Shown here: one piece after another, positions 1 through 36,546 of the stretch
Layout of the letters: every line of letters starts with the position of its first letter
How positions within the stretch are numbered: position 1 is the first letter of the stretch
Origin: Elusimicrobiota bacterium
GTDB lineage: Bacteria; Elusimicrobiota; Elusimicrobia; 2-02-FULL-39-32
NCBI GenBank assembly: GCA_021730935.1
Contig: JAKFYJ010000017.1
Location: 1-36,546, forward strand
Direction of reading: 5' to 3'
DNA: 36,546 bases
Notes under the pieces: generated by a model
Databases searched by the model: none
The model's input: only the letters and a program-made list of their open reading frames with translations
What the model was told of the DNA's origin: nothing
Made by a program: the position numbers and the translations under genes

Positions 1-1
1 G

Positions 2-505
2 ACAGGGGGAATTATCCTCCTGCAGGTCAATGACCTGGTCACAGCCGCGGCAAACCAAATTTCAGCCGATGGCGGAGCAGGAGGAGCGGGAGCCAACGGT
101 CAGGACGGAATCATCGGGGATTATGGTTCGGGCGGAGGCGGCGGCGCCGGAGCGCACGGAGCCTCGGGCGGCGCGATAAAGATTTCAGTAAACACCTCCC
201 ATTTAACAGCCAATTCCGTGTCAGCAAAAGGCGGAAGCGGCGGGGCGGGAGGCAAAGGGGGCACTGGTTCCAGAGGTGACGGGACTCTTGTTGCAGGCGG
301 AGCCGGAGGAACCGGAGGAGTTTTCACCTCTGGCTTTGATCCTGGAGGTGCGGGCTTGGGAGGATCAGGGTTTCCCGCAGCTTCAGGCGGAGGAGGCGGC
401 GGCGCTGGTGGAAACGCCGGCCATGGCGGAAAAATCCGCCTTGAATACGGGAACAATTCCAGCAGTCTTTCGACAGTCCCTGCCGCTTCAACACTGAAAT
501 TTTAA
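2..505 (+). CDS. Glycine-rich surface protein, C-terminal fragment
   Basis: This reading frame is open from the window edge to a TAA at 503-505, so only the last 167 residues are seen and the start lies outside. The sequence alternates runs of Gly/Ala/Ser (for example GGGGGAGAHGASGGAIKI) with short strand-like segments such as IKISVNTSHLTA and KIRLEYGN. This layout is typical of repetitive glycine-rich secreted or cell-surface proteins of environmental bacteria. No enzyme motif is visible. The fragment ends about 80 bp before the pump operon. The proline-rich reading on the opposite strand is an artefact of the GGC/GGA codons. Surface location is inferred from composition; the exact function is unknown. 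Confidence 0.7.
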   Translation, partial: TGGIILLQVNDLVTAAANQISADGGAGGAGANGQDGIIGDYGSGGGGGAGAHGASGGAIKISVNTSHLTANSVSAKGGSGGAGGKGGTGSRGDGTLVAGGAGGTGGVFTSGFDPGGAGLGGSGFPAASGGGGGGAGGNAGHGGKIRLEYGNNSSSLSTVPAASTLKF

Positions 506-588
506 GATAGAAGGGATTGTAAATTCCCGCATTTCTGCAACAATTACGGCATGGCCCTGCGTCTCGAATTTTGGTATCTTAATTGACG

Positions 589-2307
589 ATGAAACCCAAC
601 GAAGGCAAACAGATTTTGGTCGTCGATGACGATCTGGAACTTTGCCATGTCATCGTGGACACTCTCGCCGAACAGGGATACCGCGCCACCTATGTGGAGA
701 CCACCGAAGACGCGCTCAAGAAAATAAACGCGAAAGTCCCGGACCTCATCCTCATGGATCTTGAAGTGCCCAGCATGGGCGGCTTCGTCCTCTGCCAGAA
801 AATCCACGAAAATCCCGCGACTCAAAATATCCCGATCGTTTTTCTTTCCGTGCGCGATTCCGACATCGACAAGAAGACAGCCATGAGCCTGGGCGCGGAC
901 CTTTATATCACCAAACCCTTCCGGCGGAGCGTGCTCCTGAAAGAAGTGGAAACGCTCCTCGTCAGAAAGACGGAAGAGACCGACGTGATCGGCCCTTCCG
1001 CCTCACACCTGCAGAAAATCGCCGAGAAAGCCGCGCCGGAAAACCCCGTTGAGGCGCAACCCGAAGAGCCGAAACAAAAAGCAGGCTCTGAAGAACCGGC
1101 CAGCCCAAATTTGAAAGCCGTCGATCTCACCGCGAAAAAGGGGTTCAAACATTATTTCAACGCGGCGGCGGCAGTCCTTGGCCCCATGCTCAAAAAAATA
1201 TGGGCCTGGAGCAACCTCAACAAAAAAGCGGCCATCGCTTCAGGGTTCGCCTTGTTCCTTTTGCTCGCGGGCGGGAGCGTGAGCTTGTTCCGATATATCG
1301 CGACGCACGGTTCTCAGAAAGCGGAGAAAGGCGGAGACGGAGGGGAAGTCTCGGTCAATGTGGTGCAGGCGGCCCTGGCGCCGTTCCAGGACGTGCTTTC
1401 CAATGTGGGAACCATCAAGGGCGGATCGGAAATCGAGCTCCGCTTCCAGACGGAAGGCAACATCCGCGCCATCAATTATCACGACGGGGACGCGGTGCGG
1501 GCGGGAGCTGTCATCGCTCAGCTGGACCAGACCCAGTCTTCCATCAAGCTGGACCGCGCCAAACAGGAATATTATCGTTATGAAAAACTTTATGCCCTGG
1601 GCGGCGTTTCCAAAGACCGCCTCGAGGAAGCGCGCGGACAGCTGGATTTTGCCCAAAGCGAAATCAACAAAACCATTTTGAGGGCCAACCAGGACGGGAT
1701 CTTCGGCGGCAAAGACGCTTCCGTCGGAGAATTTGTGACTCCCCAGAAAAAAATCGGGACCATGGTGAGCATCAACTCCGTGGTGGTGAGCATCGGGGTC
1801 ATCGAAAAGGAAATCGACAAAATTTTTCCGGGCCAGAGAGTGATCGCGACCGTGGAAACATACCCCAACGTGGAATTCAAAGGCAAAGTGGAAACGATTT
1901 CTCCGCTCATTGAAGGCGGCGCCAAGACCGTGGAAATTCAGGCCAGGATCCCCAACGACGGAAAACTCCTGCTCCCCGGCATGTTCGCCCGCACTCGCAT
2001 TGTGGTTTATGAAGCGGACAGCGTGATGTCGGTCCCCAACGACGCGGTGGAAAAGACGGCGAACGGATATCAGATTTATGTGGTCGGCGCAGACAACAAG
2101 GCGGAAGCCCGGCCCGTGGAAGTGAGCTATGTTTCTCTCGTCAACAGCGTCATCTCCAAAGGGCTTCAGCCCGGCGAAAAAGTGATCATCCAAAAACCTC
2201 AAGACCTCAAAGCGGGAACGCCCGTCAAAGTTGCCGATGTTGAAAAGCCCGTCGGGGAAGGCGCGGCCGCAGACGCCCTTGGAGGCGCAGGAGAACAGAA
2301 GCCATGA
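589..2307 (+). CDS. Response-regulator receiver fused to RND membrane-fusion (adaptor) protein
   Basis: A 572-residue protein with three parts. Residues 8-125 are a CheY-like receiver with acidic pair D13/D14, phospho-acceptor D57 (in LILMDLEVPSMGG), switch S87 and K109. Residues 126-212 are a charged, Glu/Pro-rich linker. After one membrane helix (about 214-235), residues 252-550 form an HlyD/AcrA-type periplasmic adaptor: a lipoyl-like half (GNIRAINYHDGDAVRAGAVI), a short helical hairpin and beta-barrel domains (VISKGLQPGEKVII). Topology is consistent: receiver in the cytoplasm, adaptor in the periplasm. ATG at 589 is preferred over the TTG two codons earlier because it fits the receiver start. 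Its stop overlaps the next gene, a histidine kinase, as ATGA. Receiver domains normally carry DNA-binding or enzymatic outputs, so fusion to a pump adaptor is unusual. Domain calls are confident; phospho-control of the pump is inferred. Confidence 0.88.
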   Translation: MKPNEGKQILVVDDDLELCHVIVDTLAEQGYRATYVETTEDALKKINAKVPDLILMDLEVPSMGGFVLCQKIHENPATQNIPIVFLSVRDSDIDKKTAMSLGADLYITKPFRRSVLLKEVETLLVRKTEETDVIGPSASHLQKIAEKAAPENPVEAQPEEPKQKAGSEEPASPNLKAVDLTAKKGFKHYFNAAAAVLGPMLKKIWAWSNLNKKAAIASGFALFLLLAGGSVSLFRYIATHGSQKAEKGGDGGEVSVNVVQAALAPFQDVLSNVGTIKGGSEIELRFQTEGNIRAINYHDGDAVRAGAVIAQLDQTQSSIKLDRAKQEYYRYEKLYALGGVSKDRLEEARGQLDFAQSEINKTILRANQDGIFGGKDASVGEFVTPQKKIGTMVSINSVVVSIGVIEKEIDKIFPGQRVIATVETYPNVEFKGKVETISPLIEGGAKTVEIQARIPNDGKLLLPGMFARTRIVVYEADSVMSVPNDAVEKTANGYQIYVVGADNKAEARPVEVSYVSLVNSVISKGLQPGEKVIIQKPQDLKAGTPVKVADVEKPVGEGAAADALGGAGEQKP

Positions 2308-3767
2308 AAATACGCGCGCGGTTCGCTCTCTTCTCGATCTTCCTGACAGCCGTCATCGTTTTCGGAACGAGTTTCGCCTCTCTCTATTTCCTGAAAGCCC
2401 TGGTCCTCAAAGAAATCCAGACAAGCCAGGTCGCTGTCGTCCAAAACCTCAAGAAAGTCTGCGAAGAATCCCTCATTTCCAGAGACGACATCCTGATCAT
2501 CAATTATATCAGCTCTCTCCAGCGCACCGTCCGCGGCCTGGCCTATGCGGTTTTCGTCAACAAACAGCGCGGCCTCGTCCTTGGAAAAAATCAGATTTTC
2601 GAGGAGACCATCGGCAAAGAAGACGCCGCTCTCAGCCGCCCGGGGGGAAACACCTTTGAAACTCTGAAATCCTCGTCGGACAAGAAAATCATAAACCTGA
2701 CCGAAGACGTCATCATGCAGTCGCTCGTGGGGACAGCATATCTCGGGTTTTATGAAAGCAAAGTGGAAGACAACATTCAGGAATCCATTCAGCGCATCAC
2801 CCGCATCATCATTTTCGTCTCGCTCGGCGCGTTTTTGATCGGCCTTGTGATCTCTCTCATTTTTGCCGTGCAGTTCGCGGAACCCATCAACCAGCTCGCC
2901 AAGGGCGCTCAGGCGATTGGGGAAGGAAACCTGGACACGCATCTGGACATCGACCGCAAAGACGAGATCGGCCTCTTGGCCAACGAATTCAACACCATGG
3001 CGGTGAAACTCAAGGAACTGGACAAGCTGAAAGATGATTTCGTCTCCAGTGTTTCCCATGAGCTCCGGAGTCCTCTCACAGCGATCAGCGGATATGTGGA
3101 ACTGCTCACGATGAAACCCATCGACAAACTCAATCCCGAGAAAGCGAAAAAAGCGCTCGACATCATTCTCGAGAGCACCACGCGGCTGACCACCTTCATC
3201 AACGACATTTTGGATGTGGCCAAGATCAAGGCCGGGAAAATGGAACTGCATAAAACGAATTTTAAAATCGGCGAGACGGCGGAAAGCATATTTTCCCTCT
3301 TTCAGCCCCTGTTCCAGAAAAAGAGCATCACCGCCTCGCTTGAAATTCCCCAAAACCTGCCTGCCATCCCCGCCGACGGAGAAAAGGTCCGGCAGGTCAT
3401 TCAGAATTTGCTTTCCAACGCCTTCAAGTTCACGCCGGACGGAGGAAAAATCACCCTCTCGGCTTCGCTCCTTGAGGGCGCAGAGCCTTCGATCAAAGTG
3501 TGCGTGAAAGACACGGGGCCGGGAATTCCCAAAGAGCATCAGCACCTGATCTTCGGAAAGTTCCAGCAGGTCCCGGGGACCAAGGACATGGTGAAGGGCC
3601 CCAAAGGAACGGGGCTGGGCCTGGCCATCGTCAAGGGCATTGTGGAGTCGCACGGCGGGCAAGTGGGATTTGAGAGCGAACCCGGGCAGGGAACGAAGTT
3701 CTTTTTCACTCTCCCGACGCAGGGACAGACTGGAAAAGTCACCGTTGAAGCCAAACAGCTGGCATAA
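2304..3767 (+). CDS. Membrane-bound sensor histidine kinase
   Basis: A 487-residue sensor kinase. TM1 is about residues 8-30, an extracytoplasmic sensor region about 31-165, TM2 about 167-190, and HAMP about 190-240 (ends AVKLKELDKLKDDF). The HisKA domain has the phospho-acceptor H252 in SSVSHELRSPLTAI. The HATPase domain shows the N box (VIQNLLSNAFKFTPDGG), G1 (VKDTGPGIP) and G2 (GTGLGLAIVKGIVESHGG). All catalytic motifs are intact. The start ATG overlaps the stop of the receiver-adaptor gene (ATGA), suggesting translational coupling and making that receiver the obvious phosphotransfer partner. The sensor region has no recognised fold; it may detect envelope stress or a pump substrate (inference). 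The next gene follows after 10 bp. Confidence 0.93.
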   Translation: MKIRARFALFSIFLTAVIVFGTSFASLYFLKALVLKEIQTSQVAVVQNLKKVCEESLISRDDILIINYISSLQRTVRGLAYAVFVNKQRGLVLGKNQIFEETIGKEDAALSRPGGNTFETLKSSSDKKIINLTEDVIMQSLVGTAYLGFYESKVEDNIQESIQRITRIIIFVSLGAFLIGLVISLIFAVQFAEPINQLAKGAQAIGEGNLDTHLDIDRKDEIGLLANEFNTMAVKLKELDKLKDDFVSSVSHELRSPLTAISGYVELLTMKPIDKLNPEKAKKALDIILESTTRLTTFINDILDVAKIKAGKMELHKTNFKIGETAESIFSLFQPLFQKKSITASLEIPQNLPAIPADGEKVRQVIQNLLSNAFKFTPDGGKITLSASLLEGAEPSIKVCVKDTGPGIPKEHQHLIFGKFQQVPGTKDMVKGPKGTGLGLAIVKGIVESHGGQVGFESEPGQGTKFFFTLPTQGQTGKVTVEAKQLA

Positions 3768-3777
3768 GGAGTCATTC

Positions 3778-4434
3778 ATGAACCAAAGATCCATCGCGGG
3801 AATTCTTGTTTTCGCCGTTTTTGCGGCGGCGCCCCTCAGGGCGGAAGAGATCAGCGCGTCTCAAAGCTATAAATTGACGGCCCAGCCGGCGCTCCCGACT
3901 CTGTCGCTTCCGGCGGTTGCCGCGAAAGTGAACGGGGAAGAAATTTCGATCAACAAGTTTTGGAACGCTCTCGTGGCCGCTTCCGGCAACACGGTTTTAA
4001 ACGGGATGATCGAAGAGATTCTCCTCAATCAGGAGTTCGGCAAAAAATTTAAAAAACCGAAAACGGTCAACGCCAGGATTTCAGCCCAGGTTGACGAGCG
4101 TATCGCGGACATCAGGAAGCAGTTCCCGACGGAAGAAGCGTTCGTTTCGCGCCTCCAAAGCTCGGGGCTGGGACTTGAGGATCTCAAAAAGCAGGTCCGC
4201 CTTCAGATCGTGAAAGAAAAACTCATCGAGGATAAAATCAGCGTCTCCGCGAAAGAACTGAAAAAATATTGGGACGATAACAAGGACAAACTGCCCAAAG
4301 GGACCGCCTGGGACGACAAGACGAAGAAACAGCTCGAAAGCTATATGAAGCAGACCAAGTTCAACGACGAATATCCGAAGTATATTCAGGCCGTGCGGCA
4401 AAAATCAGACATCAAAATTCTGCTCAACCCATAA
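3778..4434 (+). CDS. SurA/PrsA-like periplasmic chaperone without PPIase domain
   Basis: A 218-residue exported protein. ATG at 3778 was chosen because AAGGAG lies at 3766-3771 with 6 bp spacing and the protein then begins with a clean signal peptide (hydrophobic core GILVFAVFAAAP, likely cleavage near LRA/EE). The same frame is open further upstream inside the kinase gene, but that extension would bury the signal. The mature part resembles the N-terminal chaperone domain of SurA and related foldases: AAKVNGEEISINKFW, then a helical region with LIDDKI-like spacing (VKEKLIEDKISVSAKELKKYW). The parvulin-type isomerase domain is absent. Its place between a kinase and pump permeases suggests a role in folding or assembling envelope parts of the pump (inference). 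Family assignment is moderate. Confidence 0.72.
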   Translation: MNQRSIAGILVFAVFAAAPLRAEEISASQSYKLTAQPALPTLSLPAVAAKVNGEEISINKFWNALVAASGNTVLNGMIEEILLNQEFGKKFKKPKTVNARISAQVDERIADIRKQFPTEEAFVSRLQSSGLGLEDLKKQVRLQIVKEKLIEDKISVSAKELKKYWDDNKDKLPKGTAWDDKTKKQLESYMKQTKFNDEYPKYIQAVRQKSDIKILLNP

Positions 4435-4458
4435 TCGCCTCCGAAAGGAACTGAGCCC

Positions 4459-7400
4459 ATGAAGTTTATCCGCTTCGCCGTCGAAAGGCCGGTCACCACG
4501 GCGATGGCTTATGGCGCGCTTGTGCTGGTGGGCATGATCGCGCTCTTCCTCCTGCCCCGCGAACTTTTCCCGACCATCAATTATCCCGAACTCCTCGTCG
4601 TCACGCGATACGGCTCAGCCGCGCCGGAAGAAATTGAAAGCATCATCACCAAGCTGATCGAAGAACAGACCGGAACGGTCCCCAACCTCAAGCGCGTGAG
4701 GTCCATCTCAAGAGAAGGCGTCTCCATCGTCGTGCTCGAATTCAACTGGGGCGCGGACATGGGCCTGGCGCACCTGGCCGTCCGCGAAAAAATCGACCTC
4801 ATCAAAGACAGGCTCCCGGTTGAAGCGGAAGCGCCCGTCATCCAGCGCCACAATCCTTATGAACAGCCCATGATGATCCTCTCGGTTTCCGGAGACATGA
4901 GCCTGCACGACCTCACCCAGCTTTCCAACGACGTCATAAAAAAACGCCTGCAGAAAGTGCAGGGCGTGGCCTCCGCGACCGTGAGCGGGGGACAGGAACG
5001 CGAAATCCTCGTCGAAATTGAGCCGGGGCGGCTGAACGCCTCCAACATCTCGATCACGGGCATCGTGGACTCCCTCAAAAACTCCAATGTGAATTATCCC
5101 GCAGGAAGCACGCAGGGCCGGTCCTTTGAATATCTTGTCCGAACCATCGGCGAATTTAAAAACATCCAGGACATCGGAACCACGGTGGTCGCGGTGGACG
5201 CGCCGAGAGGGAGCGCGGAATCCATATTCAAATATCAATTTCAGAAACGGGGCGAAAGTTTTCAGCCGAAAGCGCAGAGGCTCCTGCCTTTGGGAAGCAT
5301 CGCGCAGGTGAAAGACGGCTTCAAAGACATCGAGAGCTATTCGCGCCACAGCGGCAAACCCAACATTTCCATCGGCATCCAAAAACAGTTCGACGCCAAC
5401 ACCATCAAGACCGCGAGCCGCCTGAAAGACGCCCTCAAAGAACTCCACATGAGCCTGCCCAAAGAGTGCCGGATAGAAGTGGTTTATGATGAATCGCTTT
5501 TTATCAAAGGGTCTCTGCAGGATGTGACGATGGACGCCGTGCTGGGCGCGGTCCTGGCCTTCGCCGTGCTTTATTTCTTCCTCGGAAGCCTGCAGGACGC
5601 TTTCGTGGTGACCCTGGCTCTGCCGCTCTCCATTCTCGTCGTGTTCATCTGCATGTATTTCACGGGCCGAAGTCTCAATGTCATTGCGCTTGCGGGACTT
5701 TCCCTCGGCATCGGGAGCATGATCGACAACGCCATTGCCGCGCTCGACAGCATCGTGCAGGCCAGGAAAAAAATTCCGGACCCCAAGGAGGCCAGCATCG
5801 CGGGCGTCTCGGAAATCGCGGTCGCGCAGGTTTCCTCCATGTTGACCAACATCACGGTGTTCCTCCCGCTCCTCTTCGCCAAGGGCGTGGCCCAACAGCT
5901 TTTCAGCGATTTGTTTTTTGCGGCCGTGGTCTCCAACATCGGAGCGCTCGTGGTCGCGCTCACGCTCCTGCCCCGCATCACGGCTTATCCCATCAGCTGG
6001 CTTGAAAAGAAAAAAACTGAGCCCGGAACAGAAGTGAAAACTCATGGACTCTGGCAGATGTTCAAACGGGGGCTCACGGAAGGGCAGACTCAGGCCATGC
6101 TCGACAAATACAGAAAACTCCTTGAGAAGGCCCTCGAAAACCGAAAAGCCGTGATGCGGTTTTCCGTCATCGCGTTCGTGATTTCTCTGGCGATCCTGGG
6201 GTTCAAGGAAAAAATATTCCTGCCCAAAATTGATCAGGGCCAGTTTTTGGTGAAGGTGAACATGCCCATGGGAACGCGCCTGGAAGTGACGAACCGCGTG
6301 ATGTCCCGCGTCGAGAAAGCCACGGGGGAAATGCAAGAGGTGAAAGACACCCTCGTCCGCGTGGGGTCCAGTTCCGAAGAATCCATTGAAGCCCTGGGTT
6401 CGCATCAGGGCGAGTGCATCGTCTCTCTTGACCGCAAGAAATTCAGCGGGGCCACGGAAGACGCGATCCTCATCCTGCGCAAAAAACTGGCCAAAGTCCC
6501 TCTCGAAGGCGCCGAAATTGAATATCTGCTCTCGGATTCCTCCATCAAGTCCGTCACGGGAGGTTCCGCCCCGATCGCCATCACCATCAAGGGCCCCGAC
6601 CTCGGAGTCCTGAGAAAAATGTCCGACGACATCCAGGCTAAACTAAAAAATATCGAAGGGTGCGAAGGCATCAAGACCAGCCTCGCCCTGCCCACTTTTG
6701 AAACGCGGGTCTCCATCGACAAAGACCGCGCCAGCGGGTTCGGCCTTTCCGTTTCCGACATTGCGCGCGCTTCCCTGATCGGCATCCGGGGTTTCGTCGC
6801 GACTTATTTTAAACAGGACGGACACGAAATTCCCATCCGCGTCCGCCTCCGGGCCGAAGACCGGGACAACCCCGCCGCGATCCAGCGCATCGCCGTCCGT
6901 TCGCCGCAAGGGTTCATGGTTCCGCTGGGCGATGTCGCCACCATCACCGCCGGGCTCGGACCCAGCGAAATTCAGCGCATGGATCAGCAGAGAGCGCTCG
7001 TGGTTTCAGCCCAAATTTTAGGCCGGAGCCAGGGCGACGTCATCAAAGACGCTGAAAAAATGCTGGAACCATACGCCAGGACGAAGGATTATACCGTCGA
7101 GCTTGGAGGCGCGAAAAAAGAAATGAGCGAATCCTTCGGCGGCCTCGTGATCGCCTTTATCCTCGCCGTGGTTTTGATATACATGATTATGGCCGCGGGC
7201 TTTGAATCCATCCTCCACCCGTTTTTGATCATGATCACGGTCCCTCTGGGCGTGGTCGGCGTGGTCATCACCATGCTGGTCACCTTCACTCCCATCAGCG
7301 CGCCGGTCCTTTTGGGCGTGGTTCTGCTGGGCGGAATCGTGGTGAACAACGGCATCGTTCTCGTGGACCACATGAATTATCTCCGCAAGGAAGAAGGCTT

Positions 7401-7686
7401 GCCGCTCAAGGAAGCCGTCATTGAAGGCTGCGTCAACCGCCTGCTTCCGGTCGTGATGACCGCCCTCACCTCCATCCTCTCTCTGATCCCGGTGGCGATG
7501 GGGCTTGGACAAGGCACCGCGATCGCGGCTCCCATGGCTCTTGCCACGCTCGGCGGTCTGATGGTCTCCACCGCCCTCACCATGTTCGTCATGCCGATTT
7601 TATATCTGACCGTTGAAGAAAGGCGTTCCAAAGGCGGGCTGATCGCCAGGAGCGCCAGGAAATCCAGCGGGATGATTCTCGATTGA
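4459..7686 (+). CDS. RND-family efflux permease, first of a tandem pair
   Basis: A 1,075-residue inner-membrane AcrB/Mdt-type transporter with the usual two-fold repeat: TM1 (starting FAVERPVTTAMA), a large periplasmic porter region, TM2-6, a linker, then TM7 and the second repeat through TM12. Length is normal. An AGGA lies about 11 bp before the ATG. In TM4 the motif is SMIDNAIAALD: D423 is kept, but N424 replaces the second aspartate of the classical VDDAIV relay. TM10 has VVNNGIVLVD instead of the lysine seen in AcrB. The gene overlaps the second permease by TTGA. It would export hydrophobic or amphiphilic compounds using the proton gradient together with the fused adaptor at 589-2307; the substrate is unknown. 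The changed relay residue may mean altered coupling or a division of labour with its partner. Confidence 0.93.
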   Translation: MKFIRFAVERPVTTAMAYGALVLVGMIALFLLPRELFPTINYPELLVVTRYGSAAPEEIESIITKLIEEQTGTVPNLKRVRSISREGVSIVVLEFNWGADMGLAHLAVREKIDLIKDRLPVEAEAPVIQRHNPYEQPMMILSVSGDMSLHDLTQLSNDVIKKRLQKVQGVASATVSGGQEREILVEIEPGRLNASNISITGIVDSLKNSNVNYPAGSTQGRSFEYLVRTIGEFKNIQDIGTTVVAVDAPRGSAESIFKYQFQKRGESFQPKAQRLLPLGSIAQVKDGFKDIESYSRHSGKPNISIGIQKQFDANTIKTASRLKDALKELHMSLPKECRIEVVYDESLFIKGSLQDVTMDAVLGAVLAFAVLYFFLGSLQDAFVVTLALPLSILVVFICMYFTGRSLNVIALAGLSLGIGSMIDNAIAALDSIVQARKKIPDPKEASIAGVSEIAVAQVSSMLTNITVFLPLLFAKGVAQQLFSDLFFAAVVSNIGALVVALTLLPRITAYPISWLEKKKTEPGTEVKTHGLWQMFKRGLTEGQTQAMLDKYRKLLEKALENRKAVMRFSVIAFVISLAILGFKEKIFLPKIDQGQFLVKVNMPMGTRLEVTNRVMSRVEKATGEMQEVKDTLVRVGSSSEESIEALGSHQGECIVSLDRKKFSGATEDAILILRKKLAKVPLEGAEIEYLLSDSSIKSVTGGSAPIAITIKGPDLGVLRKMSDDIQAKLKNIEGCEGIKTSLALPTFETRVSIDKDRASGFGLSVSDIARASLIGIRGFVATYFKQDGHEIPIRVRLRAEDRDNPAAIQRIAVRSPQGFMVPLGDVATITAGLGPSEIQRMDQQRALVVSAQILGRSQGDVIKDAEKMLEPYARTKDYTVELGGAKKEMSESFGGLVIAFILAVVLIYMIMAAGFESILHPFLIMITVPLGVVGVVITMLVTFTPISAPVLLGVVLLGGIVVNNGIVLVDHMNYLRKEEGLPLKEAVIEGCVNRLLPVVMTALTSILSLIPVAMGLGQGTAIAAPMALATLGGLMVSTALTMFVMPILYLTVEERRSKGGLIARSARKSSGMILD

Positions 7687-10600
7687 ACTTCATAAAATTC
7701 TTCGTCGACCGCCCCATCGCGGCTCTCATGACCTTCTCGGTCCTGACGCTCCTGGGACTGATCTGCCTCTTCCGCCTGCCTGTGGACCTCATGCCCGGCA
7801 CGGACTCCGGAGTGCTCACCATTTTTGTCGGCATCCGGGGAGGCCTGCCGCCTGAAGACATCGAATCCCTCGTCACCAAACCCGTTGAAGACGAAATGTC
7901 CACGCTCCCCAATCTGGAGAGCATCACTTCCGTCTCCAGAAAAGAGCGCGCCGTCATCACGCTCAACATGAAAACCGGAACCGATTCCGCCATGGCCGCT
8001 CTCGAAGTGGAAGGCCGGCTCGACAAGATCAAAGGCAAACTCCCTCGGGAAATTGAGGAACCCGTCATTTCGCGATATGACGAAGGACAATCTCCCGTCC
8101 TCATCCTTGCCCTCTCTTCCAAACAGCTCACGCCGGAAGAAATGCGCGAAGTGGCGGACAACCAGCTCAAACCCCTCCTCAAGAAGAAAGACGGGGTGGC
8201 CAACATCGAGATCGGCGGCGGCCGCGAAAGAAAAATCCTCGTGGAGTTCGACAAGACCCGCCTCGAGGCCTATGCCATTCCCATCCGCCAGGTCGTGAGC
8301 CAGATCGGCCTGGAAAACCTGAACCTGCAGGTGGGGAAAAACCAGCGCGACAAACAAGACGTCGGCGTCCGCATGCAGGGCGCGTTCAAAAATATGGAAG
8401 AAATCGGGCGTCTCCCGATCTCGGTCACGAAAGAAGGGTCCAGAATATTTTTAAAAGACATCGCCGAAATCCGCGATTTTTATCTCGAGCCCGAATCTTA
8501 TTCCCGGCTGAACCGCGAACCCGTCGTCTCCATCTATATCCAAAAAGAAGCGCAAGCCAACACCGTGGGCATGGCGAAAGAAGTCAAAGGGGCCATCGAG
8601 GAGTTCAAGAAAACTCTGGACCCCCGAATCACGCTCTCCATCGTCTCAGACCAGTCCATCGCCGTCGAGAAAGCGCTCAAGAATGTGCGGGACTCCCTCA
8701 TCATCGGAGCCCTGCTCGCGGGCGTGGTCCTCCTCGCGTTTTTGAAAGACATGCTCTATGCCTCCTTCATCTTCGTCTCCATCCCGCTTTCGCTCATCCT
8801 CTCCCTCATCCTCATGTCCGCCTTCAATTTGTCTCTCAATGTGATGACCATCTCGGGCCTGGCCATCGCCACGGGCATGGTCGTGGACGATTCCATCGTC
8901 GTGCTGGAAAACATTCTCCACCACCGTTCCCGACTGCTCCGGAAAATGCACGGGTTCATTTCAAAATCCCGCACGGCCATGATGATTGAAGACGAGAGCG
9001 AAGAAACGCTCATGGAGAAACACGAGATCCCTCTCCTGGCCACAAAAGAAATGATGCTGGCGCTTGCCGCCTCCACCGCCACCCGGGTGATCGTGTTCCT
9101 GCCGATCCTGTTTTTGAACCCGCAAGTGCGCGCGCTTTATTCCGGCCTCGCCATCACTGTCACCGCGTCTCTGCTTTTTTCCCTGCTCGTGGCCGTCACC
9201 GTCATTCCCTCGCTCGCTTCCAATGTGCCCGAGGCCTGGATCAAGGAAAGTTCGTTCCGGTCCAAATATGTCTGGCTCTTCGTCGAGAGCAGGTTCCGGC
9301 GGATCAAAGAAATTCTGCACGATTTTTTTATCAAAGCGATGGAATTTTATGCCAAACGCCTGAAACGGAAAAAATCCTCCTCCGACGACATGATCACGAC
9401 ATCCTCCCTCGGCGCCAGACGGTTTTCCATCGGTTCGCGCGTCGGTTCCATGAAGTCGAACGCGGCCGCCATCTTCCGGATATTTTTCATCGTTATTTTT
9501 TCAATCCTCGTTTTCATCGCGGTCTATGGCACGGCGTTCAAATGTTTTCAGAACTGGTCCCTGGGCCTCAAGTGGCTGAAACATTTCGCTTTCATCTTCA
9601 AAGGCTATGACGTCATCCTCCGCCTGAACGCCTGGGCGCTCACGCTCCTCATCGCGTTGGCCTCCCTCGCCGCCGTTTCCTTTTTCCGATATCGCCAGCT
9701 CGTGGCCTTCGCCATGCGCAAACGCGTCTGGGTGATGGGGATCCTCCTCCTCGTGCTCTTTGACTGCGGCGTTTATTACCGTTCCCTCGACAAGGAGTTC
9801 GTGGGGTCCACGGAAGAGAACGAGTTCATCATCTTTGTGGAACTGCCTTCAGGGACCAAGCTCGCTGTCTCCGACAAGGTGGTGTCCGCCGTCGAGAAAG
9901 CGGTCAGCGAAACGCAGGAAGTCCAGAAGTCGGTCAAAACCTCGGTCGCGCGCGTGGAAGGCTGGTCCTCCAAAATTTATGTCACCCTCGTCTCCCAGGC
10001 CGAGCGGACCAAGACGACCCAGGACATCATCAAGATGCTCCGCCCCGTCATCTCAAAAATCGGACAGGAACACGACGCTTTCGTCTATTTTTCCGAGCCC
10101 GTGAGCTCCAAAGAATTTTTGATCGACGTCTTCGGTTTTGATTATGGAAAACTCCGGGACGTCGCGGTGTCCATCTCCCAAAAGATTGAAAAAGTTCAGG
10201 GCCTCGCCGACATAAAATTGCGATATAAAGAAGGCCGCCCCGAAGTCCGCATCGAGATGGACCGCGAAAAAGCGTCGCTCTTCCAGTTCTCCGTGCAGGA
10301 TGTGGCCGAATCTCTCCACGCGCAGATCCGCGGCCTCCGCGCCACTTATTTCCGCACCCCGACCGCGCAGGTGGAAACGGTCGCGCGCCTGCAGGAACAA
10401 TACCGCAAAACCCTTGAAGACGTGGAACTCTTGACGCTCATCAATCCCAAAGGCACCATCGTCCCGATCCGCCAGTTCGCGCAATTTAATTTCGGCCTGA
10501 CGCCCAGCGAAATCTGGCGCAAAGACCGCGAACGCATGATCCAGGTGAGCGCCAACCGCGGAGACCTCTCTCTCAACAAAGTGGCCCTCGAAGTGGAGAA

Positions 10601-11207
10601 ATCGCTCGACGGCCTCAAAATTCCGCCGGGATATTATTATGAATACGGAGGCGACTTCCCCAAAATGGTGGAGACCGAAAAAGAGTCCCGCTTCGCCTTC
10701 ATCATTATGGTGCTTTTGATTTATGTCGTCCTGGCGAGCCTGTTCGAATCTTATCTTCAGCCGCTCGTGATCCTGACCGCCGTGCCCCTCACGATCATCG
10801 GCGCCATCCCCTTGCTTTATCTCACCAAAACGCCCATCACCCTGGGCTCCATGATCGGCTTCATCATGCTGGGGGGGATCGCGGTCGGAAACTCGATCAT
10901 CCTGGTGGACGTGCTCAACCATATCCGCAAAGAAACAGGCATTTTAAAGGCCCTTTTACTCGCCGGGAAAGAACGCACAAGGCCTATTTTAATGACCTCC
11001 CTGACCGCCATTTTGGGTCTCCTGCCCCTGGTCATTGAACAGGAGGGGGGAGGGTCCCTTTGGGCGCCTTTGGCAATCACAGTCATCGGCGGACTCACGG
11101 CCTCCACAATCCTCGTTTTATTCGTTTTGCCGGCCTTTTACCTGCTCATGGAAGACGCCAAGGCCTATCTCCGCAAACTCGTCTCCAAACGCTTTAAACC
11201 TGCCTAA
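7683..11207 (+). CDS. RND-family efflux permease, second of a tandem pair, with extra membrane insert
   Basis: A 1,174-residue RND permease, about 100-150 residues longer than usual. The start is a TTG at 7683 overlapping the previous stop (TTGA); it gives the expected family N-terminus NFIKFFVDRPIAAL, and no better start lies nearby. TM4 keeps both relay aspartates, D402 and D403 (MVVDDSIVVLEN); TM10 reads IAVGNSIILVD. Between TM6 and TM7 (about residues 520-680) is an unusual insert with a basic, Ser-rich stretch (KRLKRKKSSSDD) and two extra hydrophobic helices, about 597-620 and 647-670. With the first permease it probably forms a hetero-oligomeric pump like MdtBC (inference from tandem arrangement). 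Its stop TAA directly abuts a 270-bp repeat element. Confidence 0.92.
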   Translation: MNFIKFFVDRPIAALMTFSVLTLLGLICLFRLPVDLMPGTDSGVLTIFVGIRGGLPPEDIESLVTKPVEDEMSTLPNLESITSVSRKERAVITLNMKTGTDSAMAALEVEGRLDKIKGKLPREIEEPVISRYDEGQSPVLILALSSKQLTPEEMREVADNQLKPLLKKKDGVANIEIGGGRERKILVEFDKTRLEAYAIPIRQVVSQIGLENLNLQVGKNQRDKQDVGVRMQGAFKNMEEIGRLPISVTKEGSRIFLKDIAEIRDFYLEPESYSRLNREPVVSIYIQKEAQANTVGMAKEVKGAIEEFKKTLDPRITLSIVSDQSIAVEKALKNVRDSLIIGALLAGVVLLAFLKDMLYASFIFVSIPLSLILSLILMSAFNLSLNVMTISGLAIATGMVVDDSIVVLENILHHRSRLLRKMHGFISKSRTAMMIEDESEETLMEKHEIPLLATKEMMLALAASTATRVIVFLPILFLNPQVRALYSGLAITVTASLLFSLLVAVTVIPSLASNVPEAWIKESSFRSKYVWLFVESRFRRIKEILHDFFIKAMEFYAKRLKRKKSSSDDMITTSSLGARRFSIGSRVGSMKSNAAAIFRIFFIVIFSILVFIAVYGTAFKCFQNWSLGLKWLKHFAFIFKGYDVILRLNAWALTLLIALASLAAVSFFRYRQLVAFAMRKRVWVMGILLLVLFDCGVYYRSLDKEFVGSTEENEFIIFVELPSGTKLAVSDKVVSAVEKAVSETQEVQKSVKTSVARVEGWSSKIYVTLVSQAERTKTTQDIIKMLRPVISKIGQEHDAFVYFSEPVSSKEFLIDVFGFDYGKLRDVAVSISQKIEKVQGLADIKLRYKEGRPEVRIEMDREKASLFQFSVQDVAESLHAQIRGLRATYFRTPTAQVETVARLQEQYRKTLEDVELLTLINPKGTIVPIRQFAQFNFGLTPSEIWRKDRERMIQVSANRGDLSLNKVALEVEKSLDGLKIPPGYYYEYGGDFPKMVETEKESRFAFIIMVLLIYVVLASLFESYLQPLVILTAVPLTIIGAIPLLYLTKTPITLGSMIGFIMLGGIAVGNSIILVDVLNHIRKETGILKALLLAGKERTRPILMTSLTAILGLLPLVIEQEGGGSLWAPLAITVIGGLTASTILVLFVLPAFYLLMEDAKAYLRKLVSKRFKPA

Positions 11208-11477
11208 GGGTCTGTGAATAAATACCTGACACATTTGGCTGGGCAGATTTCGGTGCGAGACAACGAATGAAGAGCGAGCATACTTGCATAAGTATGTGAG
11301 CGATGAGAGAGGCGGTCGGAGTCCGGAAGGTGCCCAGCCCCGAAGGGGAGGCCGCATCTTTGGAAGCTTTCCGCGTTGCTCATCGTTCACGTGCCTCTGG
11401 CACGCATCACTCTTCGCGCCTTGAAATCTCCCCAAATCTGCGGCCTCCAAATGTGCCAGGTATTTATTCACAGACCC
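11208..11477 (+). mobile_element. MITE-like element with 29-bp terminal inverted repeats
   Basis: The left end 11208-11236 and right end 11449-11477 are inverted copies matching at 28 of 29 positions (outermost bases GGGTCTGTGAATAAATACC). TAA stands on both sides (11205-11207 and 11478-11480), as a 3-bp target duplication would; the left TAA is also the stop of the permease gene. Inside are two long arms, each closed by a perfect stem: 11237-11245 with 11331-11339 (GGCTGGGCA/TGCCCAGCC) and 11347-11356 with 11439-11448 (GGAGGCCGCA/TGCGGCCTCC). Each arm holds a smaller hairpin (11279-11296 and 11390-11404). The arms share sequence in inverted orientation (GTGAGCGATGAG versus GTGAACGATGAG). No transposase is encoded, so it would be non-autonomous. 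It may also act as a transcription terminator or barrier between the two operons. Confidence 0.72.
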
Positions 11478-11524
11478 TAAAGTACATCCTCCATATAGTG
11501 GGGTAAATTTCCATAAAAACCGCA

Positions 11525-11530
11525 TATAAT
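11525..11530 (+). promoter_or_regulatory. Candidate -10 box upstream of the secreted Ig-domain protein
   Basis: A perfect TATAAT lies 69 bp before the ATG at 11599 and just downstream of the repeat element. No good -35 hexamer is seen 16-18 bp upstream, so an activator or alternative factor may be needed. The roughly 60-nt leader holds an AGGG about 9 bp before the ATG. Confidence 0.4.
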
Positions 11531-11598
11531 AGTCCATTTATTTGGCCCTAAACCTGGCAATTCTATTGCATCACCTTTGTCTGGACAGGGATAATAAA

Positions 11599-14500
11599 AT
11601 GAATAAACAAATTGAAGCTAAAAACCCTAATAAGACGGCCCTTCTGGCGGGCTTTTTTACCCTTGCCCTCTGCCTGGCCGCGGGGTCCCTTTTCGCCGAA
11701 GATATGTCAGGAAACGGCTTGAAATTGAGACGCAGCGCCGTGAACGCCGGGGGAGAAACCTCAATCTCTGCCGCGCCCAAATATAACCTGACCCTTGCCC
11801 AGACCGATTATGAAACCTCTTATTCCGTTTCCGCCACTGCCGCCAACTCTGTTTATCCCGGAATCATCAACCAGATCGCTCACCCGGACGCGATCCTGAA
11901 CATGTCAGGCGCCGAAATCGGCCAGGCCCAGATTCAGATTTCCTGGACGACCCCCAATTTTGAAGACGGCAACGCCTCGGCAACCGGAACCTATATCGTG
12001 AAATGGTCCACGAATGTGCCCCTGAACGATGAGCTGAATTTCGCGACAGCCACCCTCGTCAATCAGGCCTGGACGCCCCTTGCAAGCGGTCAGGCGGACA
12101 CCCGGATCCTCAGCAACCTCCCGACAGGGACTTCAGTTTATGTCGCCATCAAAGCCAAAGATACCGCCGGCAACACGGCCTATGCGTCTTCCGGCACAGC
12201 CAGCTGGCAGGGCGTGTTCGTTTCCTCCGCTCCCATGGGGCCCGTCATCACGGCGACCGCGGTTGGAACCAAATCCATCAAATGGGACTGGGAAACCCAG
12301 ATGGGGAACACCGAAGTTTTCATCAGCACGATCGTTGAAACTTCCAGCGCCCCGATCTTTTCCAAAAACACCACAACATACACTTCTCTCCCCGTCCTTC
12401 CCGGACCGAACCAGCTCGTGACCTTCAAGATGAAAGCCCTCAACAAATTCTGGGAATCCGCCGAGACCGTCCGGTCAACTTATACGCTGGCCGAGGTTCC
12501 GGGGAAACCCAAGGTTATATACATTTCAGGATTAAATGATTACGCTTTCCTAACAATTGATCCAGTAAACAACCCCGCTCATACTGAATACGCTATTTTT
12601 GTCGAAGTGAGCAATCCACGAAGCAAGCATAATAATTCGTATGTTCCTGCGAGCGGAGACATGGACTCTGCCAGCGCGACTCCCATATGGCAAACTGCTT
12701 CTGACTGGAAAGCAAATTTCAAAATTCAGGGCTTTGACGGTTTCATGCAATACAGCATTTATGTCATTGCTCGCAATGCGGATGGGATTGCGTCTCAAAA
12801 ATCACTTCCTGAGAAATTCTTCACTTACCCGAAAGGACCTTCGATTAATTTTTTGAGCGGACTTAAAGACAAGTCATGGACGAATGTGATGACCAATTCT
12901 TTCATTGCCATCAATTCCGCTCACTATCACTATGACTTCAATTCAAAGAATTTTAACCCATTTGAATCCCTTGATGTGATCCCCGACGACAATTCGGTTG
13001 GAACTGCATTTTTTTCGACAGAAACAATAACCATATCGGCCCTGTACGAAGGCCAGTGGAACCTTTTTGTTATCGGCGATCTCCATGGATATATGCCTGA
13101 TCCTTCCACAGTTATTGATGAGCATCTTCCCCTGGGCACCAAATCATTCCAAATCAACGTTGACACCACACTTCCTGTCATTTCCCATATGAGCGCTCAA
13201 TTTTCACCCACCGACACCAGCTCTATCAGCGACGGGAAGAAGACCTCGAGGTCTCAGGTATATTTCAAATGGTATTCGGACGACATCGACTTAAGTAAAG
13301 ATGTAAACGCGGCCAAGCGGGTCTCCCCTCTCCAGTCCTATGAAATCAATTTCTCCACGGGGCTCCAGGCCGGGACGGGAAACTCCGCCATCATTTCTGC
13401 CAGCGCCGCGACGGCTTATTTCAGGCTGGACGATCCCAAAGCGGGCCGCGCTGACAACACCTATCTCTTCACGGTCCGCGCACTGGACGCCGCAGGGAAC
13501 TGGGGCCCCATCAGCACCTTCACTTATGTTTATCAGAAAGACATCGTGAACCCCGTCCCCACCATCAAACCCATTTCTCCCGTGCGCCTGAAAAACAACG
13601 GGCCTTATATGTCAGTCAGAAGCTCTTCCGTCACCGTCACTTTCGATAAAGACATGCTGACCGAAACTTTCTCCGCGAGCAACATCCGCCTCCTCGGCCT
13701 GAGAGACAACATGGCCGTGGACCAGGTTCCGGCGGTGAGCGTGGCCGTCAGCACTCAATATGATCCCGCAACCCGGACCCTCATCATCTGGGCGGCGAAC
13801 GCGCAGGACCTGAAACGCGGCTGGCTCTATGAGCTCACCCTCAGCCAATCCATCACGGACATCGGCAATGTGGGACTTGCGCAGGATTATACGGCGGAGT
13901 TTGAAACGCTTTTGGATCCCAGCATTCAGAACAGGATCAAGGCCGCGGACGGGGAAACCCTCGTGGACCTTCCCGCAGGCTCCATGACGGAAGATGTTTC
14001 CGTTGGAGTCGGCGTGATTCAGGGCGGCATCGCCCAGGCGCCCTCGAGGAAATCCGGAAGCCCGGCCTGGGACACGCCTCTTTATTCCAGCATGGAATCC
14101 ATCTCCTCAGCCAACCAGAAGATCAAGACCCTGCTCGGCGCTTTCGCCCAGCCCGTCACCATCCGCGATTTCAACGCCATCCGCGAAGACGGAACCCCCG
14201 TCAAATCCCGCTTCAACGACCATGTCCAGATCACCATGCCTTATCTCGACAAGGACAACGACGGCTATGTCGACGACACCTCGCCCCGGATCCGCGTGAA
14301 AGACCTGCAGGTGTTCGTGCTCGACGAAACCAACAATGTCTGGCAGAAACTTCCCAACGGAGAGGTGGACACCAACGGCAAGAAAAGCCTTTCCAGCGCT
14401 CTCCATTTCTCGATCTATGCGGTCTTCGGCGTTCCCAACGCGGACGTCACCAATTCCTATGCCTATCCCGTGCCCTTCAAACCTTCCGAAGGCCACAGCA

Positions 14501-14718
14501 AAATCACTTTCGCTCTTCTGCCCAGCGAGGGCAGCATCCGCATTTTCACCGTTTCCGGCCAGCTCGTCAAAACGATCAGCTTCAACGACCCCCTGGACGG
14601 CAAGCTCGAATGGGATGTTAAAAATGAGGATGGACAAAACCTCGGAAGCGATGTATACCTATATATCATTCAAAGCGGGGAGAACAAGAAAACTGGCAAG
14701 ATTATGGTGATCCGATGA
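11599..14718 (+). CDS. Secreted multidomain Ig/fibronectin-like protein with FlgD/type-A-sorting-like C-terminus
   Basis: A 1,039-residue exported protein. ATG at 11599 is chosen over an in-frame TTG at 11542 because it follows AGGG and starts directly at a signal peptide (core LLAGFFTLALCLAAG, cleavage near LFA/ED). Residues about 90-210 and later blocks have Fn3-like spacing (YIVKWSTN, TSVYVAIKAKDTAGN). About residues 675-770 resemble a Big_5/SbsA-like Ig domain (SVTVTFDKDM ... YELTLSQSITDIGN). The end, from YAYPVPFKPSEG through VRIFTVSG-type strands to GKIMVIR, matches the FlgD-like or type-A sorting domain of secreted cargo. It overlaps the PorV-like gene (ATGA), supporting a cargo and outer-membrane partner relation. 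A central stretch, about 12513-13300, is clearly more AT-rich than the flanks. Ligand or substrate is unknown. Confidence 0.82.
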   Translation: MNKQIEAKNPNKTALLAGFFTLALCLAAGSLFAEDMSGNGLKLRRSAVNAGGETSISAAPKYNLTLAQTDYETSYSVSATAANSVYPGIINQIAHPDAILNMSGAEIGQAQIQISWTTPNFEDGNASATGTYIVKWSTNVPLNDELNFATATLVNQAWTPLASGQADTRILSNLPTGTSVYVAIKAKDTAGNTAYASSGTASWQGVFVSSAPMGPVITATAVGTKSIKWDWETQMGNTEVFISTIVETSSAPIFSKNTTTYTSLPVLPGPNQLVTFKMKALNKFWESAETVRSTYTLAEVPGKPKVIYISGLNDYAFLTIDPVNNPAHTEYAIFVEVSNPRSKHNNSYVPASGDMDSASATPIWQTASDWKANFKIQGFDGFMQYSIYVIARNADGIASQKSLPEKFFTYPKGPSINFLSGLKDKSWTNVMTNSFIAINSAHYHYDFNSKNFNPFESLDVIPDDNSVGTAFFSTETITISALYEGQWNLFVIGDLHGYMPDPSTVIDEHLPLGTKSFQINVDTTLPVISHMSAQFSPTDTSSISDGKKTSRSQVYFKWYSDDIDLSKDVNAAKRVSPLQSYEINFSTGLQAGTGNSAIISASAATAYFRLDDPKAGRADNTYLFTVRALDAAGNWGPISTFTYVYQKDIVNPVPTIKPISPVRLKNNGPYMSVRSSSVTVTFDKDMLTETFSASNIRLLGLRDNMAVDQVPAVSVAVSTQYDPATRTLIIWAANAQDLKRGWLYELTLSQSITDIGNVGLAQDYTAEFETLLDPSIQNRIKAADGETLVDLPAGSMTEDVSVGVGVIQGGIAQAPSRKSGSPAWDTPLYSSMESISSANQKIKTLLGAFAQPVTIRDFNAIREDGTPVKSRFNDHVQITMPYLDKDNDGYVDDTSPRIRVKDLQVFVLDETNNVWQKLPNGEVDTNGKKSLSSALHFSIYAVFGVPNADVTNSYAYPVPFKPSEGHSKITFALLPSEGSIRIFTVSGQLVKTISFNDPLDGKLEWDVKNEDGQNLGSDVYLYIIQSGENKKTGKIMVIR

Positions 14719-16658
14719 ACTACATCAAGAGCGTTATCCTTGCCGGCCTCCTCGTCCCGGGTTTCCTGGGCACCGCCGCCGCAGCCCCCGGCCGCACGGG
14801 GACCAATTATCTTAAAATCGATGTCGGCGCAAAAGCCACCGCTCTCGCCGGAACCCAGTTCGCAACCGAAAACGATTCTTTCGCGCAGTATTATAACCCC
14901 GCCCTCATGAGCGGCATCAGCCAGAAAGAAATCGGCTTCATGCACAGCGAGTTCGTGCAGGACGTCCGCCAGGAAGCCTTTGCTTATGTTTATCCCACCA
15001 TCAACCGCGGGAACTTCGCGGCCTCTTTCGATTATTTCACCTACGGCAAAATCAGCGGCTATGACGCCACCGGCGGAAGCATCGGGGACATCACGGCGAG
15101 CGACATCACGATCGGCGGCAGTTGGGCCAAGAAGTGGGACCTGGTTTATGGCGAGCGCCGGATCGAAGACTTTTCCACCGGAGCGTCTCTCAAAATTCTT
15201 TCCAGAAAACTTTACAGCGATTCCGCCGCGGGTTTCGCCCTCGACCTCGGCGCAAGCTATCCGTTCCACCACAGACGCCTCCACGGCCTGCGCGCGGCCT
15301 TTGCGGTTCAGAACCTGAGCAACGGCATCAAATTCAAAAACGAGTCCAGCCCTCTTCCCCGGATCATCCGCATGGGTTTCGCCTATTCCTGGTGGGGAGA
15401 AGCCATGACCGCGACTTTGGACGAAGTGGTCCCCGCCGACAACACGCCTTTCGCGGCTCTCGGCCTGGAATATAAAATACGCAAGATGGTGAGCATCCGC
15501 CTGGGATATAAAGGCGAAAAGAAGACGGACCAAAAAGTGAGTTATGGTTTCGGTTTCGAAAACCCGATTTTCCGTCTGGATTATGCGTTCGTGCCTTATG
15601 ACGATCTCGGCAACACTCACCGGATTTCGGTGATCTATCGTTTCGGAAAAACCACCCGTCGGGCCACGGCGGACGACCAGCTCAAACGCAAGCTCAAAGA
15701 CGCTCAGGAATATTACGCCCAGGGCCTGCTCGTGGACGCCTTCGTGATTTCCTTCCAGCTCCAGCGCGTGGCTCCCTGGCTTGAAGAAAACAACAATTTC
15801 CTCGCCAAGGTTCAGAAAGATTTCAAGGAACTCGAAGAGAGCGACAAGAAAGAAAAACTGCTCCAGCAGGCGCAGGCCCTCTTCAACAGAGCGGAACAGT
15901 TCTTTGACGCCGGAAACCTGCTTGACGCCCGCACCGAGTTCCAGGCCGTGGTGGCTCTCCAGCCCGACAACAAGGCCGCCCTGGGTTATCTGAACCACAT
16001 CGAAGGCCAGTTCAAATCCTTCATCGAGTCCTTCTATCGCGCCGCCATGATCGCGTTCGCCGAAGAAGATTATGCCAAAGCGAAAGAAGAGTTCGAGAAA
16101 GTTCTGGTGATCAACCCCGACCACGAAGAGTCCAAGGTCCAGCTCGCCAAATGCAACGAAATGCTCGAAACCAAGGCCAAGAAAGAGCAGGAAGAAGCGC
16201 AGAAGAATCTCGTCGAAAACACCTATAAAGACGCGATCGACGCCTATGGCAAAGGGAATTATGAAGACGCGTTCTCCCTCTTCAGCGAAGTCCTGAAGAT
16301 CATGCCTCAAAATTCGGAAGCCCAGAGATATTACGACCTCTGCAAAGAGACGATCTATACGAGCAGTCTCGCGAACGGCAAAGACAACGCCGCCAAGGGC
16401 AACTGGGACTCGGCCATCAAAAATCTCCGTAAAGCCAACGAGATCAATCCCACCAAAGAAGCTAAATCAGCCCTCGACGACGCGCAGAGACGCTGGGGCC
16501 TCCAGAAGAAAGTCATCAGCCAGAACCTCTATAAAGAAGGGCTCGAAGCGTTCCTCTCCGGCGACAAGGCGAAGGCCCAGGCCGCCTGGAAACGGGCCGT
16601 GGACCTGGACCCCGACAATGAAGAAGCGAAGCGAGGAATGCAGAGATTGAATCAATAA
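14715..16658 (+). CDS. PorV/PorQ-like outer-membrane barrel fused to TPR repeats
   Basis: A 647-residue protein. After a signal peptide (VILAGLLVPGFLGTAAAA) comes the typical PorV/UPF0164 opening TGTNYLKIDVGAKATALAG, then ATENDSFAQYYNPALMSG and beta strands ending about residue 311 (RISVIYRFG). From about residue 330 to the end there are tetratricopeptide repeats, for example AEEDYAKAKEEFEKVLVINPDHEE and GDKAKAQAAWKRAVDLDPDN. PorV-type barrels in type IX secretion bind the C-terminal signals of cargo. The overlapping upstream gene encodes a protein with such a C-terminus, so shuttle or anchor function is plausible. The long TPR tail is not part of classical PorV and would sit in the periplasm as a docking platform (inference). 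Family placement is good; exact role is not shown. Confidence 0.82.
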   Translation: MNYIKSVILAGLLVPGFLGTAAAAPGRTGTNYLKIDVGAKATALAGTQFATENDSFAQYYNPALMSGISQKEIGFMHSEFVQDVRQEAFAYVYPTINRGNFAASFDYFTYGKISGYDATGGSIGDITASDITIGGSWAKKWDLVYGERRIEDFSTGASLKILSRKLYSDSAAGFALDLGASYPFHHRRLHGLRAAFAVQNLSNGIKFKNESSPLPRIIRMGFAYSWWGEAMTATLDEVVPADNTPFAALGLEYKIRKMVSIRLGYKGEKKTDQKVSYGFGFENPIFRLDYAFVPYDDLGNTHRISVIYRFGKTTRRATADDQLKRKLKDAQEYYAQGLLVDAFVISFQLQRVAPWLEENNNFLAKVQKDFKELEESDKKEKLLQQAQALFNRAEQFFDAGNLLDARTEFQAVVALQPDNKAALGYLNHIEGQFKSFIESFYRAAMIAFAEEDYAKAKEEFEKVLVINPDHEESKVQLAKCNEMLETKAKKEQEEAQKNLVENTYKDAIDAYGKGNYEDAFSLFSEVLKIMPQNSEAQRYYDLCKETIYTSSLANGKDNAAKGNWDSAIKNLRKANEINPTKEAKSALDDAQRRWGLQKKVISQNLYKEGLEAFLSGDKAKAQAAWKRAVDLDPDNEEAKRGMQRLNQ

Positions 16659-16667
16659 ATGCCCGCT

Positions 16668-16695
16668 GTACGGGCGACGCATGCGTCGCCCGTAC
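16668..16695. repeat. Perfect 28-bp palindrome
   Basis: The sequence reads the same on both strands, with half-site GTACGGGCGACGCA, and sits 9 bp after the TPR-barrel gene stop. There is no following T-run, so it is a poor intrinsic terminator. GGGCGACGC palindromes of this kind look like dispersed REP/RAYT-type repeats (recollection, not searched). It could also be an operator for the downstream gene. Confidence 0.75.
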
Positions 16696-16704
16696 GAAAT
16701 ATTG

Positions 16705-16710
16705 TAAAAT
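16705..16710 (+). promoter_or_regulatory. Weak -10-like hexamer abutting the RpoN-like gene
   Basis: TAAAAT ends 6 bp before the ATG at 16717, so a transcript starting at normal distance would be leaderless. No Shine-Dalgarno is visible. The -35 position would fall within the palindrome at 16668-16695. Suggestive only. Confidence 0.25.
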
Positions 16711-16716
16711 CCCCTC

Positions 16717-17808
16717 ATGGCGCAGGAAATCCGCACATCGCTTTCTCCCAAGGCCCTCCTCAAAGGCCGGCTCCTATATCGGTTAAATTTCGCCGCCGTC
16801 CTCAACACGCCTGAATCGGAATTCGCAAAACTGATCGCGGACCTCGAGCAAGACCCGTTCGTCCAGAAGCTTTTTCACCCGAAAGACCAGTCGTTAAAGA
16901 TCATATCGCGCAAAAGATATCCCAACACGCGGCTCTCTTCAAGCTTTTATGAGATCGACGAGGGACGGGTCATCGACTCTTCGGGGACGGTGGATGTGCA
17001 GTCGCTTTTGAGCCGGAGGAAAGGCCTGGCGGAGCTGATCCTCAAAATTGGGCGCGAGAATTTCGAGAAATACTTTTTATACCGCGACGAAGCCCTCTCT
17101 CCCGAGGATATCAGCAGGGCCTGCGGGATCACGGCGGACCAGACGAAAGAAATCATCTCGCTCCTTCTGGACCTTTCCATCCATTCCGAATTTTTTCATC
17201 CTTCAACGATCGCGCCCGAAGGCGCCCTGCATTACACCGTGATCGCCCGCATCGACCTTGAAAACGACAGGCCGGTGATATCCTATTTGTCCCCGCACCT
17301 GGCCGGGGGAAGATACATGGTGAACCGCGACCGCCTCACGGGGCTCAAAAAAACGCTCACGCCCGACGAGAAGAAAAAACTCAAAGATGTTTTATCCAAA
17401 ATCGACTGGATCAACCTCCGGCAGGACACGATGCAGAAAATCGTGAGCGCCTGGGTGCTCCGCCAGGAAGGCTATCTCCGCTCCGGCGCTCCTGAAGCCC
17501 AGCTTCCCTTCACCCAGCGCAACCTCTCCGCTCAGCTCAAGCTCGCGCCCTCCACCATCAGCCGCGCCCTGTTCGGAAAAAGCGTCATCCTCCCCTGGAA
17601 TCAGGAAAAGCCGCTCAAGGATTTGTTCATGAACAAGCGCAGTTCCGCCATCCGCTGGGTTTCGGAAATTCTCGAAAGCCTCCCGGAACCCGAGAGGAAA
17701 TCCATTTCAGATTCCCAGCTCAAAGACCTGCTCCAGCAGCGGCATAAACTTAAAGCGTCCCGCAGGTCCGTGAACCTCTATCGCAGGGCCGCGCAAAACC
17801 AGCCATGA
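16717..17808 (+). CDS. Divergent sigma-54 (RpoN)-like protein, copy 1
   Basis: A 363-residue protein whose layout follows sigma-54. Residues about 8-50 resemble Region I (regular leucines ending in LIADLEQDPFVQKLF, compare LE.NPLL) but lack its glutamines. About 105-155 resemble the core-binding helices (FEKYFLYRDEALSPEDISRA). About 215-255 carry the SRNDTL-like stretch INLRQDTMQKIVSAWVLRQ. Residues 262-290 are the helix-turn-helix (RNLSAQLKLAPSTISRALF; RpoN has DIA...STISRV). The end has SDSQLKDLLQ and then S348-R356 SRRSVNLYR where RpoN has ARRTVAKYR. Promoter recognition at the -24 element is therefore likely altered. The gene overlaps acetate kinase (ATGA) and has a homologue at 18907-19992. 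It may be an alternative sigma-54-type factor or a non-initiating competitor. Homology is judged by eye. Confidence 0.7.
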   Translation: MAQEIRTSLSPKALLKGRLLYRLNFAAVLNTPESEFAKLIADLEQDPFVQKLFHPKDQSLKIISRKRYPNTRLSSSFYEIDEGRVIDSSGTVDVQSLLSRRKGLAELILKIGRENFEKYFLYRDEALSPEDISRACGITADQTKEIISLLLDLSIHSEFFHPSTIAPEGALHYTVIARIDLENDRPVISYLSPHLAGGRYMVNRDRLTGLKKTLTPDEKKKLKDVLSKIDWINLRQDTMQKIVSAWVLRQEGYLRSGAPEAQLPFTQRNLSAQLKLAPSTISRALFGKSVILPWNQEKPLKDLFMNKRSSAIRWVSEILESLPEPERKSISDSQLKDLLQQRHKLKASRRSVNLYRRAAQNQP

Positions 17809-18899
17809 ACTCTTTCATCCTCAATTCAGGTTCAAGCTCCTTCAAATATCAAATCCTCTCCATGCCCGAGGAAAAAGTCCTGGCTCAGGGGATCCGGGAA
17901 AACATCGTTCCGTCGGAAGAAATCCTGGCGCCGCTCATTCAGGAAGTGACCCAGGGTTTCAAGATCGATCAAATCTGCCACCGCGTCGTGCACGGGGGAG
18001 AAAAATATAAGCACGCCGTCCGCGTGACTGAAGAAGTCTGCCAGGACATTCAGGCTTTGGCCGACATCGCCCCGCTCCATAACCCAGCCAACCTCGCCGG
18101 CATCCGCGCCTGCCAAAGAGCGTTTCCCGAAATTCCCAACAACGCCGTCTTCGACACCGCTTTCCACCAGACGCTTCCGCCCAAGGCCTATCTTTACGGC
18201 CTGCCCTATGAACTCTACGAGAAATATAAAATCCGAAAATATGGGTTCCACGGGATCTCCCACAAATATGTTTCCAGGAAAGCCATGGAAATCCTCAGGG
18301 AAAGCATCAAGGATTACAGGATCGTGAGCTGTCACTTGGGGAGCGGAGCGAGCATCTGCGCGATCGAAGGGGGCAAAAGCATCGAAATTTCCATGGGCTT
18401 CACGCCTTTGGACGGCGTCATGATGGGGACCCGTTCGGGCTCGTTCGATCCTGAAATCGTGATTTATCTCCTGCGGAAAGGATATACCCTCGAACAAGTG
18501 GAAGACATGATGTTCAGGAAGGGCGGCCTCAAAGGGATTTCAGATTCCAGCCACGACGTGCGCGAACTCCGCGAAGATGAACTGAAAGGCAGGCACAGAA
18601 GCGAACTCGCCTTCGAAATGTTCGTCTATCGCATCCAGAGGTTCATCGCCTCCTATGCCGCGGCGCTTGGGGGCATTGACCTCCTGATCTTCACGGGGGG
18701 GATCGGCGAGAAAGCCCATTTCCTGCGCAGGCGGATCTGCGAGAAATACGAATTCTTCAACCTCCGGCTGGACAACCGGAAAAACCGCGCGAACGAAACG
18801 GTCATTTCCGACGCCGAATCAAAAGTCCTGGTGATGGTGGTCCCGACGAACGAGGAACTGCAGATCGCGAGGGAATGTCACGCGATGAAGAAGGCCTGA
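17805..18899 (+). CDS. ackA: Acetate kinase
   Basis: A 364-residue acetate kinase making ATP and acetate from acetyl phosphate, in the cytoplasm. Family motifs are intact: N7 and K14 in NSGSSSFKYQ, R60 in HRVVHGG, D117 in FDTAFHQ, H149 in YGFHGISHKYVS, the GTRSGSFDP loop, FTGGIGE and the C-terminal TNEELQIARE. The protein is about 35 residues shorter than the usual 400; R60 corresponds to R91 of well-studied enzymes, so the loss is in the N-terminal region between K14 and R60, outside the catalytic residues. The start ATG overlaps the stop of the RpoN-like gene. No phosphotransacetylase is nearby. Its stop is 7 bp from the stop of the convergent RpoN-like copy 2. Confidence 0.95.
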   Translation: MNSFILNSGSSSFKYQILSMPEEKVLAQGIRENIVPSEEILAPLIQEVTQGFKIDQICHRVVHGGEKYKHAVRVTEEVCQDIQALADIAPLHNPANLAGIRACQRAFPEIPNNAVFDTAFHQTLPPKAYLYGLPYELYEKYKIRKYGFHGISHKYVSRKAMEILRESIKDYRIVSCHLGSGASICAIEGGKSIEISMGFTPLDGVMMGTRSGSFDPEIVIYLLRKGYTLEQVEDMMFRKGGLKGISDSSHDVRELREDELKGRHRSELAFEMFVYRIQRFIASYAAALGGIDLLIFTGGIGEKAHFLRRRICEKYEFFNLRLDNRKNRANETVISDAESKVLVMVVPTNEELQIARECHAMKKA

Positions 18900-18906
18900 G
18901 CGGAAA

Positions 18907-19992
18907 TCAGTTTTTCTTTCTAAGGTTTTTCAAAATCTCGTTTCGATAGACGTTCACAGACCTGCGGGAAAGCTTGATCCCGAAATCCCTTTCCAGAACG
19001 CCCTGAATCTCCTTGTCCGTGAGCGCGCCGTTGCCGCGGATGAAGCCCGTCAGTTTCCTCTTGTTGATGTCCTTTCTTGACGGAAAAAACTCGCAGATGG
19101 AAACCTCCTGATCCTCAAAAACCAGAACAGACCGGTCCTGTATGGCGCGGCAAACAGCGGCGGGAGTGACTTTGAGTTCCTGAGCCGCCTCCTTCTGAGA
19201 GAGGGGCCTCAAATGGTCCCAGTCGCGGTTCAGGAAAAACGCCACCTGCCATTTGGGAAGGAGCGTCAACACTCTGAAAATCAAAGTCCGGCGCGAATTA
19301 ATCATCTCCAGGTTTCGGAGGGTGTCCTGAATCGATTTTTTTTCCTTGTCGGTCAAGACCGAGTCTTTCAGCTTCTTCAGCTTTTCATAATCGACTTTAT
19401 AGGTGCCCAAAGCCATCCCTGGGGAAAAAAATGAAATTTCCGTCTGTCCGCCGGTGACGCCGTGAATCTGGGCCAGACAGGTGCTCCGCTCGCTCGCCAC
19501 GATCCCGGGCGCTGTTTTTGAAGCGAAGAAGTCCGGGTTCATCATGACGGCGTCGGTCAAAGCCCTCACCTGCTTCACAAACTCTTCGCTCACGCCCAAT
19601 TCAGAGGAGATCTCGCGGACCGTTTTTTCTCCGTCTTCATAAAGAAAATATTTTTCATATCGTTCCACGCCCATCGTTTTGATTTTCTCGACGAGGCCGG
19701 ATTGCTTCTCAAGCACGGATTCAATTTCAGGGCTGGACGGGGCCTGAGTTTTTTCGGGGATTTCATAAAACGAAGTTGAAAGCCGGCTCCCGGGGAACCG
19801 GGCACGGGAAAACACTTTCCAATCCGGGTGCTCGGCGCGGAACAGTTTCTGGAAGAGGGGATCGGATTCAAGCAGTTGGGTCAGGCGGGAAGCGTCTTCC
19901 TCTGACATTTCAAGGACATTGGAAAAGCGCATCGCGAGCCGCGCCGAAAGCTGAGCGCGGTTGGCAAGCCGTAAGGTTGAAGTTTCTGCCAT
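18907..19992 (-). CDS. Divergent sigma-54 (RpoN)-like protein, copy 2
   Basis: A 361-residue homologue of the product of 16717-17808. Shared blocks include DPLFQKLF, SRARFPGSRLSTSFYEI and YEKYFLYEDG. It shows the same sigma-54 order: a glutamine-poor Region I-like N-terminus (LANRAQLSARLAMRFSNVLE), core-binding helices with ISSELGVSEEFVKQ, an NSRRTLIFRVLTLL stretch, a helix-turn-helix (KEAAQELKVTPAAVCRAI), then LTDKEIQGVLERDFGI and the box S342-R350 SRRSVNVYR. Both copies thus replace ARRTVAKYR with the same SRRSVN.YR pattern, so they form a distinct family. GAGGGAG lies immediately before the ATG with almost no spacer. It converges on acetate kinase. Whether it binds RNA polymerase is untested; a role as alternative factor or antagonist is inferred. 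Confidence 0.7.
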   Translation of the reverse strand: MAETSTLRLANRAQLSARLAMRFSNVLEMSEEDASRLTQLLESDPLFQKLFRAEHPDWKVFSRARFPGSRLSTSFYEIPEKTQAPSSPEIESVLEKQSGLVEKIKTMGVERYEKYFLYEDGEKTVREISSELGVSEEFVKQVRALTDAVMMNPDFFASKTAPGIVASERSTCLAQIHGVTGGQTEISFFSPGMALGTYKVDYEKLKKLKDSVLTDKEKKSIQDTLRNLEMINSRRTLIFRVLTLLPKWQVAFFLNRDWDHLRPLSQKEAAQELKVTPAAVCRAIQDRSVLVFEDQEVSICEFFPSRKDINKRKLTGFIRGNGALTDKEIQGVLERDFGIKLSRRSVNVYRNEILKNLRKKN

Positions 19993-20059
19993 CTCCCTCG
20001 GAAGCGTATCAGGGAAAGGGGCTTATTTCAAGAGGGAAAAAAGGGTTGGATTGAAAACT

Positions 20060-20149
20060 TGGCGGAGGGGGAGAGATTCGAACTCTCGGTCCCGGTTAAA
20101 GGACACACGCTTTCCAGGCGAGCCGTTTAAGCCACTCACGCACCCCTCC
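20060..20149 (-). tRNA. tRNA-Ser (anticodon GGA)
   Basis: Read on the minus strand, the acceptor 5' arm GGAGGGG (20149-20143) pairs perfectly with CCCCTCC (20070-20064), followed by discriminator G and an encoded CCA (20062-20060). The anticodon loop contains CTGGAAA with anticodon GGA (UCC/UCU codons). A long variable arm and the T-loop GTTCGAATC fit a serine tRNA. It lies 30 bp after the kinase gene at 20180-22018, in the same direction. Confidence 0.96.
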
Positions 20150-20179
20150 TTGAGAATCAGGTTATGTATTCTATAAAAA

Positions 20180-22018
20180 TCAGCGGCCAAAAAAACGCGA
20201 GAGCCAACTTTTCTTCTGCTCTGCCGCTTTCTGCGCCTGAGTTTTCTGAGTTTCCTTGACGGCGGATTCGGGGACCAGAGGCAGGGTGAACCAGAATGTC
20301 GTGCCCTTGCCCTCTTCGCTTTCAAAACCGATTTCGCCCTGATGAAGCTCAATAATTTTTTTGGTGATATAAAGTCCGAGCCCCGTTCCGGGCGTATCCA
20401 TCTTCTGTGTTTGTTTCAGCTGGAAAAATTTCTGGAATATTTTTTCCTGGTCCGCCTTGGGGATGCCCGGCCCCGTGTCCGTCACAGAAATCCTGACAGC
20501 CAGGGGGGACGACTTCGTTGTGAGGGTGATTTTTCCTTCCTTCGGGGTGAACTTGATGGCGTTGGAAAGGAGGTTCACCAGCACCTGGATGATGCGGTCC
20601 GCGTCCGCCATGACTCTCGGAACTGGCCCTTCAGGAGCATAAGACAATGAAATCTGTTTGTTCTGCGCCCAGGGGAGAAGGCTGGTGACAATGTCGTTCA
20701 AAAGCGCTTTGGTGTCGAGCGGCTTGGTGTTGATGGTGATCCTGCCTTCGGCAATTTTGGCGAAATCGAGGATATCGTTGATCAGCCGCGCGAGCCGGTC
20801 AATGTTCCGGTTGGCGATGTTGAGCATGTTCTTTTGAGAATCTGAAAATTTTATCTCATCGTCGGTCGCAAGCGTCCCCAAAGACGCTTTGATCGCGGTG
20901 AGGGGGCTCCGGAGCTCGTGCGTGACATTGGCCAAAAACTGGTCCTGCATCCTCTGCATTTCGCGCTGTTTGGCGATGTCGGTCAGGATCGACATGATTC
21001 CCACCACTCTGCCGTCGGGGTTTTCAATCATGGCGGTGCTCTGTTTGATGAGCCTCTGAGTGGCCAGGTTGCTCTGAATCAAAACTTCCCTGGAAATCGA
21101 GCGGTCGGAAGGGGTTCCAAACTCTTTGGCAAAAGTGATCATGATTTCGTCGCCCGCAAGCTCGTCCACTTTCCGGCCTTTCACTTCATTGAAACTTTTT
21201 CCGTATATTTTTTCCGCCACAGGGTTCATCATCACGATTTTCCCTTCCAGGTCCACGACCATCACGCCTTCCGCGACGTTCTGCACGACGGATTCGGTCC
21301 GCTCCTGCTCGTTCGTGACCTTCTGTTTTTCCTCTTTGATCGCGTGAGTGGCTTTTTCCACCTGCTGGTTCAGTTCGCCCTGAATCTGACGGAAAATGAT
21401 TTCATAGATTTTCTTTTGGTCTTCCGGATCAGGAATGGCCTGGCTGATGATTTCCCTCAGCATGTTGTCGAGGGACATGTTCTCCATCTTCTGCATGATG
21501 GAAGAGGTTTTTTCGCGGTTTGACTCCGCAGTTCTCGCGGGACCGCCGTCTCCGCCCTCAACGGGGTCTCCCTTCTCTGAAACTTTGGAGAAGAAAGCGG
21601 CGTTGATGGAAATGTTCGTCACTTTTTCATCGGTCAGGAATTTTGAAAACTCTTCCGGGTTCTTCATGTCCTCTTTTTTGCCCGTGAACAGTTTATAGAA
21701 GGAAGAAATTTCTGAGACGGCGAGCCCGCGCTTGAACGTGAGGCTATAAAGATGGTTCTTTTCAAAAAATTGGACCAGCATCTGCTGGATGGAGGCAATG
21801 CCGTTGAGGATCGTTCCGTTCAGGAGAAGTTTGCCCTCGGAAGTCGCAAGCACCACTTCGGGTTCGTCTTTCAGGAAAGCGTCAAGACTTTCAAACGAAG
21901 CCTTGACCGATTCCTGAACGAGAGGATGGTTCAGGGAATAAAGGTTGATCCGGCTGAGCGTTTTGCCGAAATGCGCCAAAAATTCATCGAAATTTGCAGA
22001 CGCTGATTTATCCGTCAT
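20180..22018 (-). CDS. Soluble PAS-domain sensor histidine kinase
   Basis: A 612-residue kinase without membrane helices. Residues 1-145 form an unassigned N-terminal domain (SRINLYSLNHPLVQESVKA, LLLNGTILNG). A helical linker (about 165-240) leads to a PAS domain, about 240-345 (AEGVMVVDLEGKIVMMNPVA). HisKA has H367 in NVTHELRSPLTAI. The ATPase domain has VLVNLLSNAIKFTPKEGK, TDTGPGIP and GTGLGLYITKKIIELHQG. All catalytic motifs are present. The ATG shares one base with the stop of the AsmA-like gene (TAATG), so it is the third gene of a minus-strand operon. No response regulator gene lies beside it; its partner is unknown, though the receiver at 589 is one candidate in the window. The signal is probably cytoplasmic (inference from the missing TM helices). 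Confidence 0.92.
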   Translation of the reverse strand: MTDKSASANFDEFLAHFGKTLSRINLYSLNHPLVQESVKASFESLDAFLKDEPEVVLATSEGKLLLNGTILNGIASIQQMLVQFFEKNHLYSLTFKRGLAVSEISSFYKLFTGKKEDMKNPEEFSKFLTDEKVTNISINAAFFSKVSEKGDPVEGGDGGPARTAESNREKTSSIMQKMENMSLDNMLREIISQAIPDPEDQKKIYEIIFRQIQGELNQQVEKATHAIKEEKQKVTNEQERTESVVQNVAEGVMVVDLEGKIVMMNPVAEKIYGKSFNEVKGRKVDELAGDEIMITFAKEFGTPSDRSISREVLIQSNLATQRLIKQSTAMIENPDGRVVGIMSILTDIAKQREMQRMQDQFLANVTHELRSPLTAIKASLGTLATDDEIKFSDSQKNMLNIANRNIDRLARLINDILDFAKIAEGRITINTKPLDTKALLNDIVTSLLPWAQNKQISLSYAPEGPVPRVMADADRIIQVLVNLLSNAIKFTPKEGKITLTTKSSPLAVRISVTDTGPGIPKADQEKIFQKFFQLKQTQKMDTPGTGLGLYITKKIIELHQGEIGFESEEGKGTTFWFTLPLVPESAVKETQKTQAQKAAEQKKSWLSRFFGR

Positions 22019-24192
22019 TATCTTTTGAATATTCCTTCAAGAAGTTTTTTGCCTTCGTTCTGCAGAACGTCAGCGGCTTTCTTTTTGATTTCGTCCGTCG
22101 CTTTTTCAACCGCTTTTTTCTGCATTTGAGATGTGTCGAGAACCGGTTTCCAGCTTCCTTTCATTTTGAACGCGAAGGTCGGCCGCCCCTCGGCATCATT
22201 GGAGAATTCCGCCATCGTTCCGCCGAGCGAGCCCTTGGGCAGTTTTGCCGTGAGCGTCATGTCCGGCAAGGAGGTCGGCAAATAAACCGTTCCTTTGGCA
22301 TAAAGATCGGCAACGGGGGAATTGATCTGAAAATCGTCGGTCCTGCCCGTGCCGTTCGTGAAATTCATGTGCCCGCCCATCTTTGTGAAAGCCAGAGCGG
22401 AAGGATCGGAATGGAGGATGGGAGCAATCGTTGCGAGCAGGGGGATTTTATTGATCTTCCCGTTCCCCATTTGAAAATCAGCCGTTCCGTTGATCTTGTC
22501 CAGGATGGGCGTCACACCGGCAAGTTTCCAGGACACCGAAGTGTTTTGTCCGTCGAATTTGGGATAGAGGAGTTTCGCGATTTTGACTTGTCCCTGAGTC
22601 TTGATCACGGGACCTTTGTATGCCGCCTGTGTTTTGGAGGCGGGTTTTTCGTCCTTGGGAGAGTCAGAACCTTCCTTCTTCTTTTCATCGCTCATAAACA
22701 TGCCCAAATCCAAAGTCTGGAAATTCGCGTTCAGAGTGATGTCCGGATTGGAGAAGTTTTTGACCAGGGCGCTGAGATCAAAGTCCGAACTCCCTTTGTC
22801 TTTGACGCCCATCTTGCCCGCGAGTTTGGAGATTTCCACCTGGTTTTCCGTGAAGCTGACGTCTCCCGAAACCCCTTCGATCGAATATTTATCGACGAGA
22901 GCGCCCAGACCCGACAAGTTCAGTCCGCCGGAATAGGTCAACGCTTTTGGAGTCCCCTGGGCGCTGACCTTGAGCCCGATTTTGCCGGACGGCTGAACAT
23001 TTTTCGCGGCCGAAATCATCCCTGCAAGCCCTTGGATGTCGAAGGGGCCCGAGCCGAGCTCAATTTTTATGACAGGATTGCCGGACTGAATATTTTTGAC
23101 GCTGCCCTTGATGACCGGCTCAAAACCACTGAGCTTGAGAGAAAGTTTTTTGATGTCGATGTCATTCTGATTTTTGATGTTCCCCGAGAAGGCCAGAGTC
23201 ATGGGCGTTGACCCGGACTTCGCGAACGCGCCGGAATATCCGATGTCCATTTTGGAAAAATCCGCCTCAAGGTCGCAATCAAAGGAAGTCAAAAGCCCTT
23301 TGATGGAAAGGTTCACGGCGGGGGACCCGGAAAGGGACAGCTCTTTCGGGAGGCTCGCCCAACGGCTGATCTGTTTGAAATCAAAATCCTTCAGCGAGAC
23401 GGAAACATCCAGGTCCGGCTTGGCGAACCCCTGAACTTTGCCCTTGAGATCCAGGGACAGTTCCGCAAGGGTCGCGCTGAGGTTTTCAATGTTGACCCTC
23501 TGAGCGAGAGCGTCCACGACGCATTTGAGCGCCACGGAAGCGTTCACGCTTTTGCCTTTAAAGTTTCCCGCCGCCTTGAGCGAAAAATCCAGGGCCATGG
23601 GTTTGTCCAGTTCGGTCCCCGTGACCGTGAGGTTGATCGGGTTCAAATCCAGTTTTATTTTTTCCGGGCTCTTGTCCACGAACTCAATTTTCCCGTTGAT
23701 CAAGGACGCCTGAGAAATGGTCAGTGAAACGGACTTGGGGCCTTCGTCTTTCGCCATTTCAGGGGCTTTTGGAGCGTCGGCCTTTGCCGGAGGGGATTTC
23801 ATGAGAGTGGAGAAATTGAAAGTTTTGCCGTCGGCGTTCCGGATGACGGTGATTTGGGGGGAATCCAAAATAACTTTGTCGATGGCCAGTTTTTTCTGGA
23901 GGAGCGGCCAGAAATTGATCTTGAGCGTGAAATTTTTGGTTTCAAGGAAAGTCCCGGCCTTAAAGTCCGGATATTCGGAGACGGCGAAATCATGGATCTG
24001 GATCCCTTTGATCAGGCCGACGTCCACGGCGCCCAAACGCGCTTCGCGCCCGAGGTTTTCGGATATTTTCGCGGTGATGATGCCTTTGATTTTTTCCGGC
24101 GGAAACATTTTTTTGAGAGTGAGGACAGCCGCAAAAGCCAGAACCGCAAAAATCCCCGCGGCGATCAAAAGATATTTAAAAAGTTTTTTCAT
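22018..24192 (-). CDS. AsmA-family envelope protein
   Basis: A 724-residue protein with one N-terminal anchor helix (YLLIAAGIFAVLAFAAVL, residues 7-26) followed by a long, beta-rich periplasmic part. Early features are typical of AsmA/TamB-like proteins: a segment leading to GREARLGAVDVGLIKGIQIHDFAV, then FLETKNFTLKINFWPLLQKK and IDKVILDSPQITVIRN. The C-terminal part has the AsmA-like pattern MGNGKINKIPLLATIAP ... FQINSPVADLYAKGTVYLP. Members of this superfamily help lipid transport or outer-membrane assembly; the exact role here is unknown. It starts 2 bp after the OmpA-like gene and its stop shares one base with the kinase start, so the three genes are probably co-transcribed. Confidence 0.85.
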   Translation of the reverse strand: MKKLFKYLLIAAGIFAVLAFAAVLTLKKMFPPEKIKGIITAKISENLGREARLGAVDVGLIKGIQIHDFAVSEYPDFKAGTFLETKNFTLKINFWPLLQKKLAIDKVILDSPQITVIRNADGKTFNFSTLMKSPPAKADAPKAPEMAKDEGPKSVSLTISQASLINGKIEFVDKSPEKIKLDLNPINLTVTGTELDKPMALDFSLKAAGNFKGKSVNASVALKCVVDALAQRVNIENLSATLAELSLDLKGKVQGFAKPDLDVSVSLKDFDFKQISRWASLPKELSLSGSPAVNLSIKGLLTSFDCDLEADFSKMDIGYSGAFAKSGSTPMTLAFSGNIKNQNDIDIKKLSLKLSGFEPVIKGSVKNIQSGNPVIKIELGSGPFDIQGLAGMISAAKNVQPSGKIGLKVSAQGTPKALTYSGGLNLSGLGALVDKYSIEGVSGDVSFTENQVEISKLAGKMGVKDKGSSDFDLSALVKNFSNPDITLNANFQTLDLGMFMSDEKKKEGSDSPKDEKPASKTQAAYKGPVIKTQGQVKIAKLLYPKFDGQNTSVSWKLAGVTPILDKINGTADFQMGNGKINKIPLLATIAPILHSDPSALAFTKMGGHMNFTNGTGRTDDFQINSPVADLYAKGTVYLPTSLPDMTLTAKLPKGSLGGTMAEFSNDAEGRPTFAFKMKGSWKPVLDTSQMQKKAVEKATDEIKKKAADVLQNEGKKLLEGIFKR

Positions 24193-24194
24193 GG

Positions 24195-25322
24195 TTATTG
24201 CGCCGATGTGTCCGGAAGAAAAATCTGGATCTCGATCCGCCGGTTGCGCGCGCGGGTCATGGCGGATTTGTCCCGTCCCACGGGGACATCGTTTCCAAGG
24301 CCCTTCACCGTCAGAGAATTTTTGTCGATGCCCTTCTGGTTGACCAGACTGCTGAAGATCTGCCAGGCGAAATGGCTGGACAAAGCCTTGGCCTCAGCGG
24401 GCGCGGCCTGGGCGTCCACATGGCCGAGGATCACGGCCCGGGCGCCCGGAGTGCCGCTCAGGGTCTGCGCCAGGGGATTCAGAAACGAGGAAGCTTGCGG
24501 TTTGAGAACCGATGTTCGGTCGGCGTTTTGCCCGAAAAGATCCGCCACGGAAATGATGGTCGTCATCTGCAGATATTTTTTGGCGAGATTTTCCTGAGCG
24601 CGAACCGGCGCCTTCACGGGAACAGGAACCGCTTTCCCGAAATAAATTTCAATGGGCGCTGAAGTGTTATGGTTCCCGGCCCTGTCAAAAACCGTGAGCA
24701 TGCCGACGCCTTTCCCAAGGGCCAGAGCGCCCGCGTCCGGTTTCCAGCTCAGGCTTGAAGGCAAGGATCCGGAAGACGACTGGACATAAATTGATTTGCC
24801 CGAAACTTCCTGCGCTTCAAATTTCCAGGATTCAATGCCGGACAAATCCACCGCAGACATGAGGAACCCCACGGAAGGATCCTCGGCCGACGGCTTTTTG
24901 TTCTGGGAAATCGAAACGGTGGGCGGCGTGAAATCGACGGAAACGGTCATCGTGGGCGCGCTCACGATCCCGAGTTTCGTGTCCCACAGAGCGAAAGAGA
25001 TCTGATAATTGCCTTCGGGAACAACCGCCCCGAAATCGTCGAGCCCGTCCCAAAGGAGCTGGGGAGGAACTTTTTTCTGCCCCGAAGAAGACCGCTTCGC
25101 CCCGCCGTTGGCGTCCTCAATGCGGACCTCCCAGTTTTCGATCTTTTTGAATCCCTCCGCAATCACGGGGATGGGGAGAATGTCCCTGGAACCGTCTCTG
25201 TTCGGAGAGAAAAAAGGGTTATCGATCGCGAGGCGGAGTTCGGGGGGCTTTTTGGACCATGAGACCTGGGAAACGGACAAAATTCCAATCACAATTCCTG
25301 CCCAGCGGATTCTGTTTTTCAT
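24195..25322 (-). CDS. OmpA-like peptidoglycan-associated protein with FlgD/Ig-like N-terminal region
   Basis: A 375-residue exported protein. ATG at 25322 is preferred to an in-frame start 17 codons earlier because it gives a clean signal peptide (WAGIVIGILSVSQVSWS) and sits correctly behind a promoter. The first part has FSPNRDGSRDILPIPV and LLWDGLDDFGAVVPEGNYQISF, the FlgD-like/CHU_C pattern of extracellular Ig modules. The second half is an OmpA domain: VILGHVDAQAAPAEAKALS, LTVKGLGNDVPVG and RARNRRIEIQI, keeping the aspartate and arginines used to bind diaminopimelate in peptidoglycan. It probably tethers the envelope to the cell wall. It is the first gene of the operon with AsmA and kinase genes. 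Confidence 0.88.
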   Translation of the reverse strand: MKNRIRWAGIVIGILSVSQVSWSKKPPELRLAIDNPFFSPNRDGSRDILPIPVIAEGFKKIENWEVRIEDANGGAKRSSSGQKKVPPQLLWDGLDDFGAVVPEGNYQISFALWDTKLGIVSAPTMTVSVDFTPPTVSISQNKKPSAEDPSVGFLMSAVDLSGIESWKFEAQEVSGKSIYVQSSSGSLPSSLSWKPDAGALALGKGVGMLTVFDRAGNHNTSAPIEIYFGKAVPVPVKAPVRAQENLAKKYLQMTTIISVADLFGQNADRTSVLKPQASSFLNPLAQTLSGTPGARAVILGHVDAQAAPAEAKALSSHFAWQIFSSLVNQKGIDKNSLTVKGLGNDVPVGRDKSAMTRARNRRIEIQIFLPDTSAQ

Positions 25323-25328
25323 AAAGAG

Positions 25329-25358
25329 ATTATAAGTTTTATACGAGGCAAAATGCAA
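25329..25358 (-). promoter_or_regulatory. Promoter for the OmpA-AsmA-kinase operon
   Basis: On the minus strand -35 TTGCAT (25358-25353) and -10 TATAAT (25334-25329) are 18 bp apart. The expected transcription start falls on or next to the A of the ATG at 25322, so the mRNA would be leaderless; no Shine-Dalgarno is present. Confidence 0.55.
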
Positions 25359-25379
25359 ATTTTCTTTGCCCAAAATGTT

Positions 25380-25401
25380 ACAAAAAGTTTACAAAAAGTT
25401 T
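25380..25401. repeat. Two tandem 11-bp repeats between divergent genes
   Basis: ACAAAAAGTTT occurs twice head-to-tail (25380-25390 and 25391-25401) in the AT-rich space between the OmpA-like gene and the giant gene. It lies about 22 bp upstream of the OmpA operon -35 box and 50 bp before the giant ORF, a fitting place for a regulator to bind. Function not known. Confidence 0.45.
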
Positions 25402-25451
25402 AGGTCAAATGAATGCCGTTCGTGTAAAATATAAGGGATCAAAAACAATCG

Positions 25452-28400
25452 ATGAAATCGCACAACCGGGGTCTTCTTCCATTTTGGGTCCGCGGCACAT
25501 CTTTGGGGATGTGTCTCGTCTTTGTTTATGTCCATGTGGCCTTTTCCGCCATCGAGCCCGCAAAGAATTTCTGGAAAGAGCGCAAAGCGTCCGTCACGCT
25601 CCTGGCCCAGCTTCCCGCCATGGAGCCCGCCCTTCTGCCCCGCGTCCGGCCCCAGATTCCTTCGACAGAGAACTCCGAGCTCAACGCAGGCGCAATTCTT
25701 CCCGCAACCCATCTTAAACTCCCTCTGGCTTTCGCCAACCTGAAATCCGCAAACTTCCCCGCAGGATGGAAGCCGTCCGATTCCCTGGTCATCTATATCC
25801 AGGACGTCCACCAAAATTCAGAGGCCCAGCAAAACATCAGCAAATCCGTTGAGGAACTGATCGGCCAGGGACGCATCGATTTCGTCGCTCTCGAAGGCGC
25901 GTTTGAGCCGGTCAATCTTTCCCGTTTCCGAGAATTCAAAGACCAAAACGCCGTCCGCAAAACCGCGGATTATCTCCTGCGCGAAAACAAAATTTCAGGC
26001 CCCATCCACGCCGCCCTCTCGGGGACCCATGAAACAAAAATCATCGGCATCGACGATCCGGCTCTTTATAACGGCCATGTCTCAGCCTACAGGGAGTCCG
26101 TCGGAAAAGTCCCCGAGATCAAGCAAAGCATCGCACGGCAGGAACAGGAACTTGAACAGAAAAAACAATCCGTCTTCAGCCCGCCCCTGCTCGAATTTGA
26201 CTCAAGCGTTCAGGCCTATAGAAAAGGAACTCTGCCTCTGGGCGATTATGTAAAACAGCTCAAGGGCAAAACCGAAATGACCACGCTTTTCCTCCGCGCC
26301 CTGGAGATGGAAAAGGCTTTGAATTTCGCGCAGGTTGAGGCGGAGAGGTCCAGCGTCATTCAGTCCCTGCTGAAAAATCTCACGAAACAGGACACGGAAC
26401 GCCTGGTGAGCGCGAGCCTGCAATATCGGTCCGGGAAAGTGCGCCACACGGATTTTTATGGTTATCTGAAAACTCTGTGCGAAAAGAACGGAGTCCGCCT
26501 GAGCGATTTTCCGTCGATGACCGCATATCTGCGTTATGTCCTCCTCTCCGACCAGATCAAGCCGGAACAATTTCTCGCGGACATCCATAAACTCGAAGCC
26601 TCAACTTATCAATCCCTCGCCCGCTCCAAACCCGAAACCGATCTCATCGCTCAGTCCCGCCGCCTCCACCTGACGCAAAAACTGATAGATTTTTCCCTCA
26701 CCCCAGATGAATGGGTGGAATACCAAGAAACCGCCGTCCATTTGGAAATTTTTTCCCGTGGAGGGGGACCCGCAATCTTGGCTTCTTTTGAATCGTTTTT
26801 TGAGCACGCGGAACAAAGAGACCAAGCCATAAGCAAAAACTTCCTCCGGCAGATTAAAGAAAACAAATCCAAAATTTCCCTTCTCGTGACAGGCGGATAC
26901 CACACGGAAGGCGTCTCAAAAATACTCGCGAAACAGAACGTCGCCGTCATCACGCTTTCCCCCAAAATAACCCACATCGAAAACCGGTCCGGCACGGAAT
27001 ATCTCTCCGTCTTCACTCAGGAAAAAACCCCTCTGGAAAAACTCTTCGACGGCGACAAACTTTTCGTCGCGCAAAACCCCTTCGCAGACCGCGTCCGCCT
27101 CCTGGGCGCGTCACTCATTGCGGCAATCTTTGACCCCGCAGGCGGCGCTCTCACTCGCGAATCAGCATTCCAATTTCTCTCTCATCCTCTCGGCGCTCAA
27201 TTCAAACTGACGGCGGAACAGATCGGAAATTCTTTCCGCATGACCTTGAAAGGAGTTGGGGGAAAAGAAATCGTGTCCACGGTTACCCTCGCCGACGACA
27301 AAATCAAAGAGGTTGCATCGCTCCAACCCTCGCTTTATATCAAAGCCAAAATGATTCTCTTCGCTCTCCCCTCAAAAATTGGGGCCCTGCGCGCTTCGCC
27401 GGACAATTCCGCAAACCGGACCTTCCATCTGACCCGCCCCACCGTCCTTGCGGAGCTGGACCGGTGGGCGCAATCGGGGAACCGCGTCCAGAAATGGCTT
27501 GCGCAGGAAAAACACCGATGGCTGGGAATTCCCGTCATCGAAGACCTTGGTTTGCCGACAAAAGAAGACGGGCCCTGGCTCTCTCTGATCATGGGCCGAT
27601 TGCCCGCCGTTTTGAGCGTCGGCATTTTCATCGTTTATGAGCACACGCTCGTCTTCACCGACGGTCTCTATCTCTCCATGCGCTGGCTCATAATCGCCTC
27701 AATGCTCGTCACGATTTTCGGACAGGTTTTGTCCGTCAAGCGCCACGACAACAGCCGGATCCCTTTCCTTCAGGTTCTTGCGCGAAGTTTTGGGATGATA
27801 ATGTTGACGGCGATGACCGTTCTTGGAACCCGTTTTCCTGCTGACAACTTGTGGCCGGGGACCGCCGTCGGACTCCGTCTTTATGCCCAGCTCGTGGGCG
27901 GCGGCGTTCTGGGAATTGTCTTGTCGATTGCCATGCACATCTATTGGAATATCCAGGCACTGCCGGATTATCGCCTGACGCGGGGAGACCGCAATGACCT
28001 GCAGATGTCATCTCACGCTGACGGGTCCGGCGGGAACTTTGACAATCATTCCGGTTTTGAACCGGACAGAAACCCCACGCTTTTCCAGAAAGCAAAAGTG
28101 ATGCCGCTGACCGCGCTTTACACCATCGAAGAGGGTTCAGCGGACGAAAATAACCTGGCCCTCGCCTATTCTTATCTGAAACTTGGGCGACCGTCCGAAG
28201 GTCAAAGGTTCGGGGACGAACTTGCGGACAGAATTGCAGGCGACCTGAAAACGAGCGTGGAATTTAATCCCGCCGAATGGGTCATCGTGAGTCCCGGAGG
28301 AACCCGCATCCCCGGGGCCTGCTCCGTCCTTGCCGAGAAAGTTGCGCAGACCCTGAACCTTCCGCACGAGGGCTTGAATGCGGACTTCCCTGAAGGGCGG

Positions 28401-31400
28401 ATCGGACCCGACTATTCCTTGTGGCCCACGAAAGAAGGGCGTTATAAATTATTAAGGGGAATGTTCCTCGATAATCCGAGTTTAGTGTCCGGAAAGAGGG
28501 TGATTTTCGTTGATGACTCCGTCATGTCGGGAACCATGTTGGAAAAATCGATTGAAGCCCTGAAGCAGGAGGGTGCCATTGAGATTTGTCCGTATGTGCT
28601 GGCAAGGCTCGTCCATCGATCGGACAACAGCTATGAAAGCCGCGTGAATCACAGAGCCCTCGACCATGACGGGGTGTCCGCTCTCGCGCAAACGCTTAAC
28701 GATCCGCGGGCCAGGTATTCAAGTTGGCTGATCACTTACTCCTTTGATCTGCCGGAGGGCGATTTCAGGAACCTGCTCGCGGCGCTGTCTCCCGCCGCAA
28801 AATTGAATTTTTATGTCTACGCAATCGCCTGTTTTGGGTTTGAGGCCCCGTGGAATGTGAATTTCGATTTATTGTCTGAAGAACTGAAAAATGAATTTGA
28901 AATAAAATTTCCTGATTCCGCCGACTTAAATCAATCGCAGGTTGAAAAACTGTGGCAAGAATGCCTGGCCAAGATGATCACCGATACGCGTCTTAAAATA
29001 CCCATCGAAAGCGCCGGAGACATTTCTCAAACTCTTTGGAAATTTGTCCACAAGTCGCCCGCCGCGCCGGTGATCCTCGGCGGCGAGATGACCTCCCGAA
29101 AAACATACGAAACTTTTTCATTTTTGCCCAAATGGATAGTTCGATGTTTCATCGCCGGCGCCTGGGAGATGGGGACTCTTCTGCATATCATGGTTTATTT
29201 CAGTATTGGAAATTATGAAAGGGCCGAAGCTTTGTGGAACGCTTTCATGGATGAGCATGAATGGAACCCTGATTCGGTCAAGGCACAGAGCCAGAGAAAA
29301 TACAGGGAAATGGCCTTCGCGTACCTTTATTTCGCCGCGCATTTAAGCATAATCATCGGGATCGTCCTGGGCCTTCTGGGCTCGCAAACGGGTTTGGTTC
29401 CGCATTCGTTTCTCTGGTGGTTCCATTTCTCTTCCAATTTTTATCTCAATATCGCCATCGTCGTTCCCTTGACCCTGGTCCTGCTCCAATATATCGTCCA
29501 TTCCCTCTTCAACATTTTCGGCGGAGAATCCGCGCTCACTTCCGGGTCCGGCGGGAACTTTGACAATCATTCCGGTTTTGAACCGGACAGCAACCCCAAG
29601 GGCCCGAAAAATTCGAAAGAAGTGTTTGTAATATATGTGAAAACGCTAACTGTTGCGGGTATTGGCTGGGTATTGACCAAAATGTTTATTGTGACATACC
29701 TCGTTATAAATTTCATACTTTCCTTCTTCATCCTGGACGTTCTTGTTAAGATCGCTCTGACTCTCGCCTCCGCCCGAGGGGCTCATGAATTCATCAATCT
29801 TCCCAAAGTCTCGGTTGACTTCGGAAGGGTTCCATTTATCGGCGGCGATTCCTCTAACCAAGAGCCTTCAATGCCCTTTATCCTGCTGCAGACGCTCGCA
29901 ACCTTCAAGGCGTCCCAGATGCCGTGTCTGCCCCTTATGATTGCAATCATTGCTTCCGCCGACCTCGTAAATATCAATCGTATATTTACTTTACTTCTGG
30001 TAATGGGGATCTATAGATATGCTTTGCTAAAAGTCTTATTCTCCCCGGTGGTGTCCAAAATCAAAGACCCTCAAAACCTGCTTCGCGTTTATGAGGGAGA
30101 ACTGCCTTCGTTGCTGGAAACAGATCCCAGGGACCTCAAAGTCAGGGCGATCGGACACCGGTTCTGGTTCGATTTTATAAATTGGGAGGTGAAACATGAC
30201 GCCGTCCTCTGGCTCAAAGAGCCCTATGTCCTCCGCTGGATCGGGCTGATCTCTCCTTTTGGACAGCTCATCGTCCCCGTCAAAGGCAACTGGAAATCTT
30301 TCGCGGCCGTTCTCAAAGAAACATTCGCGCCGCAACCCCGCCTCGTTCCCATCAGGGACGAACATCATCAAATGCGCGATGAGGTTGCCTCGGATCCTCT
30401 TTTGGGAACGAACAATCCCTCAGCCTATCGTTACACCCCCGCAGGACAAAGGCCGGAAGCCAAACCCCAATTGCCTCTCGACAAGCGAGTCAGCATCATA
30501 AGTTATACCGCCAGGGCGAGATGGAAAGCCATACTAAAAAAGTTTGTTGAATCGATCTCTTCCGTCAGGGGCGACAATCTTGAATATTCCCGTTCCCTCA
30601 TGATGGAGAACATGGGCAAACGGCTCGCGCACCTTGCAGAAACTGAAGACAAACGGGAACTTCTCGAATTGCTTGAGAAGGAACTCTCCCGCGAAAGAAG
30701 TTATCCGAGCGTGCGCACCTATCTCGAAAGTCCGGACGGAAGAAAGCTTCTGAGCGATCTCCGGAACCAGGTTCAGAACCCCGGCCCCGCACTTCCCATC
30801 GCCCAAACTGTTCTGGGCGTTGCGCTGACAGCGGCATATGCCGGAACCGTTCTCCAGAATCCCATCCTTTATTGGCTGGCCGGCCTCAGCGCCGCTTATG
30901 GGATTTATTTGGCGGCGCCCCTCATGGCGTTTGGGACATCGAAAACCGTGTTCTATGAGATTCCGAATCTCGAATATCATTTGATGGATATCGCAGGGCG
31001 GCAGATGGGTTTCATAGAGGTTCCTCCAGTCCCGCCGGAGGGAACATCCGTGTTGAGAAAGCATCAACTCAAAGGCATCGTGATTGCGAGTGACGGATGG
31101 CCTCGGCTCCTCTATCAGGACAGCTGGAGGGACCGATTGAGGAATATTGGCGGCAAAGCCATATTCTATTCAAAATATTGCCTGATCGATTTGAGCGGAG
31201 AATCGATGCCGAGCAGGCTCTTTAGCACCCCCTATACCGGCGCGCTCAACGGCCCGGAATTCGGAAAGGCTTATGAACGGGCCAAGGAAACGCATCTCAA
31301 GGACTATTGCGTTTCCCAGCGCATGACGGTATTTTCTCCCGCGGACCTCGCAGAACGGGTGAAAGATCATCCTGAATTTCACGCGCTCCAGGAGAAAGCG

Positions 31401-34400
31401 CGCCGTCAGATTGCGGTCAGAATGGCCAATCCGATCACAACGGGGGACCTCCTCACTTTCGGGGCATTCACCCAGGCAGTCATTGGAGAGATGAAACTGG
31501 TCCAAATCGCGGATTCCTATCGCTTGAAATATCAGGGCTCCGGCCAATTCCGAAAGACGGCCAAAAAATTGAGTCCGCAAACTTTCATCGCCATTGACCT
31601 CATTAAAAATGGCAAAACCGCGGAAGCTGAAACCCGGCTGAAACTAAACCTCCAAATTTTCACAGATCCATCGCTCGACCGCCTCAATTGTTTGTCCATG
31701 CTCGCGGGAATTTATGTCGAAACCCGGAAGAGGGAAGAGGCTCTGCAACTTTTGGATGCCGCCCTGCGTGATATATCGATTTTGCGGACGCTCCCGAACC
31801 GCGAGCCTCATTTCATCAACGATCTCGATGAACTGGAAGCTCATCTGCTTGTCCAAAAAGCCCGGATATACAGATCCATCAATCTGCCGGAATCCGTTGA
31901 AATCGCCCGTTCGGCTTATGAGAAATTCCCGCAATTTTATATTGTCCGATACGCGCTGGCGCTCAGCCTGGCTTATGCGGGAGAAAAAGTTCCCAACCCT
32001 GCTCTGATCGAAGAGGCCATTCAAATCAGCAAAGCCGCGATGTCGGAGTTCGCGGGAGTTTATTTCACCCACATGGTCCACGCGAATGTTTTGTCGATTG
32101 CAGGAAAGACGGAGGAATCCCGGGAGGTCCTCGAGAACGCCGCAAGGACACTCCCCAAACATTCCGAAGAAATCCGTTCAATAGCGCGGAAGTTGTTGGG
32201 CGTTTCTATGACCGAAGACCCCTTTATGCGCCGCCGGGCACCTGGTTTCATGGTCAGGCACAGAGACCGGGACACCCATCCGCCTTTCGATGCGATCCGG
32301 CCCCGCCACGCCACGGGGGAAATCCAGCCTAATCCCGGACGCAAAACAAATCCCGCGCAAAAAGCCGCCCAAGCCGTTGACAACGCTTTGACGTCCCTCC
32401 GGCACACTGCGGCGCTAAAAGATACGTTTGAATTCATGCATGTCCCGCATGGATTCAATACCCGCCTTGCGAAAGGAATGGGTTTGCCCCGATATGTTTT
32501 GACGTCTTTATTCGATCAGATGTATGTGCTTGCGGAAATTCACCTCGAGAACATGATCTCTTCGCTTTCCTCCATCATTGAAAATCAGGAATTCAAGAAA
32601 TTCAACACTCATGCCCGCATGGTCCGGACCCTCATGCTGAGCTTTCAGGAGGGTCTGGCGAAGTTTGATGAAGCCGTCAAATCCGCAGAAGCGTTTGCGG
32701 ACAGCCTCACAACGCCGGACGAGGAACTCAATCAACTCATCAAAAGAACACAAAATGAAGTCGGCCTGAACCGGAGGATTGCCGCGCTAGAAAATCTGAA
32801 AAAAGCCCTGAACATGAAAATGGGACAAGAACCGATGCCGTTGAGAGGCGTCCTGAATCTTCCTGCAGAACAGTCCATGTTTGATGATCCGGCTGTTGCC
32901 ACCGCCTTCAGGCTGATGGGCGAAGCCAACGAATTTTTCTTGGCGCAGATTCCATACATCGACGGAAATCCTTTGCTTCAAAAGACAATCGCCAGAGTCC
33001 ACCACGACCCTCAAACCGACAAAGTGTCCGCAATTCTCCAGGCGATCAGCGGGGATTTAAGTTTGGATTATTCCTTCAGATTAGCCGCGAAGGATGCTCT
33101 TAAAAAACTTGAATCCAGATCATCGATCGACACCAAATTGATCGTGCTCGTTCCGATCTTCATCGGCCTTGCGCTCTGGAACAGTCTGGCCGGAACCCTT
33201 TTTATCGCGGCAGTCTTTGCCTCCGCCTTCGCACAAAACAACGATATGAGATATCTTCAATTCTTTGACCGCGCCATTCAGTTCTATCCAGCAAACATGG
33301 ATGAGCTTCCTTCTGTCGCTCAGAAAGATCTTCAAAACGCAATCACGATCTATAAACAGATGCGCCATCAGCCGATGTCCCTGCAAAACCGCAATGAGTG
33401 GAAGAATATCGCTGAAACCTTCGAACGGCTCGCTGAAGAAAATAAACATGCGGATCCGATTTGGGTCGGCTCCATGAACGCGATGTCCGCTTTCTGCTTT
33501 TTTAATGCCGGATTGATCGTGAAAGCCCTGACCCTGTTTGACAAGGCGGATGAACGGATCCCTCAGGACGATCCGCGGTTTATCAATTTTAACATGCTGA
33601 TCCTCAAAGGCAGAAGCAGTGCGTTGTTTACCAGATTAAACCATCGCGCCGCAATTGAAGTTCAAAGAAAAGCCCTGCCCATGCTCCTTTCCGGCGCATT
33701 CCCCATGGATCTGCTTTTGATGTTTTATCAGGAACACATCGGTTCCCTCGTGGAAACTGGTGAATATCAGGAAGCGATTGAAGCCTATAATAAAATGGAT
33801 GCTCTGAACCCGAAAGACAAAGGATTGAAACGCTATCTGATGAATCTGATAACCGGAACAATCAGCGAGGCAAGACGCAGGGAAAAACTCAGGCATCAGC
33901 CGGATCAAGCGCCCGCCGCGCCTCATCCCTCCGGGCTCAGCCGAAATGAACGGGACAGGATCAAACAGGAAGAATCCCGTCTGGCAAAAAAATCGAAGAA
34001 GAAGGAAGAGAAAGAATCACATAAAAAGGAAATTCGTCAGCGGGAATTGAGCAAATCGGCAATCAAGCTGGCCCGCGCCGCTCTGGATTCCGGAGAAATT
34101 GACGCCGCTGAAATCCACCTGTTGGACGCGGACAGTTCTGAAGCGGCTGAAGCCATAAAAAAAGACATTCAGGCCGCGAGGGACAAGATAGCACGCGAAG
34201 AAGCCCGAAAGGGAAAAGTCATTGTTTCGCTCAAGGATTTTAACCGCAAAGTCGCCAGGGACGCCGGAGAAGAAATCGTCCTGAGGATGGAGCCTTCGGC
34301 AGACGGAACCGTGAGCGGCCACGACGTCGTTATCGCCGTCCGCGAAATGCTCGCGAAACACCCGAGCGACGATGTGAAACCATTTTTCGCCAGAGAATAC

Positions 34401-36233
34401 ACCGGGCTTGGGCTCAGAGTGAACGGAAAGATCAAAACATTCTGGAACAGGGGCCTGGATGAGCGGTTTGTTCCTGCGGGCCAAAAAGTTTCTCTCGTCC
34501 AGGTGAGAAGGGAAGGGAATGCAACCAAAGTGCATTTGCCCGGCATTGTCATGGTTGCGTCAATTTTCTTCGCGCGGGGAGAAATCGTCTCTGCCGCCGT
34601 GACCCTCCTCGTCCTGATGGCCGCCAACTTTTATTCCGGAGCAAAAAAGGCGCGTCTTCCAACTTCCACTCCCATTGAAAATCTTGGCCTTCCCGGCGAA
34701 GATGTTCATGAATTAAATAGTTATGGAATCTTTACGGCCGATCACCTTGCCTGGCTCGGAAGGAACGACATCCTTAATTTACGCATGGACGATGCGAAGG
34801 TGAAAGCCGTCCTGGCCGCGTGCGGGTTGGATCTGCGAAACACCGACCTTTCCTATTGTTATAAGATCGGGATCCTGCAAATTCCGTTGAAAGACAAAAT
34901 CCTCCTCATCAAAACGGATGTGCGCACACCCGAAGAGTTTCGAAAAATATTGGACAACAGTCCGGGAGAGCTCCTGCGCCGCATGAGAACATTTGCGGAC
35001 GCATATGAAACGGACAGAGACCTTCAGGAGCGGCTGATCAATTCAGCGAAAGCGCTTGTCAGACACGAATCCAAGACCCCGTCTCCCTCAGCCGTTCTGT
35101 CCGCGCAACTCGACCAGGCCAGAACTTTGCGCGCCGCCTTTGCCCGGACGGGTGACGATTCTGAGCAAAACAGGAGTTCGGACCGCAAGAACGGCGCGCT
35201 TATCCGAAAGAACGCAAAAACCCTGCGCGGCAAAGCGCTCCAAATTTGGAGCGAGGCCACAAGCCTGGAACATGCGCGCCGCTTGACCCGGGACAAAAAC
35301 ATTCACCGTTCAATCGTTCAGTGGTTCCTGAAGGTTCCGGACGAAATCCAAAACATCATTCGGTTCATGGATTCTCAGAGCACCTCTCTCCCTTCAATCA
35401 ACGGTGCGCGCGAAAATCTTTCCCAGGCGATCAGCCTCGCGGCCCGCGCGCAGAAAAGCCGTTCGCCCGACGAAGCGCGCTTCGCCTTGAGCCGCATCGC
35501 GGACGCCCTTGAACCGATCTTGAACCGCCTGGACAAAACCCTCAAAATACTCGCCCTCATTGGAGTCTGGCTCTCCACCTCCGCGTTCACGAGCGTTTCA
35601 GGAGCGAGCGTCTCTCCGTGGCTCCCTTTAATCCCGGTCCTCTCCGCGATCGTTGCCGCCGCCGCATTCTCAGTGATGTTCGGCTGGGTCTCAAAGAGAG
35701 TTTCGCCCGCTCGCATGCCAAGCCATGAACAGCCGGAATCCAAAATCAGAAGCGCTCTGGACGGCATGCCGCTCAACATGAACATCCAGTCTTTGGCCGG
35801 CGTTGCCGCTGGGGAAAACATGGACGAGAAATCGTTCCTGGGCGTTGTTGTTCCTCTGAACGAAGATCCGGCGGAATATGAAAAGAAGATCGAACAACAG
35901 CTTGAGGGCGCGCCCAACGGACTGCTGAAAGTGTTTTTCACAGCCCAGTCGACGCAGGGGCTATATGACCCAAAAACAGGGGTTTTGAATTTGGATGTCC
36001 TGAAAGCGGAGCTCTCAAAAATAAACGGGATTAAATCATATTCGTCGCGCAGGCTGATCCTGTCAGAAAGCGACATCAGAAACTTGCCCGAATTTGATCC
36101 GAACATGTTTGACGATCTCGAGATAAGGATTATTTTGATCAGCCGCGCGATGCAGGCACTGCCGTCGATGAGCATGACTGAAATTCTGCAAAACAGCAAA
36201 CGGATCGCGGAAGCTTTCGAGCAGAGTCAGTAG
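25452..36233 (+). CDS. Giant multidomain membrane protein (TraB/ChaN-like, PRTase-like, TPR, alpha-CTD-like)
   Basis: A single 3,593-residue ORF of unknown overall function. ATG at 25452 is followed by a hydrophobic segment (LGMCLVFVYVHVAFSA), a signal or anchor. Residues about 110-510 resemble TraB/ChaN/EreA-type hydrolase-like folds: D118/H120 in YIQDVHQN, E148 in VALEGAF, and H484 in TGGYHTEG. Four helices follow, about 707-833. A phosphoribosyltransferase-like domain (about 884-1090) has V1017-M1029 VIFVDDSVMSGTM, the PRPP loop. More helices occur at about 1223-1437, 2558-2595, 3032-3062 and 3363-3416. TPR-like regions are near 2046-2250 and 2640-2800, a Lys/Glu-rich coil near 2828-2880, and an alpha-CTD-like helix-hairpin-helix at 3072-3130. 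Two copies of an in-frame palindromic repeat lie at domain borders (858-873 and 1365-1380). Large composite ORFs fit Omnitrophota-like genomes. No frameshift is seen; real substrates are unknown. Confidence 0.85.
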   Translation: MKSHNRGLLPFWVRGTSLGMCLVFVYVHVAFSAIEPAKNFWKERKASVTLLAQLPAMEPALLPRVRPQIPSTENSELNAGAILPATHLKLPLAFANLKSANFPAGWKPSDSLVIYIQDVHQNSEAQQNISKSVEELIGQGRIDFVALEGAFEPVNLSRFREFKDQNAVRKTADYLLRENKISGPIHAALSGTHETKIIGIDDPALYNGHVSAYRESVGKVPEIKQSIARQEQELEQKKQSVFSPPLLEFDSSVQAYRKGTLPLGDYVKQLKGKTEMTTLFLRALEMEKALNFAQVEAERSSVIQSLLKNLTKQDTERLVSASLQYRSGKVRHTDFYGYLKTLCEKNGVRLSDFPSMTAYLRYVLLSDQIKPEQFLADIHKLEASTYQSLARSKPETDLIAQSRRLHLTQKLIDFSLTPDEWVEYQETAVHLEIFSRGGGPAILASFESFFEHAEQRDQAISKNFLRQIKENKSKISLLVTGGYHTEGVSKILAKQNVAVITLSPKITHIENRSGTEYLSVFTQEKTPLEKLFDGDKLFVAQNPFADRVRLLGASLIAAIFDPAGGALTRESAFQFLSHPLGAQFKLTAEQIGNSFRMTLKGVGGKEIVSTVTLADDKIKEVASLQPSLYIKAKMILFALPSKIGALRASPDNSANRTFHLTRPTVLAELDRWAQSGNRVQKWLAQEKHRWLGIPVIEDLGLPTKEDGPWLSLIMGRLPAVLSVGIFIVYEHTLVFTDGLYLSMRWLIIASMLVTIFGQVLSVKRHDNSRIPFLQVLARSFGMIMLTAMTVLGTRFPADNLWPGTAVGLRLYAQLVGGGVLGIVLSIAMHIYWNIQALPDYRLTRGDRNDLQMSSHADGSGGNFDNHSGFEPDRNPTLFQKAKVMPLTALYTIEEGSADENNLALAYSYLKLGRPSEGQRFGDELADRIAGDLKTSVEFNPAEWVIVSPGGTRIPGACSVLAEKVAQTLNLPHEGLNADFPEGRIGPDYSLWPTKEGRYKLLRGMFLDNPSLVSGKRVIFVDDSVMSGTMLEKSIEALKQEGAIEICPYVLARLVHRSDNSYESRVNHRALDHDGVSALAQTLNDPRARYSSWLITYSFDLPEGDFRNLLAALSPAAKLNFYVYAIACFGFEAPWNVNFDLLSEELKNEFEIKFPDSADLNQSQVEKLWQECLAKMITDTRLKIPIESAGDISQTLWKFVHKSPAAPVILGGEMTSRKTYETFSFLPKWIVRCFIAGAWEMGTLLHIMVYFSIGNYERAEALWNAFMDEHEWNPDSVKAQSQRKYREMAFAYLYFAAHLSIIIGIVLGLLGSQTGLVPHSFLWWFHFSSNFYLNIAIVVPLTLVLLQYIVHSLFNIFGGESALTSGSGGNFDNHSGFEPDSNPKGPKNSKEVFVIYVKTLTVAGIGWVLTKMFIVTYLVINFILSFFILDVLVKIALTLASARGAHEFINLPKVSVDFGRVPFIGGDSSNQEPSMPFILLQTLATFKASQMPCLPLMIAIIASADLVNINRIFTLLLVMGIYRYALLKVLFSPVVSKIKDPQNLLRVYEGELPSLLETDPRDLKVRAIGHRFWFDFINWEVKHDAVLWLKEPYVLRWIGLISPFGQLIVPVKGNWKSFAAVLKETFAPQPRLVPIRDEHHQMRDEVASDPLLGTNNPSAYRYTPAGQRPEAKPQLPLDKRVSIISYTARARWKAILKKFVESISSVRGDNLEYSRSLMMENMGKRLAHLAETEDKRELLELLEKELSRERSYPSVRTYLESPDGRKLLSDLRNQVQNPGPALPIAQTVLGVALTAAYAGTVLQNPILYWLAGLSAAYGIYLAAPLMAFGTSKTVFYEIPNLEYHLMDIAGRQMGFIEVPPVPPEGTSVLRKHQLKGIVIASDGWPRLLYQDSWRDRLRNIGGKAIFYSKYCLIDLSGESMPSRLFSTPYTGALNGPEFGKAYERAKETHLKDYCVSQRMTVFSPADLAERVKDHPEFHALQEKARRQIAVRMANPITTGDLLTFGAFTQAVIGEMKLVQIADSYRLKYQGSGQFRKTAKKLSPQTFIAIDLIKNGKTAEAETRLKLNLQIFTDPSLDRLNCLSMLAGIYVETRKREEALQLLDAALRDISILRTLPNREPHFINDLDELEAHLLVQKARIYRSINLPESVEIARSAYEKFPQFYIVRYALALSLAYAGEKVPNPALIEEAIQISKAAMSEFAGVYFTHMVHANVLSIAGKTEESREVLENAARTLPKHSEEIRSIARKLLGVSMTEDPFMRRRAPGFMVRHRDRDTHPPFDAIRPRHATGEIQPNPGRKTNPAQKAAQAVDNALTSLRHTAALKDTFEFMHVPHGFNTRLAKGMGLPRYVLTSLFDQMYVLAEIHLENMISSLSSIIENQEFKKFNTHARMVRTLMLSFQEGLAKFDEAVKSAEAFADSLTTPDEELNQLIKRTQNEVGLNRRIAALENLKKALNMKMGQEPMPLRGVLNLPAEQSMFDDPAVATAFRLMGEANEFFLAQIPYIDGNPLLQKTIARVHHDPQTDKVSAILQAISGDLSLDYSFRLAAKDALKKLESRSSIDTKLIVLVPIFIGLALWNSLAGTLFIAAVFASAFAQNNDMRYLQFFDRAIQFYPANMDELPSVAQKDLQNAITIYKQMRHQPMSLQNRNEWKNIAETFERLAEENKHADPIWVGSMNAMSAFCFFNAGLIVKALTLFDKADERIPQDDPRFINFNMLILKGRSSALFTRLNHRAAIEVQRKALPMLLSGAFPMDLLLMFYQEHIGSLVETGEYQEAIEAYNKMDALNPKDKGLKRYLMNLITGTISEARRREKLRHQPDQAPAAPHPSGLSRNERDRIKQEESRLAKKSKKKEEKESHKKEIRQRELSKSAIKLARAALDSGEIDAAEIHLLDADSSEAAEAIKKDIQAARDKIAREEARKGKVIVSLKDFNRKVARDAGEEIVLRMEPSADGTVSGHDVVIAVREMLAKHPSDDVKPFFAREYTGLGLRVNGKIKTFWNRGLDERFVPAGQKVSLVQVRREGNATKVHLPGIVMVASIFFARGEIVSAAVTLLVLMAANFYSGAKKARLPTSTPIENLGLPGEDVHELNSYGIFTADHLAWLGRNDILNLRMDDAKVKAVLAACGLDLRNTDLSYCYKIGILQIPLKDKILLIKTDVRTPEEFRKILDNSPGELLRRMRTFADAYETDRDLQERLINSAKALVRHESKTPSPSAVLSAQLDQARTLRAAFARTGDDSEQNRSSDRKNGALIRKNAKTLRGKALQIWSEATSLEHARRLTRDKNIHRSIVQWFLKVPDEIQNIIRFMDSQSTSLPSINGARENLSQAISLAARAQKSRSPDEARFALSRIADALEPILNRLDKTLKILALIGVWLSTSAFTSVSGASVSPWLPLIPVLSAIVAAAAFSVMFGWVSKRVSPARMPSHEQPESKIRSALDGMPLNMNIQSLAGVAAGENMDEKSFLGVVVPLNEDPAEYEKKIEQQLEGAPNGLLKVFFTAQSTQGLYDPKTGVLNLDVLKAELSKINGIKSYSSRRLILSESDIRNLPEFDPNMFDDLEIRIILISRAMQALPSMSMTEILQNSKRIAEAFEQSQ
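28023..28077 (+). repeat. In-frame palindromic repeat, copy 1
   Basis: The first 47 bases are identical to 29544-29590, and after one mismatch 7 more match. The unit contains perfect hairpin CCGGTT-TTG-AACCGG (28051-28065) and outer GTCCGG/CCGGAC arms (28025-28030, 28062-28067). It encodes GSGGNFDNHSGFEPD in the giant protein, between a membrane block and the phosphoribosyltransferase-like domain. Confidence 0.85.
29544..29598 (+). repeat. In-frame palindromic repeat, copy 2
   Basis: Second copy of the unit at 28023-28077, same strand and same codon phase, 1,521 bp downstream, again between hydrophobic blocks. Sequence right after it (29641-29760) is AT-rich: 25 and 22 G+C in two 60-base lines, below the rest of the gene. 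Confidence 0.85.
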
Positions 36234-36255
36234 GAAGGAAATTTTCGGAGTCAAT

Positions 36256-36381
36256 TCAATAAAATTCGAACCTGGTTTGAACAACATCCCACCGACCTGA
36301 AGGAATTATAAGTTTTTGCCAGGAAGGTTTGCAAATCCCTGTCTGAACTCCGAAAACGCCTCTTTGAGCCCTGTTTGTCAT
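36256..36381 (-). CDS. Possible 41-residue small protein
   Basis: ATG at 36381 follows AAGGGGGTGATG, almost the full anti-16S consensus AAGGAGGTGAT, ending 2 bp before the start. The product starts MTNRAQRGVFGVQTG and ends VVQTRFEFY; no family is recognised and no signal or TM is evident. The frame is also open upstream to 36528, but that part overlaps the stem-loops and has low-complexity codons. The strong ribosome site is the main support; it may be a leader peptide or chance. Confidence 0.33.
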   Translation of the reverse strand: MTNRAQRGVFGVQTGICKPSWQKLIIPSGRWDVVQTRFEFY

Positions 36382-36382
36382 G

Positions 36383-36486
36383 GCATCACCCCCTTTTGAC
36401 GCCCGCCCCTGATTTTGCGCCTGGGCGGGCTTCGCCTTTGCCGTTTCACCTCTGCGACGGCTCCGGTCGTCCGGCAAAGAGGATGC
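36383..36486 (-). ncRNA. Candidate structured leader RNA (three-way junction) before the small ORF
   Basis: On the minus strand three stems are visible: P1 GCATC (36486-36482) with GATGC (36387-36383); P2 CTTTGCCG with CGGCAAAG (36479-36472, 36443-36436) topped by GACG/CGTC; P3 GCCCGCCC with GGGCGGGC (36430-36423, 36408-36401). The 3' strand of P1 lies in the ribosome site of the ATG at 36381, so folding could hide it. No known riboswitch class was recognised; the sequence does not fit TPP, SAM or c-di-GMP-I consensus. Confidence 0.4.
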
Positions 36487-36498
36487 TTCTCCTGAAGA

Positions 36499-36546
36499 GG
36501 AAAAAAGAAAGGCCTTTTGAAGCGCCACCCACGCGCGGAAAAAGGC
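36499..36546 (-). terminator. Terminator-like hairpin at window edge
   Basis: On the minus strand GCCTTTT (36546-36540) pairs with AAAAGGC (36518-36512), followed by C and then TTTCTTTTTT. It would end transcription of a minus-strand gene beyond the window, just upstream of the structured segment. The loop is 21 nt and the stem AT-rich, so support is modest. Confidence 0.35.

Follow-up and report, generated by a model that had tools for sequence, protein, structure and literature searches.

A receiver domain on an RND pump adaptor in a family of Elusimicrobiota, and its possible role as the output of the adjacent histidine kinase

Two-component systems and transporters

Control of RND pumps by two-component systems is generally taken to be transcriptional; BaeSR, for its part, is linked to MdtABC. 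Other connections between phosphorelay proteins and transport are also known, in that two-component parts are fused to transporters in CbrA and in the Amt-kinase fusions. Adaptors of the HlyD/EmrA type partner ABC or MFS transporters and, to our knowledge, have no receiver domain. The RND proteins of MdtABC form an MdtB2C1 heterotrimer (PMC7015380). Outside RND systems, the transporter and kinase of Bce modules (BceAB-BceS) exert direct mutual control, such that BceS controls its own transporter (PMC10314905), and in the EpsW-EpsZ pair of Myxococcus the phosphorylated receiver EpsW~P works post-translationally, by directly activating a membrane enzyme (PMC12802240).

The locus described here lies in the window, by which is meant the whole 36,546-nucleotide stretch of Elusimicrobiota DNA that was analysed. 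Like MdtABC-BaeSR of E. coli and MuxABC of Pseudomonas, it brings an adaptor, two RND proteins, a kinase and an OmpR-type receiver into one neighbourhood (window 589-11207; adaptor, both RNDs and kinase also lie together in the related genomes G001, G002 and G006). BaeR, however, is a separate DNA-binding protein, whereas here the receiver is on the adaptor and has no DNA-binding domain, and a separate DNA-binding regulator beside the kinase, present in other families, is absent from the fusion loci. In other words, the layout is like that of MdtABC-BaeSR with a BaeR-like receiver moved onto an MdtA-like adaptor. The protein has the adaptor domains, RLS motif and RND partner genes of AcrA/MexA-type adaptors (TIGR01730) but differs from them in its ~120-residue cytoplasmic receiver on a long linker, its transmembrane (TM) anchor and its short hairpin. 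The N-terminal TM helix and sizeable cytoplasmic part are reminiscent of HlyD/EmrA-type adaptors, in which the cytoplasmic part is needed for substrate recognition or assembly (PMC8277102). In Bce modules the kinase binds the transporter, whereas the phospho-acceptor of the present system is joined covalently to the pump. EpsW consists of a single free receiver domain and has a transferase as its target, whereas here the receiver is fused to an adaptor and its post-translational action is proposed. The CbrA and Amt-kinase fusions, finally, carry the kinase, which is the sensor side, whereas the adaptor fusion carries the output side, namely the receiver. No published equivalent with a receiver and an RND-pump adaptor in one polypeptide was found in the open literature searched, in keeping with the earlier note, whose author knew of no described system of this kind.

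The fusion gene, its kinase and its probable pump

The genes and domains concerned are as follows.

589-2307, + strand: REC-adaptor fusion gene, P0001 (572 aa; Pfam/NCBIfam domains; same architecture in eight genomes of the family)
613-948, + strand: receiver domain (REC; Pfam Response_reg, residues 9-120; AlphaFold2 (AF2) pLDDT mostly > 90)
973-1224, + strand: cytoplasmic linker, mostly disordered (pLDDT < 50 over residues 130-185), then helical from residue 187
1234-1290, + strand: single TM helix, residues 216-234 (hydropathy; AF2 helix 212-240)
1354-2232, + strand: RND periplasmic adaptor, residues 256-548 (TIGR01730; Foldseek)
1531-1668, + strand: short alpha-hairpin with RLS motif, helices 315-336 and 342-360 (22 + 19 residues; AF2)
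2304-3767, + strand: membrane sensor histidine kinase with two TM helices, periplasmic alpha/beta sensor, HAMP, HisKA with H252 and HATPase_c
3778-4434, + strand: SurA/PpiC-like periplasmic protein with no clear catalytic domain, between kinase and RND1 (profile matches; homologues in G001 and G006)
4459-7686, + strand: RND1, inner-membrane RND transporter (ACR_tran 718 bits; co-occurrence)
7683-11207, + strand: RND2, second RND transporter of the pair (ACR_tran 684 bits; pair conserved)

An earlier note, made from the letters alone, had described a single ORF in which an intact receiver and a linker lead, by way of one TM helix, to an HlyD/AcrA-type adaptor of an RND pump, followed by a complete membrane histidine kinase overlapping it by ATGA. 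Both parts of this description are borne out, the former by Pfam, NCBIfam, AF2 and hydropathy and the latter by the HAMP, HisKA and HATPase_c domains and a four-base overlap of the kinase start with the fusion end. The span of 589-3767 given in that note covers the fusion and kinase genes together; the fusion ORF alone occupies 589-2307 on the + strand and contains neither internal stops nor N. The receiver scores 84 bits with Response_reg (residues 9-120; cut-off 30.2), and its phospho-acceptor D57 (757-759) and the residues D13, D14, S87 and K109 are intact, exactly where they had been placed. The adaptor part scores 177.7 bits with TIGR01730 RND_mfp (residues 256-548; curated cut-off 94.9), and also matches HlyD_D23 (76.9 bits) and HlyD_3 (41.8 bits) in Pfam; its Foldseek matches are to AcrA and MexA (E 1e-27 to 1e-22) and also to MacA and BesA. 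Structure prediction of the whole fusion, which had been suggested as a check, recovers REC, TM helix and adaptor, with the receiver and the adaptor (254-555) confident and the placement of the domains relative to one another without confidence (pTM 0.45). The hairpin contains the RLS motif, by which adaptor hairpins dock to the channel (as defined in PMC3391258), in the form R330-x3-L334-x6-S341 (RxxxLxxxxxxS). In the fused orthologue of G003 the Ser is replaced by Ala, and Gln or Asp stands at the position of the Arg in related families, such that the motif finds no support as a fixed trait of the wider adaptor lineage. Given the short hairpin and the absence of the Arg in other families, how the adaptor engages the channel is uncertain. 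Just upstream of the fusion, window 1-505 encodes the C-terminal part of a glycine-rich repetitive protein truncated by the contig end.

An orthologue of the kinase adjoins the adaptor in 18 of 18 loci, and the pairing of kinase and adaptor is, as judged from these orthologues, older than the fusion. The periplasmic sensor domain of the window protein matches no Pfam family; a weak sCache_3_2 match in one orthologue (E 0.015) is not significant, and Foldseek matches to the kinase are mainly to its core. In G001 the fusion-adjacent kinase is split over two frames (G001:C119:5315-6632, L043), reflecting a frameshift in either the assembly or the gene.

RND1/RND2 (4459-11207) is the probable partner pump, since the pair co-occurs with the adaptor and has no other adaptor adjacent to it. 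Indeed, among 235 genomes of the class, RND1 orthologues (at least 46% identity, partial matches included) occur in 19 and the adaptor in 18, with both in 17, the adaptor only in 1, RND1 only in 2 and neither in 215 (Fisher p = 1e-22, relatedness ignored). The one genome with the adaptor and no RND1 orthologue, G003, has an RND2 fragment at 63%. The gene order is repeated in G001, G002 and G006, with a membrane-TPR protein and/or SurA-like gene intervening; in G007 and G008 (genus g6), however, the fusion-kinase pair and RND1/RND2 lie on different contigs, and there the partnership rests on co-occurrence. Outside the fusion family no adaptor gene lies beside the RND pair in any stretch examined. 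The pair there is often preceded by an outer membrane efflux protein (PF02321), an orthologue of which is present in the source genome G000 (C66:3655-5484, 37%), and in G022 an uninterrupted stretch of ~20 kb (C44:61638-81835) takes in the adaptor and kinase, the regulators, the PorV/TPR proteins, the outer membrane protein and both RND genes.

Downstream of the pump, window 11542-16658 encodes a PorV-TPR protein and a large protein whose C-terminal tail is of the type IX secretion kind. In other families, too, homologues of the two occupy this neighbourhood (L048, L089, L090), which points to a possible link between the pump and the export of surface proteins. The remainder of the window contains two proteins that match mainly the sigma-54 DNA-binding domain PF04552 (16717-17808 and 18907-19992), a similar gene being found just upstream of the G022 adaptor (L048:5459-6580); a tRNA gene on the minus strand (20063-20149; Rfam RF00005); and an ORF of 3593 residues with only weak TPR and phosphoribosyltransferase matches (25452-36233).

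Distribution, descent and selection

The earlier note had also proposed a search for REC+HlyD architectures. Across 341 genomes of the phylum, the adaptor orthologue is found in 18 and is fused in 8, every one of these next to the orthologous kinase; all eight belong to one GTDB family of uncultured Elusimicrobia, in which the fusion is present in eight of nine genomes and five of six genera, and none was found outside it among the 341. In these counts, as in the p values given here, related genomes and sequences are treated as independent, and E-values from searches of single genomes cannot be set beside those of whole-database searches. The source genome G000 (2.7 Mb), of which the window is contig C19, is 95% complete. 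The family genome without the fusion, G005, is 80% complete in 320 contigs and has neither adaptor nor kinase. Of the seven further genomes that carry the fusion, six have it as gap-free ORFs of 537-738 aa; that of G006, with a run of N inside the linker, was left out of the gap-free count. The G004 fusion (G004:C106:4390-6606, L042) has two tandem receivers, both catalytically intact. Beyond the phylum set, no other REC-HlyD fusion covering both parts appears among the best 5000 plasmid matches, and a search of genome contigs, which reaches close relatives only, gave fusions solely in Elusimicrobia.

The ten remaining genomes with the adaptor, from four other families, encode an orthologous protein (39-46% identity overall, higher across the adaptor part) with a cytoplasmic, often proline-rich, N-terminal tail and no receiver. 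There, where the contig is long enough, adaptor and kinase are followed by stand-alone regulators, among them one of OmpR type (REC + Trans_reg_C), a hybrid kinase and one of NtrC type. The fusion loci have no OmpR gene, and the fusion itself has no Pfam match to the winged-helix Trans_reg_C domain; the fusion family does, however, have a stand-alone OmpR paralogue elsewhere in the genome, on contig C43 in G000, beside an FtsH-like protease gene, which in related families precedes the adaptor. In a receiver tree of 49 rows the nine fused RECs form a single clade (100/99), the first G004 copy having a long branch (0.85) within it. The sister of this clade (98/93) is the stand-alone OmpR regulators of the fusion family, and the next branch is the kinase-adjacent regulators of other families. 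The fused REC is therefore nested among OmpR-type RECs, i.e. it descends from the OmpR/PhoB family, and the possibility that it was taken from an unrelated regulator is rejected by the tree. The simplest reading would be one duplication of the regulator in the family ancestor, followed by one graft of a receiver onto the adaptor.

All nine fused RECs retain an intact set of catalytic residues (acidic pocket, phospho-Asp, Thr/Ser and Lys), and pairwise dN/dS is 0.026-0.147 for the receiver and 0.054-0.142 for the adaptor, compared with 0.32-0.66 for the linker. By this measure the fused REC is under strong purifying selection; the intact active site and the dN/dS values reject a degenerate receiver. 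The kinase-facing helix alpha1 reads L-C-[Q/H/E] in fused RECs and [L/I]-C-[Q/E] in the kinase-adjacent regulators, compared with I-[C/S/A]-[S/D] in the stand-alone OmpR paralogues of the fusion family. The output side is different. The residues that we take to make the OmpR dimer, E96, D101, E111, R115 and K117 in PhoB numbering, are lost in nine of nine fused RECs, being replaced by S/G/N, L/F/Q/R, V/Q/Y/H/F, E/V and E/A, respectively, whereas stand-alone OmpR regulators mostly retain them, with E96 and K117 the main ones to vary. More broadly, over 80 positions conserved among kinase-adjacent regulators, 12 of the 23 in alpha4-beta5-alpha5, the dimer interface (PMC4773095), are lost in fused RECs, compared with 7 of the 57 outside it (Fisher p = 0.0003, relatedness ignored). 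The face that replaces it is nearly uniform among fused RECs (KPFRRS...E), and so the re-specialised alpha4-beta5-alpha5 surface probably meets a new partner.

Proposed phosphorylation of the adaptor and its alternatives

The best explanation, and on balance a somewhat probable one, is that in this RND system, which would serve efflux or export, the adaptor doubles as the response regulator and phosphorylation gates the pump. In such a system the kinase (2304-3767) would autophosphorylate at H252 and the phosphoryl group would pass to D57 of the adaptor-borne REC, a transfer which the adjacency of the genes, the descent of the receiver and the kinase-facing helix together make likely. Once phosphorylated, the receiver would bind differently, through its alpha4-beta5-alpha5 face, to some partner on the cytoplasmic side of the inner membrane, for which RND1/RND2 and the kinase are the likeliest candidates. 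Through this binding the complex of adaptor, RND transporter and outer membrane channel would be gated, in either its assembly or its activity. Individual steps of the scheme have precedents in EpsW~P, with its direct action on a membrane enzyme, and in BceS, with its control of a transporter. Whether REC phosphorylation does affect the pump we regard as an evenly poised question, and the wider proposition, that phosphorylation of an Asp in its adaptor switches a tripartite pump's activity or assembly and thereby makes the pump itself the output of a two-component system, might equally well prove right or wrong. The earlier note had envisaged the phosphorylated domain as tethered through the membrane to the pump. 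The receiver is on the pump adaptor, as it said; mechanical transmission is the less likely part, since the linker is long, disordered and variable in length (59-167 residues across orthologues), such that tethered, phosphorylation-gated binding within the cytoplasm is likelier than rigid transmission. The REC would thus be a tethered binding module and not a lever pushing through the membrane. The fusion family retains its stand-alone OmpR regulator, and a kinase acting mainly via that regulator could count against gating of the pump.

This last consideration leads to the main rival, in which the REC docks the kinase on the pump, the kinase reads, in a Bce-like manner, how occupied the pump is or what state the adaptor is in, the signal exits via the stand-alone OmpR regulator and phosphorylation of the fused REC serves for feedback or release. 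Transporter-kinase complexes are known (PMC10314905), and the age of the kinase-adaptor pairing, the long tether, the retained paralogue and a REC that has kept its kinase-facing helix and lost its output dimer face are all commensurate with docking. The alpha1 of the stand-alone paralogue, however, has diverged from the ancestral sequence, such that it may have ceased to respond to this kinase, and the strong conservation of the new alpha4-beta5-alpha5 face suggests a phospho-responsive partner; docking is accordingly held to be a serious but rather unlikely alternative. In both of these readings the adaptor is a signalling subunit. Intact catalytic residues beside a degenerate OmpR output face would also suit a phosphate sink, of which DifD is a known example (PMC12802240), with the fused REC draining the kinase and damping stand-alone OmpR signalling in proportion to pump number. 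A new and nearly uniform output face is not expected of a pure sink, though, and the fusion to a pump adaptor would then be incidental, which makes this improbable.

Less credence still can be given to the remaining possibilities. That the REC is a relic of the fusion or a passive anchor with no regulatory function has nothing specific in its favour beyond the missing DNA-binding domain, and the low receiver dN/dS and an active site intact in all nine RECs, including both tandem G004 copies, leave it very little probability. Slightly less is accorded to cleavage of the linker by a protease, freeing a soluble receiver as a separate signal: the linker is long and disordered, and an FtsH-like protease gene is found ahead of the adaptor in related families and, in the fusion family, close to the OmpR regulator, but the freed REC would be without an effector domain. 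An artefact of assembly or gene prediction joining two genes is the least probable of all and is rejected. The N gap in the linker of one of the eight orthologues (G006) might hint at it, but seven gap-free fused ORFs come from separate assemblies in four genera, the fused RECs form one clade, and the fusion recurs in genomes of the family, always with the orthologous kinase.

In evolutionary terms the locus clearly illustrates how a regulator can be re-wired from binding DNA to serving a membrane machine: genomes that carry the graft have relatives that lack it, and in the graft the catalytic site and kinase-facing helix have been kept while the dimer face of the DNA-binding regulator has been lost. 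Phospho-control of the pump, if shown, would make the fusion more than a variant of known systems, and a phospho-acceptor within the adaptor would make control of the assembled pump, on a fast timescale, directly testable. If gating of this kind is true, the cell may control its pump by phosphorylating the pump itself, and not only through its genes.
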